A DNA stretch of 64,000 nucleotides from Sphaerotilus natans (GTDB lineage: Bacteria; Pseudomonadota; Gammaproteobacteria; Burkholderiales; Burkholderiaceae_C), in contig NZ_FTMZ01000008.1 in the NCBI RefSeq assembly GCF_900156335.1, positions 1 through 64,000 of the forward strand, given 5' to 3'. Positions 1 to 64,000 of the stretch are shown piece after piece. The first letter of the stretch is position 1; the number at the start of each line of letters is the position of its first letter. The notes beneath the pieces are model-generated. The model saw nothing but the letters and a program-made list of their open reading frames with translations, was not told the origin of the DNA and made no database searches. The position numbers and the translations under genes were made by a program.

Positions 1-1662
1 GGCGCCACCGGCACGGTGCGCATCCTGGGGGACAGCACGGCCAGCGTGCTGGACCTGCGCGGCGTGACGATCACCGGCGCGAACGTGGTGATCGACGGCG
101 GCAACGGCAACGACACGATCTTCGGCAGCGCTGGCGCCGACACCCTCATCAGCCACAGCGGCGAGGATGTGGTCGACGGCGCGGGCGGCGGCGACACGTT
201 CCGGGTGACGGGCAACCTCACCACCGGCTTCCACGGTTACGACACCTTCAAGGACAGCGGCACCGAGGGCGTCGACCGCATCGTGGCGCAGGGTACCGGC
301 AACGTCGACATCGGCGTGCGGGGCTTCGCGGCCAGCGGCATCGAGGAGATCGACGCGCGGGGCGCGACCGGCACGGTGCGGCTGCTCGACACCGGCGACG
401 CCAACCTGATCGACCTGCGCGGCGTGACGGTGCTGGGCACGAACCTGGTGATCGACGGCGGACATGGCAACGACACGATCTTCGGCAGCGCGGGTGCGGA
501 CACGATCGTCGGCGGTGCGGCGGACGACCTGCTCGATGGCGGCGAGGGCGGCGACACCTTCCAGGTCAGCGGCAACGAGGCGGGGGGCTGGTCCGGCTTT
601 CATGGCTACGACACCTTCAAGGACAGCGGCGCCGGCGGCACCGATCGCATCGTGGCGCTGGGCAGCGGGTCGGTCGACATCGGTCTGCGCTCCTGGGTCG
701 ACACCGGCATCGAGCAGATCGACGCCAGCGGCGCCGCCGGCACCGTCCGGCTGCTGGGTGACACGGGGCACAACCTGTTCGACTTCCGCAGCACGACGCT
801 GACCGGCGCCAATCTGGTCATCGATGCGAACCGGGGCCACGACACCGTCTTCGGCAGCGCCGGCGACGACACCATCGTGGCCGGCGCGGGCGACGATCTG
901 CTCGACGGTGGCGAGGGCGGCGATACCTACCGCATCACCGGCGGCGTCTACGGCAGCACCGAGTTCATGGGCTGGGACACCTGGGCGGACACTGGCCTGG
1001 ACGGCATCGATCGCATCGTCGCGATCAGCACCGGGAGCATGGACATCGGTGTTCGCGACCTGTCGGCCGGCGGCATCGAGATCCTGGATGTCCAGGGTGT
1101 CGCCGGGCAGGCCCGGCTGCTGGGCACCAGTTCCGACGACATCATCGATCTGAGCGGCACGACGGTGCAGGGCAGCCTGCTGATCGACGCCGGCGGCGGG
1201 ACCGACCTGGTGCTGGGCTCGTCCGGCAACGACACCATCCTGGGCAGCGGCGGCGCCGATTCTCTCGCCGGTGGGGCGGGCAACGATGTCTATCGCATCG
1301 GCCGCGATACCGGCCTGGACGTGATCTGGGACTGGGACGACGCCGAGGGCAACCAGGATGTGGTCGAGTTCGGTGCCGGCATCAGCGCCGAGCAGCTCTG
1401 GTTCCAGCGCCTGGACGGCTTCGTCGAGGTCACGGTCCTGGGCACCTGGAACCGCGTCTACCTGATGGACTGGGACACCGATCCGGCCGCGCGCATCGAG
1501 GTCTTCCGCACCGCCGATGGCCGCACGCTGCAGGCCGCGCAGGTCGACACGCTGATCGAGGCGATGTCGGCCTTCGCGATGCCCTCGATCGGCACGACCA
1601 CGCTGCCGGCCGACTACCAGACGGCACTGCAGCCGGTGATTTCAGGTACCTGGTCTTCCTGA
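1..1662 (+). CDS. RTX-type calcium-binding repeat protein, C-terminal part
   Basis: The reading frame is open from base 1, so the start lies outside the window; about 553 residues are visible. It carries glycine/aspartate-rich RTX-like stretches of the type G-N-D-T-I-F-G-S-A-G and D-D-L-L-D-G-G-E-G-G-D. They sit at the head of three long repeats of about 120 residues and a fourth, truncated one. The last ~130 residues (from NDVYRIGRDTG on) resemble the haemolysin-type calcium-binding-related C-terminal domain. Such proteins are usually secreted by a type I ABC exporter through an uncleaved C-terminal signal and fold on binding extracellular calcium. No exporter genes are visible. Whether it is an adhesin, an enzyme or a surface-layer protein cannot be told because the N-terminus is missing. 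Confidence 0.85.
   Translation, partial: GATGTVRILGDSTASVLDLRGVTITGANVVIDGGNGNDTIFGSAGADTLISHSGEDVVDGAGGGDTFRVTGNLTTGFHGYDTFKDSGTEGVDRIVAQGTGNVDIGVRGFAASGIEEIDARGATGTVRLLDTGDANLIDLRGVTVLGTNLVIDGGHGNDTIFGSAGADTIVGGAADDLLDGGEGGDTFQVSGNEAGGWSGFHGYDTFKDSGAGGTDRIVALGSGSVDIGLRSWVDTGIEQIDASGAAGTVRLLGDTGHNLFDFRSTTLTGANLVIDANRGHDTVFGSAGDDTIVAGAGDDLLDGGEGGDTYRITGGVYGSTEFMGWDTWADTGLDGIDRIVAISTGSMDIGVRDLSAGGIEILDVQGVAGQARLLGTSSDDIIDLSGTTVQGSLLIDAGGGTDLVLGSSGNDTILGSGGADSLAGGAGNDVYRIGRDTGLDVIWDWDDAEGNQDVVEFGAGISAEQLWFQRLDGFVEVTVLGTWNRVYLMDWDTDPAARIEVFRTADGRTLQAAQVDTLIEAMSAFAMPSIGTTTLPADYQTALQPVISGTWSS
109..1200 (+). repeat. Three tandem ~360-369 bp coding repeats in the RTX gene
   Basis: Units begin at about 109, 469 and 838 (360, 369 and 363 bp), with a degenerate partial fourth from 1201. 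Each unit encodes an RTX head (N/H-D-T-I/V-F-G-S-A-G), a F-H-G-Y-D-T-F-K-D-S-G-like segment, a D-R-I-V-A segment, and a closing G-T-V-R-L-L...L-V-I-D segment. Units 1 and 2 are most alike at the DNA level and unit 3 has diverged. The first bases of the window (GATGTVR) match the end of a unit, so at least one more copy lies upstream. Confidence 0.85.
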
Positions 1663-1819
1663 ATGTAAAAACCATGTCCTGAGTGATGCATGTCAGGCAG
1701 ATGTTCGCCGGGCGGTCCAAGATGTCCGTGACAAACGGACGCAAGGACCGGCCGCAGGCGGCACTGACCGCTCTTCGCGTGCCGGCTGCAACCCCCTTGG
1801 GACAGAAGGAGACAGGCAC

Positions 1820-3253
1820 ATGGCAGCACTCGTGCACGACGAACCCTGGGTGGACTGGATGCAGTCCTGGTCCCCGGCCGGCTGGCTGGGCATGGCGAAC
1901 CGGGTGCCGGCCGCCTCCGCCGATCTGGTGCGCCGGCGCCAGCGCGACCTGCTCGAGCAGGCCCATGCGCGCAGCCAGTTCTACCGCCGTCATCACGGCC
2001 GCCATCCCGGCGCGCTGATGCCGGCCTGGCAGGATCTGCCGCCGGTCGACAAGACCATGCTGATGGCGAACTTCGACCAGTGGGTCACCGATCCGGCGAT
2101 CACCCGCGCCGGCGTCGAGGACTTCCTGGCCGACCGCTCGCGCATCGGCGAGGATTTCCTGCGCCGCTACGCGATCTGGACCAGCTCCGGCACCAGCGGC
2201 GAGCCGGGAATCTTTGTCCAGGACAGCGGTGCGCTGGCGGTCTACTCCTCGCTGCTCGAGAGCCGCATGGACCGCCGCTTCGCGACCCAGCGCTGGTGGC
2301 CGATGGCCGCCAGCGGCGCCTTCGGTCCGTGGGGGCTGCAGCCGCGCAGCGCGCTGGTGGCCGCGCTCGACGGCCATTACGCCAGCGTCTCGTTCTGGCG
2401 CCGGCAGTGCCGCTTCAATCCGGTCTCAGGCAGTGCCTCGCGGGCCTTCTCGGTGACGCAGCCGATCGAGGAGATCTGCGCCGGCCTGCAGGAATGGCGG
2501 CCCGCCTTCCTGGCCAGCTATCCCAGCATGCTGGCCGAGCTGGCGCGCCAGCAGCAGGCCGGGCGGCTGCGCCTCACGCCCCTGGCGCTGTGGGCCGGCG
2601 GCGAAGGCCTGCCGGCGAGCACCCGCGACTGGATCGAGTCGGTCTTCGGCGCGCCGGTCATCAACGACTACGGCGCCTCCGAGTGCCTGAGCATCGCCTT
2701 CGAGTGCCCGCACGGGCGCATGCACCTGAACGACGACTGGGTCGTGATGGAGCCGGTCGACGCCGATGACCAGCCGGTCGAGCCGGGCACGCCGTCGAAG
2801 GCGGTGCTGCTGACCAATCTGGCCAACCGGGTGCAGCCGCTGATCCGCTACCGCCTGGGCGACAGCGTCACGATGCACGCCGACGACTGTCCCTGCGGCA
2901 ACCACCGGCCGTCCTTCACCATCGAGGGCCGCGGCGACGACACGCTGCGGCTGCGCGACGCGCGCTCGGCCGAGGTGCGGCTGTCGCCGCTGGCGGTGAC
3001 CACCGTGCTGGAGGAGGGCGCCGACCTGCACCGCTTCCAGCTGCTGCAGACCTCGGCCGATGCGCTGTCGCTGCGGCTCGACGACAGCCTGAGCAGCGAT
3101 CCGGCCCGCCTGCGCGAGCGCGCGCTGACGGTGCTGCGCGACTACCTGCGCCGCCAGGGCCTGCCCGAGATCAAGCTCAGCGTCGACGCCGCGCCGCCCA
3201 GCGTCGACCCGGCCAGCGGCAAGCTGCGCCAGGTCATCGTGATGGCGGACTGA
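1820..3253 (+). CDS. PaaK-like AMP-dependent acyl-CoA ligase
   Basis: The 477-residue protein belongs to the phenylacetate-CoA ligase / coenzyme F390 synthetase branch of adenylate-forming enzymes. These activate a carboxylic acid with ATP to an acyl-AMP and usually transfer it to CoA. Supporting motifs are the P-loop SSGTSGEP (residues ~122-129), YGASE (~284-288) and the hinge/ribose-binding RYRLGD (~343-348). A CPCGNHRP segment (~357-364) follows, typical of this branch. A GAAGGAGA ribosome-binding site lies 10 bases before the ATG. It stands alone on the plus strand and its stop abuts the stop of the convergent Bug gene. The substrate is not predictable; the neighbouring CoA-transferase and lyase genes suggest small organic acids. 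Cytoplasmic. Confidence 0.85.
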   Translation: MAALVHDEPWVDWMQSWSPAGWLGMANRVPAASADLVRRRQRDLLEQAHARSQFYRRHHGRHPGALMPAWQDLPPVDKTMLMANFDQWVTDPAITRAGVEDFLADRSRIGEDFLRRYAIWTSSGTSGEPGIFVQDSGALAVYSSLLESRMDRRFATQRWWPMAASGAFGPWGLQPRSALVAALDGHYASVSFWRRQCRFNPVSGSASRAFSVTQPIEEICAGLQEWRPAFLASYPSMLAELARQQQAGRLRLTPLALWAGGEGLPASTRDWIESVFGAPVINDYGASECLSIAFECPHGRMHLNDDWVVMEPVDADDQPVEPGTPSKAVLLTNLANRVQPLIRYRLGDSVTMHADDCPCGNHRPSFTIEGRGDDTLRLRDARSAEVRLSPLAVTTVLEEGADLHRFQLLQTSADALSLRLDDSLSSDPARLRERALTVLRDYLRRQGLPEIKLSVDAAPPSVDPASGKLRQVIVMAD

Positions 3254-4237
3254 TCAGTCGCCCTTGAAGCCGCTGCTGCGCACCACGCCTGCCCAGCGGC
3301 GCGCCTCGGCCACCAGCAGCCGCTCGGCCTCGGGCCGCGAGCTGCCGGTGATCGAAAAGCCGGCCTCGCTCAGCTTCGTGCGGGTTTCCGGATGCTGGAG
3401 TGCGCCGACCGTCTGGCGCTGCAGCAGGTCGAGCAGCGCGGCCGGCGTGCCCGCGGGCGCCATCAGCATGAACCAGGCCGAGACATCGAGCGCCGGCCAG
3501 CCGGCCTCGGCGAAGGTCTGCACCTCGGGCAGCGCGGCCAGGCGTGCCGGTGCGGTGGTGGCCAGCGCGCGCATGCGCCCGCCGCGGATCTGCGCCAGGC
3601 CCAGCGCGGTCGACACGAAGGCGCCGGCCACATCCCCGGCGATGATCGCGGTCACCGCGTCGCCGGTGGCCCGGTAGTGGACCGGCTCGACCGTGAAGCC
3701 AGCGGCCTCGCCGAGCATGTCGGCGGCGAAATGGCCCGGCGTGCCGGCGCCGAAGGTCGCCAGGTTGGTGCGGTCGCCGCGCAAGCGTGCGGCCTTGACG
3801 AAGGCGGCCAGCGAGGCGTGCGGTGAGGTGGCCGGCACCACGAACAGGAAGTCCGAGCGCACCGCCTCGCTGATGCCCGCCAGCTCCCGGGCGGGCGCAT
3901 AGGGCAGCTTCTCGAAGGCGGCCGGCGCGATCGCGATCGAGCCGACTTCGCCGAGCAGCAGCGTCGTGCCGTCGGGCGCCGCACGCGCGACCGCCTGGGC
4001 GGCGATCTGGCCGCCGGCGCCGGCGCGGTTGTCGACGATCACCTGCTGGCGCAGCTGCTCGGCCAGGCGCTGCGCCAGCACCCGCGCGACCAGGTCCGGG
4101 CCGGTGCCGGGCGGAAAGCCGACGATCAGCCGGATCGGCCGGTCCGGCAAGCCCTGGGCCGACGCGGTCGGCGCCCAGGCGGCGAGCGGGGTCAGGGCGA
4201 CGGCCGCGAGCAGGCGGCGGCGGGCGAGAGCGGTCAT
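3254..4237 (-). CDS. Bug-family (TctC-like) periplasmic solute-binding protein
   Basis: About 327 residues from the ATG at 4237, chosen because GGAG precedes it and a signal peptide follows directly (ALARRRLLAAVALTPLAAW...ASAQ). The mature part starts PDRPIRLIVGFPPGTGPD, the standard Bug/TctC N-terminus, and continues with VIDNRAGAGGQI-type and P-Y-based segments of the family. Bug proteins bind carboxylates or other small anions in the periplasm and feed tripartite tricarboxylate transporters or sensory systems. No tctA/tctB membrane genes are present, so it is an orphan. The divergence from the LuxR gene is only apparent: both lie on the minus strand, about 100 bases apart. The ligand is unknown. 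Confidence 0.9.
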   Translation of the reverse strand: MTALARRRLLAAVALTPLAAWAPTASAQGLPDRPIRLIVGFPPGTGPDLVARVLAQRLAEQLRQQVIVDNRAGAGGQIAAQAVARAAPDGTTLLLGEVGSIAIAPAAFEKLPYAPARELAGISEAVRSDFLFVVPATSPHASLAAFVKAARLRGDRTNLATFGAGTPGHFAADMLGEAAGFTVEPVHYRATGDAVTAIIAGDVAGAFVSTALGLAQIRGGRMRALATTAPARLAALPEVQTFAEAGWPALDVSAWFMLMAPAGTPAALLDLLQRQTVGALQHPETRTKLSEAGFSITGSSRPEAERLLVAEARRWAGVVRSSGFKGD

Positions 4238-4341
4238 GCGCAGGTCTCCTCGGTCTGGACAGGCCGCAGTCTGTGCGCCGTGCCGCCATCCTCCTGTCGT
4301 CCGCGAGGTCGACAGGGTCAACCCGCAGCGGTGGCGCGAGC

Positions 4342-5127
4342 TCAGTGCGGTGCGTGGCCGAAGCGGGCGAACAGCTCGCTGCGGAAATGCAGACCGAGCC
4401 GCTCGAAGGCGCGGGCCCGGTAGGTCTTGACGGTCGACAGCGTCAGTCCGAGGTCGGCGGCGATGCCGTCATGGCTCCAGCCGCGCAGCAGCCGCTCGCA
4501 GACATCGAGCTCGCGCGGGGTCAGGGCCGCGCAGGCCTGCAGCAGCCGCTGGCGCGGATCGGCGGCCGGTGCCAGGGCGCAGGCGCGTCGCTCCAGCGCG
4601 AGATGGCGCTGCACGCTCGAGCGCACCAGCGGCGCCAGCGCGACCAGCATGTCCTGCTCGGCCGGCGTGAAGCGGCCCTGGTGCTCATGGTGGTAGAGGT
4701 TGATCGCCAGCAGCGAGCCGTCGGGCTCGACGCTGGCCACCGACAGCCGCTCGACCACCCGGTGGCGGCGGTAGATCAGCTCGCGGTGCGCCGGGCTCGG
4801 AGCCTCGTCGCCGTGCATGCGCAGCACCTGCGGGTCCGAGGGCGGCCCGCCGGGACGCAGCCGTGCGAAGCTGCGGTCCTGCCGGTACAGGCCGGCGTCC
4901 CGATAGGCGCGGAAGCAGTCTTGCGTCGCGTCCTCCACGCCCCGGCTGGCCGAGAGGTGCAGCTCGGGCGGCATGTCCTGCGGGTGCAGCCGGTAGACCG
5001 ACCAGGAGGCTGCACGCACCGTCTCGTTCAGGGCGGCCAGCGCGCGGGCGGCGAAGTCCTCGCGGCCGATCGCGTCGATCAGGCCAGTCAGGGCGGTCTG
5101 GACATGCGGGGCGGAGAGGTCGGTCAA
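4342..5127 (-). CDS. LuxR-family transcriptional regulator
   Basis: 261 residues. The C-terminal ~60 residues form a GerE/LuxR helix-turn-helix (LTPRELDVCERLLRGWSHDG, then IAADLGLTLSTVKTYRARAF with the typical S-T-V-K-T-Y-R recognition helix). The N-terminal ~180 residues look like a GAF/autoinducer-like sensory region without a phospho-acceptor receiver domain. The only start that fits is TTG at 5127, preceded by a GAGG stretch about 12 bases upstream; the nearby ATG at 5137 is out of frame. It may control the Bug gene downstream of it on the same strand or the divergent DUF3237 gene. Signal and target are not known. Confidence 0.85.
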   Translation of the reverse strand: MTDLSAPHVQTALTGLIDAIGREDFAARALAALNETVRAASWSVYRLHPQDMPPELHLSASRGVEDATQDCFRAYRDAGLYRQDRSFARLRPGGPPSDPQVLRMHGDEAPSPAHRELIYRRHRVVERLSVASVEPDGSLLAINLYHHEHQGRFTPAEQDMLVALAPLVRSSVQRHLALERRACALAPAADPRQRLLQACAALTPRELDVCERLLRGWSHDGIAADLGLTLSTVKTYRARAFERLGLHFRSELFARFGHAPH

Positions 5128-5204
5128 GCGCTGTCATCCTCAAGGTGGACACAAGGCCGGGGCCGGGCGACCGATGATCGGATCCCCGCCCGGACCGGAG
5201 CCCG

Positions 5205-5684
5205 ATGATGACACCCGCCCCCTTCGCCTGCCCACCCGGCCTGACCCCGATGGCGCACCTGCGCTGCGAGGTCGGCGCGCTCGCCAGCCTGGGCGCCGCG
5301 CCGGCCGGCGAGCGGCGCTTCGTGCCGCTGGGCGCCGGCGAGGTCAGCGGCCCGGAGCTGTCGGGCACGCTGGTCGAGGGCGGCATCGACTGGCAATGGA
5401 TGCGCAGCGACGGCGTGCTCGAGATCGCCGCGCACTACGTCATCCGTGCCGACGACGGCGCCCTGATCGAGGTGCGCAGCGAGGGCCTGCGCCACGGCCC
5501 GGCCGAGGTCATGGCCTGGCTGGCCGCCGGCGAGGCGGTGCCGCGCCAGGACTACTTCTTCCGCACCCTGGTGCGCTTCACCACCGGGGCGCCGGCCTGG
5601 GCGCATCTGAACCGGACGATGGCGCTGGCCACCGGCGAGCGCCGCGCCCGCCAGGTGCTGCTGGACCTCTACCGCATCAGCTGA
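5205..5684 (+). CDS. DUF3237-family protein
   Basis: 159 residues matching the small beta-barrel DUF3237 family in length and layout: a GERRFVPLGAGEVSGPELSGT segment near the N-terminus, the G-G-x-D-W-Q central motif (GGIDWQWMRSDGVLEI), YVIRADDGALIEVRSEG, and the closing FFRTLVRF segment followed by LNRTMALATGERR. The biochemical role of the family is unsettled. It is divergent from the LuxR gene and overlaps the 3' end of the convergent CoA-transferase by 8 bases. Probably cytoplasmic; no signal peptide. Confidence 0.8.
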   Translation: MMTPAPFACPPGLTPMAHLRCEVGALASLGAAPAGERRFVPLGAGEVSGPELSGTLVEGGIDWQWMRSDGVLEIAAHYVIRADDGALIEVRSEGLRHGPAEVMAWLAAGEAVPRQDYFFRTLVRFTTGAPAWAHLNRTMALATGERRARQVLLDLYRIS

Positions 5685-6927
5685 GCGGGCCGAGGCGCTC
5701 GGGCCCGCCGACGATGCCGTCGGCGCGCAGCCGCGCGATCTCGTCTTCGCCGTAGCCCAGCTCGCGCAGCAGCGCCTGCCCGTGCTCGCCGATCGCGGGC
5801 GGCGCGTGGCGCAGCGGCAGGCGCTGGCCGTCGAGCGTCAGCGGCAGCAGCGGCAGGCGCGTCTCCACCGGCTGGCCGGCGCCGCTGGCATCGGCCGGCA
5901 GCGTGACCGGCGCCAGGCCGCCGGTGGCGTTCAGGTGCGCGTCGTCGAACAGCTCGTGCGGGCGCACGATCGGCGCGTAGGGCAGGCCGATGCGCTCGAA
6001 GCGTGCCGACAGCTCGGCCGCCGCGAAGCCGCCGAAGCGCTCGCGCAGCAGCGGCAGCAGCCACTCGCGGGCGCGCACCCGGTCGTTGTTCGTCGTCAGG
6101 CGGGCATCGTCCTTCAGGTCGCGCCAGCCGAAGGCCTCGCACAGCAGCGCCCACTGCGTGTCGCTGACCGCCGCCAGGAAGATCTGCTCGCCGCCCTGCA
6201 CCTCGAAGACGTCGTACAGCCCCCAGGCGCTGATGCGCGCGGGCATGGGCGCGGCCGGGCGGCCGGTGACCGCGAACTGCATCATGTGCTGCGCCATCAG
6301 CAGCACGTTGTTCTCGAACAGCGCGCTCTGCACCTGGCGGCCGCGGCCGGTGCGCTCGCGCTGGGCCAGCGCCGCCAGCACGCCGATGGCGCCGAACAGC
6401 CCGCCCATGATGTCGTTGACCGAGCTGCCCGCGCGCAGCGGCCGCCCCGGCGGGCCGGTCATGTAGGCCAGGCCGCCCATCATCTGCACCACCTCGTCCA
6501 GCGCGGTGCGGTGCTCGTAGGGGCCGGGCAGGAAGCCCTTGTGCGAGACCTGGATCAGCCGCGGGTTCAGCCGTTCGAGCACCTCGACGCCCAGGCCGAG
6601 CCGCTCCATCGTGCCGCTCTTGAAGTTCTCGCTGAAGACGTCGGCGCCGGCGATCAGCCGCAGCACGATCTCGCGGCCGCGCGGGTCCTTCACGTCCACC
6701 GCCAGGCTTTTCTTGTTGCGGTTGAACATACCGAAGAAGCCCGCGCCCGAGCCCAGCAGCCGGCGGGTGTTGTCGCCGGCCAGCGGCTCGACCTTGATGA
6801 CCTCGGCGCCGAGGTCGGCCAGCACCATGCCGCAGCTCGGGCCCATCACCATGTGGGTGAACTCGATGACCCGCACGCCGGCCAGCGGCAGCGCGTCGTC
6901 GTGGCCCGGGGTGGGGGCGGCGCTCAT
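5677..6927 (-). CDS. CaiB/BaiF-family (class III) CoA-transferase
   Basis: About 416 residues from the ATG at 6927, which overlaps the stop of the upstream lyase gene by 4 bases (ATGA). The N-terminus LAGVRVIEFTHMVMGPSCGM, then VLADLGAEVIKVEPLAGD, and the RNKKSLAVDVKDPRGREIVL segment are hallmarks of class III CoA-transferases. These move CoA between carboxylic acids through a catalytic aspartate on a DVKDP-type backbone, in the cytoplasm. Co-transcription with an HMG-CoA-lyase-like enzyme suggests that it activates a 3-hydroxy-dicarboxylate that the lyase then splits. A longer open frame continues upstream but only in antisense-like sequence over the lyase gene. Confidence 0.92.
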   Translation of the reverse strand: MSAAPTPGHDDALPLAGVRVIEFTHMVMGPSCGMVLADLGAEVIKVEPLAGDNTRRLLGSGAGFFGMFNRNKKSLAVDVKDPRGREIVLRLIAGADVFSENFKSGTMERLGLGVEVLERLNPRLIQVSHKGFLPGPYEHRTALDEVVQMMGGLAYMTGPPGRPLRAGSSVNDIMGGLFGAIGVLAALAQRERTGRGRQVQSALFENNVLLMAQHMMQFAVTGRPAAPMPARISAWGLYDVFEVQGGEQIFLAAVSDTQWALLCEAFGWRDLKDDARLTTNNDRVRAREWLLPLLRERFGGFAAAELSARFERIGLPYAPIVRPHELFDDAHLNATGGLAPVTLPADASGAGQPVETRLPLLPLTLDGQRLPLRHAPPAIGEHGQALLRELGYGEDEIARLRADGIVGGPERLGPLS

Positions 6928-7895
6928 GCGGCCTCCTGCGGCGGGGTCGGGCGGCGGCCGTCGGCGTAGACGAAGCCCGGCGGCAGGCCGGCCTCGGGCG
7001 TCATGCCGTGCAGCGGCTCGTCCGGCAGGCCGGCGCGCAGCACCGCGCGCGCGGCCATCAGCCGCGCCAGGTCGATTCCGGTGTCCAGGCCCATCGCCTC
7101 GAGCATGAAGACCAGGTCCTCGGTGACCACATTGCCCGAGGCGCCTGGCGCATAGGGGCAGCCGCCCAGCCCGCCCTGCGAGCTGTCGAAGGTGCGCACG
7201 CCCGCATCCAGTGCCGCCAGCACATTGGCCAGGCCCAGCCCGCGGGTGTTGTGCAGATGCGCCGAGCCCAGGTGGCGGCCGATCGCCGCGTGGACCTGGC
7301 GGAAGCGCCGGCGCACCTGGGCCGGATCGGCCATGCCGGTGGTGTCGGACAGGCCGACCTCGTCGGCGCCGGCCTCGACGGCCGCCGCAGCCAGCCGCAC
7401 CACCTCGTCCTCGGCCACCGGGCCCTGCAGCGTGCAGCCAAAGGCGGTGGACATGCCGACCTCCAGCGCCACGCCCGGCGCGACGCGGTCGCGCAGCCGG
7501 GCGATGGCGCGCAGCTCGTCGAGCATCTGCGCGCGGCTGCGGCGCACATTGGCCTGCGAATGCGCCTCGCTGGCCGAGAGCGGCAGCGTCAGCTTGTGCA
7601 CGCCGGCGGCCAGCGCGGCCTCGGCGCCGCGCAGATTGGGCACCAGCGCCATCACCGTCCAGCCGGGGCGCGTGACCGCATGGCACACCACCTCGGCCAC
7701 GTCGGCCATCTGCGGCAGCCGCGCCGCCGGCACGAAGGAGCCGACCTCTATCTCGCGCACCCCGGCGGCGTGCAGCGCGTCGATCCAGGCGATCTTGGCG
7801 GCGGTCGGCATCACCGCGGTGACGCTCTGCAGGCCGTCGCGCGGACCGACCTCGCTGATCAGCACTGTCGGAGCGGCAAGGGATGGAAGGGACAT
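6924..7895 (-). CDS. HMG-CoA lyase-like (DRE-TIM) enzyme
   Basis: 323 residues. The N-terminal VLISEVGPRDGLQS is the signature of hydroxymethylglutaryl-CoA lyases. REIEVGSFVP, LPQMAD and the metal-binding H-L-H-N-T-R-G segment near residue ~210 also fit, as does the C-terminal GGLGGCPYAPGASGNVVTED loop, whose cysteine is the catalytic one in this family. The enzyme cleaves a 3-hydroxy-3-methylacyl-CoA to acetyl-CoA (or similar) plus a keto acid, using a divalent metal. It is the first gene of a two-gene operon with the CoA-transferase and diverges from the IclR regulator. Citramalyl-CoA or related substrates are alternatives to HMG-CoA. Confidence 0.88.
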   Translation of the reverse strand: MSLPSLAAPTVLISEVGPRDGLQSVTAVMPTAAKIAWIDALHAAGVREIEVGSFVPAARLPQMADVAEVVCHAVTRPGWTVMALVPNLRGAEAALAAGVHKLTLPLSASEAHSQANVRRSRAQMLDELRAIARLRDRVAPGVALEVGMSTAFGCTLQGPVAEDEVVRLAAAAVEAGADEVGLSDTTGMADPAQVRRRFRQVHAAIGRHLGSAHLHNTRGLGLANVLAALDAGVRTFDSSQGGLGGCPYAPGASGNVVTEDLVFMLEAMGLDTGIDLARLMAARAVLRAGLPDEPLHGMTPEAGLPPGFVYADGRRPTPPQEAA

Positions 7896-7922
7896 CGGGA
7901 ATCCTTCATCTGTTCTGTAGAA

Positions 7923-7938
7923 TGAAACATGCGTTTCA
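7923..7938. promoter_or_regulatory. Probable IclR-family operator
   Basis: A perfect inverted repeat TGAAAC-ATGC-GTTTCA lies between the divergent lyase operon (start 7895) and the IclR gene (start 7962). It has the same arms as the known operator of KdgR, an IclR-family regulator (TGAAAC...GTTTCA). Its position suits autoregulation and control of the lyase/CoA-transferase pair. Confidence 0.65.
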
Positions 7939-7961
7939 ATGAACGATCAGGATCATAGCCG

Positions 7962-8693
7962 ATGCCCCGCAAGTCCACGAACCCATCCGTCGCCGACGAG
8001 GGTGCCGCGCCCGGCGGCACCGCGGCGGTCGATCGCGCGCTCAGCCTGCTGTCGGCCTTCCGGCCGGGCGACCGCGCGCTGGGCGTGACCGCGCTGGCCG
8101 AGCGCACCCGGCTGCACAAGAGCACCGCGCTGCGGCTGCTGAACTCGCTGGCGCACGCCGGGCTGCTGGTGCGCGACGAGACAGGGGGCTGGTCGCCGGG
8201 GCCGGAGATCGACCGGCTGGCGCAGGTGCGCGCGGCGGCCTTCCCGCTGGAGGCGGTGGCGCTGCCGCGGATGCGCGAGCTGGTGGCGCAGACGCAGGAG
8301 AGCGTCGCGCTGCATGTGCGCCGTGGCGCGCAGCGGCTGTGCCTGCTGCGGGTGGATTCGCCGCATCTGCTGCGCGACCATGTGCGCGCCGGCGACCTGC
8401 TGCCGCTGGAGCGTGGCGCCGGCGGCCGGGTGCTGCTGGCCTTCTCCGGCGAGCCGGGCGCGCTGAGCGAGCAGATCCGCTGCGACGGCTACCTGATGCG
8501 CACCGGCGACCGGGTGGCGGGTCTCACCGGCATCTCGGCGCCGGTGTGGCGCGCCGGCGGCACGGCGGGCGCCGCGCCGGTGCTGGTGGGGGCGCTGACG
8601 CTGACGGTGCCCGAGCCGCGCCTGCGCCCCGAGCTGGTCGGGGCGCTGCGCGAGGCGGCCGCGCAGCTGAGCGCGGCGCTGGGGGCGGGCTGA
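7962..8693 (+). CDS. IclR-family transcriptional regulator
   Basis: 243 residues with an N-terminal winged helix (AVDRALSLLSAFRPGDRALG, then VTALAERTRLHKSTALRLLNSLAHAGLLV) and a C-terminal IclR effector-binding domain (R-M-R-E-L-V-A-Q-T-Q-E-S-V-A-L-H-V and the G-A-G-G-R-V-L-L-A-F core). It diverges from the HMG-CoA-lyase-like/CoA-transferase operon, with a palindromic site in the 66-base gap. It likely represses or activates that operon in response to a carboxylic acid. The effector is unknown. Confidence 0.92.
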   Translation: MPRKSTNPSVADEGAAPGGTAAVDRALSLLSAFRPGDRALGVTALAERTRLHKSTALRLLNSLAHAGLLVRDETGGWSPGPEIDRLAQVRAAAFPLEAVALPRMRELVAQTQESVALHVRRGAQRLCLLRVDSPHLLRDHVRAGDLLPLERGAGGRVLLAFSGEPGALSEQIRCDGYLMRTGDRVAGLTGISAPVWRAGGTAGAAPVLVGALTLTVPEPRLRPELVGALREAAAQLSAALGAG

Positions 8694-8760
8694 ATGGCAG
8701 GGCGACTTTGTATCAATTTCAATGTAAGCTCAAAGTGAGCCCAATTGAATCTGTTGCAGC

Positions 8761-9759
8761 ATGCCCGCCCGCCAGTCCGCTTCATCCTCCTCTGAATTGC
8801 CTCCGTCGTCCGCGGATGGACTCACGCCCACAGGGGTGGTGAGCACCATCGCGATGCGCATCGTGGAAAGCCTGTGTGGTCAGGCCTGTGAACCCGGGCA
8901 TCGACTGATCGAACAGGCCCTGGCCGATGAACTGGGGGTGTCGCGCTCGCCGGTGCGCAAGGCCCTGCAGTATCTGGAGACACTCGGTGCGGTGGAGTCG
9001 GTGCCCAACCGCGGCTTCCGTCTGGTGCAGGTCGGCGATGCACTGCGCCATCTGGCCTTGCCGACCGACAGCGATTCCGACGAGGCCAACTACCTGCGTG
9101 TGGCCGATGACTGCCTGAGCGGTGTGCTGGCCGCCGAGGTGTCGGAGGTGGAACTGATGGACCGCTACGAGCTCACGCGCATCCAGGTGCAGCGTGTGCT
9201 CAATCGCATGGGGCGCGAAGGCCTGGCCGAGCGCAAGCCGGGCCGGGGCTGGGTGTTCCGGCCCTTTCTGCGCTCCAGCCGCTCCTACCATGAGTGCTAC
9301 CGCTTTCGCATGATCATCGAGCCCGCGGCGCTGCTGGAGCCGGGGTTCCGCATCGACATCGCGGCTTTCGCGCGTGCGCGTCGCGAGCAGCTCGCCATGC
9401 TCGATGGCGGTATCGCGCGCTGGTCGCGGGCGGAGCTGTTCCGTGTCGGTGCGGAGTTCCATGAAACCGTGGTCGCCTGTGCGGGCAATAGCTTCCTGCT
9501 GGAGTCGCTGCGCAACCTCAACCAGCTCCGCAGATTGCTCGAATACCGCAGCAATCTCGATCGGACCCGGCTCTACCGCCAGAGCGAGGAGCATCTGGAG
9601 CTGCTCGATCTGATCGAGGCCGGCGAGCGCGTGGAGGCCTCGCACCGCATGCGCCAGCATCTGGATGTGGTGCGCGGACTCAAGCTGCAAGACCCTTCGC
9701 CACCCCATCCCCACGACGCGGACAGACCGTCGGGCAGCGGCATCGAGGTCCACCTGTGA
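8761..9759 (+). CDS. GntR/FCD-type regulator with two winged helices
   Basis: 332 residues. Residues ~24-95 form a GntR winged helix (LIEQALADELGVSRSPVRKA, then LETLGAVESVPNRGFRLV). Residues ~100-163 appear to be a second winged helix (ELMDRYELTRIQVQRVLNRM, then GREGLAERKPGRGWVF). Residues ~170-310 fit an FCD-like all-helical ligand domain (FRMIIEPAALLEPGF, FHETVVACAGNSFLLESLRN, H-L-E-L-L-D-L-I-E-A). A second DNA-binding domain is not standard for GntR proteins. It overlaps the racemase-like gene by 4 bases and heads the sugar-acid gene set, which it probably regulates. There is no strong ribosome-binding site before the ATG. Confidence 0.85.
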   Translation: MPARQSASSSSELPPSSADGLTPTGVVSTIAMRIVESLCGQACEPGHRLIEQALADELGVSRSPVRKALQYLETLGAVESVPNRGFRLVQVGDALRHLALPTDSDSDEANYLRVADDCLSGVLAAEVSEVELMDRYELTRIQVQRVLNRMGREGLAERKPGRGWVFRPFLRSSRSYHECYRFRMIIEPAALLEPGFRIDIAAFARARREQLAMLDGGIARWSRAELFRVGAEFHETVVACAGNSFLLESLRNLNQLRRLLEYRSNLDRTRLYRQSEEHLELLDLIEAGERVEASHRMRQHLDVVRGLKLQDPSPPHPHDADRPSGSGIEVHL

Positions 9760-10451
9760 GCGCGTCCGCATCGCCTCGGATTGCACTGATCCATGCGACC
9801 GCTGCGGCGGTGGATCCCATCCATCAGGCCTTTGCTGCAGGCTGGCCCGGAGCGCGGTGCAGCAATCTGCTCGACGACAGCTTGTCCTCGGACCTGAGTG
9901 CCGCTGGCGAGATCACGCCAGCGCTCACGCAGCGTTTCGTGGCCTTGGCACGATATGCGCGCGGTGCAGGGGCGCAGGGCATCTTGTTCACCTGCTCTGC
10001 GTTTGGCCCGGCCATCGAGGCGGCCGCGCAGGCGCTGGACGTGCCCGTGCACAAGCCCAACGAAGCCATGTTTCTGGAAGCGCTGGCACATGGCGGGCGC
10101 TTGCTGATGCTGACCACCTTCGCGCCAGCTGCGGCGCCGATGGTGGCCGAGTTCGAGGCATTGCGAGCTCGAGTTCACGCCCATTCCGCCGAGGCGCACG
10201 CTTGCACCCTGCGCTGCGTGCAGGTCGACGGTGCACTGCCCGCGCTGCTGGGCGGCGATGTGGCCACGCATGACCGTCTCTTGATCGAGGCCGCGCATGC
10301 GGCGGGCGCGGCGGATGCCGTGCTGTTGGCTCAGTTCTCGATGGCGCGGGTCGCGCCTGTCCTGACGGAACGGCTGAAGGTTCCCGTGCTTTCCAGTCCG
10401 GCCTGTGCGGTGCGCCGCCTGCAGGATGCGATGGCGTGTGGCGTGCGATGA
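9756..10451 (+). CDS. Asp/Glu/hydantoin racemase-family protein
   Basis: 231 residues from a GTG that overlaps the GntR stop (GTGA). Two cysteines in the expected places, C80 in GILFTCSAFGP and C217 in VLSSPACAVRR, match the paired acid/base cysteines of cofactor-independent Asp/Glu racemases. The sequence also has the LIHAT and PVHKPNEAM segments of the family. Within this gene set the substrate is more likely a hydroxy- or sugar-acid intermediate than an amino acid; that is inference. Cytoplasmic. Base composition here and through about 17.5 kb looks less GC-rich than the flanks. Confidence 0.78.
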   Translation: MSASASPRIALIHATAAAVDPIHQAFAAGWPGARCSNLLDDSLSSDLSAAGEITPALTQRFVALARYARGAGAQGILFTCSAFGPAIEAAAQALDVPVHKPNEAMFLEALAHGGRLLMLTTFAPAAAPMVAEFEALRARVHAHSAEAHACTLRCVQVDGALPALLGGDVATHDRLLIEAAHAAGAADAVLLAQFSMARVAPVLTERLKVPVLSSPACAVRRLQDAMACGVR

Positions 10452-10465
10452 TGACACCATAAGTA

Positions 10466-10493
10466 TTTGTACTTTGTGATTGTTTAGTACAAA
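10466..10493. promoter_or_regulatory. 28-bp operator-like inverted repeat, copy 1
   Basis: TTTGTAC and GTACAAA form perfect 7-base arms separated by 14 bases, in the AT-rich gap before the dehydrogenase-otnK-otnC operon. A second site with the same arms and the same 14-base spacer lies at 15566-15593. The half-sites (AGTACAAA) fit a GntR-type operator, and the GntR gene at 8761 is the natural candidate regulator. Confidence 0.6.
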
Positions 10494-10565
10494 GCATCTA
10501 GAATCCGGAGCGAGGACTTCGGCAGAGTGACTGCCGTTGGGGGCCTCGTCCATCAGGAGACTAGG

Positions 10566-11654
10566 ATGAAGATGCTTGTGTTGCCCGGCGACGGGATTGG
10601 TCCTGAAATCGTGGCTGCCGCGGTCGAGGTGTTGCAGGCAGCGAATGTGTCGCTCGATCTGGGCTTGAGTCTGGAGTACGACGACGTGGGCTTTGCCAGC
10701 CTGGAAAAGCACGGCACGACGCTGAGGGACGAGACGCTGGCCAAGGCCCGGACCTTCGACGGCATCATCCTGGGCACGCAGTCGCATGCCGACTACCCGA
10801 CCCCCGAGAAGGGCGGGCGCAATGTGTCGGCGGGGTTCCGCATCGGGCTGGACCTGTATGCCAATGTGCGGCCGGCACGTACCCGACCCTTCATCGAGTC
10901 GAACATGAAGCCGGGCAAGACCATGGATCTGGTCATCATGCGCGAGGCTACCGAAGGCTTCTACCCCGATCGCAACATGACGCGCGGATGGGCCGAGCTG
11001 ATGCCCAGTCCCGACATGGCCCTGTCGATGCGCAAGATCACCCGCCATTGCAGCGAGCGCATCGCTCGCCGCGCGTTCGAGCTGGCGATGAAGCGGCGCA
11101 AGAAGGTCACCGCCATCCACAAGGCCAACAGCTTCCACATGACGGACGGCCTGTTCCTGGAGTGCGTGCGCGATGTGGCCAGGGACTTCCCCGAGGTGGA
11201 GCTCAACGACCTGCTGGTCGATGCCAGCACGGCCCACCTGGTGCGTCAGCCTGAGCGCTTCGATGTGCTGGTGGCCACCAATTTCTATGGCGACATCATT
11301 TCGGATCTGGCCAGCGAGCTCTCGGGCAGCCTGGGTCTGGCCGGCTCGATGATGGCCAGCGACACCCATTGCTGCGCACAGGCCCAGCATGGCTCGGCCC
11401 CGGACATTGCGGGTCAGGACAAGGCCAATCCGGTCTCGATGATCCTGTCGGTCGCCATGCTGCTGCAGTGGATGGGCGAAAAGCACGGTCGGCCGGCGCT
11501 GGAAAAGGCCGCCGCACTGATGACGCAGGCGGTCGATTCGGTGCTCGAGACCCCGGCGAACCGTACCGCTGACCTGGGCGGGCAGACCGGCTGCCGCGCT
11601 TTTGGCCAGCTCACGGCGCAGGCCGTGGTGGCGGCAGCACAGCGGAGCGCCTGA
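10566..11654 (+). CDS. Isocitrate/isopropylmalate dehydrogenase-family enzyme
   Basis: About 362 residues from the ATG at 10566, chosen for the AGGAGA seven bases upstream and because the family N-terminus (MKMLVLPGDGIGPEIVAAAV) starts there. The metal/NAD signature NFYGDIISDLASELSGSLGL is intact, as are the R-x-x-x-x-R substrate loop (NVRPARTRPF) and the Lys/Tyr region (REATEGFY). The family oxidatively handles 2-hydroxy acids with NAD(P)+ and Mg2+/Mn2+; tartrate/malate dehydrogenases of this fold are known. As it directly precedes otnK and otnC (2-base gap), I infer that it oxidises a four-carbon sugar acid (a tetronate) to the keto acid. True leuB genes usually lie with leuCD, which are absent here. 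Confidence 0.85.
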   Translation: MKMLVLPGDGIGPEIVAAAVEVLQAANVSLDLGLSLEYDDVGFASLEKHGTTLRDETLAKARTFDGIILGTQSHADYPTPEKGGRNVSAGFRIGLDLYANVRPARTRPFIESNMKPGKTMDLVIMREATEGFYPDRNMTRGWAELMPSPDMALSMRKITRHCSERIARRAFELAMKRRKKVTAIHKANSFHMTDGLFLECVRDVARDFPEVELNDLLVDASTAHLVRQPERFDVLVATNFYGDIISDLASELSGSLGLAGSMMASDTHCCAQAQHGSAPDIAGQDKANPVSMILSVAMLLQWMGEKHGRPALEKAAALMTQAVDSVLETPANRTADLGGQTGCRAFGQLTAQAVVAAAQRSA

Positions 11655-11656
11655 GC

Positions 11657-12934
11657 ATGCTGAAGCTGGGCTGCATTGCCGACGATTTCACCGGGGCCAC
11701 TGATCTGGCGTCCAACCTGGTGCGCCAGGGCATGCGCGTCGTGCAGACCCTGGGGGTGCCCACGGCATCGGTCGGCGTCGATGCCGATGCCGATGCCGTG
11801 GTGATCGCGCTGAAGTCGAGGACGATTGCACCGCAGGATGCGGTGGCGCAATCGCTGGCGGCTCTGGCCTGGCTGCGGCAGCAAGGGGCCGGACAGATCT
11901 ACTTCAAGGTCTGTTCCACCTTCGACTCCACGCCGCAGGGCAACATCGGGCCGGTGGCCGATGCGCTGATGTGCGCCCTGGGCACCGACTTCGCCCCGGT
12001 CTGTCCGGCCTTCCCCGAGAACCTGCGCACCGTCTACAAGGGCTATCTGTACACCGGCGATGTGCTGCTCAGCGAAGGCAGCATGCGTGACCATCCCCTG
12101 ACGCCGATGCGCGATGCCAACCTGGTGAGGGTGTTGCAGCCGCAGACGACCCGGCGCGTCGGTCTGGTGCCGTTCGACGTGGTCTCGCAAGGGACCGAGG
12201 CCATCGACGAGCGCCTGCGTGCCTTGCGCGAGCGTGGCGTGGGCCTGGCCATCGTGGACGCACTGAGCAACGCCGATCTGTGGGCCATGGGGCGTGCTTT
12301 TGCCGATCTGCCGCTGATCGTGGCGGGATCTGGCGTGGCCATCGGCCTGCCGCAGAACCATGGCATGCAGCCGAGTCCGGAGGCCGAGAGGCTGCCTCAG
12401 GTTCACGGCCATCGCGCGGTGATCTCCGGCAGCTGTTCCTCGGCCTCCAACGCGCAGGTGGCCGACTTCGTGAAGCGCCATCCGGGCCGCAACTTCCCCA
12501 TCGACGCGCTGGCGCTGGCCACCGGTGCGTCGGTGGTCGACGACGCGGTGGCCTGGGCTCGCCCTTTGCTGAGCAGCAGCACGCCCGTGCTGATTCACGC
12601 CACCACCACGCCCGACGCGGTGCAGCGTGTGCAGGAGCAGCTGGGCGTGGCTCGTGCAGGCCATCTGGTTGAGCAGGCGCTGGCGGCCATCGCCGTTCAG
12701 CTGGTGCAGGCGGGCGTGCGGCAACTGGTGGTGGCCGGCGGCGAGACCTCGGGGGCCTGTGTGCAGGCTCTGGGCATCACTCGGCTGCAGATCGGCGCGC
12801 CCATCGATCCGGGGGTGCCGTGGTGCCACGCGCATTCGCCCGCGGCGGAGCCCGGCGGCGTGCGCGTGGCGCTCAAGTCGGGCAACTTCGGCACGGTCGA
12901 TTTCTTCGACAAGGCGTTCCGGAGCGAGGCATGA
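11657..12934 (+). CDS. otnK: 3-oxo-tetronate kinase (four-carbon acid sugar kinase)
   Basis: 425 residues, full length for the OtnK/DUF1537 family. The N-terminal domain opens with LGCIADDFTGATDLA, the family signature. The C-terminal nucleotide-binding domain carries VVAGGETSGACVQALGI and the closing ALKSGNFG motif. Family members phosphorylate 3-oxo-tetronates at O4, and the product is decarboxylated by OtnC. It sits between an isopropylmalate-dehydrogenase-type enzyme and otnC, overlapping the latter by 4 bases. Oxidation, phosphorylation and decarboxylation therefore form a coherent route toward dihydroxyacetone phosphate. Cytoplasmic. Confidence 0.9.
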   Translation: MLKLGCIADDFTGATDLASNLVRQGMRVVQTLGVPTASVGVDADADAVVIALKSRTIAPQDAVAQSLAALAWLRQQGAGQIYFKVCSTFDSTPQGNIGPVADALMCALGTDFAPVCPAFPENLRTVYKGYLYTGDVLLSEGSMRDHPLTPMRDANLVRVLQPQTTRRVGLVPFDVVSQGTEAIDERLRALRERGVGLAIVDALSNADLWAMGRAFADLPLIVAGSGVAIGLPQNHGMQPSPEAERLPQVHGHRAVISGSCSSASNAQVADFVKRHPGRNFPIDALALATGASVVDDAVAWARPLLSSSTPVLIHATTTPDAVQRVQEQLGVARAGHLVEQALAAIAVQLVQAGVRQLVVAGGETSGACVQALGITRLQIGAPIDPGVPWCHAHSPAAEPGGVRVALKSGNFGTVDFFDKAFRSEA

Positions 12935-13611
12935 GCACGCACACGCACATCAGCACGCAGACTCACTGGCGCGATGAGATCTGCCGCACCGGTCGCAGCC
13001 TGTTCGAGCGAGGCTGGGTGCACGCCACCGCGGGCAACATCAGCGTGCGGCTGGAGGACGGCAGCTTCCTGATCACGCCCACGGATGCCTGTCTGGGCTT
13101 TCTCGATCCGGCACGTCTGGCCCATGTGAGCGGCGACGGCCGCCAGCTCGGCGGCGACCGGGCCAGCAAGACCCTGGCGCTGCACCGGCGCATCTACGGC
13201 GCCGACCCCAGCGCGCGCTGTGTGATGCACACCCATTCCACCCACCTGGTGGCGCTGACGCTGCAAGGGGTCTGGACCCCGGAGGCCATCCTGCCCCCGA
13301 TCACGCCCTACTTCGTGATGAAGGTGGGCCGGGTGCCGCTGGTGCCTTATCACCGTCCGGGTGATCCCCAGGTGGGCGAGATCGTCGCGGACCTGATCGA
13401 GCGCGCATTCGCAGCTCAGCGCCTCCTGCGTGCGGTGATGCTCGATCGCCTGGGGCCGAACGTCTGGCACGACAGCCCGGCCAGCGCGATGGCGACGCTG
13501 GAAGAGCTGGAAGAAACCGCCCGGCTCTGGCTGCTCAGCGCCGGCCGCTGCCAGCCGCTGACCGCCGCGCAGCTCGACGAGCTGGGTGAGGTGTTCGGCA
13601 GTCGCTGGTGA
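12931..13611 (+). CDS. otnC: Class II aldolase/adducin, OtnC-like decarboxylase
   Basis: 226 residues from the ATG at 12931, which overlaps the otnK stop. It has ATAGNISVRL, the zinc-binding HTHSTH motif (around residue 94) and the C-terminal LEELEETARLWLL helix of class II aldolases. OtnC members convert 3-oxo-tetronate 4-phosphate to dihydroxyacetone phosphate plus CO2. Where most relatives have A-N-H-G-P-V-V, this protein reads DRLGPNVWHDSP, so the third His metal ligand is not in its usual place; a histidine lies six residues further on. Either the ligand set has shifted or chemistry is altered. The operon context still supports the OtnC role. Confidence 0.82.
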   Translation: MSTHTHISTQTHWRDEICRTGRSLFERGWVHATAGNISVRLEDGSFLITPTDACLGFLDPARLAHVSGDGRQLGGDRASKTLALHRRIYGADPSARCVMHTHSTHLVALTLQGVWTPEAILPPITPYFVMKVGRVPLVPYHRPGDPQVGEIVADLIERAFAAQRLLRAVMLDRLGPNVWHDSPASAMATLEELEETARLWLLSAGRCQPLTAAQLDELGEVFGSRW

Positions 13612-13633
13612 GGCCTGGCCGAACGCAGCCGTT

Positions 13634-14521
13634 TCAGGCCGCCGACCAGCCGTACAGGCGCGCCGGGTTGTCCACGAGCAGGGCCTGCAGCACGGCATCG
13701 TCAGCCAGCCAGGCGCGCAGGGCGGCGAGTTGCGCCGCATCGTCTTCCTGGCGAAAGGGCTCGATGGTGTCGCGTCCCGCTGTGGCGGCGCGGTGAGCGC
13801 CTGCCGGGTGCGGCCAGTCGCTGCCCCAGAGCACCCGCGCTGGAGCCGCCTCGATCAGCGCACGCGCCAGCGGTGCCACATCGCCATACGGGGCGGCCCG
13901 CGCCGAGATCTGGTAGGGGCCCGACAGCTTGACCCACAGGTCCGGTGAGGCCCGCAGCGCGGCGATGACCTGAGCGCGCATCTCCGCCCCGTCCTGTCCC
14001 AGGGGCAGCAGGGCATGGTGATCGAGCACCACCGGGCGCTGGAGCGCGCTCAGCTGGGGCAGGCAGGCCAGAAGATGTTCGGGCCGAACATGCAGCTGCA
14101 GGTGCAGCTCGGGGTGCGCTGCCATCTGCGCTGCCGCCTGCTCAATCTCCTGCCGGGCCTCTCGGATCGTGCTGTGGCGATTCACCGCCAGATTCAGCCG
14201 CACGCCGCGCACGCCGGCCTGCACCAGTGCGCTGATCTCGGCCTCGCTGTGCGAGGGGGCCAGCACCGCCACGCCGCGCGCCGCCGCTCCCAGGCGGGCC
14301 AGGCCGTCGCACAGGCAGCGGTTGTCGCTGCCGTAGACGCTGGGTTGCACGCAGACCACGCGCTGCATCCCGATGCGCTGCAGATGCGCCCGCAGGTCGG
14401 TCACCGTGGCCGGCGCGGGCGTGTAGCGGCGTGTGGGGGCAAACGCGAAGGCCGGGTCCATCAAATGCACATGGGCATCGACGGATCCGGCCGGGGGCCA
14501 GAACGTTGCTGCCAGACTCAT
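13634..14521 (-). CDS. Amidohydrolase-family TIM-barrel hydrolase (lactonase-like)
   Basis: About 295 residues from the ATG at 14521 (ATGA overlap with the upstream Bug stop). It shows the amidohydrolase N-terminal metal motif (SVDAHVHLMDP), R-G-V-R-L-N-L, PVVLDHHALLP, and the C-terminal VLWGSDWPHP motif with the conserved Asp. It resembles 2-pyrone-4,6-dicarboxylate lactonase / COG3618-type hydrolases, which open lactones or hydrolyse related cyclic acids with a divalent metal. Translational coupling to a solute-binding protein, and the closeness of the otn genes, suggest that a sugar-acid lactone is opened. The substrate is inferred. Confidence 0.85.
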   Translation of the reverse strand: MSLAATFWPPAGSVDAHVHLMDPAFAFAPTRRYTPAPATVTDLRAHLQRIGMQRVVCVQPSVYGSDNRCLCDGLARLGAAARGVAVLAPSHSEAEISALVQAGVRGVRLNLAVNRHSTIREARQEIEQAAAQMAAHPELHLQLHVRPEHLLACLPQLSALQRPVVLDHHALLPLGQDGAEMRAQVIAALRASPDLWVKLSGPYQISARAAPYGDVAPLARALIEAAPARVLWGSDWPHPAGAHRAATAGRDTIEPFRQEDDAAQLAALRAWLADDAVLQALLVDNPARLYGWSAA

Positions 14522-15528
14522 TCCGCCTCGATCCGGCGTGTGCGGACCACATCGGTCCAGCGGGGGACTTCCTGCGCGATGAACTGGTTGAAGGCCTCGC
14601 GCGTGCTGCCGACCGGTGTCACACCCAGCTCGGCCAGACGGGCCTTGACATCGTCGGCGGCCAGAGCCTTCACCGCCTCCCGATTGAGCTTGTCGAGGAT
14701 GGCCTGTGGCGTCTTCGCCGGTGCCGCCAGACCCACCCAATGGGTCATCTGGTAGCCCGGCAGGCCGGCTTCCGCGAAGGTGGGCACCTGCGGCAGTCTG
14801 GGCAGGCGCTGTGCGCCCGTGACGGCCAGCGCCCGCACCTTGCCGGCCTGAAGATGCTGGCCCCCGCTGATGATGCTGTCGAGGAAGAGCGTCACCTCGC
14901 CACCGATCAGGGCCATCATGGCCGGGCCGCCTCCCTTGTACGGGATGTGCAGCATGTCGGTCTGCGTGATGGATTCCAGCAGCGAGGTGGCCAGATGCGG
15001 CGTGCTCGCCACGCCACCGCTGGCGAACAGCAGCTTGCCGGGTTGCGTGCTGGCGGCGGCCAGCAGCTCCTTCAGCGTGCGGTACGGTGAACTGGCGGCC
15101 ACCATCAGCACCATCGGGGACTCGGCCACCTTGGTGATCCCGGTGAGGTCTTGCAGGGTGTCATAGCCCAGCTTCTTGCCGTAGAGCGCTGGCGCGGTGA
15201 CGAAGGGGGCGCTGGGGAAAAGCAGCGTGTAGCCGTCGGCCGGTGCCTTGGCCACGGCATCCGTGCCGATGGTGCCCCCGGCCCCCGCCTTGTTCTCGAC
15301 GATGAACTGCTGGCCCAGATTGGCCGACAGACGCGCGGCCAGCACGCGCGCCATCACATCGTTGGGCCCGCCGGGAGAGAACGGGACCACGATCTTCACC
15401 GGTTTGTTGGGGTAGTCCGCCGCCGGGGCCTGGGCGAGTGCACCTGATGTGCCTATGGCCAGCAGCAGCGAGGCTGCCAGGCTGCGACGTGCCCATGACA
15501 GGGGCTTGTGACGATGTGGAGGACGCAT
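14518..15528 (-). CDS. Bug-family (TctC-like) periplasmic solute-binding protein
   Basis: About 336 residues from the ATG at 15528; a longer in-frame start exists (15624) but would put a hydrophilic stretch before the signal peptide (SWARRSLAASLLLAIGTSGALAQ). The mature protein begins YPNKPVKIVVPFSPGGPNDV and has the IVENKAGAGGTIGTDAVA and HIPYKGGGPAMMALIGGEV motifs of the family. No tctAB genes are adjacent. It is divergent from the metallo-hydrolase/Bug pair, with a 28-bp inverted repeat in between. It probably binds the carboxylate degraded by the neighbouring amidohydrolase and otn enzymes; this is inference. Confidence 0.9.
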   Translation of the reverse strand: MRPPHRHKPLSWARRSLAASLLLAIGTSGALAQAPAADYPNKPVKIVVPFSPGGPNDVMARVLAARLSANLGQQFIVENKAGAGGTIGTDAVAKAPADGYTLLFPSAPFVTAPALYGKKLGYDTLQDLTGITKVAESPMVLMVAASSPYRTLKELLAAASTQPGKLLFASGGVASTPHLATSLLESITQTDMLHIPYKGGGPAMMALIGGEVTLFLDSIISGGQHLQAGKVRALAVTGAQRLPRLPQVPTFAEAGLPGYQMTHWVGLAAPAKTPQAILDKLNREAVKALAADDVKARLAELGVTPVGSTREAFNQFIAQEVPRWTDVVRTRRIEAE

Positions 15529-15565
15529 GACAGCACTCTTGTGTGGCAGTTTGATTGACGCAATA

Positions 15566-15593
15566 ATTGTACTTGTTTTGTTTTTGGTGCAAT
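15566..15593. promoter_or_regulatory. 28-bp operator-like inverted repeat, copy 2
   Basis: Arms ATTGTAC and GTGCAAT (6 of 7 complementary) are separated by 14 bases, the same layout as the site at 10466-10493. It lies in the AT-rich 217-base gap between the divergent Bug gene (start 15528) and the metallo-hydrolase gene (start 15746). A further half-site, TTTAGTGCAAT, occurs at 15706-15716. The arrangement suggests one regulator acting on both divergent units and on the otn operon. Confidence 0.55.
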
Positions 15594-15745
15594 CATGGGG
15601 TTTCCATGAGTGCCGTGTAGACATCGCTTTCTCTCTGATGTGCACTAAGTGTTAACGCGATTGATGGAGCTTTCAAAGAAAAAGACACTTGGCATCTTGT
15701 AATTTTTTAGTGCAATTCTGTGGTGAAAAAGAGATGGGAGGCGAC

Positions 15746-16534
15746 ATGCGTGTCGATGTGCTGATCCAGGGCTTTCCCGGTCGATCGCTCTGTCATGGTG
15801 GGCTGGGCTGGAGCACCATCACGCTGCTGCGCGACACGCAGCGCACCGTGCTGATCGATGTCGGTGCCTTCGGTGTGCGGCGAGAGCTGATCAAGCAGCT
15901 GCGCGATCACGGGGTCGCCCCAGACGCTGTGACCGATGTGGTGCTCACGCATGCGCACTACGACCACAGCGTCAACTTCACGCTGTTCCCGAATGCCACG
16001 CCGTGGATCGGTGACATCGAGCTGGAATGGGCGGCTTCGCAGCCACCCGGCTTCAATCCCTTGCCCGAGCTGTATGTGCAGGCGCTGGCGAAGGATCCGC
16101 GCACCCGCCGCATCCGGGGTGATCAGGAGTTCCTGCCTGGCCTTCGTGCCATTCCTGTTCCGGGACACACGCCGGGTGGCCTGCTCTACCTGCTCGAGTG
16201 CCCGCAGCGAACCCTGCTGTTCACGGGCGACAGCGCCAAGAACCGCGCGGAGCTGCTCAGCCGCGATGTGGATTCTTCGCTCGATCCGGTCGCCAGTCGG
16301 CAAAGCATCGACACGATCTGGGCGCTCTGGCGCCACCGCCCCGGCACTGTTCTTGTGCCAGGACATGACCTGTGCATGGTGCTCGATGCCGAGGATCAGC
16401 CGGTCTATCTGGGCGAGCGCCGCGCCGGGATCGAGGCCTGGTTCAGCGAAAGCATCGCATCGGTCGCGAACATCGACCTGTGCTGCGAGCCCGATCCACG
16501 AGCCCGGCGTCAGGCCTGGGCGTGGACGGATTGA
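15746..16534 (+). CDS. Metallo-beta-lactamase-fold hydrolase
   Basis: About 262 residues from the ATG at 15746, chosen for GGGAGG five bases upstream; an in-frame ATG at 15734 is the alternative. The zinc motif THAHYDHS (H69, H71, D73, H74) is complete, followed by PVPGHTPGG, FTGDSAKN and VLVPGHDL, which supply the remaining His/Asp ligands of a binuclear site. Related proteins include lactonases and thioester or phosphodiester hydrolases. No signal peptide, so cytoplasmic. It is 25 bases ahead of a Bug gene with which it is probably co-transcribed. A lactone or ester of the sugar acid handled by the neighbours is a reasonable substrate guess. Confidence 0.85.
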   Translation: MRVDVLIQGFPGRSLCHGGLGWSTITLLRDTQRTVLIDVGAFGVRRELIKQLRDHGVAPDAVTDVVLTHAHYDHSVNFTLFPNATPWIGDIELEWAASQPPGFNPLPELYVQALAKDPRTRRIRGDQEFLPGLRAIPVPGHTPGGLLYLLECPQRTLLFTGDSAKNRAELLSRDVDSSLDPVASRQSIDTIWALWRHRPGTVLVPGHDLCMVLDAEDQPVYLGERRAGIEAWFSESIASVANIDLCCEPDPRARRQAWAWTD

Positions 16535-16559
16535 TCACGACACGAAGGAGACTTTTGCC

Positions 16560-17552
16560 ATGACGTCCTTGACTCGTCACCATGTCCTGCGTCTGCTGGC
16601 CGGTGCAGCCGCAGCCTCTCTGCTGCCGCCGCTGGCTCAGGCCCAGGCCAGCGACTATCCCAGCAAGCCCATCAGCTTGATCGTCTCGTTTGCCGCCGGA
16701 GGCAATGCCGACCTGCGTGGCCGGCAACTTGGTCCCCTGGTCGGTGCAGCCTTGGGCAAGACGCTCATCATCGAGAACAAGCCGGGGGCCAGTGGCAACA
16801 TCGGCCACGATTTTGTCGCCAAGGCTGCGGCGGACGGCTACACGCTGGGCCTGGGTGGGATGGGTCCGCTGTCGGTGAATGCCCACCTGTTCCCGAAGAT
16901 GACCTTCGACCCGTCCCGTGACTTCACGCCCATCATGCTGATCGAGCGAGCGCCTCTGGTGCTTGTGACGCGTGTGGACAAGCCGTTCAAGACCCTGAAG
17001 GACGTCGTGCAGGCGGCCAAGGCACGGCCAGGTGCGCTCACCGTCGCCAATGCAGGCACGGGCGGTGCCCACCATCTGAGCGGTGAAATGCTGCAGAGTG
17101 TGGCCGGCATCGATCTGCTGCCGGTGCCCTACAAGGGCGGTGGCCCGGCGGCGGGTGCCTTGCTGGCTGGTGAGGTGGACATGCTGTTCGAGCAGACCTA
17201 CGCCGCGCTGCCTTCGATCCAGGCGGGCAAGACACGCGCGCTGGCGGTCACCAGCGACAAGCGTCTGCCCAGCCTGCCCGATGTGCCCACCATGGCTGAA
17301 CTGGGCTACCCCGATGTCACGATCTACAACTGGGTCGGACTGATCGGTCCGAGGGGCCTGCCCGCACCGATCGTGAAGAAGCTCAACGAGGTCTTCAATG
17401 CGGCGCTGGCCAACCCGGAGCTGCGCGAAAAGATCACCGGGCCCGGCAATCTGATCGGCGGAGGCACGCCGGAGCAGTTCGCGGCGCTGATCGCCAGCGA
17501 CAGCAAGCGCTGGGCCGCGCTCATCAAGGCCAAGGGCATCAAGATGGAGTGA
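16560..17552 (+). CDS. Bug-family (TctC-like) periplasmic solute-binding protein
   Basis: 330 residues from the ATG at 16560, with GAAGGAGA about 10 bases upstream. A signal peptide (VLRLLAGAAAASLLPPLAQAQA) is followed by the mature N-terminus YPSKPISLIVSFAAGGNADL. The motifs IIENKPGASGNIGHDFVA, VPYKGGGPAAGALLAGEVDM and LAVTSDKRLPSLPDVPT match the family over its whole length. It is the third Bug protein in the window and again lacks membrane partners. It follows the metallo-hydrolase gene by 25 bases and likely shares its promoter and the 15566 operator. Confidence 0.92.
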   Translation: MTSLTRHHVLRLLAGAAAASLLPPLAQAQASDYPSKPISLIVSFAAGGNADLRGRQLGPLVGAALGKTLIIENKPGASGNIGHDFVAKAAADGYTLGLGGMGPLSVNAHLFPKMTFDPSRDFTPIMLIERAPLVLVTRVDKPFKTLKDVVQAAKARPGALTVANAGTGGAHHLSGEMLQSVAGIDLLPVPYKGGGPAAGALLAGEVDMLFEQTYAALPSIQAGKTRALAVTSDKRLPSLPDVPTMAELGYPDVTIYNWVGLIGPRGLPAPIVKKLNEVFNAALANPELREKITGPGNLIGGGTPEQFAALIASDSKRWAALIKAKGIKME

Positions 17553-17573
17553 GCGCGGCGGCGGCGCGCCCGC

Positions 17574-19331
17574 TCAGCTGCGGCACTCGAAGCTGCTGGC
17601 GTCGTCCAGGCTGCCGGTGCCCTTGTAGCGCGCGACCTTCGGCCAGGCGCACAGCGGGCGGCTGCGGTCGACCGCCCAGGTCGAGGGCACGTCGGCATTG
17701 ACGCCGCCGGCGTTGCCGGTGCCGCGCGCCTTGGCGATCAGGCTGTCGGGCGCCTGGCCCTGCTCGACCCACTTCACCAGCGCCGAGACCGCGTCGAACT
17801 GGTCGGTGGCCGGGCCGCCCGAGCAGTGGCCCATGCCGGGCACGCGGAATAGCCGCGCGAAGTTGCTGGCGTCGCCGCTGTTGGCCGCGGCCAGCGCCTT
17901 GTACCAGGTGGTGGTGTCCTCGACCGAGAAGATCGGGTCGCTCACGCCGTGGTAGACCATCATCTTGGCGCCGCGGTTCTTCAGCTTCGACAGGTCGGTG
18001 GGCGAGGGCGGGGTCATGAAGGCCATCGACGATTCGGTGTAGGTCGCGTTCGTCGCCTCGATCTGCTGCAGCAGCGTGTCGATGTTCGAGTTCAGCGCGA
18101 AGGCCACGCCATCGAAGCCGACCGGATTGTCCGGCGGTGTCTTGAAGGTGAAGGCGATCGCCACCGCATCGCGCTGCGACGGCGCGGTGAAGGCCCAGGA
18201 CGGAATGCCCGAGCCGGCATAGCCCGGATCGAAGGGGAAGCGTGCGTAGAAGGCCTTGCCGCTGCTGTCGACGGCGCCGCTGAAGATGGGCGCGATGGCG
18301 GTCTTCTGCGCCGCGGTCAGGCAGGTGCCGTCGCGGGTGTCGCCGCTGCAGGTCGGCACGTCGCGATCCCACTGGAAGGCGGCCTGGCAGGCGTCGGTGT
18401 CCTGCACCAGACCGTCGGTGGCGCCGTCGAGCGCGTCGCACTTGGCCAGCACCGCGTCGGCCACCACCTTGCGCTCGGCCGTGGTGATCGCGGTCGACAG
18501 GTCGGTCGTCGGGCTGGTGGCGACCATCGCGTAGCGCTGGCCCTTGTAGATGTTGGCGGTCGCCGCCTTGGGCAGATTGAAGCCGGGCGCGCCGACCAGG
18601 TAGCCGTCGTAGCTCTCGGGCATGCGCGCGGCGGCCACCATCGCGTGGCGTCCGCCGTTGGAGCAGCCGCCGAAGTAGGCGCGGTCGGCGTTGCGGCCGT
18701 AGGCGGTCTGGATGATCGCGTGCGCGATCGGGGTGAGCTTGGCGGCGGCCTGGTAGCCGTAGTTCAGCCGCGCCTGCGGATCGATGCCGAAGGCCGGGTT
18801 CTGCGCCGCGGTGTGGCCGGCGTCCGAACTGAGCACCGCGAAGCCCTGAGCCAGCGCGTGCGTCAGCGGTCCGCCGCCCGAGGCGCCGGTGGCGGTCAGC
18901 ACGCTGCCGTCCAGCCCGCCGTTGCCCTGGTGGAAGAAGCGGCCGTTCCAGGCCTTGGGCAGGCGCATCTCGAAGCGGATCGCGTAGGTCTGGCCGTCGA
19001 CCGCGCTGGTGCGTGACTCGGTCAGCGCCGTCACCTGGCAGTGCTCGGCGATGTCCTGCCCGCCGATCTTCAGGCCGCCGGCTGCGATCGTCGTGACTGC
19101 AGTGACCGAAATATTGCTCAGTGAATTAAGCTTTGTCGCCAGGCTGGCGCAGTCGCCCGACAGCGTGCCGGCCTGCGCTGCAGACAGCTGGGGTAGGGCC
19201 GTCGGCGGGGTGCTGGTGTCGTCCTCATCGCTGCCGCAGCCGGTCAGCGCCAGAATGGCCAGCATGACCGGCAGCAGCGCACGCGGGCGGGCGGCGGTCG
19301 GCTTTGTGCGGGAAGTCAAAGGGGTGTTCAT
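17574..19331 (-). CDS. Tannase/feruloyl esterase-family lipoprotein
   Basis: About 585 residues from the ATG at 19331 (GAGGAGA upstream). A lipobox ([10 protein letters not shown]) predicts a lipid-anchored, exported protein. The nucleophile motif GGCSNGGRHAM, an Asp in YHGVSDPIFS and the late GHCSGG form the Cys-Ser / Asp / His-Cys catalytic arrangement typical of tannases and feruloyl esterases. DALDGATDGLVQD resembles the calcium-binding lid loop of the family. It hydrolyses ester bonds of plant phenolics (gallate, ferulate) or aromatic diesters outside the cytoplasm. It is divergent from a MarR regulator, which often responds to phenolic acids. Confidence 0.9.
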   Translation of the reverse strand: MNTPLTSRTKPTAARPRALLPVMLAILALTGCGSDEDDTSTPPTALPQLSAAQAGTLSGDCASLATKLNSLSNISVTAVTTIAAGGLKIGGQDIAEHCQVTALTESRTSAVDGQTYAIRFEMRLPKAWNGRFFHQGNGGLDGSVLTATGASGGGPLTHALAQGFAVLSSDAGHTAAQNPAFGIDPQARLNYGYQAAAKLTPIAHAIIQTAYGRNADRAYFGGCSNGGRHAMVAAARMPESYDGYLVGAPGFNLPKAATANIYKGQRYAMVATSPTTDLSTAITTAERKVVADAVLAKCDALDGATDGLVQDTDACQAAFQWDRDVPTCSGDTRDGTCLTAAQKTAIAPIFSGAVDSSGKAFYARFPFDPGYAGSGIPSWAFTAPSQRDAVAIAFTFKTPPDNPVGFDGVAFALNSNIDTLLQQIEATNATYTESSMAFMTPPSPTDLSKLKNRGAKMMVYHGVSDPIFSVEDTTTWYKALAAANSGDASNFARLFRVPGMGHCSGGPATDQFDAVSALVKWVEQGQAPDSLIAKARGTGNAGGVNADVPSTWAVDRSRPLCAWPKVARYKGTGSLDDASSFECRS

Positions 19332-19388
19332 CGGTGTCTCCTCATGTCGTCGGGCTTGAGCGTGGAAGGCGTTCCATCCGCGCATTTG

Positions 19389-19403
19389 CTTAATTTACTT
19401 AAG
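19389..19403. promoter_or_regulatory. Candidate MarR operator
   Basis: CTTAA-TTTAC-TTAAG is a perfect 5-base-arm inverted repeat in an AT-rich island between the tannase-like gene (start 19331) and the divergent MarR gene (start 19477). Size and position fit MarR-type operators, but arms this short can occur by chance. Confidence 0.4.
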
Positions 19404-19476
19404 TTCATGCGGGTGAAAGATTCGGGTAAGCCCGCAAGCGGGAACCGGGGTGAGGCCATGCGACGACAATTCCGGC

Positions 19477-19977
19477 ATGAGCACCGATGCGCCCGATGTT
19501 TCCGATCTGCTGTCCGATCTCACCGATGACGCCACCCCGGCGGGGCGCTTGCACGAGGGCACGCTGTTCACGCTGCTGGGCTACCAGCTGGCGCAGGCGG
19601 CGGTGACGACGACCGCGGTGTTCGAGTCGCGCGTGGGCGAGCCGCACGGGCTGAGGCCGGTCGAATACACCATCCTGATGCTGGTGGGCGGCAACACGCA
19701 GGTCTCGCCGACGCGGCTGGCGCGGGCGCTGGCGGTCACGCTGCCCAACATCAAGATGTGGCTGGACCGCATGGAGGCGCGCGGCCTGGTGCGGCGCGAG
19801 CGCAGCGAGCGCGACCGCCGCATCCAGCATGTCACGCTGACCGAGACGGGCGCGGCGCTGGCCGCGCAGGCCACCGCGCTGCTGCACGAGGGCGAGCGCG
19901 AGGTGCTGGAGGGGTTCAGTCCGGGCGAGCGGCTGCTGCTGGTGGAGCTGCTGCACCGCATCGCGCGGGCGCGCTGA
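19477..19977 (+). CDS. MarR-family transcriptional regulator
   Basis: 166 residues from the ATG at 19477 (a GTG at 19450 is possible). The central winged helix is clear: LRPVEYTILMLVGGNTQVSP, then TRLARALAVTLPNIKMWLDR and the wing MEARGLVRRERSERDRRIQHV, followed by the C-terminal dimerisation helix (LLLVELLHRIARAR). It diverges from the tannase/feruloyl-esterase gene and most likely represses it until a phenolic ligand is present; the ligand is inferred. Confidence 0.9.
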   Translation: MSTDAPDVSDLLSDLTDDATPAGRLHEGTLFTLLGYQLAQAAVTTTAVFESRVGEPHGLRPVEYTILMLVGGNTQVSPTRLARALAVTLPNIKMWLDRMEARGLVRRERSERDRRIQHVTLTETGAALAAQATALLHEGEREVLEGFSPGERLLLVELLHRIARAR

Positions 19978-20035
19978 CGCGGGCGTGCCGGACACCCGCG
20001 CCTGACGGTCGGTGTCGGCCGATGAGCGGGAAAGA

Positions 20036-20073
20036 CCGCCCCAGGTCCCGCAGACAGATGGAACCCGGGGCGG
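20036..20073. terminator. Imperfect 38-bp hairpin, possible terminator
   Basis: Outer arms CCGCCCC (20036-20042) and GGGGCGG (20067-20073), inner arms GGTCCC and GGAACC with one mismatch, and a 10-base loop. It lies between the convergent 3' ends of the MarR gene and the sugar-binding-protein operon. There is only a short T run (TCTTT on the minus strand), so a Rho-independent terminator is likely but not certain. Confidence 0.45.
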
Positions 20074-20101
20074 CAAAAACGAGGCAGGTGGCGCGGGCGG
20101 C

Positions 20102-21061
20102 TCAGTTCTTGCCGACGTAGCGCGCCATGTTCTCCGGCGTCACCAGCTCGAAGGGCACGTTGACGAACTTCTCGACCGGCTGCTTGCGGATCAGCTTCAG
20201 CGCCGCCTCGACCGAGCCCGCGCCCTGGGCGGCGGCGTTCTGGAAGACCGAGACCTTCAGCTCGCCGCTCTTCATCGAGGCCAGCGCGTCGGGCGTGGCG
20301 TCGATGCCGGCCACCACCATGCCTGGCGTCCACTTGCGCGCGCCCTTGAGCGCATTGATCGCGCCCAGCGCCATCTCGTCGTTGTTGGCGACGATCGCGT
20401 CGAACTTCAGGCCCGAGGTCAGCCAGTTGGTGGTGATGTCCTGGGCCTGGGTGCGGCTCCACTTGCCCTCGCGCTTGTCGGCCAGCTTCAGGCCGGCGCA
20501 GTCCTTGTCGCTGGCGATGACGGCCTCGACCGCCTGGGTGCGGGTGCGGGCGGCCTCGTGCACCAGATCGCCCATCAGCACCAGCACGTTGCCGCGGCCC
20601 TTGAGCTGGCGGCAGACCTCGCGGGCCTGCAGCGTGCCGCCGACCTTCTCGTCGGAGGCCACGACGGTGACGCCGGCGGGCAGCCGCTCGAAGTCCGAGG
20701 GCTTGAGGTTGACGTAGACCAGCGGGATCTTCGCCTCGGTCGCCATCTTGGTGATCTTCGGCGTCACGTCGGTGTCGACCGGCTGGATGATGATCGCGTC
20801 CACCTTCTGCGCGATCATGTTCTGCACCTGGCTGAGCTGGGTGCCGACGTCGGACTTGCCGTCCTCGAACTGGAAGACCACGCCCTGCTTCTTGCCGGCC
20901 TCGGCGATGCCGTTGCGCAGCAGGGTGCGGAAGGTGTCGTTGAAGTCGGTCATCGTCACGCCGATCTTCTGCGCGTGCGCGGCCGGGGCGCCCAGCAGGG
21001 CGAGCAGCAGCGTGGCGGCGGCCAGGGCGGTCGGGCGGGGGGTGAGGTTCTTGCGGTTCAT
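20102..21061 (-). CDS. Periplasmic sugar-binding protein (RbsB/MocB-like)
   Basis: 319 residues from the ATG at 21061. A signal peptide (ALAAATLLLALLGAPAAHA) precedes a type I periplasmic-binding fold: KIGVTMTDFNDTFRTLLRNG, QNMIAQKVDAIIIQPVDTD, IPLVYVNLKP, DAIVANNDEMALGAINALKG and VVAGIDATPDAL are the usual hinge and ligand-pocket segments. Such proteins deliver ribose, inositol or similar ligands to an ABC importer, but no ATPase or permease gene is nearby. It is the last gene of a minus-strand set with an isomerase and an oxygenase system, which matches rhizopine/inositol-derivative genes of rhizobia (mocB). The ligand is inferred. Confidence 0.88.
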   Translation of the reverse strand: MNRKNLTPRPTALAAATLLLALLGAPAAHAQKIGVTMTDFNDTFRTLLRNGIAEAGKKQGVVFQFEDGKSDVGTQLSQVQNMIAQKVDAIIIQPVDTDVTPKITKMATEAKIPLVYVNLKPSDFERLPAGVTVVASDEKVGGTLQAREVCRQLKGRGNVLVLMGDLVHEAARTRTQAVEAVIASDKDCAGLKLADKREGKWSRTQAQDITTNWLTSGLKFDAIVANNDEMALGAINALKGARKWTPGMVVAGIDATPDALASMKSGELKVSVFQNAAAQGAGSVEAALKLIRKQPVEKFVNVPFELVTPENMARYVGKN

Positions 21062-21116
21062 GCTTGTCTCCGGGTGGATTTGGAATGGGAACGGGCAAAG
21101 AGCGGTCAAAGAACGG

Positions 21117-21980
21117 TCAAAGAGCGCCGGCGGCATGCCGCTGCACGGCACGCCTCCAGCAGTCCAGCACCTGCTCGCGCAGGTGGCGGGCATCGGTCCA
21201 GCGGTCGGAGCGGTCCTGGCCGTCCGCGCCGGTGATGGCGTAGGGCGCGGGGCCCAGCTCGCAGGTGAAGGTGAGGCTCTCGCCCGGCGCGGCGCGGCCG
21301 AGCCAGTCGACGAAGCCGTCCTCCCACCAGCGCAGGAACAGGGCCGTCCAGGGCGCGTGCGCCTCGGCCCAGCCGATCTCCAGCTGGATCTGGCCCGAGC
21401 TGGCCACGCGCCCATGGAAGGCGCCGCTGCGCGACAGGATGCGCCGGATCATGGCCTCGTGCTCGGGCGTGACCGGCAGCGTGATCTCCTGGCCGCAGAC
21501 GTAGTGCGAGAGATCGGCCAGCAGCGTCACCTCGGGCACGCGGTCGAGCAGCTCGCGCGTCACCCACAGGTCGTTGGTCAGCGTGTGGCGGTGGGTCTCG
21601 ATGCGCAGCGGCACGCCGTGCGCGTCGGCCAGGGCCTGCCAGCCGCGCAGGATCGGCGCCGCCTCAGCCGCGTCGTAGGGGCGCACCAGCCCCTGCACCA
21701 CGACATGGTGGATGCGGTGGCGCGCGGCCAGCTCCAGCGCCGGGCGCAGGTCCTCGACGCGGGTCGGGAAGGCGCAGCCCTCGATCACCAGGCCCAGGTC
21801 CTGCGCCTCGTCGATCCAGGACGACACCGCTCTAGCGTCGTGGAAATGCGCCGAGACGCCGTCGAAGCCGGCCGCGTGGCTGCGGCGCAGGCGCTCGGGC
21901 ACCGTCAGCTCGCGCGGGGCGCCGCGCAGCCGCTCGAAGCCCCAGAGCGATTGCAGCACCTGCAGGCGGGGCGCACTCAT
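21117..21980 (-). CDS. Sugar phosphate isomerase/epimerase-like TIM barrel
   Basis: 287 residues from the ATG at 21980, overlapping the ferredoxin-reductase stop by 4 bases. Segments SHAAGFDGVSAHFHDARAVS, VVVQGLVRPYDA, PLRIETHRHTLTNDLW and LLADLSHYVCGQE place the metal-binding Glu/Asp/His residues of the xylose-isomerase-like (AP endonuclease family 2) barrel. The family includes inosose dehydratase/isomerases (IolE, IolI) and MocC of rhizopine catabolism, which fits the oxygenase genes beside it. Cytoplasmic. Exact reaction unknown. Confidence 0.8.
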   Translation of the reverse strand: MSAPRLQVLQSLWGFERLRGAPRELTVPERLRRSHAAGFDGVSAHFHDARAVSSWIDEAQDLGLVIEGCAFPTRVEDLRPALELAARHRIHHVVVQGLVRPYDAAEAAPILRGWQALADAHGVPLRIETHRHTLTNDLWVTRELLDRVPEVTLLADLSHYVCGQEITLPVTPEHEAMIRRILSRSGAFHGRVASSGQIQLEIGWAEAHAPWTALFLRWWEDGFVDWLGRAAPGESLTFTCELGPAPYAITGADGQDRSDRWTDARHLREQVLDCWRRAVQRHAAGAL

Positions 21981-23200
21981 GCCAGGCTCCTCAGGGCGAC
22001 GGCCGGATCGGTCAGCGCCTCGGGCGCCGGTCGGGCCTGCTGGCGGATCAGCCGCTCGGCCAGGCGGACCTCGCGCGCCAGCGTCGTGCCGGGGCCGAGC
22101 GCGGCGGCGCACTGCAGCCGGCCGCTGTCGTCGAGCTGGAAGGCCAGCTGCTGGTCGGGGGCGGGCGTGCGCAGCCAGACCGGGCGGCCCGCGTCCGGCC
22201 AGCCCGCCACCTGCAGGCCCAGCTCATGCTGGTCGGACCAGAACCAGGGCACCGCGTCGAAGACCGGCGGCACCTCGCCGCGCTCGGCCGCCAGCATCGT
22301 GCGAGCGGCGTGCCGGCCCTGGTCGATGGCATTGCGCCAGTTCTCCTGGCGCTGCGCGGGTCGGCCCGGCCACCAGGGCGAGGGCGCGCTGGCGCCGTCG
22401 CCGGCGGCCCACACCGCCGGGTCCGCGGTGCGCAGATGGGCATCGACCTGAAGGGCGCCGGCCGCATCCACCGCCAGCCCGGCCGCGCGGGCCAGCTCGC
22501 TGCGCGGCTCGGCGCCGACGGCCGCCACGACCAGATCGGCCGGCAGCGTCTCGCCGTCGTCCAGCACCACCCGGCCGAGCTCCAGCCGCGCGAGGCGGCA
22601 GCCGGTGCGCAGATGGGTGCCGGCGGCGCGGTGGCGCGCGGCCAGCCGCTCGGCCAGCGGCGCCGGCACCGCGCGGGCCAGCACCCGCTCGCCGGCCTCC
22701 AGCACCGTCACCGGCAGGCCGCGCTGCTGCAGCACGGCCGCCAGCTCCAGCCCGATCAGGCCGGCGCCGACCAGCACCGCGTGACGGGCGCGGGCGGCGC
22801 GCTCGAACAGCGCGAGTGCATCCCGGTGGGTGCGCAGGCCCAGCGCCTGCTCGGCGCCCGGCAGATTCAGTGCGCGCGGCCGCGCGCCGGTGGCCAGCAG
22901 CAGCCGGGCGTAGGCCAGCTCGTGGCCGTCGTCCAGGCGCAGCACCTGGCGCGCACGATCGATCGCCGCCACCGGCGTGGCCGGCCGGAAGTCGATGCGC
23001 GCGGCGTCCAGGCGGGCGGCGTCGGTGACCTCGCGGCGCTGCACCCGGCCGCCCTCGGGCTTGGACAGCGGCGGTCGCTCATAGGGCAGGCCGGGCTCGT
23101 CGCCGATCAGCACGATCTCGCCGTCCCAGCCGCCCTCGCGCAGGGCGAAGGCGGCGGTGCAGCCGCACTCGCCGGCGCCGATGATGACCATCGCGGCCAT
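21977..23200 (-). CDS. mocF: FAD/NAD(P)-dependent ferredoxin reductase (MocF-like)
   Basis: 407 residues. Two Rossmann motifs are present: FAD-binding VIIGAGECGCTAAFALREGG at the N-terminus and NAD(P)-binding AVLVGAGLIGLELAAVLQQR near residue ~145, with the PYERPPLSKP motif and the V-W-A-A-G-D-G FAD motif expected of oxygenase-coupled ferredoxin reductases. It passes electrons from NAD(P)H to the Rieske ferredoxin encoded 4 bases upstream. In rhizobia MocDEF form such an oxygenase for 3-O-methyl-scyllo-inosamine demethylation. The symbol is given for gene order and family, not proven substrate. An internal ATG at 23191 is an alternative start. Confidence 0.82.
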   Translation of the reverse strand: MAAMVIIGAGECGCTAAFALREGGWDGEIVLIGDEPGLPYERPPLSKPEGGRVQRREVTDAARLDAARIDFRPATPVAAIDRARQVLRLDDGHELAYARLLLATGARPRALNLPGAEQALGLRTHRDALALFERAARARHAVLVGAGLIGLELAAVLQQRGLPVTVLEAGERVLARAVPAPLAERLAARHRAAGTHLRTGCRLARLELGRVVLDDGETLPADLVVAAVGAEPRSELARAAGLAVDAAGALQVDAHLRTADPAVWAAGDGASAPSPWWPGRPAQRQENWRNAIDQGRHAARTMLAAERGEVPPVFDAVPWFWSDQHELGLQVAGWPDAGRPVWLRTPAPDQQLAFQLDDSGRLQCAAALGPGTTLAREVRLAERLIRQQARPAPEALTDPAVALRSLA

Positions 23201-23204
23201 GGCC

Positions 23205-23516
23205 TCAGACCTCGATCTGCACCCGGCCGCCCGCCAGGCGCACCGGATGCACGCCCAGGTTGCGGCAGGCCGGCGAGCGCAGCGCCTCGCCGGTGCGGAT
23301 GTCGAACTCGCCGTTGTGCTTGGGGCACTCGATGGTGTGGCCCATCACCAGGCCGTCGGCCAGGTGCACCGCCTCGTGGGTGCACAGGCCGTCGGTGCAG
23401 TGGTAGGTGTCGGCGTCGCTGCGGTAGAGGGCGAAGGTGCGGCCCGCGTGGTCGAAGCGGACCACGCCCTCGGGCTCGATGTCCTGCGCGGCGCAGGCGT
23501 CGATCCATTGCGTCAT
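23205..23516 (-). CDS. mocE: Rieske-type [2Fe-2S] ferredoxin (MocE-like)
   Basis: 103 residues, the usual length for a stand-alone Rieske ferredoxin. The cluster ligands are plain: CTHEAVHL (Cys, His) and, about 17 residues on, CPKHNGEFD (Cys, His). It relays electrons between the FAD reductase (next gene, 4-base gap) and the membrane oxygenase (previous gene). No signal peptide, so cytoplasmic. The family also serves aromatic dioxygenases, but no Rieske oxygenase large subunit is present here, so the sterol-desaturase-type protein is the likely acceptor. Confidence 0.88.
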   Translation of the reverse strand: MTQWIDACAAQDIEPEGVVRFDHAGRTFALYRSDADTYHCTDGLCTHEAVHLADGLVMGHTIECPKHNGEFDIRTGEALRSPACRNLGVHPVRLAGGRVQIEV

Positions 23517-23556
23517 GACGATGTCTCCTGAAGAACGTGTGAAGGTGGCGGGGGAA

Positions 23557-24573
23557 TCAGGACGCCGAGGACGAGGCGTTGACGCGCTCGCGCCGGCGGC
23601 GGAAGCGCTCCTGCATGCGCCGCTCGCCCTCGGGCGAGCCGTCGTGCCAGGAGCCGAACCAGTGGTCGAGCGGGAACACGCCGTTGTCGCAGTAGTTCAC
23701 GTCGAAATGCTTGTGGTGCAGGTAATGGGCGTAGGCCGAGCTGCGGGGGGCGTGCGTGTCGCCCAGCTCGATGCGGTCGAAGCCGATGTGGCCGACGATC
23801 GCGCCATAGCCGGCCAGGTGGAAGAACAGCACCGCGATGAAGCCGTGGGTCGGCAGCGCGAGCATCCACAGCGCCACGCCGAAGTAGGCCGCGGCTTCCA
23901 CCGGATGCATCGACAACGAGGACCACGGCGAGGGGTTGACCGAGTTGTGGTGGATCGCGTGCACCCAGCGGTACAGCGGGCCCCAGTGGATGGCGCGGTG
24001 GATCCCGTAGAAATGCACCTCGTGCACGATCGGTGCCAGCAGCGCCAGGCCGGCGAGGTAGAGCGGCGCCTCGGTCCAGCTCACCGTGGCCGCCTGGCCG
24101 CTGGCGCACAGCCACAGCAGCAGCGCCTCCAGCGCCGTGCCGATCGGCACCGAGATCAGGAAGCAGCGCAGCGCGTTGTCCAGATTCTGGCTGCGGAACC
24201 AGAACACGTCCGAGGGCTGCTCGGCCGGGAACTTGCCGTTGTACTTGAAGCGCCGCTCCTGGGCGCGGCGGCGGTACAGCCGCGCCTCGAAGGCGCCGAA
24301 CCACAGCGCGATGCCGGCGGTGTTGGCCAGCCACAGCGGCACGATCCAGCGCCACGACAGCTCGGCCATCTGCGCCGCGTCCGGCAGCACCAGGAACCAG
24401 ACCGCCAGCGCGGTGGCCAGCGCCACCAGGTTCCAGGGCCAGACATAGCCCACCAGCCAGCGCGCCACGGCGCCCGGCTGCGGCGGCCAGGACCAGATCG
24501 GCGCCAGGCCGAGCGGCTCGGTGGGGGCCCAGTCGCCTTTCTTGTTGCGGGTGCCGTGCTGCAGGTCATCCAT
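23557..24573 (-). CDS. mocD: Membrane di-iron hydroxylase, sterol-desaturase family (MocD-like)
   Basis: 338 residues with several hydrophobic membrane segments (e.g. LVALATALAVWFLVL and the stretch before H-E-V-H). The histidine clusters HEVHFYGIHRAIH, HAIHHNS and HYLHHKHFD give the HX3-4H / HX2-3HH di-iron site of fatty-acid hydroxylases and desaturases. It would use O2 and electrons from the adjacent ferredoxin/reductase to hydroxylate or demethylate a substrate at the inner membrane. First gene of the operon, divergent from the LacI gene. MocD of rhizopine catabolism is annotated in this family; a lipid substrate is the main alternative. Confidence 0.82.
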   Translation of the reverse strand: MDDLQHGTRNKKGDWAPTEPLGLAPIWSWPPQPGAVARWLVGYVWPWNLVALATALAVWFLVLPDAAQMAELSWRWIVPLWLANTAGIALWFGAFEARLYRRRAQERRFKYNGKFPAEQPSDVFWFRSQNLDNALRCFLISVPIGTALEALLLWLCASGQAATVSWTEAPLYLAGLALLAPIVHEVHFYGIHRAIHWGPLYRWVHAIHHNSVNPSPWSSLSMHPVEAAAYFGVALWMLALPTHGFIAVLFFHLAGYGAIVGHIGFDRIELGDTHAPRSSAYAHYLHHKHFDVNYCDNGVFPLDHWFGSWHDGSPEGERRMQERFRRRRERVNASSSAS

Positions 24574-24672
24574 GGGAGGGGTCTCGCTTGTCTCGGTGAG
24601 CTTGGGGTGTTCGGTCTGGACACCTTAGGCAGCCGCCCCGCAGGCCTACAACGGAGCCGCCCCGCGGATGAT

Positions 24673-24777
24673 GCATTTCGTCTCATATCATCTCATTCAA
24701 CGTATCATCCGCTGCGATGAGTTGAGACGATGCCGGCGGCGGCGAGGGCTGCGGGCCGGGCGGGATGAGACGAATGC
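24673..24777. promoter_or_regulatory. Multiple inverted repeats between oxygenase operon and lacI-type gene
   Basis: GCATTTCGTCTCAT (24673-24686) is mirrored almost perfectly by ATGAGACGAATGC (24765-24777). Inside, CGTCTCATATCATC (24680-24693) pairs in 12 of 14 positions with GATGAGTTGAGACG (24716-24729). The common element CGTCTCA in both orientations suggests several binding sites for the LacI-type regulator, and spacing across 100 bp would allow looping. Confidence 0.55.
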
Positions 24778-24794
24778 AACGAAAGGGAAGCACG

Positions 24795-25841
24795 ATGGCA
24801 CGACCCACGATCCGGGACCTGGCCGAGCGCGCGGGCGTGTCGGTGGCCACCGTCAACCGGGTGATCGGCGGCGGCCCGGTGCGCGAGGCGACGATGCAGC
24901 GCGTGGTCGAGGCCGCGCGCGACATCGGCTTCTATGGCCTGGGCGCGCTGCAGCACCGCGTCGAGGTGGCCGCGCGCGGGCGCCAGGCGCTGGCGGTCGT
25001 CATCCAGACGGCGCACCGGGCGTTCTCGGCCCGGCTGGCGGCGGCGCTGGAGGCGGCGGCGCAGCAGGCCGCCCGCGTGCCCGGCGCGCCGGCGCTCACG
25101 CTCCAGGTGGTGCAGCTCGAAGACCTCGCGCCCGAGCGGGTCGCGGCGCTGATGCGCGAGCACGCGGCCCAGGCCGACGCGCTGGCGGTGCTGGCCGCCG
25201 AGCATCCGCGGGTCACCGGCGCCATCGACGAGATCGTCGCCGCCGGCGTGCCGGTGCTTGCGCTGGGCTCGCCGCTGTCGGCGCGCTCGCGCGTGGGCTA
25301 TGTCGGGCTCGACAGCTGGAAGGTCGGGCGCACCGCCGCCTGGGCGCTCAGCCACCTGTGCCGCCGGCCCGGCCGGGTCGGGCTGCTGGTGGGTACGCAC
25401 CGTTACCGCTGCCATGATCTGTATGAAAGCGGCCTGCGCTCCTTCCTGCGCGAGCATCCGGGCGAGCTGGAGCTGATCGAGCCGCTGGCGACCTTCGAGT
25501 CCGACGCCATCGCGCGCGAGCTGACCGAGACGCTGCTGCGCACCCAGCCCGAGCTGTGCGGGCTCTACGTCTCGGGCGGCGGCATCGGCGGGGTGATGGC
25601 GGCGCTGCGCGATCGCCCGCCCGAGCGCGCCCGGGCGCTGGTCACCGTCGGCCACGACCTGCTGGAGAGCACCCGCGCCGGCCTGCTCGACGGCACGCTG
25701 ACCTTCCTGATCTCTCACCCCTTCGAGCGCCTGGCGCAGGAGACCCTCGCGGCGATGCAGCGCGCGCAGGCTGCCGGCGCCCCGGCCGGCGGCGAATCGG
25801 TGGCGGTACCCTTCGAGATCTATACCCGCGAGAACCTGTGA
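24795..25841 (+). CDS. LacI-family transcriptional regulator
   Basis: 348 residues from the ATG at 24795 (AAGGGAAG upstream). The N-terminus is a LacI headpiece (PTIRDLAERAGVSVATVNRV) followed by a periplasmic-binding-like effector domain (VGYVGLDSWKVGRTAAWALS, RVGLLVGTHRYRC, LVTVGHDL, ISHPFERLAQETL). It diverges from the mocD-like operon, with several inverted repeats in between, so it probably represses that operon until its sugar or cyclitol ligand is present. Rhizobial moc genes use a GntR regulator instead. Its 3' end overlaps the convergent hydrolase gene by 22 bases. Confidence 0.92.
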   Translation: MARPTIRDLAERAGVSVATVNRVIGGGPVREATMQRVVEAARDIGFYGLGALQHRVEVAARGRQALAVVIQTAHRAFSARLAAALEAAAQQAARVPGAPALTLQVVQLEDLAPERVAALMREHAAQADALAVLAAEHPRVTGAIDEIVAAGVPVLALGSPLSARSRVGYVGLDSWKVGRTAAWALSHLCRRPGRVGLLVGTHRYRCHDLYESGLRSFLREHPGELELIEPLATFESDAIARELTETLLRTQPELCGLYVSGGGIGGVMAALRDRPPERARALVTVGHDLLESTRAGLLDGTLTFLISHPFERLAQETLAAMQRAQAAGAPAGGESVAVPFEIYTRENL

Positions 25842-26908
25842 GGGGCGGCCGGGTGCGCGCCGGCGTCCACGCCGCGCCACCAGGCCTCGCCAGGCTGGAT
25901 CGCGTCCAGCCCGACGCGCTCGCCCATGCGGGGCGTCGTCACCTGCACGCCCTGGGCGGCGGCGGCCTTGAGCACCCGCTCGAAGGGCTGCTGCCAGGGG
26001 TGGAAGGCCAGGTCGAAGGTGCCGTTGTGGATCGGCATCAGCCAGCGCCCGCGCAGGTCCTGGTGCGCCTGCACCGTCTGCTCGGGGAGCATGTGGATGG
26101 CGCTCCAGCGCGGGTCGTAGGCGCCGGCCTCCAGCATCGTCAGGTCGAAGGGGCCCAGGCGCTCGCCGATGGTGCGAAAGCCGTCGAAGTAGCCTGAATC
26201 GGCGCCGAAGAAGAGGCGGCGCTCGCCCGCGCGGATCGCCCAGGCGCACCACAGCCGCCGGTTGGTGTCCGTCAGCCCCCGGCCGGAGAAATGCTGCGTC
26301 GGCACCGCCGTCCACTCGACGCCGCTCACCGTCGTGCCCTGCCACCAGGCGAGCTGGTGCACCCGGTCCGCCGCGATGCCCCACGCGACCAGCAGGTCGC
26401 CGACGCCGGTGGGCGCGATGAAGTGCGCTGTCTTGCTGCGCAGCGCCATGACGCTGGCGTGGTCGAGGTGGTCGTAATGGTCGTGCGAGATCACCACCGC
26501 CTCGATCGGCGGCAGCTCGTCGATCGTGATCGGCGGCGCGTGGAAGCGTTTCGGCCCGGCCCACTGCACCGGCGAGCTGCGCGGGCTGAAGACCGGATCT
26601 GTCAGCCAGAAGCGGCCCTGCAGCTTCAGCAGCACCGTCGAGTGGCCCAGGCGCCAGACGCTGTTGTCGGGCGCGGCCTCCAGATCGGCGCGGCGCAGCG
26701 GCTGCACCGGGATCGCGCCGCGTGGTACGGTGCTGGCGGGCTTGTTGAAGAAGAAGTCCCACCACAGCCCGAGCCGGCTGGCGGGCGGCGCGCCCTCTTG
26801 GGGCGCGGCGTGGGTGGACGCCGGCACGGAGGCCGTGTCGGACGAGGGATTGCAGGCGGCCAGCGCACTGGCCAGCAGGGGACTGAGCAGGCGAATTCGG
26901 GTCTTCAT
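25820..26908 (-). CDS. Metallo-beta-lactamase-fold lipoprotein
   Basis: About 362 residues from the ATG at 26908. The N-terminus has a lipoprotein signal (LSPLLASALAAC), so the protein is exported and lipid-anchored. ISHDHYDHLDH provides the HxHxDH zinc motif, with later ligands in PTQHFSGRG and FGADSGYFDGF. This matches the UlaG/NAPE-PLD-like branch of the fold, whose members hydrolyse phosphodiesters, lactones or amides. It is the last gene of a six-gene minus-strand operon, 4 bases after the MFS gene. The substrate is unknown. Confidence 0.85.
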   Translation of the reverse strand: MKTRIRLLSPLLASALAACNPSSDTASVPASTHAAPQEGAPPASRLGLWWDFFFNKPASTVPRGAIPVQPLRRADLEAAPDNSVWRLGHSTVLLKLQGRFWLTDPVFSPRSSPVQWAGPKRFHAPPITIDELPPIEAVVISHDHYDHLDHASVMALRSKTAHFIAPTGVGDLLVAWGIAADRVHQLAWWQGTTVSGVEWTAVPTQHFSGRGLTDTNRRLWCAWAIRAGERRLFFGADSGYFDGFRTIGERLGPFDLTMLEAGAYDPRWSAIHMLPEQTVQAHQDLRGRWLMPIHNGTFDLAFHPWQQPFERVLKAAAAQGVQVTTPRMGERVGLDAIQPGEAWWRGVDAGAHPAAPHRFSRV

Positions 26909-26912
26909 GGCG

Positions 26913-28310
26913 TCATGAGGCAAGGGGGCGCGAGCGCGCCGTGGGACCGGGCAGGATGCAGACCAGCGCGACCAGCAGCGACAGGCCGAGCAGGCCGGCG
27001 CTCAGGTTCAGGCAGGCAGCCACGCGATGCGCCAGATCGGCGGCCGTGCTGCCGTGATGACCCGCGCTGGCGCTGTAGACCACCACCAGCAGCGCCAGAC
27101 CGAGCGAGCCCCCGAGCTGGTGCGAGGCATTGACCAGGCCCGAGGCGGCGCCGGCATCCTCCGGCGCGACGCCGGACACGCCCGCCAGCGTCAGCGGACT
27201 CAGCGCCAGGCCCTGGCCCACGCCCAGCACCGCCATCGGCAGGGCCACGCCCGTCAGGTAGGCGGTGTCGATCCCGATCCGGGCCAGCCAGGCCATGCCG
27301 GCCACGCTGCACGCCAGCCCGGCGACCAGCACCCGCTCGTGCCCCCAGCGCCGCGCCAGGGCCGCGACCCCCATGGCCGCCCCCAGCTGCACCCCGGTGG
27401 CGGGCAGGAAGGCCAGGCCGGCCTGCATCGGCGTCATGCCCAGCACGCCCTGCAGGTACTGCGTCAGGTAGAACCAGAAGCCGATCACGCCGGCCAGAAA
27501 GAGCAGCCGCGCAGCATACGCGCCCGAGCGCACCCGGCTGTCGAACAGGCGCAGCGGCAGCAGCGGCTGGGGCGCCCGGGCCTCGTGCCAGAAGAAGCCC
27601 AGCAGCAGCACGCCGCCCAGGCCCAGCGCGCCTTGGCCCATGCCGCTCTGCCATCCGGTCTCGGCGGACTCGACCAGGCCGAACACCAGCAGCACCATGC
27701 CCGCGGTGGACAGCAGGGCGCCGGGCAGGTCGAGCCGGCCGGCGCGGGGCGTCTCTCGCGGCACATGGCGGGCCGTCATCCACAGCAGCCCCAGGCCGAT
27801 CGGCAGATTGACGAAGAATCCCGCGCGCCAGGACAGCAGCTCCGCCAGCACCCCGCCCAGCACCATCCCCAGGCTGGCGCCCACCCCGGCGGTGGCGCCG
27901 TACCAGCCCAGCGCGCGGGTGCGCTCCGGCCCTTCGGCGAAGTGTGTCGCCAGCAGGGCCAGGGTGGCCGGCGCCAGGACGGCCGAACCCAGACCCTGCA
28001 CCGCCCGCGCCGCCACCAGCATCTCCGGCGAGACGGCCAGACCGATGGCCAGCGAGGCCGCGATGAACAGGGTCAGGCCCAGCAGCATCATGCGCCGCCG
28101 GCCGAACAGGTCGCCGGCCCGCGCCCCGGCCATCAGCCCGCCCCCGAAGGCCAGGGTGTAGGCGGTGTGCACCCACGACAGCATCGCCGGGCTGAAGCCC
28201 AGGCTCTCGCGGATCCGGGGCAGCCCGGTGATGACGATCGAGATGTCGATCACGATCATCAGGTAGCTGGCCAGGATCAGGGCCAGCACCGGGCGCAGGT
28301 GCGCTCTCAT
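26913..28310 (-). CDS. MFS drug/solute exporter, DHA2 (14-TM) family
   Basis: 465 residues, mostly hydrophobic, consistent with 14 membrane helices. Motif A between TM2 and TM3 (G-A-R-A-G-D-L-F-G-R-R-R) and the DHA2 motif C region (WRAGFFVNLPIGL, GLGSAVLAPATLALLA) are evident. The N-terminus (LILASYLMIVIDISIVITGL, P-R-I-R-E-S-L-G-F) is standard for EmrB/QacA-type proton antiporters. It overlaps the NAD(P)-binding-protein stop by 4 bases. In this operon it may expel the substrate or a product of the aldehyde/ester metabolism encoded beside it. Confidence 0.92.
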   Translation of the reverse strand: MRAHLRPVLALILASYLMIVIDISIVITGLPRIRESLGFSPAMLSWVHTAYTLAFGGGLMAGARAGDLFGRRRMMLLGLTLFIAASLAIGLAVSPEMLVAARAVQGLGSAVLAPATLALLATHFAEGPERTRALGWYGATAGVGASLGMVLGGVLAELLSWRAGFFVNLPIGLGLLWMTARHVPRETPRAGRLDLPGALLSTAGMVLLVFGLVESAETGWQSGMGQGALGLGGVLLLGFFWHEARAPQPLLPLRLFDSRVRSGAYAARLLFLAGVIGFWFYLTQYLQGVLGMTPMQAGLAFLPATGVQLGAAMGVAALARRWGHERVLVAGLACSVAGMAWLARIGIDTAYLTGVALPMAVLGVGQGLALSPLTLAGVSGVAPEDAGAASGLVNASHQLGGSLGLALLVVVYSASAGHHGSTAADLAHRVAACLNLSAGLLGLSLLVALVCILPGPTARSRPLAS

Positions 28311-28891
28311 GAGGTGCTCACGCCGAGGCTGCTGCGCACTTCACGTCCGGGCGTCAGCGCCAGATCCACGATCAGCCGCGACAGGCTGGCCAGCGACACG
28401 TCATGCCCCTGGAAGGGCTCGCCCTTGCGCGTGATCCGACAGGGCACCGCAGGGCCGCGGTGGAACCAGCCTGGGCGCAGCACCGTGTAGTCCAGGTCGG
28501 AGGCCTCGACCAGCGCGGCCGCATCGCGGTAGGGGTCGAGCACGCTGCGGTAGCGCTCGCCGGGAACCTCGCCGTAGATGCCCATCGAGCTGATGAAGAT
28601 CAGCCGCTTCAGGCCGGTGGCCTGCATCGCCGCGATGATCGTGCGGGCCTGGCGGGGCAGGTCGCCCGCCAGGTTTGCGTAGACCACGTCATGCCCAGGC
28701 ATCACCGCTTCGAGTGCGGCGCGGTCGGTCACGTCGCCTTCGACGAGGTTCACCCGCGCCGGGTCCGGGTTGGCCAGCCGCTGCGCTCGGCGCAGGAACA
28801 GCGTGAGCTGCACCTGCGGATGCTGCAGGAACACCGGGGTGGTGTGGCGCGCGAGCTGGCCGTTGGCGCCGAGGATGAGGATGCGGGTCAT
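28307..28891 (-). CDS. NAD(P)-binding Rossmann-fold protein
   Basis: 194 residues. Starts with RILILGANGQLARHTTPVFL (glycine-rich dinucleotide motif), followed by NLVEGDVTDRAALEAVM and the LIFISSMGIYGEVPG segment, as in the NAD(P)H-binding / atypical SDR group (PF13460 type). Such proteins act as small oxidoreductases or redox sensors. It sits inside the six-gene operon, 13 bases after the NTF2-like gene and coupled to the MFS gene. Substrate unknown. Confidence 0.85.
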   Translation of the reverse strand: MTRILILGANGQLARHTTPVFLQHPQVQLTLFLRRAQRLANPDPARVNLVEGDVTDRAALEAVMPGHDVVYANLAGDLPRQARTIIAAMQATGLKRLIFISSMGIYGEVPGERYRSVLDPYRDAAALVEASDLDYTVLRPGWFHRGPAVPCRITRKGEPFQGHDVSLASLSRLIVDLALTPGREVRSSLGVSTS

Positions 28892-28904
28892 GGCGGCCGT
28901 GCGC

Positions 28905-29366
28905 TCACTTCGGTTCGACGAACGCGCTCTGGTCGCGCCAGGAAAAGCGCGCCAGGCGCTGGGCGATCAGCCACTGCCCATCGCGGCGCACGTACTGGTC
29001 CTTGTAGATCACGCCGTTGATCGTCTTGACTGGCTGGCCCTGGGCCTGGCCGGCGGTGAGCACCACCAGGCAGTAGTGGTCGGCCGTGGCCTGGTCGCCG
29101 TCGATGTTCACCGTCATCTGGCCGTTCAGGTGGTAGACGGTCTCGAAGTTCGCGAGGAAGCCGGAGAACACCTGGGCGATCTGCTCGCGGCCCGTCATCT
29201 GGGCGAACAGCGTGTCGCCGAAGTAGGTGGTGACGGTGGCGTCCTCGGTGAACAGCAGCATCTGGGCCGCGACGTTCTTGTCATCGGCCAGGTTGGAGAA
29301 GGTGTCGACCAGGTGCTTGAGCGCGGACTGGTCTTCCAGGCGTTGGAGGCGTTGTTCGAGGTTCAT
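28905..29366 (-). CDS. SnoaL/NTF2-like protein
   Basis: 153 residues in the alpha+beta NTF2-like fold: QSALKHLVDTFSNLADDKNV, F-T-E-D-A-T-V-T-T-Y-F, and the sheet strands TADHYCLVVLTA and DGQWLIAQRLARFSW. Members are small isomerases, hydratases or ligand-binding proteins. Nothing in the sequence fixes which. In-operon with dehydrogenase, hydrolase and exporter. Cytoplasmic. Confidence 0.8.
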   Translation of the reverse strand: MNLEQRLQRLEDQSALKHLVDTFSNLADDKNVAAQMLLFTEDATVTTYFGDTLFAQMTGREQIAQVFSGFLANFETVYHLNGQMTVNIDGDQATADHYCLVVLTAGQAQGQPVKTINGVIYKDQYVRRDGQWLIAQRLARFSWRDQSAFVEPK

Positions 29367-29411
29367 GTCGGTGTCCAGGAAAAGGGGCGTGTCGGGTGGA
29401 AAGGGCGGGGT

Positions 29412-30863
29412 TCAGCTCGGGCAGGCAAAGGTCTGAGTCCGGGCGTCGTCGAGGGTCTTCCGGGCCTCTTCGGGCAGCAGCACGCCGTCGAGCACGTTGG
29501 CGCGCACGATGGCTTGCACCCGGCTCACGTAGTTCGCGTGGCTGCCGTAGCGCTGGCACAGCTGGGCCGGCGAGAGGTCCACGTGGTAGCCGGAGGGGCC
29601 GCAGAACCACGGTCCGCTGCCGATGCCGGCGTTGGTGGCGATCGGCGCGTCCTGGGCGGCGGTGCGAATGCCGCCGAGCACCTGGCCGCTGGCGTCGCGC
29701 ACATAGCGCTGCTGCTCGTCGACCACGAAGCGCGGCGTGCGGGTGGGCGCGGGGCCGCCGGCGATCCAGCCGTCCAGCGACTTCAGGGCCGCCTTGAGCA
29801 CGTCGCCATTGGGCACGCGGCTGTAGATCGTGTCGGGGCTGCACGGGCCTTTGCTGCGGGTGAGGGCCGTGAGGCTCAGGGCCTGGCCTTGCGTGTCGCG
29901 GAAGGTGCCGTCGCGCTGCAGCATCGGATCGACATAGCCGGCGATCTCGTCGAGCGAGAAGTGCGAGGCACCGTTGATCTCCCACCAGCGCTGGTGGTCG
30001 GTGTCGGGCTGCGGCGCGTAGCCCATCAGCGCGGTGAAGATTTCGGTGCCCACTGCAATCGTCTTGGCGGGCACATCGGTGCGCAGTGGGCCGCTGCGGT
30101 CGTAGAGCAGGAAGCCGTCGTACACGCCGTGCAGCGGCTGGATGCTGTTGTAGTAGGTCGAGACCTTCAGCGTGGACTGTGATTCGGCTGCGGCGATCAG
30201 GCGCCGGGCCTGGAGGCCGCCGAGCAGGCCGTTCGACGCGGTGCGGGCCAGCTGTCCCACCTGCGAGAAGATGTCCCAGGCCAGCACATCACCGCCCACC
30301 GCCATGATCTGCGGGTCGGGCGGATCGATGTCGCGGCCGGTGGCCGGATCGGTGTTCGGTGCCGAAACCGCCAGCGCGGCGTAGCGCTGCGGGTTCCAGC
30401 GCTGGAGCGCCGCCACGCCGTTGCGCTGCACGCTCACGCCCACCCAGGCGTAGCCCTCGCGCACCAGCAGCTCGCGGGTGGCGCCGAACACGAAGTCGAT
30501 GTCCTGGTCCAGCGACACGTTCAGCCACTCGACGATGACCGTGCCGTTGAAGCGTGCGGCATCGGCCGGGCGACGCACCAGCACGCGGGTGGCGTAGGGG
30601 TGGCCGGTGTCGATCGGCTGCGCGTCCTGCATCGGATGAACGATCCGGTAGCGGCCGGCCGTGCCACGCACGATCATCTCGTCTTCGCGGTAGCCGAGGT
30701 CGCGCAGCGGCATCACCGTGGCGCTCATCGGCGAGCCGATGGCCGGGCTCGACTGCACCGAGGGCAGCAGCACAGGCCCCGTGGCCGCCGACGCCGCAGC
30801 CAGCGCCGCGCCGCTCGTGCCGATCAGCATCAGACCGGCCAGGGTGGCGGCGAGCCGCTTCAC
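29412..30863 (-). CDS. Exported alpha/beta hydrolase-domain protein
   Basis: 483 residues from a GTG at 30863 that overlaps the dehydrogenase stop (GTGA); a signal peptide (RLAATLAGLMLIGTSGAALA) follows immediately, which supports this start. The body has NGTVIVEWLNVSLDQDIDFV, YAWVGVSVQRNGV and LIAAAESQSTLKVSTYYN, where the serine replaces the usual G-x-S-x-G context, as in the poorly studied alpha/beta hydrolase domain family PF20091. GASHFSLDE may hold the catalytic His. It is probably an ester or carbonate hydrolase in the periplasm; the substrate is unknown. Confidence 0.82.
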   Translation of the reverse strand: MKRLAATLAGLMLIGTSGAALAAASAATGPVLLPSVQSSPAIGSPMSATVMPLRDLGYREDEMIVRGTAGRYRIVHPMQDAQPIDTGHPYATRVLVRRPADAARFNGTVIVEWLNVSLDQDIDFVFGATRELLVREGYAWVGVSVQRNGVAALQRWNPQRYAALAVSAPNTDPATGRDIDPPDPQIMAVGGDVLAWDIFSQVGQLARTASNGLLGGLQARRLIAAAESQSTLKVSTYYNSIQPLHGVYDGFLLYDRSGPLRTDVPAKTIAVGTEIFTALMGYAPQPDTDHQRWWEINGASHFSLDEIAGYVDPMLQRDGTFRDTQGQALSLTALTRSKGPCSPDTIYSRVPNGDVLKAALKSLDGWIAGGPAPTRTPRFVVDEQQRYVRDASGQVLGGIRTAAQDAPIATNAGIGSGPWFCGPSGYHVDLSPAQLCQRYGSHANYVSRVQAIVRANVLDGVLLPEEARKTLDDARTQTFACPS

Positions 30864-32008
30864 AGTGCGCCCTCCAGGAGGGTGGCCAGCACGGCGCGAG
30901 GATAGGTCTCGGCCAGGCCGAACCAGCGCGCGTTGCCTTCCAGGTTGTCGAGCAGCGCGGGCAGGTCCGCGGCGGTGATGCCCAGCTGCGACAGCCGGGT
31001 GGGCGTGCCGATGCGGTCGAACCAGGCCTCCAGCGCGGCGATGCCTTGCTCGGGGGTGTCCTTGCCGAAGATCTGGCGCGCGAAGCGGGTGAACTGCGCC
31101 GGGTTGCGGCCGTGGTACCACTTCATCCAGGCCGGCATCACCACCGACAGGCCCGCGCCGTGCGGCACGTTGAACAGCGCCGACAGCGCGTGCTCGATCA
31201 TGTGGTTGGGGTAGCTGAAGCCGGCGGTGCCCGCGTAGGTCAGGCCGTTGAGCGCCTGCGTCGAGGCCCAGGCGAACTGCGCGCGCGCGTCCAGGTCGGC
31301 GGGATGCTCCAGCAGCGTCTCGGTGGTCTCGATGACGGTCTGGATCACCGCCTCGACCAGGCGCGACTGGAAGGCCGGCTGCACGGTGGCGGTGAAGTAG
31401 CCCTCGATCGAGTGGGCGATGATGTCCGCGGCCGAATAGACCAGGTAGTCGCGGCTGACGGTCTGCATCAGCGCCGGGTTGACGACCGAGACGCGCGGGA
31501 ACAGGTGCGGTGACTGGATGGCGAACTTCTCCTTCGTCACCTCGTTGGTGACGACCGCGCCGCTGTTCATCTCGCTGCCGGTGGCCGCCAGCGTGAGCAC
31601 CGCGAAGACCGGCAGGGCCGACTGCACCGGCGCCTGGCCGGTGAACAGGTCCCAGACCTCGCCGTCATGGCGGGCCGCGGCGGCGATGGCCTTGGCGCTG
31701 TCGAGCACCGAGCCGCCGCCCACCGCCAGCACCGCGCCGACCTGATGCGCCCGCGCCAGCGCCACGCCCTCGCGCACCTTCGAGAGGACGGGGTTGCTGA
31801 CGATGCCGCCGCACTCGACGAAGGGGATGTCGTGCTCGGCCAGGCTCTGGCGCACGGTGTCGAACAGGCCGTCGCGCTTGATGCGCTCGCTGCCGAAGCA
31901 CAGCAGCACCGAGCGCACGCCGTGCTCGGCCAGATGCAGGCCGATCTGGCGCTCCTTGTCGGCGCCGAACTCGATGCGGGTGGGGTTGTGGAAGGTGAAG
32001 CTGTTCAT
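30860..32008 (-). CDS. Iron-containing alcohol dehydrogenase (YqhD/BdhA-like)
   Basis: 382 residues from the ATG at 32008. It follows the YqhD/butanol-dehydrogenase pattern: FTFHNPTRIEFGADKERQIG at the N-terminus, cofactor motif VGGGSVLDSAKAIAAAAR (~96-113), TLAATGSEMNSGAVVTNE, and metal ligands D196, H200, H274 and H284 (SAADIIAHSIEGY; IEHALSALFNVPHG). These enzymes reduce aldehydes with NADPH, often in detoxification. It is the first gene of the six-gene operon and faces a divergent LysR gene, a layout shared with yqhC-yqhD of E. coli although there the regulator is AraC-type. Cytoplasmic. Confidence 0.92.
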   Translation of the reverse strand: MNSFTFHNPTRIEFGADKERQIGLHLAEHGVRSVLLCFGSERIKRDGLFDTVRQSLAEHDIPFVECGGIVSNPVLSKVREGVALARAHQVGAVLAVGGGSVLDSAKAIAAAARHDGEVWDLFTGQAPVQSALPVFAVLTLAATGSEMNSGAVVTNEVTKEKFAIQSPHLFPRVSVVNPALMQTVSRDYLVYSAADIIAHSIEGYFTATVQPAFQSRLVEAVIQTVIETTETLLEHPADLDARAQFAWASTQALNGLTYAGTAGFSYPNHMIEHALSALFNVPHGAGLSVVMPAWMKWYHGRNPAQFTRFARQIFGKDTPEQGIAALEAWFDRIGTPTRLSQLGITAADLPALLDNLEGNARWFGLAETYPRAVLATLLEGAL

Positions 32009-32092
32009 GTCCGGTCTGGGGTCGTCGTGTGATGGACCGGACTGTAGGTCGCTGATACTTGCTGGAATAGACGGCAATCCTTTGAATGATTT

Positions 32093-32107
32093 ACAACTGA
32101 TGGTTGT
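32093..32107. promoter_or_regulatory. Small inverted repeat upstream of the LysR gene
   Basis: ACAAC-TGATG-GTTGT, perfect 5-base arms with a 5-base spacer, in the AT-richer part of the gap between the divergent dehydrogenase operon and the LysR gene. It ends just before the AGAGGAGA ribosome-binding site of the LysR gene. It could be an autoregulatory site or a small mRNA hairpin. Confidence 0.3.
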
Positions 32108-32124
32108 GAAAAAGAGGAGATCTC

Positions 32125-33096
32125 ATGCCGATCAACGAGTTGCGCGCCATCACCACCTTCGTCCGCACCGTCGAGCTGGGCAGCCTGAGCCAGGCCGCCG
32201 CGGCGCAGCAGATCACGCCCCAGGCCGCCAGCAAGGCGCTGACGCAGCTGGAGCAGCATCTGGGCGTGCGGCTGTTCCACCGCACCACCCGGCGCATGGC
32301 GCTGACCGAGGAGGGGCGGCGTTTTCTCGATTCGGTGCAGCCGGCACTGGCCGGGCTGCAGCAGGCGCTGCAGGGGGTGCGGCAATCGCGGCAGGCGATG
32401 GGTGGCCCCTTGCGCATCGTCGGGCCGCGCACGGTGCTGCCCCTGGTGCTGGGGCCGCTGCTCGACGAGTACTGTCGGCTCTATCCCGAAGTGGAGCCGG
32501 ACGTGCAGCTCGACGACCGCATCGGTCACTGGGTGGATGACCGGGTGGATGTGGGCTTTCGCCTCGGCAATTCACCCGAGGAGGGCGTGATCGCGCGGCG
32601 ACTCTTCCCGATGCAGCTGCTGGTGTGCGCCGCGCCGACCTATCTGCGCCGCCATGGCGTGCCGCGCAGCCTGGCCGATCTGGCGTCGCACCGCTGCAGC
32701 GCCTTTCGGCGCCTCTCCGACGGCGGTGTCGTGCCTTGGCGGGTGCAGGTCGGTGACAGCACGCAGGACCTGCCCGTGCGCCCGGCCTTCTGCACCAACG
32801 ACGAGGCCTTCGAGCTGCGTGCGGTGCTGGCGGGCGATGTGCTGGCGCAGCTGGCCATGCCGACTGCGGCGCCTCACATCCGGGCCGGTCGCCTGGTGCC
32901 GCTGCTGGTCGAGCACCTGTGCGACACCTTCAGCATGCATCTCTACTACGGCAGCCGGGTGGCGCAGCCGGCGCGGGTGCGCTGCTTCATCGACCTGGCC
33001 GTGGAGCGGCTGACCGACAGCCCCGCGCTGGTGCTGGACGCCGAGACGCTGATGACCGCACACGAGCGCGGCCTGGCTGCGCTGGCCGGGCGCTGA
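32125..33096 (+). CDS. LysR-family transcriptional regulator
   Basis: 323 residues; AGAGGAGA lies 5 bases before the ATG. The N-terminal winged helix is typical (LRAITTFVRTVELGSLSQAA, then ITPQAASKALTQLEQHLGVR and LFHRTTRRMALTEEG). The C-terminal substrate domain has R-I-V-G-P-R-T-V-L-P and the VDVGFRLGN region. It diverges from the aldehyde-reductase operon and most likely activates it in response to a substrate; that is inference from gene orientation. Confidence 0.93.
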   Translation: MPINELRAITTFVRTVELGSLSQAAAAQQITPQAASKALTQLEQHLGVRLFHRTTRRMALTEEGRRFLDSVQPALAGLQQALQGVRQSRQAMGGPLRIVGPRTVLPLVLGPLLDEYCRLYPEVEPDVQLDDRIGHWVDDRVDVGFRLGNSPEEGVIARRLFPMQLLVCAAPTYLRRHGVPRSLADLASHRCSAFRRLSDGGVVPWRVQVGDSTQDLPVRPAFCTNDEAFELRAVLAGDVLAQLAMPTAAPHIRAGRLVPLLVEHLCDTFSMHLYYGSRVAQPARVRCFIDLAVERLTDSPALVLDAETLMTAHERGLAALAGR

Positions 33097-33103
33097 GCAG
33101 CGC

Positions 33104-34174
33104 TCAGTCCGCCGCCGGCTGCACCTCGATCACCCGGCGCGCGGGGCGCTGCGGCCGCTCGGCGCGGGCGCGCAGCTGGCCGCAGCCGGCGTCCACGTCC
33201 TGGCCGGCGGAGCGGCGCAGGCGGGTGAGCACGCCGCGCTGGTTGAGCCAGCGCGCCATCTCGGCGGCGCGCTCCCAGCTCGGGCGGCGGAAGCCGCTGC
33301 CTTCGACGCTGTTGAACGGGATCAGGTTCATCATCGCGTACTTGCCCGTCAGCAGCGCGGCGATGCCTTCGAGCTCGTCGTCGCCGTCGTTGACGCCTTC
33401 GAGCAGCGTCCACTGGTACTGGATCGGGTACTGGGTGGCCTGCGCGTAGTCCTCGGCCAGGCGCACCAGCTCGGCCGGGGCCAGGGCAGGCGCGCGCGGC
33501 AGCAGGTCGGCGCGCAGCTCGGGCCGGGTGGTGTGCAGCGACAGCGCCAGCGCCGGCTTCACGCGCCCCTGCGGCAGGCGCTCGAACACCCGCAGGTCGC
33601 CGACGGTGGAGAACACCAGCTCCTTGTGGCCGATGTTGCCGGCGGTGCCGAGCAGCTCGATGGCGTCCATCACCTCGTCGAGGTTGTGCGCGGGCTCGCC
33701 CATGCCCATGAAGACCACGCGGCGCACGCCCTTCAGGCCGGGGCGCTGCTGCCGCGCCAGCGCCACCTGCGCGACGATCTCGGCGCTGCCGAGCTGGCGC
33801 ACCAGGCCGCCCTGGCCGGTCATGCAGAAGCGGCAGCCCACCGCGCAGCCCACCTGGGTGGACACGCACACGCCCCCGCCCTTGGGGCCCATCGGCAGCA
33901 GCACGCTCTCGACCATCTGCCCGTCGCCCAGCCGCACCAGCAGCCGCGCCGAGCCGTCCTCGCCGGGGTGGCTGGCGTGCAGCCGCGCCAGCCCGGCCAG
34001 CTCCTCGCGCAGCGCGGGCAGCGCCTCGAGCAGTGCCTTGGGATAGAAATGCTCGGGCGCATGGGCGCCACGGTCATGCGCGTGGGCCTGCGCCCAGTGG
34101 CGCAGCACGCGCTGCACATGGGTCGGTCCGGCGCCCAGGGCGTGCAGTCGGGAGGTGAGGTCGGGGAGGCGCAT
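33104..34174 (-). CDS. RlmN/Cfr-family radical-SAM rRNA methyltransferase
   Basis: About 356 residues from the ATG at 34174. The radical-SAM cluster motif is C110-AVG-C114-RF-C117, within VSTQVGCAVGCRFCMTGQGG. VVFMGMGEPAHNLDEVMDAI and ALSLHTTRPELRADLLPRA are standard. The C-terminal D-V-D-A-G-C-G-Q-L holds the conserved cysteine (C331) needed to resolve the methyl intermediate. The family methylates adenine 2503 (RlmN, C2; Cfr, C8) of 23S rRNA and, for RlmN, some tRNAs. Divergence in the Q-V-G-C-A-V-G-C region from housekeeping RlmN hints at a paralogue. Its stop lies 7 bases from the convergent LysR stop. Confidence 0.9.
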   Translation of the reverse strand: MRLPDLTSRLHALGAGPTHVQRVLRHWAQAHAHDRGAHAPEHFYPKALLEALPALREELAGLARLHASHPGEDGSARLLVRLGDGQMVESVLLPMGPKGGGVCVSTQVGCAVGCRFCMTGQGGLVRQLGSAEIVAQVALARQQRPGLKGVRRVVFMGMGEPAHNLDEVMDAIELLGTAGNIGHKELVFSTVGDLRVFERLPQGRVKPALALSLHTTRPELRADLLPRAPALAPAELVRLAEDYAQATQYPIQYQWTLLEGVNDGDDELEGIAALLTGKYAMMNLIPFNSVEGSGFRRPSWERAAEMARWLNQRGVLTRLRRSAGQDVDAGCGQLRARAERPQRPARRVIEVQPAAD

Positions 34175-34238
34175 GAGCGTGATTGTCGATGATGCTGGGC
34201 CGCCGTCGGACCGGCCCGTCACACCGACATCAAGGACT

Positions 34239-34251
34239 GGCCTCAGAGGCC
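34239..34251. terminator. Small GC-rich hairpin after the lipoprotein gene
   Basis: GGCCTCAGAGGCC is self-complementary around a single base and lies 14 bases past the stop of the minus-strand lipoprotein gene. A second stem, GGGCCG...CGGCCC, follows around 34197-34218. There is no T tract, so termination is only a possibility. Confidence 0.3.
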
Positions 34252-34264
34252 CGCCTCGCAGGCT

Positions 34265-36085
34265 TCACTTGAAATAGAAGCCGAACAGGTTCTGAGGCGT
34301 CGCCGAGTCACCGTTCGGTGCGGCGGCCGAGGGCATCTGGGTATAAGGCGTGCGGACCACCATCACGCCCAGGCCTTGCACCGACAACGCCATGCTTCCG
34401 CCGAAGTTGTAACCTCCCCGCGGATCCTTGGCGACCCCAAGGAGATAATCTGCCGACACAGGCGTTGAACCCGGGATGGCCTTGATCATGCGATTGGCGG
34501 CCACGTCATAGGAACGCCACAGACTGGAGTCGGAATTCATCGCCATGTAGTTGCCGTTGCGGTCCATCGCCCACAGGCCAGAAAACTCCGACGAACTGTT
34601 CAGGCCGCAATCGGCGGGCAGATCGACCCGCGGCAGCCACTGGCCCGAACGGCGACTGGCGAGCGTGCAGCCACTGAACAGCAGCACGTCCCCGCTGGTG
34701 CCATCCGGCACACGCAGCGCCCAGTTGCTGGACAGCGCCGCGCCCAGATCTGCCGAGACATCCCGGGCGACCGCCCAGGTGCCCGAATCAGGGGACCAGA
34801 CCGACAGCAGTGTGGCCCGGGTGGTCGTGGCGGTCGTCTGCTGGAAAGCGGCCGCGACGGTGCCGTCCAGACCCACGGTGATCCCATGCAGCGTTGCGCT
34901 TGAGGATCGGTCTTCCAGGGCCTCGGCCACGGGTGTGACGCCGAAACCTGCTGCGACCGTGCCGCGATAGGCCACAAGGTCGAGCGTGTTGCTTGTGTTG
35001 GTCTGCTCGCCGACCAGCGTGATGCGCCCCGCCTTGTCCATGCCCATCTGCACCTGCTGACCGAGTTCGCGCACCGTGCCGATCGGCCACCCGGTGAAGG
35101 ACTGCACCCGGTAGCCGGCTTCGCTGGCCTTGCGCATGGCGACGGCCACATGGCCGGTGTTGACCGCTTCTTGCTGCCCGTCGAACAGAATGGCCACGTC
35201 GCCGCTGTCATTGATGACCGGAATCGCGTCACGAGCCGCATTCTTCGACTGCAGGATCGCCACGGGCGCTTCCCACGCTGTGTGGCTCGACAGGCGACGG
35301 GACACGTTCAGGATGTACATCGAGAGACAGCCCTCGCTCGCCGTGCAGTCACGGGAACTAGCCCAGAGGACGACTGCCTGCCCATTCGGTGACACGGCCA
35401 GGGCCGGCAACTGGATGCCGGTCAGACGCGTGGACGCCACTGTCTTCGCTGCACTGTCGATGGCCACTGGGGCAGTCCAGACCGGCGCACTTCCTGCCGG
35501 GCCGGCGACACCGTCCACGACCTGCAGCGACTCGCCACCCGAGCCGTCCTCTTGAAGGAAGGCGAGCACCGCCGCGCCGGTATCCGACAGACCGACCCGG
35601 TAACGGCTGTACAGCACACCGCCAATCACATCGCCGACACTCGACTCCAGCAACTGACCTGGTTGCCAGGTTCGTCCGGCCAGAACGCTGGTCGCACTGG
35701 CTGCGCAGGTGACGCGCACGGAGGCCACTGCCTCAGAGGTGACGGTGCCGCTGCCCCCTGCAACTGTGCAGGTCTGGCCGGTGGGCTGCGTGCCCACCGT
35801 CACTGCATAAGGGGAACCGCTGGCCAGCCGGGTCGGGAAGCTGAAGGAGCCGCTGGTCGTGAGCGACAGCGTATCGCCACCGTTGTTTTTCAGCGTGAGA
35901 CTGCCTGACAGGCCCGATACGGTGCCGCCAATCGCATACGTGGCGATTCCAGGGTCAGGGTTGGTGGAGTCACTGCCGCTGTCATCACCGCCACCGCAGG
36001 CGACCAATATTCCGGCAGATCCGGCCAAAAGAATCGTGGTCCACGAACGGAAAGCAGGATTCTTGTCATTGTGGATACTGGGCAT
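34265..36085 (-). CDS. Unrecognised exported lipoprotein, probable beta-propeller-like
   Basis: 606 residues. A lipoprotein signal (TTILLAGSAGILVAC followed by GGGDDSGSDS) predicts an anchored cell-envelope protein. Residues ~48-130 form an Ig/carboxypeptidase-regulatory-like module (YAIGGTVSGLSGSLTLKNNG, then PYAVTVGTQPTGQTCTVAGG, two cysteines), common in betaproteobacterial lipoproteins. The remainder is rich in short beta stretches with repeated small-residue/Trp patterns (AVLAFLQEDGSGG, QAVVLWASS, DVAILFDGQQ, TLVGEQTN, TVAAAFQQT) that read like blades of a propeller. No catalytic motif seen. The codon composition is visibly less GC-rich than the neighbours. Function unknown; monocistronic. 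Confidence 0.75.
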   Translation of the reverse strand: MPSIHNDKNPAFRSWTTILLAGSAGILVACGGGDDSGSDSTNPDPGIATYAIGGTVSGLSGSLTLKNNGGDTLSLTTSGSFSFPTRLASGSPYAVTVGTQPTGQTCTVAGGSGTVTSEAVASVRVTCAASATSVLAGRTWQPGQLLESSVGDVIGGVLYSRYRVGLSDTGAAVLAFLQEDGSGGESLQVVDGVAGPAGSAPVWTAPVAIDSAAKTVASTRLTGIQLPALAVSPNGQAVVLWASSRDCTASEGCLSMYILNVSRRLSSHTAWEAPVAILQSKNAARDAIPVINDSGDVAILFDGQQEAVNTGHVAVAMRKASEAGYRVQSFTGWPIGTVRELGQQVQMGMDKAGRITLVGEQTNTSNTLDLVAYRGTVAAGFGVTPVAEALEDRSSSATLHGITVGLDGTVAAAFQQTTATTTRATLLSVWSPDSGTWAVARDVSADLGAALSSNWALRVPDGTSGDVLLFSGCTLASRRSGQWLPRVDLPADCGLNSSSEFSGLWAMDRNGNYMAMNSDSSLWRSYDVAANRMIKAIPGSTPVSADYLLGVAKDPRGGYNFGGSMALSVQGLGVMVVRTPYTQMPSAAAPNGDSATPQNLFGFYFK

Positions 36086-36541
36086 TCTTCACTCCCTCAA
36101 AATGATTGAGCCTGAATCTTGGGCAGGGTCGTTTCTGACTCGGAATGGTCAGTTCATTGGCTCGGCTGAAAGGCCTGCCGAGCTTTTGAATGCGTTCTTT
36201 ATTCGCAAATAATAATTGCGCACAGCGGGTGTGCCAATGTGCCGGCGGGCGCACCATGAAACCGATGTGCACTATCTTGGTGCGTTTGTGTGCGTTTTGA
36301 CGGTTTGCGAGTTACATCGTCAGCGATAATTCTTGAAATTTAAATTCTGTGCGCATGAGGCGTTTTGTCATTGATGCGCATGGTGTTGCTTGAGTGAATA
36401 TTCCCGCAGCCAAGACAAGGCTGGTAACAATCCGGCTTGGGGCGGCACGAAAGATTTCACCGCGCAGACCGTTGCGCACCGCGGAAGTCGCGCATTCTTG
36501 CAAGCGACCTGAGTGCGGCCTGCCGCCCTCGGCTGCGCTGC
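36086..36541. other. 456-base intergenic region, AT-richer
   Basis: Between the lipoprotein start and the stop of the first TonB-dependent receptor gene. It contains A/T-rich patches and a 7-base inverted repeat TGCGCAT/ATGCGCA (36350-36356 and 36374-36380). I see no convincing coding sequence, RNA gene or strong promoter match. It presumably holds the lipoprotein promoter on the minus strand. Confidence 0.5.
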
Positions 36542-38860
36542 TTACAACTTCATCTCCAGCCTCACCGCCCACGCCGTGCTGCTGCGCCCCCAGGTGGTGG
36601 CCGTCTGGCGGGTGGTGGCGCCGTCCACGGTGGTGGTCGAGACGCTGTCGCGGGCGGCGAGGTTGCTGGCGGAGACGCGCAGCTTCAGGTCCGGCGCGAA
36701 GGTCCACAGCGCGTAGGCGTCGATGACCTGGCGGGTGTCGACGGTGGCGCGGCGGCTGGCGTCGAGCTGCACCGCGTAGCCGGGCGTGAAGCTCACGCTC
36801 GCGCCCAGCGTCAGCGGCGTGCCGCGCACCCGCCAGTCGGCGCCGGCGCCGGCGCTCCAGCCGGGCTGGTTGTCGAGGCGGTTGTCCGGGCCGGAGAGCG
36901 ATTCCACCCGCGAGCGGTAGACGCTGAGGTTGGCGCGCAGGTCGACGGCGGGCAGCGGCGCGGCGCCTTCAGCGGGAGGGGCGATCAGCGCGGCCAGCTC
37001 GGCGGCGCGGGCCTTGGCCTCCAGCTCCAGCCCGCGCGAGCGCGCGCGGCCGATGTTCTGCGGCCGCGAGACCCAGCGCAGCGCCGCGTCGCCGGTGTTC
37101 TCCAGCGCGACCTGGTTGCGGATCAGGTCGTCGATTCGGCGCTCGAAGACGCCGACGCTGAACACGCCGCCCTGCGCCAGATGCTGCTCCCAGGCCAGGT
37201 CCAGGCCGGTGGCCAGCTCCGGGCGCAGGTCGGGGTTGCCGCCGCGGTCGGGGTTGATCTCCAGATTGCTGCCATTGGCGCGGGTGCTGCGGGCGATCAT
37301 CTGCGCCAGCGTCGGCGCCTTGTAGCTGCGCGTCAGGCCGGCGCGGATCAGGCTGCGGCCGCCTTCCTCCAGCCGGTAGACCGCGTGCAGCATCGGCGCG
37401 GTGACCCGGCTGCGGTTGACCGCCTCGGCCTGGCCGGCGATGCCGGTGCTGCCGCGGGTGTCGATGCGCTCATGGCGCAGTCCCGCCTGGATGGACCACT
37501 GCGGCGTGGGCGTCCATTCGTCCTGGATCCACAGCGAGGCCCGGCGGCTGCGCGACTGCAGCGTGTCGCCGAAGTCGCCGTCGAGCACGCGGGTGCTGCC
37601 GTCGGCCTCGGTCTGCAGCGTGCTGCGGCTCTCGTCGCGGCGGCCGCTCTCCAGCTCCCAGCCCAGCGCGAGCAGATGGCGGCCCTCCACCAGCGGCCGG
37701 CTGGCCTTGCCGCCGGTGCTCAGCCAGCGGTCGCGGCCGTCGCGCTCCTCGTCGATGCGGCGCAGCGGGCTGCCGGCGGCATCGGCCTCGGTGCGCCGGC
37801 TGCTGCCGTCCGAGCGCGAGCCGGTGGCGCCGGCGCGCAGCTCCAGCCGCAGGCCGCCCTCCAGCCGGGTCTGCCACTGCGCGTTGAGTCGCGCCAGCGA
37901 GAAGCCGCTCTCGCCGGAGGTGTCCGCCTGCGCGTAGTCGGCGCTGCCGGCGCGGGTGAGCAGCGTGCGGCGGCCCGCGCTGACATTCTCCGAGCGCAGC
38001 AGGAAGGGCATCAGCGCGAAGCTCTCGCCCGCGCCCAGCCGCCACTGCACCCGTCCGCCGGCATGCACCGAGCGGCGCAGCGAGCGGCTCTCGTCCACCC
38101 GGTCCTGGTCCAGCGCGAGCTGGCCGTCGGCCTGCGTGGTCTCGACGGTGCGCAGCAGGCTGCCGTCATCGCTGCGGCTCTCGCGCAGATGCACCGAGAG
38201 GTTGTAGGACAAATCCTCGATCTGTTCGGCGCGGGTCCAGCTCAGGCCCGGCTGCCAGCGGCCGTCGTCGCGGCCCAGGCTCAGGTGCAGATCGTTCAGG
38301 CGCTGGCGCACGTCCTCGCGCAGCACGATGTCGATGGTGCCGGCCACCGCCTGCGCGCCGGTCTCGGCGGTCGGGCCGCGGGTGATCTCGATGCGCTCGA
38401 CCTGGCCCGGGGTGAGCGCGTCCAGGCTCATGCCCATCGGCAGGCGCTCGCCGTTGATCAGGATCTGGGTGTAGCCGCCGCCCAGGCCGCGCAGGCGCGG
38501 ATTGCCGCCGCGCCCCGGGCGGCCGTCGAGCGTCACGCCGGGCTGGCGCTTGAGCACCTCGGTGACGGTGGCGTCGCCCTGGCGCTCCAGCTCCTCGCGG
38601 CCGATGACGGTCTTGGCGGCGGTGGCCTGGCGGCGCTCGTGGCTCTCGTCGGGCCGGCTGGCGCGGATCTCGACCCGCTCCAGCGTGGCCTGCGGGGGCT
38701 GCGCCGGCACGGTCGGCACGCTCTCCTGCGCCTGAACCTGCGCGGCGGCCAGCGCGGCGACCGAGGCCAGCGGCAGCAGCAGGCGTGCGCCCCGCTGGCC
38801 TGGGGTGTTCGTTCGAGCGATCGTTCGAGCGTTCCTTGGGGCCTTCTTGGGAGTGTTCAT
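36542..38860 (-). CDS. TonB-dependent outer-membrane receptor
   Basis: About 772 residues from the ATG at 38860 (an ATG at 38896 would add 12 residues; neither has a clear ribosome-binding site). A signal region (LLLPLASVAALAAAQVQAQE) precedes a plug domain (TVIGREELERQGDATVTEVL, PRLRGLGGGYTQILINGERL, IEITRGPTAETGAQAVAGTI) and a ~22-strand barrel rich in alternating polar/aromatic strands. The C-terminus ends in an aromatic-free ...VRLEMKL. It imports a chelated metal or cofactor across the outer membrane using TonB. It is divergent from coaBC and 6.5 kb from its likely energiser tonB. No siderophore type can be read from sequence. Confidence 0.92.
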   Translation of the reverse strand: MNTPKKAPRNARTIARTNTPGQRGARLLLPLASVAALAAAQVQAQESVPTVPAQPPQATLERVEIRASRPDESHERRQATAAKTVIGREELERQGDATVTEVLKRQPGVTLDGRPGRGGNPRLRGLGGGYTQILINGERLPMGMSLDALTPGQVERIEITRGPTAETGAQAVAGTIDIVLREDVRQRLNDLHLSLGRDDGRWQPGLSWTRAEQIEDLSYNLSVHLRESRSDDGSLLRTVETTQADGQLALDQDRVDESRSLRRSVHAGGRVQWRLGAGESFALMPFLLRSENVSAGRRTLLTRAGSADYAQADTSGESGFSLARLNAQWQTRLEGGLRLELRAGATGSRSDGSSRRTEADAAGSPLRRIDEERDGRDRWLSTGGKASRPLVEGRHLLALGWELESGRRDESRSTLQTEADGSTRVLDGDFGDTLQSRSRRASLWIQDEWTPTPQWSIQAGLRHERIDTRGSTGIAGQAEAVNRSRVTAPMLHAVYRLEEGGRSLIRAGLTRSYKAPTLAQMIARSTRANGSNLEINPDRGGNPDLRPELATGLDLAWEQHLAQGGVFSVGVFERRIDDLIRNQVALENTGDAALRWVSRPQNIGRARSRGLELEAKARAAELAALIAPPAEGAAPLPAVDLRANLSVYRSRVESLSGPDNRLDNQPGWSAGAGADWRVRGTPLTLGASVSFTPGYAVQLDASRRATVDTRQVIDAYALWTFAPDLKLRVSASNLAARDSVSTTTVDGATTRQTATTWGRSSTAWAVRLEMKL

Positions 38861-38934
38861 ACGTGGAGGGGTAGTTTTTTCGGACACGGCGTTCATTGTC
38901 TGCCGCGTTGCTCACCCGTATAGACTCGCGGCCC

Positions 38935-40230
38935 ATGACCGAATCCACGCTCATGACCTCCGCCCCGTCCGCCCCGGGCCCCCGGGCCGATCTTGCCGGC
39001 CGCCGCATCGTGCTCGGCCTGAGCGGCGGCGTCGCCTGCTACAAGAGCGCCGAGCTGGTGCGCCTGCTGGTCAAGGCCGGCGCCGAGGTGCGGGTCGCGA
39101 TGACCGCCGGCGCGCTGCATTTCATGACCGCCGAGACGATGCAGGCGCTCTCCGGCCACCCGGTCGCGCAGGACACCTGGGACGCGCGCGAGCCCAACGG
39201 CATGCCGCACATCAACCTGACCCGCGGCGCCGACGCGGTGCTGGTCGCGCCCGCCAGCGCCGACTTCATCGCCCGCCTGGCCCAGGGCCGTGCCGACGAC
39301 CTGCTCAGCCTGACCTGCCTGGCGCGCCCGCTGGCCAGCGGCGCGGCCGACGCCCGCCCGGTGCCGCTGATCGTCGCGCCGGCGATGAACCGCGAGATGT
39401 GGGCCCACCCGGCCACGCAGCGCAACCTGCGCCAGATCGCCGCCGACGGCGCGCAGGTGCTCGGCGTCGACGCCGGCGCCCAGGCCTGCGGCGAGATCGG
39501 CGACGGCCGCATGATCGAGCCCGAGGCCGTTGTCGAGGAGCTGGTGGCGGCGCTCTCGCCCAAGCCCCTGGCCGGGCGGCGCCTGCTGATCACCGCCGGC
39601 CCGACCTTCGAGGCCATCGACCCGGTGCGCGGCATCACCAATTTGTCCAGCGGCAAGATGGGCTTTGCGATCGCGCGGGCTGCCCGCGAGGCCGGCGCCG
39701 AGGTCACGCTGGTGGCCGGCCCGGTGCACCTGCCCACGCCGCGCGGCGTGACCCGCGTCGACGTGCGCTCGGCGCAGCAGATGCTCGACGCGGTGATGCC
39801 GCGCGCGCCGCTGCACGATCTTTTCATCGCCACCGCCGCGGTGGCCGACTGGCGCCCGGCCTCGCTGTCGGAGCACAAGATCAAGAAGGATGGCAAGAAG
39901 GTCGCCCCGAGCTTCGAGCTGGCCGAGAACCCCGACATCCTGGCCACGGTGGCGCGCCTGCCCGAAGCGCAGCGCCCGTTCTGCGTCGGCTTTGCCGCCG
40001 AGAGCGAGAAGCTCGAGCACCACGCGCGCGAGAAGCTTCAGAGAAAGAACATTCCGCTGATCGTCGGCAACCTGGGCCCGGCGACCTTCGGCCGCGACGA
40101 CAACACGCTGCTGCTGGTCGATGCCCGGCACAGCCGCCCGCTGCCCGAGGATGGCCACCCCTGCGACAAGCAGACGCTGGCGCGCGCGCTGGTGGCCGAA
40201 ATCGCGCGGCGGCTGCATTCCGGGGCGTGA
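38935..40230 (+). CDS. coaBC: Bifunctional phosphopantothenoylcysteine synthetase/decarboxylase
   Basis: About 431 residues from the ATG at 38935 (38953 possible). The N-terminal flavin-dependent CoaC half shows [19 protein letters not shown], the active-site His in [32 protein letters not shown] and the PAMNREMW motif. The C-terminal CoaB half shows [30 protein letters not shown] and [10 protein letters not shown]. The enzyme makes 4'-phosphopantetheine from phosphopantothenate and cysteine in CoA synthesis. It is a housekeeping gene inserted between two TonB-dependent receptor genes. Confidence 0.96.
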
Positions 40231-40344
40231 TGTATCCGCGACGCAGTGAAAAATAACAACCTGTTGACATATAGCCAATAACTATCGGTACGTTAAGATT
40301 TGTCGAGTTGGGTTTCCGATCGACAACATCATTGACGGACTGAA

Positions 40345-43095
40345 ATGAAGAAGAACACCAGGCTGGCGGCCACCGCCGCACTGGCGCTGCTGCCGGTGGC
40401 CGCGGCCGCCGCCGAAGCCCTCGAGCTGTCGCGGGTCGAGGTGACCGGCAGCCGGATGCTGCGCAGCGTGGGCGAGGGCAGTGCGCCGCTGCGCACGCTG
40501 CAGCGCGCCGAGATCGAGCGCTCCGGCGCCAGCAGCGTGGCCGAGCTGCTGGAGCGGCTGCCGCAGATGCAGGGCATGCTGGCGCTGTCGGACAGCGTCG
40601 GCAATGACGGCAACGGCGTGACCGCGGCCTCCATTCACGGCCTGGGCGCGCGCTACACGCTGGTGCTGCTCGACGGCCAGCGCCTGGCACCGGCCGATTC
40701 CGGCTCGGTGGTCGATCTGGGCTCGCTGCCGCTGGCCGCGCTCGAGCGCATCGAGATCCTGAGCGACGGCGCCTCGGCGCTGTACGGCGCCGATGCGATC
40801 GGCGGCGTGGTCAACCTCATCCTGCGCCGTGGCGAGCGTGCGCCCGAGCTGTCGGTGCGCGCGCTGCGGCCGCAGCACGGGGGCGGGCGCGGCTGGAGCG
40901 CCTCGCTGTCGCAGGGTCTGGGCGACGAGCTGCGCGACGGCGGCACGCTGTCGTGGACGCTGGAGCTGGCGCGCACCGAGGCGATCCGTGCCTCGCAGCG
41001 CCCCTTCGCCTCGACCGGCCTGATCCGCTTCCGCGACGCGCAGGGGCGCGATCTGCTGTTCTTCAACGGCTCGATGCGCACCGTGCCGGCCAACGCCACC
41101 GTCAGCTACACCGATGCGGCCGGCGAGGCCGGCACGGCCTGGATCAATCCGGGCCTGCAGGCCAGCGGCAGCTGCGGCAGCCGCCACATCGAGGCCGGCG
41201 GGCTGTGCTACTACGACTATGCCTCGACGGTGGATGTGGCGCCGCAGACCCAGAGCACCGGCCTGACGCTGGACGGTGCGCGCCGGCTCGACGCCGGCTG
41301 GACGCTGCGCGGCACCGCGCTGTGGCGCGAGACGCTGACCCGCGCGACGGTGGCGCCGTATCCCGCCGATGTCTCGCTCGAGGCCAGCTCGGCGGCCTTC
41401 ACCCGCAGCCTGGCCCCGTGGCTGACCCAGGAGCAGATCGACGGCCATGACGGCACCGTGGTGAGCTGGCGCCTGCAGGATGCCGGGCCGCGGGTGGTCG
41501 ACTACCGCAACCGCCGCATGCATGTCAGCGCCGGGCTCGACGGCGAGGCGGCGGGCTGGCAGCTGCGCACCCGCGCGCTGCTGTCGCTGCACGAGCAGCG
41601 CCAGGACCTGCGTGAGGGCTGGCTGCTGGCGGCACCTTTCCAGGCGGCGCTGGCCGACGGCCGGCTCGATCCGTTCGCGGCGAGCCAGGACGCCAGCGGG
41701 CTGGCGGCGCTGTCGCAGGCCGGCTGGCGCGGTCGCTATGACACCGCGCGCACCCATCTGGCGGGTCTGGAGGCTGGAGGCACCACGGCGCTGTTCGAGA
41801 TGCCCGGCGGCCCGGCCCAGCTTGGCCTGGGCGCGGAGTGGCGCCGCAGCGGCTGGAGCCGCACGCTGTCGGACACCGCCCGCAGCGGCGCGCTGCTGTC
41901 GAGCGACGCCCAGACCGCTGCGGACCTGAGCCGCGACAGCGCCGGCGCCTACGGCGAGCTGGCGCTGCCGCTGCGACGCGACATGCGTCTGGATGCCTCG
42001 CTGCGTGCCGACCGCATCGGCCCGGTGCAGGACCATCTGGCCGGCCGCAGCATCGGCCGCTCGGCCAGCGAGGCCACCGGCCGCATCGGCTGGCGCTGGC
42101 AGCCCTCGGCCTCGACGATGTGGCGGGCTGCGGCCGGCACCGGCTTCCGGGCGCCCGACCTGCTGCAGATCGCCCGCGCCGAGCAAGACTACGGCGTGAC
42201 CGCCGGCAGCTACGCCTGCCCGTTCACCGCCGCCAACGGCCTGGACTCGCATCCCTATGCCGCGCTGTGCTGGCCGGGCAGCAACCAGATCGACCTGCTC
42301 AAGGGCGGCAACCCGGACCTGAAGCCTGAGCGCTCCAGCCACTGGTCGGCCGGCCTGCGCCTGGCGCCTTCGGCCGATGTCGGCTTCGGCGCCGACCTGT
42401 GGTCGGTGCGCATCCGCGACGCGGTGCAGGAGATCAGCGAGCAGCTGATCCTCAACGACCCGGTGCGCTACGCCAGCCTCTACACCCGCAAGACCAGCGC
42501 CTCCACCGGCACCGAGGTGCTGGCGCTGCGGCAGCTGCCGGTCAACATCGGTCGGGTCGAGCAGCGTGGCCTGGACTGGCAGGCGCACCTGCGCCACGGC
42601 TCGCCCTGGGGACGGCTCACCCAGCGTGTCGAGGGCACCTGGCTGCTGCATTCGCGCTACACCGTGCCGGGCAGCGATGGCGAATGGGCCTCCAGCCTGG
42701 GTCGCTTCGGCCTCGACGACCGGGTGGCCTTCCGCCATGTGGTGGCGCTGTCGAGCACCCTCGAGCGCGGCCGCTGGTCGCACCAGGCGCGGGTGAACTG
42801 GCGCAGCGGCTACCAGGACATGGTGCAGACCGAGGCCGGCTGCGCGGTCACCAGCGCCGACGGCCTGAGCTGCATGGCCGTCGAGCGTCGGGTGCCCTCG
42901 CACTGGACGCTGGACTGGACCAGCCGCTGGCAGCCGCGCGCCGACCTGACGCTGACGCTGTCGGTGCTCAACCTGCTCGATCGCGATCCGCCGCTGACGC
43001 TGCGCACCAGCGGTGCGCACATGATCGGCTTCGATCCGCGCTATGCCAGCGGCCAGGGCCGCGCGCTGCAGATGGGGCTGGACTGGCGCTTCTGA
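40345..43095 (+). CDS. TonB-dependent outer-membrane receptor
   Basis: 916 residues. Signal peptide KKNTRLAATAALALLPVAAA, then a TonB-box-like LSRVEVTGSRM stretch and plug domain (LERLPQMQGML, IHGLGARYTLVLLDGQRLAP, IEILSDGASALYGADAIGGV). The barrel runs to a C-terminal ALQMGLDWRF with the terminal Phe recognised by the BAM machinery. It is the first gene of a plus-strand run leading into a Fur-family regulator, an ABC importer and exbB-exbD-exbD-tonB. It therefore probably binds the same metal chelate that those genes move inward. Cysteine pairs in extracellular-loop regions (SCGSRHIEAGGLCYYD, ACPFTAANG...LCWPG, CAVTSADGLSC) may form disulfides. Confidence 0.93.
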   Translation: MKKNTRLAATAALALLPVAAAAAEALELSRVEVTGSRMLRSVGEGSAPLRTLQRAEIERSGASSVAELLERLPQMQGMLALSDSVGNDGNGVTAASIHGLGARYTLVLLDGQRLAPADSGSVVDLGSLPLAALERIEILSDGASALYGADAIGGVVNLILRRGERAPELSVRALRPQHGGGRGWSASLSQGLGDELRDGGTLSWTLELARTEAIRASQRPFASTGLIRFRDAQGRDLLFFNGSMRTVPANATVSYTDAAGEAGTAWINPGLQASGSCGSRHIEAGGLCYYDYASTVDVAPQTQSTGLTLDGARRLDAGWTLRGTALWRETLTRATVAPYPADVSLEASSAAFTRSLAPWLTQEQIDGHDGTVVSWRLQDAGPRVVDYRNRRMHVSAGLDGEAAGWQLRTRALLSLHEQRQDLREGWLLAAPFQAALADGRLDPFAASQDASGLAALSQAGWRGRYDTARTHLAGLEAGGTTALFEMPGGPAQLGLGAEWRRSGWSRTLSDTARSGALLSSDAQTAADLSRDSAGAYGELALPLRRDMRLDASLRADRIGPVQDHLAGRSIGRSASEATGRIGWRWQPSASTMWRAAAGTGFRAPDLLQIARAEQDYGVTAGSYACPFTAANGLDSHPYAALCWPGSNQIDLLKGGNPDLKPERSSHWSAGLRLAPSADVGFGADLWSVRIRDAVQEISEQLILNDPVRYASLYTRKTSASTGTEVLALRQLPVNIGRVEQRGLDWQAHLRHGSPWGRLTQRVEGTWLLHSRYTVPGSDGEWASSLGRFGLDDRVAFRHVVALSSTLERGRWSHQARVNWRSGYQDMVQTEAGCAVTSADGLSCMAVERRVPSHWTLDWTSRWQPRADLTLTLSVLNLLDRDPPLTLRTSGAHMIGFDPRYASGQGRALQMGLDWRF

Positions 43096-43136
43096 ACCGA
43101 GGCGTCCGGGGGCGGCGGATCGGCTAACCTTGCGGC

Positions 43137-43589
43137 ATGGAACGCAATACCCGTCAGCGCATCGCCATCCGCGAGGCGATCGAGGTGGCCCGCCGGCCGC
43201 TGCTGCCCCAGGAGGTGCTCGACCAGGCCCAGTCGCTCGCACCGGGCCTGGGCATCGCCACCGTCTACCGCAATCTCAAGGCCCTGGTCGATGACGGCAC
43301 GCTGGCGGTGGTGCAGCTGCCGGGCGAGAACCCGCGCTACGAGCCGGTCAGCCGCCGCCACCATCACCATTTCCAGTGCCGGCGCTGCCAGCGCGTCTTC
43401 GACGTGCACGCCTGCCCGGGCGACCTGTCCCGGCTGGCCCCGCCGGGCTTCTCGGTCGAGGACCACGACCTGACGCTGTACGGCTGCTGCGCCGACTGCG
43501 CCGCACCGGCGGGCACTGTCACGCTCACCCCGGCCTGCGACGACACCGCAGCCCACGCGCACGGCCACGGCCACGACAGCTGCTGTTGA
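43137..43589 (+). CDS. Fur-family metalloregulator with His/Cys-rich tail
   Basis: 150 residues. The N-terminal winged helix has the Fur-family recognition helix (GLGIATVYRNLKALVDDGTL). The metal region begins RRHHHHFQCRRC (C81, C84) and there is a second cysteine group CCADC (117-121), giving a structural Zn(Cys)4-like site. The last 11 residues (HAHGHGHDSCC) are an unusual metal-binding tail. The family includes Fur (Fe), Zur (Zn) and Nur (Ni); the tail and missing classic HHDH favour a Zn or Ni sensor, but this is inference. It sits between the receptor gene and the importer genes, just before a Fur-type inverted repeat. Confidence 0.88.
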   Translation: MERNTRQRIAIREAIEVARRPLLPQEVLDQAQSLAPGLGIATVYRNLKALVDDGTLAVVQLPGENPRYEPVSRRHHHHFQCRRCQRVFDVHACPGDLSRLAPPGFSVEDHDLTLYGCCADCAAPAGTVTLTPACDDTAAHAHGHGHDSCC

Positions 43590-43599
43590 ACTCATTCCT

Positions 43600-43644
43600 G
43601 GCCTCGTCATCCCGCTTGGCCTCGTCATCCCCGCGCAGGCGGGG
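43600..43644. repeat. REP-like intergenic element with hairpin
   Basis: GGCCTCGTCATCCC occurs twice (43600-43613 and 43618-43631). The second copy runs into CCCCGC-GCAG-GCGGGG (43629-43644), a stable small hairpin, followed by ACCCACGC. The pattern GTCATCCCCGC...GCGGGGA is that of a dispersed repeat common in proteobacterial intergenic regions. It lies just after the Fur-family gene and could attenuate readthrough into the importer operon. Confidence 0.55.
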
Positions 43645-43700
43645 ACCCACGCCCAGTCCCTCCGCTTCACGACCGCGCAACCCCATTCCAGCAAGCCTCA

Positions 43701-43724
43701 TTGGTAATGAAATATCATTAGCAA
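43701..43724. promoter_or_regulatory. Fur-family operator-like inverted repeat
   Basis: TTGGTAATGA-AATA-TCATTAGCAA: 10-base arms with one mismatch and a 4-base spacer, in a short AT-rich island 40 bases before the binding-protein gene. The core TAATGA...TCATTA equals the core of the E. coli Fur box, but with a 4-base instead of a 3-base spacer. It probably binds the adjacent Fur-family protein and puts the importer/TonB genes under metal control. Confidence 0.65.
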
Positions 43725-43763
43725 TCGAGAATCATTCGCCGCCCGCCTTGGCGGCCCTTGCTG

Positions 43764-45323
43764 ATGAGCCTGTTTCCTGTCGCGCCGGCGTTCGTCCGGC
43801 GCCGTGGCCTGCTGGCGCTGGCCGGCCTGCTTCCTTTCACGCCCGCGCTGGCGGCCGATGCGCGGCCGCTGCAGATCGTCGGCCCCTGGGAGATCACCGG
43901 CTTGCAGCCGGCGCAGAGCGGCTTTGTCTTCTCGCGGCTGCAGGTGGCCGAGACGCTGGTGGGCGCCGATGAGCGGGGTGCCCTGCGGCCGGCGCTGGCG
44001 CAGCGCTGGCAGGTCTCCGCCGATGGCCTGACCTGGCGCTTCGAGCTGCGCCCGGGCGCGCGCTTTCATGACGGCTCGCCGGTGACGGCGGCGGCGGTGC
44101 TGCGCAGCCTGCAGCCGGCGCGGGTGGCGCCGGGGCTGCTATCGAGCGCGCCGATCGTGGCGATGGAGGCGGAGGGCGACACGGTGCTGCGCATTCGCCT
44201 GAAGGCGCGCCATGCGGCGCTGCCGGCGCTGCTGGCGCATCCGAGCACGCTGGTGCTGGCGCCGGCCGCCTTCGATGCCGCCGGCCGGGTGCAGTCCATC
44301 CTCGGCAGCGGCCCCTATCGCATCACCCGGCTGCAGCCGCCGCAGCAGGTCGAGACCGCGGTGTTCGAGGGCTGGAACGGCGGGCCGCCGCCGCAGATCC
44401 GCCGCGTCGCCCATCTGGCCGCCGGCCGTGCCGAGACCCGCGCGCTGATGATCGAGAGCGGCCAGGCCGATCTGGCCTATGGCCTGGATCCGGCCAGCCT
44501 GCAGCGTCTGCGCCAGCGCCCGGCGCTGCGGGTGCAGACGGTGATGCTGCCGCGCACCGTCTACCTGAAGCTCAATGCCGGGCTGCCGGCGCTGGCCGAT
44601 GTGCGGGTGCGCCGGGCGCTGAGCCTGCTGATCGACCGCGCTGGCATCGCACGTGCGCTGCTGCGCGATCCGGGCCTGGCCGCCACCCAGCTGCTGCCGC
44701 CGTCGCTGGGCGAGTGGCACGATCCGGCGCTGGCGCCGCTGCGCCATGATCCGGCCGCCGCGCAGCAGCTGCTGGCCCAGGCCGGTTGGCGGCGGGGCGC
44801 CGACGGCCGGCTGCAGGATGGGCGCGGCCAGGCGCTGACGCTGCAGCTGCGCACCTTCCCGGATCGGCCGGAGCTGCCGCCGCTGGCCACCGCGCTGCAG
44901 GCGCAGTGGCGCCAGGCCGGGATCGCGCTGGAGGTCTCGGTCGGCAATGCCGGCGACATTCCGCTGGGCCACCGCGACGGGCGGCTGCAGATCGGCCTGG
45001 GCGCGCGCAACTACGCCAGCACGCCCGACCCGGTCGGCACGCTGCGCCAGGACTTCGGTCCGGGCGGCGGCGACTGGGGCGCGATGGGCTGGCAGAACGC
45101 CGATGTCGGCGTCGCGCTCGACACGCTGGCCCGGCTCGGTCCGGAGGCGCCGCGCGCGGCCGAGCTGCGCCGCCGGGTGGTGGCGGTGCTGCACGACGAG
45201 CTGCCGGTCATCCCGATCAGCTGGTACCGCCAGCAGCTGGCAGTCGGCGCGCGGGTCGACGGCGTGATCCTGGATCCGCTGGAGCTGTCCTATCGGCTCG
45301 ATGCGATGCGGTGGCGCGCATGA
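43764..45323 (+). CDS. ABC importer binding protein, peptide/nickel (SBP_bac_5) family
   Basis: About 519 residues from the ATG at 43764. An export signal with an arginine cluster (RRRGLLALAGLLPFTPALA) may be Tat-type. The body shows the family pattern: LAQRWQVSADGLTWRFELRP, GARFHDGSPVTAAAVLRSL, GSGPYRITRLQPP, VYLKLNAGLPALADVRVRRA, LSLLIDR and a closing VIPISWYRQQLAVG. The family binds oligopeptides, Ni/heme or metallophore complexes (DppA, NikA, CntA). It overlaps the first permease gene by 4 bases. The preceding Fur-type site makes a metal or metal chelate the likely ligand. Confidence 0.9.
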   Translation: MSLFPVAPAFVRRRGLLALAGLLPFTPALAADARPLQIVGPWEITGLQPAQSGFVFSRLQVAETLVGADERGALRPALAQRWQVSADGLTWRFELRPGARFHDGSPVTAAAVLRSLQPARVAPGLLSSAPIVAMEAEGDTVLRIRLKARHAALPALLAHPSTLVLAPAAFDAAGRVQSILGSGPYRITRLQPPQQVETAVFEGWNGGPPPQIRRVAHLAAGRAETRALMIESGQADLAYGLDPASLQRLRQRPALRVQTVMLPRTVYLKLNAGLPALADVRVRRALSLLIDRAGIARALLRDPGLAATQLLPPSLGEWHDPALAPLRHDPAAAQQLLAQAGWRRGADGRLQDGRGQALTLQLRTFPDRPELPPLATALQAQWRQAGIALEVSVGNAGDIPLGHRDGRLQIGLGARNYASTPDPVGTLRQDFGPGGGDWGAMGWQNADVGVALDTLARLGPEAPRAAELRRRVVAVLHDELPVIPISWYRQQLAVGARVDGVILDPLELSYRLDAMRWRA

Positions 45324-46279
45324 GGGCGTTCGAGCTGCTGCTGCGCCGGCTGATGCAGGCGCTGGCGCTGGCGCTGGGCGTGGGCACGCTGTGCCTGCTG
45401 ATGATGCGCGCGCTGCCGGGCGACATGGCGCTGCGGGTGGCGGCCGGGCGCTACGGCTTCGACCTGGTCGACAACGCTGCGGCCGATGCGGTGCGCGCCG
45501 AGCTGGGCCTGGATCGATCCTTCTGGCAGGTGCTGCCGGGATGGTGGCTGGACCTGCTGCAGCTCGACCTGGGTCGCTCGCTGGTGACCGGCGCGCCGGT
45601 GCTGGAGGAACTGGCGCACCAGCTCGGTGCCACGCTGCAGCTGTCCGGCGTGGCGCTGGTGCTGGCGCTGCCGGTCGGGCTGCTGCTGGGCCTGCGCGCC
45701 GGGCTGCGGCCGGGCGGTCCGGTCGACCGGCTGACGCTGGCGCTGGCGGTGCTGCTGCGGGTGATGCCGAGCTTCCTGCTGGCGGTGCTGCTGATGCTGG
45801 TGGTGGCGGTCGGCACCGGCGCGCTGCCGGTGGCCGGCGACCAGGGCCCGGCCAGCCTGCTGCTGCCGGCAACCACGCTGGCGGCCGGGCTGGCTGCGGG
45901 TCTGGCGCGCATCACCCGCCAGGCGCTGCGCGGCTTTCTGGCCTCGGAGGCCTGGGAGTTCGCGCGGATGAAGGGCCTGACCGAAGGCCAGGCGCTGCGG
46001 CACCACGGCCTGCGCCATGTGGCGCTGCCGGTGCTGGCCTGGCTGGGCGTGCAGGCGGTCTTTCTGGTCGAGGGTGCGGTGGTGGTGGAGTCGCTGTTCG
46101 CCTGGCCGGGCATCGGGCATGCGCTGGTGCATGCGGTCTTCGCGCGCGACGTGCCGATGATCCAGGGCACCGCGCTGTGCATGGGCATGATGTTCGTGAG
46201 CTTCAATCTGCTGACGGACGCGGCCTCGGTCGCGGCCGATCCGCGCCGACGTGCGCCGCAGGCCGGGGAGGGCGCATGA
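45320..46279 (+). CDS. ABC importer permease 1, DppB/NikB type
   Basis: 319 residues from the ATG at 45320 (ATGA overlap). N-terminal helix LMQALALALGVGTLCLLMMR, a periplasmic loop with D-L-G-R-S-L-V-T-G, then five more membrane helices and the EAA-type coupling loop (FARMKGLTEGQALRHHGLRH). VEGAVVVESLFAWPGIGHAL is the standard NikB/DppB motif. Forms the inner-membrane channel with the next permease. Confidence 0.93.
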   Translation: MRAFELLLRRLMQALALALGVGTLCLLMMRALPGDMALRVAAGRYGFDLVDNAAADAVRAELGLDRSFWQVLPGWWLDLLQLDLGRSLVTGAPVLEELAHQLGATLQLSGVALVLALPVGLLLGLRAGLRPGGPVDRLTLALAVLLRVMPSFLLAVLLMLVVAVGTGALPVAGDQGPASLLLPATTLAAGLAAGLARITRQALRGFLASEAWEFARMKGLTEGQALRHHGLRHVALPVLAWLGVQAVFLVEGAVVVESLFAWPGIGHALVHAVFARDVPMIQGTALCMGMMFVSFNLLTDAASVAADPRRRAPQAGEGA

Positions 46280-47055
46280 AGCGCAGTGCTGGCGCGCTGC
46301 TGCTGGCGCTGGTGGCGCTGTTCGGGCTGGCGGGGCCGGCGCTGATCGGCATCGATGGGGCGCTGCAGGATCTCTCGGCCAGCCTGCAGCCGCCGGGCGC
46401 AGCGCATCCGCTGGGCACCGATCTGCTCGGGCGCAGCGTGCTGGCCCGGCTGGCCGAGGCGACCCGGCTGTCGCTGGGCGTGGCGCTGCTGGCGACGCTG
46501 GCTGCGGCGGTGCCGGGCGTGCTGCTGGGGCTGCTGGCGGCCTGGCAAGGCGGACGGGTCGAGCGCGCGCTGGTGCTGCTGGCCGATGCGGCGATGTCGA
46601 TTCCCGGCCTGCTGCTGGTGGTGCTGTGCGCGGCCATCCTGCCCGGGCGCAAGGAGATGCTGGCGCTGGGCCTGGCGCTGGTGATGTGGGTCGAGCATTT
46701 CCGCGTCAGCCGCAGCGTCAGCCGCCCGGTGCTGGCGGGCGATGCGGTGCAGGCGGCGCGGCTGCTGGGCTTCGGGCCGCTGCATCTGCTGCGGCGCCAC
46801 CTGCTGCCGGCGCTGGCGCCGCAGCTCGGCACGCTGCTGGCCTTCGGGGTGGCGCAGGCGGTGCTGGGCCTGGCGGCGCTGGGCTTCATCAGCGTGGGCA
46901 TGCAGCCACCCGCGCCCGAGCTCGGCCTGATGATGACCGAGGCGCTGCCGCACTGGCATGAGGCGCCCTGGCTGATCGCCGCGCCGGTGGCGGTGCTGAT
47001 GCTGACGGTGCTGGGCATGATGCTGTTGCTCGGCGACGAGGAGGTGCGCGCATGA
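46276..47055 (+). CDS. ABC importer permease 2, DppC/NikC type
   Basis: 259 residues, somewhat short for the family. HPLGTDLLGRSVLARLAEAT is the typical DppC periplasmic motif. RPVLAGDAVQAARLLGFGPL, then L-L-R-R-H-L-L-P-A-L is the coupling loop, and AVLGLAALGFISVGMQPPAP is the conserved late helix with E-L-G-L-M-M-T-E-A following. The N-terminal leader is minimal. It overlaps both neighbours by 4 bases, so the importer genes are translationally coupled. Confidence 0.92.
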   Translation: MKRSAGALLLALVALFGLAGPALIGIDGALQDLSASLQPPGAAHPLGTDLLGRSVLARLAEATRLSLGVALLATLAAAVPGVLLGLLAAWQGGRVERALVLLADAAMSIPGLLLVVLCAAILPGRKEMLALGLALVMWVEHFRVSRSVSRPVLAGDAVQAARLLGFGPLHLLRRHLLPALAPQLGTLLAFGVAQAVLGLAALGFISVGMQPPAPELGLMMTEALPHWHEAPWLIAAPVAVLMLTVLGMMLLLGDEEVRA

Positions 47056-48500
47056 ACACGCCATCGCACACGACATCGAGCGAGGCATCGGGCGAGGTCC
47101 TGCTGCGGGTCGAGGACCTGACGGTGCGCGCCGGCGCCCGGGTGCTGCTGCGGCCGCTGTCGCTGGCGCTGCATGCCGGTGAGGCGCTGGTGCTGCTGGG
47201 CGAGAGCGGCGCAGGCAAGTCGCTGCTGGCGCAGGCGATCATGGGTACGCTGCCGTCGGGCCTGCAGGCGGGCGGCCAGGTCGTGATCGAGGGTCGGGCC
47301 AGCGCAGCCGACCGGCCGGCCCAGCGTCAGCCGCTCTGGGGCCGTCGCCTGGCGATGCTGCCGCAGGAGCCGGCGCAGGCGCTCGATCCGCTGATGCGGC
47401 TGCAGCCGCAGCTCGCGCTGGTGCATCACCATCTGCGCGGCGCCGCGCCGGCCGAGGCGGCGGCCCGCGCCGGGGCGGCGCTGACCGAGGCCGGGCTGGG
47501 GGCGGCGGCGCGGCAGTTTCCGTGGCAGGTCTCCGGTGGCATGGCGCAGCGCGCGGCCGCGGCGATTGCGCTGGCCGGCGGCGCGCGGCTGCTGCTGGTG
47601 GACGAGCCGACCAAGGGCCTCGATGCGCACTGGCGCGATCGCTGCGTCGCGCTGCTGCAGCAGCTGCGCCGCGAGGGCGGGGCGGTGCTGGTCATCACGC
47701 ATGATCTGCAGGTGGCGCGCGCGCTGGGCGGCCGGCTGATGGTGCTGCGCGAGGGCGAGTGCGTCGAGCAGGGCGACACCGCCCGGGTGCTGGCTGCGCC
47801 GGCCCATGCCTTCACCCGTGCGCTGATCGCGGCCGATCCCTCGGGCTGGCCCGATGCCGAGCTGCCGACCCGCGCCCCGGCCGGCGAGCCGGTGGTGCGC
47901 GCCGAGGCCCTGGGCAAGCAGTTCTGCGGGCGCTGGCTGTTCGACCGGCTGGATCTGGCGATCGGCCGTGGCGAGCGCCTGGCGGTGCAGGGCCCGAGCG
48001 GCTGCGGCAAGAGCACGCTGGGCAATCTGCTGCTCGGCCTGCTGGCGCCCGACCGCGGCCGGGTGCGCCGCGCTGCGGGGCTGTCGCCCTGGGCGCTGCA
48101 GAAGCTCTACCAGGATCCGCTGGGCTCCTTCGCGCCGACGGTGGCGCTGGCCGACGCGCTGGGCGATGTCGGCCGGCGCCACCGGCTGGACGCGGCGGCG
48201 CTGCGCCGGCTGCTCGAGGCGCTGCAGATCGATGAGGGCCTGCTGGCGCGCCGGCCGGCGCAGGTCTCCGGTGGCGAGCTGCAGCGTCTGGCGCTGGCGC
48301 GGGTGCTGTGGACCGGCCCGGCGCTGCTGTTCGCCGACGAGCCGACCTCGCGCCTTGACCCGCTGACCCAGCAGCAGGCGCTGGCGCTGCTGGCCCGCGA
48401 GACCGCGCGCCTGGACTTCGCGCTGCTGCTGGTCACCCACGACGCCGACGTGGCGCGGGCGATGGCCCCGCACACGCTGCATCCGTCGGCGCCGGTATAG
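47052..48500 (+). CDS. Fused double ABC ATPase, DppD-DppF type
   Basis: 482 residues carrying two complete nucleotide-binding domains. Domain 1: Walker A GESGAGKS (50-57), signature SGGMAQ (161-166), Walker B LLLVDEP (180-186), H-loop ITHD. Domain 2: Walker A GPSGCGKS (314-321), signature SGGELQ (406-411), Walker B LLFADEP (425-431), H-loop VTHD. Peptide/nickel importers normally use two separate ATPases; here one polypeptide supplies both. In domain 1 the short LLGESGAGKSLLAQAIMG region is followed by MLPQEPAQALDPLM, a normal Q-loop. Last importer gene, 46 bases ahead of exbB. Confidence 0.93.
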   Translation: MNTPSHTTSSEASGEVLLRVEDLTVRAGARVLLRPLSLALHAGEALVLLGESGAGKSLLAQAIMGTLPSGLQAGGQVVIEGRASAADRPAQRQPLWGRRLAMLPQEPAQALDPLMRLQPQLALVHHHLRGAAPAEAAARAGAALTEAGLGAAARQFPWQVSGGMAQRAAAAIALAGGARLLLVDEPTKGLDAHWRDRCVALLQQLRREGGAVLVITHDLQVARALGGRLMVLREGECVEQGDTARVLAAPAHAFTRALIAADPSGWPDAELPTRAPAGEPVVRAEALGKQFCGRWLFDRLDLAIGRGERLAVQGPSGCGKSTLGNLLLGLLAPDRGRVRRAAGLSPWALQKLYQDPLGSFAPTVALADALGDVGRRHRLDAAALRRLLEALQIDEGLLARRPAQVSGGELQRLALARVLWTGPALLFADEPTSRLDPLTQQQALALLARETARLDFALLLVTHDADVARAMAPHTLHPSAPV

Positions 48501-48546
48501 TCCGGCCCGATTCCTTCTTCTGGACGTCCTTCTGGAGCCTTTTGCG

Positions 48547-49203
48547 GTGACTGAAAGCAATCCCTACGGGCTGGCCGCGCTGTGGGCCGGCTCGGACCTG
48601 GTGGCCAAGCTGGTGCTGCTGATGATGGTGGTGATGTCGGCGGCGAGCTGGTATGTGATCGTCGTCAAGTGGCTGGAGCAGCAGCGCATGCTGCGCCAGG
48701 CGCGCGCGGCCGAGTCCTTCTGGCAGGCCGCCAGCGTCGCGCAGGGCGCCGAGGCGCTGGAGCCCGGCAGCCCCTTGCGCTTCATCGCGCTGGCGGGCGT
48801 CGAGGCCAGCGGCAAGCACGCCGGCCTGCTTGGGCGCATCGACCTGCACACCTGGATCACCATGTCGGTGCAGCGCGCCATCGAGCGGGTGCAGGGCCGA
48901 CTGCAGAACGGGCTGGCGCTCTTGGCCACCGTCGGCTCGACGGCGCCCTTCGTGGGCCTGTTCGGCACCGTCTGGGGCATCTACCACGCGCTGACCGCCA
49001 TCGGCGTGGCCGGCCAGGCCTCGATCGACAAGGTCGCCGGGCCGGTGGGCGAGGCGCTGATCATGACCGCCATCGGCCTGGCGGTGGCGGTGCCGGCGGT
49101 GCTGGGCTACAACTGGCTGGTGCGGCGCAACAAGGCGGTGATGGACGAGGTGCGCGGCTTCGCCGCCGACCTGCACGCGGTGCTGCTGGCCGAGCCGCGA
49201 TGA
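48547..49203 (+). CDS. exbB: ExbB/TolQ-family proton channel
   Basis: 218 residues from a GTG at 48547; GGAG lies about 9 bases upstream. Three membrane segments: KLVLLMMVVMSAASWYVIVV near the N-terminus, and two in the C-terminal half (TVGSTAPFVGLFGTVWGIYH, GEALIMTAIGLAVAVPAVLG). The latter hold the conserved ExbB residues. It forms the proton-driven motor with ExbD that energises TonB. The immediate downstream exbD-exbD-tonB genes rule out a TolQ or MotA assignment. Confidence 0.95.
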   Translation: MTESNPYGLAALWAGSDLVAKLVLLMMVVMSAASWYVIVVKWLEQQRMLRQARAAESFWQAASVAQGAEALEPGSPLRFIALAGVEASGKHAGLLGRIDLHTWITMSVQRAIERVQGRLQNGLALLATVGSTAPFVGLFGTVWGIYHALTAIGVAGQASIDKVAGPVGEALIMTAIGLAVAVPAVLGYNWLVRRNKAVMDEVRGFAADLHAVLLAEPR

Positions 49204-49643
49204 CGCTCCCGCGCGGCCCCTTCGACGCGCCGCCCGACGAGGACGCGGTGATGGCCACCATCAACACCACGCCGCTGGTCGATGTGATGCTGGTGCTGCT
49301 GATCATCTTCCTGATCACCATTCCGGTGGTGGCGACCTCGGTGCCGGTCGAACTCCCCAAGGAGCGGCTGCAGCCGCGCGAGACGCGGCCCGACAGCATC
49401 GTCATCTCGGTCGACGCGGCCGGGCGCCTGTTCTGGCACGACCTGCCGCTGGCCGGGCCGGACGCGCTGAAGGCCCGGCTGCTGGAGGCGGTGCAGGCCG
49501 CGCCGCCGGGCCAGACGCCGGAGGTCCAGGTGCGCGGCGATCGCCGCGGCGCCTTCGATCCGGTCGCGCAGGTGGTGCTGGCCTGCCAGCGCGCCGGCAT
49601 CGCGCGCATCTCCTTCATCACCGAGCCACAGGCGCTGCGCTGA
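49200..49643 (+). CDS. exbD: ExbD-family protein 1
   Basis: 147 residues from the ATG at 49200 (ATGA overlap with exbB). The single N-terminal membrane helix ATINTTPLVDVMLVLLIIFL contains the essential aspartate (D28). The periplasmic part ends KARLLEAVQAAPPGQTPEVQ and VRGDRRGAFDPVAQVVLACQ, typical of ExbD/TolR. Works with ExbB as the proton-conducting partner. A second exbD follows 13 bases later. Confidence 0.94.
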   Translation: MTLPRGPFDAPPDEDAVMATINTTPLVDVMLVLLIIFLITIPVVATSVPVELPKERLQPRETRPDSIVISVDAAGRLFWHDLPLAGPDALKARLLEAVQAAPPGQTPEVQVRGDRRGAFDPVAQVVLACQRAGIARISFITEPQALR

Positions 49644-49656
49644 AAGGACCGATCCG

Positions 49657-50097
49657 ATGGCGATGAACCTCGGCCCCGGCGACACCGCCGGCGGCGACGA
49701 CGAGCCGCTGATGGAGATCAACACCACGCCGCTGATCGACGTGATGCTGGTGCTGCTGGTGATGCTGATCATCACGATCCCGATCCAGCTGCATTCGGCC
49801 GATCTCGACCTGCCGGTGACGCCGACCACGCCGCCGGCCGAGCCGCCGGAGGTGGTGCGCATCGACATCGCGCCCGACGGCGCGCTGCGCTGGCAGGACG
49901 AGCCGGTCGCCGACCGCGCCGCGCTGGTGGCGCGGCTGCAGGCCGAGGCGGCGCGAGTGCGTCCGGCCGAGCTGCATATCCGCCCGGCGCCCGGCTCGGC
50001 CTACGCGGTCTTTGCCGAGGTGATGGTCGAGGCGCAGCGCGCCGGGCTGCGGCGCCTGGGCGTGGCCGGCCTCGAACGCTTCGAGCCGGCGCGCTGA
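49657..50097 (+). CDS. exbD: ExbD-family protein 2
   Basis: 146 residues; GAAAGGA lies before the ATG. Membrane helix MEINTTPLIDVMLVLLVMLI with the essential aspartate, again D28. The periplasmic domain differs strongly from ExbD 1 (VRIDIAPDGALRWQDEPVAD and RPAPGSAYAVFAEVMVEAQR), so the two are not recent duplicates. Paired ExbD proteins occur in several TonB systems, where one may tune the motor rather than be essential. Confidence 0.93.
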   Translation: MAMNLGPGDTAGGDDEPLMEINTTPLIDVMLVLLVMLIITIPIQLHSADLDLPVTPTTPPAEPPEVVRIDIAPDGALRWQDEPVADRAALVARLQAEAARVRPAELHIRPAPGSAYAVFAEVMVEAQRAGLRRLGVAGLERFEPAR

Positions 50098-50112
50098 GGC
50101 GGGAGATCGACG

Positions 50113-50835
50113 ATGCCCTTGCCTGAATTCGAGACCCCGTCACGCGCGCCGCGCTGGGTCGGCGCCACCGCCGTGGTCGGACTGCACCTGCTGGCGGGCT
50201 GGGCGCTGATGTCCGGTCTGGCGCGCCAGACGGTCGAGACGGTGCGCCAGACGGTGGAGATGGCGATCATCGATGCGCCGGCTCCGCCGCCGCCGCCCCC
50301 TCCGCCTCGTCCGAAGGAGACGCCGCCGCCCCCGCCCGCCCCGGCGCCGAAGACGCCGCAGCCGCCGGCCGTGGTGCCGCCCCCCCCCGCGCCCAAGGTC
50401 TGGGCGCCTCAGCCCGAGATCGCGCCGCCGCCTGCGCCCGCTGCCGCGCCAGTGCAGGCGGTTCAGCCCGAGCCGCCCCGGCCTGCGCCCCCCGCGCCGC
50501 CGGCACCGCCTGCGCCCCCCGCACCGGCGCCCGTCGCTGCGCCGGCCCCGGCGGTGCCTGCCGCGCCGGTGCGCGCCGAGGTCGGTCTGGCCTGCCCGGG
50601 CTATGCACAGATCATCCAGGACACGATGGCCGGCGCCTTCGACCGCTACGGCATCACCGGCGTGGTGAAGGTGCGCATGCTGGTGCGCGGCGGGCAGGTG
50701 GTGGAGACCAGCGTGCTGTCCGGGCCGCGTGAATACCACCGGTTGGCGGTCAGCGCGGCGCGGCGCATGAAATGCCAGGCCAGCGGCGCCGACGAGGTGC
50801 AGGTGAACTTCGAGATCAGCCTGCGCGAGGAGTGA
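50113..50835 (+). CDS. tonB: TonB energy transducer
   Basis: 240 residues: cytoplasmic start, one membrane helix (VGATAVVGLHLLAGWALMSG, ~16-36), a very proline-rich periplasmic spacer (~56-155, including P-P-P-P-R-P-K-E runs), and a C-terminal TonB domain (RYGITGVVKVRMLVRGGQVV, then ETSVLSGPREYHRLAVSAAR). It spans the periplasm and pulls on TonB-dependent receptors. Two cysteines (LACPGY and MKCQAS) bracket the C-terminal domain. A run of nine C residues at 50380-50388 lies in the proline spacer. Last gene of the exbB-exbD-exbD-tonB set; its stop is 12 bases from the convergent CAP gene. Confidence 0.94.
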   Translation: MPLPEFETPSRAPRWVGATAVVGLHLLAGWALMSGLARQTVETVRQTVEMAIIDAPAPPPPPPPPRPKETPPPPPAPAPKTPQPPAVVPPPPAPKVWAPQPEIAPPPAPAAAPVQAVQPEPPRPAPPAPPAPPAPPAPAPVAAPAPAVPAAPVRAEVGLACPGYAQIIQDTMAGAFDRYGITGVVKVRMLVRGGQVVETSVLSGPREYHRLAVSAARRMKCQASGADEVQVNFEISLREE

Positions 50836-50847
50836 GGCCCCGGACCG

Positions 50848-51459
50848 TCAGCGGGTCTTGGCCAGGTTCATCACCCAGTAGTTCGACTGGTTGGCGGTGT
50901 TGACCACGCAGGCGACGGCGACATCCCGCACCGTCGCGTTCATCAGGTTGGCGCAGTGACCGTCACTGCTCATCCAGGCGTCGACCACCCGGGTGATGCT
51001 CGGCTGACCGGCGGCGATGTTCTCGGCCACCGTCGACCAGGCATAGCCCGCAGCGCTGACCCGGTCAGCGACGCTGCTGCCGCTCGAGCCGGTGTGGCTG
51101 AAGAAGTTCTTGGCCACCATGTCCTTCGCATGCCCTGCCGCCGCGGCCAGCAGCTGGCTGTTCCAGGTCAGTGCGGTGGTGGCCGGGAAGCTACCCCGGC
51201 TGCCGCAGGTCTGCGCGCTGGCACGGCGGCGGTTGATCTCGGCCAGCATCGCTTCCTGGTAGCTGTCGATGCCACAGCGCTCGCTCGCCACGATCACCGA
51301 TGCCGTCTGGGCCGGGGCGACCGTGCTGCCGGGGCTTGCCGGGCTGGTCGCAGCGACGTTTTCATCGGCGCCCCCGCCGCCGCAGCCGGTCAGCAGGGCG
51401 GCCAGCAGCGCGGTGGCGATGGCAGGCAGGGACAGGTGCTTGTTACAGATGCGGATCAT
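50848..51459 (-). CDS. CAP/SCP-domain lipoprotein
   Basis: About 203 residues from the ATG at 51459. The signal ends in a lipobox (LLAALLTGC followed by GGGGADE). The mature part is a CAP (SCP/PR-1) domain: QEAMLAEINRRRASAQTCGS, LTWNSQLLAAAAGHAKDM, FFSHTGSSGSSVADRVSAAG, YAWSTVAENIAAGQ, and the C-terminal W-M-S-S-x-G-H-C-A-N-L-M-N motif with the conserved His. Family roles in bacteria are poorly defined (metal or lipid binding, proteolysis proposed). Envelope-anchored; monocistronic. Confidence 0.9.
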   Translation of the reverse strand: MIRICNKHLSLPAIATALLAALLTGCGGGGADENVAATSPASPGSTVAPAQTASVIVASERCGIDSYQEAMLAEINRRRASAQTCGSRGSFPATTALTWNSQLLAAAAGHAKDMVAKNFFSHTGSSGSSVADRVSAAGYAWSTVAENIAAGQPSITRVVDAWMSSDGHCANLMNATVRDVAVACVVNTANQSNYWVMNLAKTR

Positions 51460-51743
51460 GGCGGGACGAAGTCGAATGGCTGGCCGTGTTGTCGGCTCGA
51501 TGGACTTCATTCTGGAGAGTCACCTCAGTCCGGCAAGGGGAAGCGGACGCCATGTTGCGGGGGTTGTGGCTTCTACACGCATCAACCTGCGCCATCTTCA
51601 CGGATCTTGTTGAACATGCCCGTGTTCGGGGGGGCTGAGGCCGTAGCGCGGCGATCCGGCTCGAATCAGACTGTCGTTGCCGGATCTGAAATAAGCTGCA
51701 TCGCCTCGTTGGCAACTTGTTCGGATCGGCTACAGGAGTCAGC
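51460..51743. other. Intergenic region before a small ORF
   Basis: 284 bases holding the probable promoter of the minus-strand CAP lipoprotein. The right half is AT-richer (around 51590-51720). I see no RNA gene, repeat or clear operator. Confidence 0.4.
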
Positions 51744-51947
51744 ATGTCTTTCCTCGCCGCGCCGAAGCACCAGAGCCACCCGGACACGCCGCCGGTGGTC
51801 ATGGTTCGGCCGAACGTCTGGCGCATCACCTTCGCCGAGAGCGATCGCCCGTCCCGGCGCGCCCGTCATGGCCGGGCGCGCTGGAGCCTGAGCGCCGGTC
51901 TGCGCCGTCGCCCAGCCTTCCGTCCGGGCCGTCGCCCGGTACGGTGA
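51744..51947 (+). CDS. Small basic hypothetical protein (67 aa)
   Basis: AGGAG at 51734-51738 lies five bases before the ATG, good spacing for translation. The protein starts MSFLAAPKHQSHPDTPPVVM and ends in an Arg-rich stretch (RRRPAFRPGRRPVR). The segment VRPNVWRITFAESDRPSR resembles small, positively charged proteins found in betaproteobacteria. No known domain. It is on the strand of, and 34 bases ahead of, the acyltransferase gene. It may be real, but a random ORF in GC-rich DNA cannot be excluded. Confidence 0.45.
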   Translation: MSFLAAPKHQSHPDTPPVVMVRPNVWRITFAESDRPSRRARHGRARWSLSAGLRRRPAFRPGRRPVR

Positions 51948-51981
51948 AGATCTTGAAAGGTTCGCCGGGTAGGATCCGGCG

Positions 51982-53172
51982 ATGTCAATTCACGTCTCCA
52001 CGGGTATTCCGTCTTTTTCTTCACGATCGGAACGATTCCAGGCGCTGCCGCTGGTCGATCTGGGCAAGGCGCTGGCCTCGCAGCTGATCGTCTGGCATCA
52101 CCTGGCGCTGTACGGGCCGATGTGCGAGGTGGCCGAGCCGCTGGCGCCGGCGCTGCGTGACTGGCTGGTCGAGCAGGGCCGGCTGGCGGTGCAGGTCTTC
52201 CTGGTGATGGCGGGGTTTCTTGCAGCGCGTTCGATGCTGCCGCACCCGGCGGCCGCGCCGCGTGCCACCGGGGTGGCCGCCGCGATCGGCCGGCGCTTCC
52301 TGCGTCTGGCCGAGCCGGCCTGGGTGGCACTGCTGGCGGCGATGTTCGCGGCCTGGGTCGCACGCGGTCTGATCGAGCATCCGACGATTCCCGAGGCGCC
52401 GACGCTGCTGCAGGTGCTGGCCCATCTGCTGATGGTCCAGGATGTGGCGGGGCTGGAGGCGCTGTCGGCCGGGGTCTGGTATGTCGCGATCGACCTGCAG
52501 CTCTTTGCGCTGGTGGCGCTGCTGTGCGGCCTGCGGCGCGGCATCGCCCGTCCGGCACGGTCGGCGCTGACGACGTTGACGACGCTGACGGTGATGCTGC
52601 TGCTGGCCGGCATCACGCTGTCGCTGCTGCGGTTCAACCGAGACCCTGATCTGGATGTCTGGGCGATCTACTTCGTCGGTGCCTACGGCCTGGGCATGCT
52701 GGCGCACTGGGCGGTGAGCGCCCGGCGGCCGGTCTCGCGCATCGGCTGGCTGCTGGCCATCCTGGCGCTGACCGGACTGGCGCTGTGGCTGGACTGGCGG
52801 GTGCGCATCCTGCTGGCCGGCACCAGCGCGCTGGTGCTGGCGCTGCTGGTGCCGCTGGATCTGCGCCTGCCGGCCTGGCTGGCGCGGCCGGTGGCCGTGC
52901 TCTCGCACATCTCCTACACCGTGTTCCTGCTGCACTACCCGGTGCTGCTGCTGACCGGTGCGCTGATCGGCCGTCTGTGGCCGGATGCGCCGGAGGTGCA
53001 TGCGCTCGGGCTGGTGCTGGCCTGGGCGCTCAGCCTGCTGGCGGGCTGGGCGCTGCAGTCGGCGCTGGACCGCCGCGAGCGTGCCCGGCAGTCGGTGCGC
53101 CGGCCGCAGCCGCTTGCGCGGCCAGCGGCGGGCGCCGTCGGGGACGATCAGCGCACCGCGGTGCCGGGCTGA
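51982..53172 (+). CDS. Acyltransferase family 3 (OafA/YrhL-like) membrane protein
   Basis: 396 residues with about ten hydrophobic membrane segments. The N-terminal [23 protein letters not shown] and [17 protein letters not shown] contain the family's key His and the V-x-V-F-L-V-x-x-G-F-L-x motif. The C-terminal [20 protein letters not shown] is the other conserved element. These inner-membrane enzymes transfer acyl (often acetyl) groups to periplasmic sugars or lipids. Its 3' end overlaps the convergent dctA gene by 25 bases. The acceptor is unknown. Confidence 0.9.
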
Positions 53173-54527
53173 GCCGGCGCCTGCGTGTCGTCGCCGTGCG
53201 GCAGCGCGGCGTCGATCGCGTGGGTCAGGGTCTCTTCGGCCGGCATCGGCGACTGGCCGCTCAGCGCGGCGTTCATCTGGCGGCCGTCAAGCTGGCCGCA
53301 CCACTTGGCGACCACCAGCGTGGCCACGCCGTTGCCGATCAGGTTGGTCAGCGCGCGGGCTTCCGACATGAAGCGGTCGATGCCCAGGATCAGCGCCAGG
53401 CCGGCCACCGGCACGCCGCCCACCGCCGACAGCGTCGCCGCCAGCACGATGAAGCCCGAGCCGGTCACGCCGGCCGCGCCCTTGGAGGTCAGCAGCAGCA
53501 CGCCCAGCAGCGTGATCTGCTGCGTCAGCGTCATCGGCGTGTCGGTGGCCTGGGCGATGAAGACCGCGGCCATCGTCAGGTAGATCGAGGTGCCGTCCAG
53601 GTTGAAGGAGTAGCCGGTGGGCACCACCAGGCCGACGACCGACTTCTCGGCGCCGGCGTGCTCGAGCTTCTTCATGATGCGCGGCAGCACCGATTCGCTC
53701 GACGAGGTGCCCAGCACGATCAGCAGCTCTTCCTTGATGTAGCGGATGAAGGCGGTGATCGAGAAGCCGTGCGCCTTGGCGATGCCGCCCAGCACCACCA
53801 GCACGAAGATCAGGCAGGTGGCGTAGAAGGTGGCCATCAGCTGCGCGAGCTGCATCAGCGAGCCCACGCCGTACTTGCCGATGGTGAAGGCCATCGCGCC
53901 GAAGGCACCGATCGGGGCGACCTTCATAATGATGCCGACGATGGCGAACAGCACGTGCGAGAACTTGTCGATGAAGGTGAAGACGATGTTGCGCCGGCCA
54001 CCGAACTTCTGCAGCCCGAAGCCGAACATCACCGAGAACAGCAGCACCTGCAGGATGTCGCCCTTGGCGAAGGCGTCCACCACGCTCGACGGAATGATGG
54101 CGAGCAGGAAGTCGACCGTGCCCTTCATCTTGCCCGGCTCGACATAGGCGGCGATGCCCTTGGTGTCGAGCGAGTTCGGGTCCACATGCATGCCGGCGCC
54201 CGGCTGCACCAGGTTGACGATCACCAGCCCGATGACCAGCGCCACCGTCGAGACGACCTCGAAATAGAGCAGCGCCAGGCCGCCGGTGCGGCCGACCTTC
54301 TTCATGTCGTCCATGCCGGCGATGCCCAGCACGACGGTGCAGAAGATGATCGGCGCGATGATCATCTTGATCAGCTTGATGAAGCCGTCGCCCAGCGGCT
54401 TCATCTGCTCGCCCAGCGCCGGCGCGAAGTGGCCCAGCGCGATGCCGATCGCGATCGCGGTCAGCACCTGGACATAGAGGGATCGGTAGAACGGCGCCTT
54501 GGCCGCTGTGGACGAAGTGCTTGTCAT
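53148..54527 (-). CDS. dctA: C4-dicarboxylate/proton symporter DctA
   Basis: 459 residues matching DctA along its length: [20 protein letters not shown] at the N-terminus, [20 protein letters not shown], the serine-rich re-entrant hairpin [17 protein letters not shown], the [20 protein letters not shown] motif, and the ion/substrate-binding [20 protein letters not shown] helix. It imports succinate, fumarate and malate with protons or Na+ across the inner membrane. No dctBD-type regulators are visible next to it. Confidence 0.96.
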
Positions 54528-54619
54528 CGGGGTCTTTCTTAGGGTTTACCTTGACAGGGTTTTCGCCAGTCTAGGCGCCGAAGCCGGCCCGTCTGTCGTG
54601 GGTTCCACGTAGCGCCGGA

Positions 54620-55342
54620 TCAAGCCGTGCGGCTGTGGCGCAGCGCCTGGTCGACCTCGTCGCGCAGCCGGCGCAGTGCCGCCAGCTCGGTGTCAGGCGC
54701 ACGCAGCGCCGACCACAGCACCTCGACCAGATCGTTGGCGACCGCGTCGAGGTCGACCGGGCGGTCCTGCGCGACCACCTCCCACAGGATGTGCTCCATC
54801 GGCCCGAGCACCAGCGAGCGCAGCAGCCGCAGCGGCATGTCGGCGCGGATCTCGCCGCACGCCTGGCCGCGCGCGAGCAGCTCCATCAGCGGCGCGGTGT
54901 AGCGCTTCTGCAGCGGCAGGAAGCTCTCGCCGAGCTCCTGGCCCTTGGAGCGGCCCTCGGAGAGCACCAGCGCGCACAGCCCGGTGCCCTGGATCAGGAA
55001 CAGGCGCAGGTGCGTGCGCACCAGGTGGTCGAGCTGCGCGCGCGCCGAGGCCTCGCGCGGCAGGCCGGCCTCCATCGCCGCGACGATCTCGTCGTACCAG
55101 TCCTCGATGACGCGCACGCACAGCTCGCGCTTGCCACGGAAGTAGGTGAAGACGGTGGCCTCGCTGATGCCCAGGCGCTGCGCGATCTCGGTGGTGGTGG
55201 CGCGCTCGTAGCCCTTCTCGGCGAAGACCTCGCGGCCGACGCGCAGCAGGTCGCGGATGCGCTGTTCGGACTTGGCGCTGGCCGGGGCGCGGCGTCGGGG
55301 GGAGCGGGGCTCGTCGGCATCGGGGGATGGGCTGCTGCGCAT
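54620..55342 (-). CDS. TetR-family transcriptional regulator
   Basis: 240 residues. The N-terminal helix-turn-helix is clear (EVFAEKGYERATTTEIAQRL, then GISEATVFTYFRGKRELC). The C-terminal helical ligand domain has TGLCALVLSEGRSKGQELGE and SFLPLQKRY. Located 56 bases downstream of the diaminobutyrate aminotransferase gene on the same strand, so it could be the last gene of the NRPS operon; it could equally be independent. Target and ligand unknown. Confidence 0.9.
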   Translation of the reverse strand: MRSSPSPDADEPRSPRRRAPASAKSEQRIRDLLRVGREVFAEKGYERATTTEIAQRLGISEATVFTYFRGKRELCVRVIEDWYDEIVAAMEAGLPREASARAQLDHLVRTHLRLFLIQGTGLCALVLSEGRSKGQELGESFLPLQKRYTAPLMELLARGQACGEIRADMPLRLLRSLVLGPMEHILWEVVAQDRPVDLDAVANDLVEVLWSALRAPDTELAALRRLRDEVDQALRHSRTA

Positions 55343-55398
55343 GGGGCGATCTTAGTGGTCCGGCGTCGCGCCCCCGCAGTCCAGTCATCCCGGCGGTC

Positions 55399-64000
<8,602 letters not shown>

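Follow-up and report, generated by a model that had tools for sequence, protein, structure and literature searches.

Which substrate is imported by a locus that places an outer-membrane receptor, an ABC importer, and a TonB motor side by side, and do these parts form one route? We addressed this question for a set of ten neighbouring genes on the plus strand of Sphaerotilus natans DNA (40345–50835, from receptor to TonB). They lie in a 64-kb window, which is the whole stretch of DNA analysed, from a genome near Sphaerotilus sulfidivorans.

Gene content and the four-gene importer

The receptor (40345–43095; P0002, 916 aa) has the plug and barrel domains of TonB-dependent outer-membrane receptors in Pfam. 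It is followed by a Fur-family regulator (43137–43589), a periplasmic binding protein (SBP_bac_5, NikA/DppA fold; 43764–45323), a NikB/DppB-like permease 1 (45320–46279), a NikC/DppC-like permease 2 (46276–47055), and a 482-aa fused double ABC ATPase with two ABC_tran stretches (47052–48500). Both permeases contain the permease domain BPD_transp_1 (PF00528). The motor consists of an ExbB/TolQ-type subunit with a GTG start (48547–49203; PF01618, MotA_ExbB), two ExbD/TolR-type subunits (49200–49643 and 49657–50097; PF02472), and a TonB-like protein with a Pro-rich linker and a C-terminal domain (50113–50835). All ten genes are on the plus strand. Pfam confirmed this content, which an earlier note had read from the sequence; the TonB product alone had no match at E ≤ 0.001, with a TonB_C score of 14.1 bits at a cut-off of 24.6. 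Modelled by AlphaFold from the single sequence, the C-terminal 88 residues (pLDDT 71.6) showed the order helix-strand-strand-helix-strand. The top eight Foldseek matches of this C-terminus were C-terminal domains of TolA, TonB, HasB, and FusB (E 2e-3 to 1e-2). Given the sub-cut-off Pfam score and these Foldseek values, the product is likely of the TonB/TolA type, although weakly scored. With NCBIfam models, ExbB scored higher as TolQ (156 bits) than as ExbB (112 bits), and the two ExbDs likewise scored higher as TolR; none reached the cut-off.

The ATGA overlaps described among the importer genes were verified from the sequence; four junctions have them (binding protein/permease 1, permease 1/permease 2, permease 2/ATPase, and ExbB/ExbD1). 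The motor follows the ABC genes after a gap of 46 bp without a terminator-like match. A pattern scan of 40200–51600 gave no sigma-70-like promoter, and because this result extends across the entire locus, the blank in the 46-bp gap tells little. We infer that the motor is co-transcribed with the importer. S. sulfidivorans (L020; contig ending at the tonB gene) has the same gene order, starting with a coaBC-type gene and running through TonB, at 86–96% identity, so the locus is no assembly accident.

The binding protein, the two permeases, and the fused ATPase constitute a conserved four-gene operon, the order of which also occurs in Rhizobium, Pantoea, and Pseudosulfitobacter records. Plasmid records matching the binding protein at E ≤ 1e-50 numbered 130, most of them known from the match alone. 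The binding protein (P0001, 43770–45320), for which ATG 43764 is most likely the start rather than TTG 43758, scored 233.8 bits against PF00496. This importer was therefore not assigned to ZnuABC, as ZnuA belongs to PF01297; the sole PF01297 match of the S. natans genome is on contig C20. The AlphaFold model of the binding protein (pLDDT 89.4) had NikA (2noo) as its top Foldseek match (E 3.4e-41). Among NCBIfam models, those for nickel also scored best with the binding protein and the permeases, all below cut-off (NF045470 at 240 bits, cut-off 350, for permease 1; NF045474 at 172.7 bits, cut-off 300, for permease 2). According to the title of PDB entry 3qim, His416 of NikA is needed for nickel uptake. 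In the binding protein, Gly433 stands opposite this residue, and His was found there in 0 of 29 aligned proteins (alignment A1, 28 of 57 named loci plus the window), and nickel, suggested by the analogy to NikA, was not retained as the substrate.

Regulator, operator, and zinc context

The regulator (P0003, 150 aa) contains the FUR domain (PF01475, 64.4 bits) and ends in HAHGHGHDSCC. It is thus the Fur-family protein with a His/Cys tail that had been noted earlier, but by identity it is Zur-like. Its best PDB matches were 3mwm/7vo0 ("putative metal uptake regulation protein") and 2o03 ("probable zinc uptake regulation protein FurB"). It shared 79%, 55%, and 54% identity with the regulators in loci L144, L031, and L042, respectively. 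Within its own genome, it was 44% identical to a Zur whose gene adjoins ZnuA (an ABC ATPase and a permease, both named by eye, are also beside it), and 33% and 26% identical to two other Fur proteins. By these identities, Zur is the nearest of the three Fur-family paralogues to the regulator.

A Zur-box-like palindrome, TGGTAATGAAATATCATTAGCA (43702–43723), is located 40 bp upstream of the binding-protein ATG and resembles TGCAAATGCTTTTGCATTAGCA upstream of the zur-znu genes of the same genome. When the window was scanned with consensus strings, this palindrome was the top site for Zur consensus 1 (14/18; next 11) and tied best for Zur consensus 2 (12/18, also at 6715). Two Fur strings reached 12/19 and 12/18 in this area, each ranking third in the window. 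The 12/19 match, GCAATCGAGAATCATTCGC (43721–43739), overlaps the palindrome and is a weaker alternative operator. The earlier note had placed a Fur-type operator before the importer genes; the palindrome was confirmed, and the Zur strings fit it better than the Fur strings. The case for Zur is stronger, though not decisive, with Fur as the alternative. Upstream of the receptor, the Zur strings gave no good match and a Fur string reached 12/19. In the whole genome, the operator pattern with ≤3 mismatches occurred at three places beyond that of the window, with six matches on both strands versus three for the reversed-pattern control.

The neighbourhood of the importer was compared in 69 loci (47 named, 7 family, and 15 phylum loci), after ten distant matches among the 57 named loci (26–27% identity; Azospirillum and one Roseomonas) had been excluded. 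Shared genera among many of these loci, and short flanks in several, mean that the counts do not represent independent events and that absences are lower bounds. At a distance of up to 8 kb from the binding-protein gene, a ZigA GTPase was found in 11 of the 69 loci, AztABC/ZnuABC-type genes in 5, and a Zur-like regulator in 4 (L020 and L021, which are of the window's locus type, and L042 and L144, which are not). A further Zur-like regulator in L031 lies ~10 kb from this gene. Zur-like sites (≥14/18) were present directly upstream of the binding-protein gene in 18/69 loci, including L020 and L021, compared with 1/582 in the control. Seven further loci had such a site upstream of a ZigA-containing operon, as found in a whole-locus scan that took in the window and all 57 named loci and to which that control does not apply. 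No Zur-like site was found directly upstream of the binding protein or the ZigA operon in 44 of the 69 loci, and no threshold site in the scanned stretches of Burkholderiales relatives other than Sphaerotilus and the metagenome-assembled L021 (92% identical). Off the operon fronts, the whole-locus scan also gave 14/18 at L063:18270 and L073:18752.

Two plasmids of Paracoccus aestuarii carry the four-gene operon next to a zinc ABC importer; in one of them, a Fur-family gene is annotated in between. In Pseudosulfitobacter, the order is GTP-binding protein, DUF6525, binding protein, permease, permease, and ATPase, which is much like Paracoccus denitrificans pden1338-1344. The metal had been left open among iron, zinc, nickel, and cobalt; the zinc genes of the relatives, the Zur-like boxes, and the Zur-like regulator point to zinc and Zur. 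These neighbourhoods and boxes tie a conserved "nickel/dipeptide" ABC importer family to zinc starvation.

Receptor and motor in related genomes

In a tree of 54 binding proteins (including three distant outgroup rows), the window protein nested in a Burkholderiales clade whose members mostly neighbour a siderophore-type receptor, which scored above the TIGR01783 cut-off in two examples. The window receptor differs in type from this one. In the S. natans genome, no siderophore-type receptor was found past partial matches of 30–31%. A search for Zur boxes upstream of that receptor in the Burkholderiales relatives yielded none; a TTTTGCAT-like stretch was spotted there by eye. Sphaerotilus would have lost the usual siderophore-type receptor, and its replacement would be of a type that in other genomes is accompanied by a dedicated motor. 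The outer gate and motor appear to derive from an uptake locus of a different kind, and the arrangement suggests that a receptor plus TonB motor may have displaced another receptor at a conserved importer.

Relatives of the window receptor at E ≤ 1e-50 occurred in 90 of 299 family genomes, its own included. In at least 30 family genomes (its own and at least 29 others), a receptor relative had an ExbD2 match within 8 kb, these pairs being picked by eye among the matches listed. ExbD2 relatives at E ≤ 1e-20 were present in 268/299 family genomes, so that motors of this kind are common. Two loci from other genera of the family, L198 and L200, had, next to ExbB-ExbD-ExbD, a window-type receptor, a family-5 binding protein, a permease (in L198 seen by tblastn only), and a fused double ATPase. 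Their TonB candidates had no Pfam match, and no Zur-like regulator was seen. Because these two loci carry most of the parts, the parts list is mostly not unique; the earlier note had known of no standard system with all of them in one locus. The same receptor type and motor were shared by L133–L135 and L199, with a TonB_C domain shown in L133, and Opp-type importers accompanied the receptor-motor sets in L133–L135 and L198–L200. In contrast to the window, these loci have an Opp/Dpp ABC importer of another branch (25–36% to the window genes by tblastn) and longer reading frames for the binding protein (698 and 816 aa), a Zur-like regulator was seen in none of them, and all parts were shown in no single one. 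Of the 69 importer loci (several with short flanks), only that of S. sulfidivorans had a window-type receptor and ExbB-ExbD-ExbD-TonB near the importer.

Within the genus, L129 and L130 had the receptor and motor together without a binding-protein match at E ≤ 1e-60. G058, also of this genus, had an importer copy of 52% identity from another tree branch, and an ExbBDD-TonB motor far off on the same contig. By these comparisons, importer and receptor/motor are separate modules in the relatives. The earlier reading of a metal-chelate route with its own energiser therefore holds insofar as a metal-linked importer, a receptor, a regulator, and a motor share one locus, whereas one route for one chelate has to be inferred.

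Proposed zinc route and its alternatives

How zinc passes the Gram-negative outer membrane, and in which chemical form, is largely open, and a B. cenocepacia study agrees. We propose that the locus probably serves zinc uptake during starvation, as a Zur-controlled route from the receptor through the binding protein to the permeases and ATPase, with the motor in the operon. At low zinc, a Zur-type repressor, encoded by the locus or linked to znu, would leave the 43702–43723 operator, following the pattern of other Zur operons, and allow transcription of the genes from binding protein through TonB as one operon. The receptor would take up a zinc complex, with energy from the ExbB-ExbD-ExbD-TonB motor encoded in that operon, and feed the window importer: the NikA/DppA-type binding protein would accept the complex once it has reached the periplasm, for transport into the cytoplasm by the two permeases with the fused double ATPase. 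The zinc is probably bound to a small carrier, either a chelate or a short metal-binding peptide, for which the binding protein could be used as bait. The locus looks like a little-studied type of zinc importer in a form specific to this lineage; the Sphaerotilus version, which brings its own regulator and motor, would be a compact unit for transfer to a laboratory host. More tentatively, the complex may be a zincophore or a zinc-binding peptide, the motor may be dedicated to zinc only, the regulator may be a second, locus-specific Zur that controls importer and motor, and the receptor/motor cassette may come from an Opp-type (possibly peptide) locus. If such an exchange did occur, TonB motors can move with their receptors between nutrient classes.

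The locus may instead join two unrelated systems, a zinc importer made up of the regulator and the four ABC genes, and a receptor/motor for peptides, for example, with zinc entering via porins or another receptor. We consider this unlikely. In its favour, the receptor and motor occur without a binding-protein match in L129 and L130 and with Opp-type importers, which may carry peptides, in other loci; the importer and motor are far apart in G058; and the receptor has no good Zur match upstream. Against it stand the short, terminator-free gap before the motor, the order kept in S. sulfidivorans, and the fact that the search of the genome did not find the importer's usual receptor. TonB motors and receptors are classically linked to iron, and a Fur-controlled importer of ferric or broad metal chelates, to which the zinc context of distant relatives would not apply, agrees with the two 12/19 Fur matches and with the siderophore-type neighbour receptor of the relatives. 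Such an importer is improbable given the stronger Zur match, the adjacent Zur-like regulator, the Opp/Nik type of the importer, and the ZigA and AztABC/ZnuABC genes beside some of the orthologues; iron as the default metal was not retained, the Zur evidence being stronger, though not decisive. A NikABCDE-like nickel/cobalt importer equipped with a receptor of its own is very improbable. NikA is the closest solved structure and the nickel models are nearest, but His416 is not conserved, the relatives have zinc neighbourhoods and Zur sites, and one gene with two ABC_tran stretches replaces the separate NikD and NikE.

In the S. natans genome, neither Staph_opine_DH (PF10100; no match in any control genome) nor nicotianamine synthase (PF03059; a match in one control genome) had a match, in agreement with the reported absence of a staphylopine-type synthase. 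A metallophore role of a downstream PKS-NRPS cluster gained no support: no site there exceeded 12/19 and 12/18 for the two Fur strings or 11/18 for the Zur strings, and no receptor was found among nine scanned proteins (of the five NRPS/PKS frames, two whole and one partly).

Related systems share parts of this arrangement. According to PMC5387054, P. denitrificans pden1338-1344 comprises a COG0523 GTPase, two hypothetical genes, and a "Ni/dipeptide" cluster C ABC importer, and is upregulated 8.6- to 16-fold on zinc depletion. Zur binds a motif before pden1341, and the substrate is left open by the authors. Like the Sphaerotilus locus, this operon pairs a binding protein and two permeases with a single ATPase gene, and its Zur motif ahead of the binding-protein gene has a putative counterpart in the 43702–43723 palindrome; unlike the Sphaerotilus locus, it has no receptor or TonB motor. 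The kinship of pden1341 to the window family is indicated by gene order and annotation, with Rhodobacterales relatives in nearly the same order. The Cnt/opine zincophore systems of S. aureus and Pseudomonas, as mapped in PMC7438024, also use Opp-type importers of the same Pfam families, some with a TonB-dependent outer-membrane protein; the Sphaerotilus locus differs by its fused ATPases and by the lack of opine dehydrogenase and nicotianamine synthase matches, with weak or no positive control. For A. baumannii, PMC3516566 reports a predicted Zur box at tonB1-exbB1-exbD1 and 4- to 5-fold upregulation of tonB with a zinc chelator. This is a TonB motor under zinc control, as the Sphaerotilus motor would be, but it is listed separately from Opp-type importers, with ZnuABC as the inner-membrane step. 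P. aeruginosa PA1922-PA1925 (receptor, CobN-like protein, ExbD; PMC4542158) has ExbD only, a CobN-like protein, and no ABC importer; its receptor, which is linked to Zur and co-transcribed with a motor subunit, parallels the arrangement proposed for Sphaerotilus.

Gene content of the locus and conservation of the importer

The ten plus-strand genes that the earlier note had assigned to this locus (40345-50835) are real, as judged by their Pfam and NCBIfam domain matches, and the ATGA overlaps it described between the importer genes are present. The importer consists of an SBP_bac_5 binding protein, two permeases and a fused double ATPase (43764-48500) and is followed by the ExbB-ExbD-ExbD-TonB motor (48547-50835). 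The ATPase and ExbB genes are separated by 46 bp, and no terminator-like match was found in this gap by a pattern scan. TonB was the weakest assignment of the ten, with a Pfam match below the cut-off. A single-sequence structure model of its C-terminal domain resembles TonB and TolA domains, at E values of 2e-3 or worse. The ExbB/ExbD proteins (48547-50097) scored higher with the NCBIfam models for TolQ/TolR than with those for ExbB/ExbD, all below the cut-offs, and the motor may be of an intermediate type. Convergent with tonB lies a gene for a CAP/SCP-domain protein (PF00188; 50848-51510, minus strand).

Among matches that may not include the window's own records, the binding protein has its closest named relative in Sphaerotilus sulfidivorans (93% identity), which places the window in Sphaerotilus or a close relative. 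In S. sulfidivorans, the gene order from a coaBC-type gene to TonB is the same as in the window (86-96% identity) and the contig stops at tonB. Among 69 comparison loci with an orthologue of the binding protein, permease 1 and the ATPase were found within 8 kb of it in 67 and 65 loci, respectively, at the thresholds used. The annotations of Rhizobium, Pantoea, and Pseudosulfitobacter plasmids give an identical order for the importer genes. By these comparisons, the four importer genes form a conserved unit. It is uncommon, being present in 12 of 299 genomes of the family and 17 of 398 genomes of the phylum (own genome counted in both). Our overall reading is that of a Zur-type zinc importer of the Opp/Nik family that in Sphaerotilus comes with a Zur-like regulator of its own, a TonB motor, and an exchanged receptor. 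This kind of importer is known but little studied.

The receptor and motor as a second module

In 28 of the 69 loci, a different, siderophore-type receptor is encoded within 8 kb of the importer; two examples score above the TIGR01783 cut-off. The binding-protein tree places the window inside the group with these receptors, with local supports of 0.98, 0.94, and 0.88 from the outside in, and a support of 0.46 for its nearest neighbour. No siderophore-type receptor of this importer was found in the own genome beyond partial matches of 30-31%. The receptor type of the window occurs in 90 of the 299 family genomes (E ≤ 1e-50), and at least 30 of these 90, own genome included, encode an ExbD2 relative within 8 kb of it. 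Two genomes of the same genus, in which no binding-protein match at E ≤ 1e-60 was found, carry ExbBDD-TonB beside a window-type receptor (loci L129 and L130). By this distribution, the receptor and motor form a module separate from the importer, and in the window a zinc importer seems to have had its receptor exchanged for a cassette of receptor plus motor. We lean towards a single connected route from receptor to importer. A second TonB-dependent receptor gene (784 aa; 36542-38896, minus strand) lies just upstream of the locus and is also found in S. sulfidivorans.

The earlier note knew of no standard system with all these parts in one locus. Two loci from other genera of the family (L200:6230-18804 and L198:43-11400) hold together a receptor, a large family-5 binding protein, a permease, a fused double ATPase, and ExbB-ExbD-ExbD. 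Their receptor is of the window type, and their binding protein and ATPase belong to another branch. Four further loci (L133-L135 and L199) resemble them by tblastn, and a TonB_C gene is present in L133. For none of these six loci was every part shown; the parts list thus recurs largely but not completely. In the passages of open-licence papers covered by our literature search, no operon combining this importer with a TonB motor was described.

Regulation and the metal transported

Several lines of evidence point to zinc, which is very probably the metal of the importer. The neighbourhood of the binding protein (within 8 kb) includes a gene for a ZigA-type COG0523 GTPase in 11 of the 69 loci, AztABC- or ZnuABC-type genes in five, and a gene for a Zur-like regulator in four, among them S. 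sulfidivorans and a 92% identical MAG, which represent the window's own locus type. One of the GTPases reached 585 bits with the ZigA model, whose cut-off is 600. Sites with ≥14/18 matches to Zur consensus strings directly precede the binding-protein gene in 18 of the 69 loci, S. sulfidivorans and the MAG again among them; of 582 regions upstream of other long frames from the 69 loci, only one reached such a score. Seven further named loci have a site of ≥14/18 upstream of a ZigA-containing operon, found in whole-locus scans that the 582-region control does not match. Zur-like sites also lie ~190 bp upstream in the plasmid loci of Rhizobium (15/18) and Pantoea (16/18). In Paracoccus aestuarii, two different plasmids each carry the importer beside a zinc ABC importer; on one of them, a gene annotated as Fur-family separates the two. 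A study of Paracoccus denitrificans (PMC5387054) describes an operon of the same layout (pden1338-1344) that is upregulated when zinc is depleted; its binding-protein gene pden1341 is preceded by a Zur motif, and Zur binds there. The substrate was left open in that study. The window importer was matched to this operon by gene order and annotation.

The regulator of the window shares 79% identity with a Fur-family protein encoded directly 3' of the ATPase in one related locus (L144), 54% with one beside the importer's receptor in Cupriavidus gilardii, and 55% with one encoded ~10 kb from the importer in L031. Within its own genome, it is 44% identical to the Zur encoded with ZnuA, compared to 33% and 26% for the two other Fur proteins. 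The palindrome at 43702-43723 is the window's top match to one Zur string (14/18; next 11) and joint top match to a second (12/18). Fur strings near it match at 12/19 and 12/18, ranking third in the window, and a Fur string matches at 12/19 before the receptor gene. The right half of the palindrome, CATTAGCA, is common to the operator of the own zur, whose zur-znu gene group (L085:6907-10163) is preceded by TGCAAATGCTTTTGCATTAGCA. Judged by sequence, the genome would have two Zur-type regulators, one in this locus and one with zur-znu. A point against a Zur operator is that, in the stretches scanned, no Zur site of ≥14/18 was found in Burkholderiales relatives beyond Sphaerotilus and the near-identical MAG; the assignment of the local operator type therefore rests on the palindrome and the own zur operator.

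Substrate form and the downstream gene cluster

The binding-protein structure model (pLDDT 89.4) has NikA as its best structural match. His416 of NikA pairs with Gly433 of the window protein; none of 29 aligned proteins has His in this column, and two have it in the next. The NikA-type ligand is thus absent, and from this we infer that a chelate is the more likely substrate form. In agreement with the earlier note, which reported no staphylopine-type synthase, two profile searches of the genome (the first without a positive control) found no opine-type synthase. Therefore, any chelate would come from the environment or from a different biosynthetic pathway.

A large hybrid PKS-NRPS cluster begins 4.5 kb past the locus (55399-63892, minus strand) and extends along the contig to ~96.3 kb. 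The parts of it that were scanned yielded neither a noteworthy Fur/Zur site nor a receptor. Besides PKS genes, the cluster contains an NRPS gene, whose product combines condensation, adenylation, and thioesterase domains, and the gene of a diaminobutyrate transaminase, which exceeds the cut-off of TIGR02407 at 645.8 bits.
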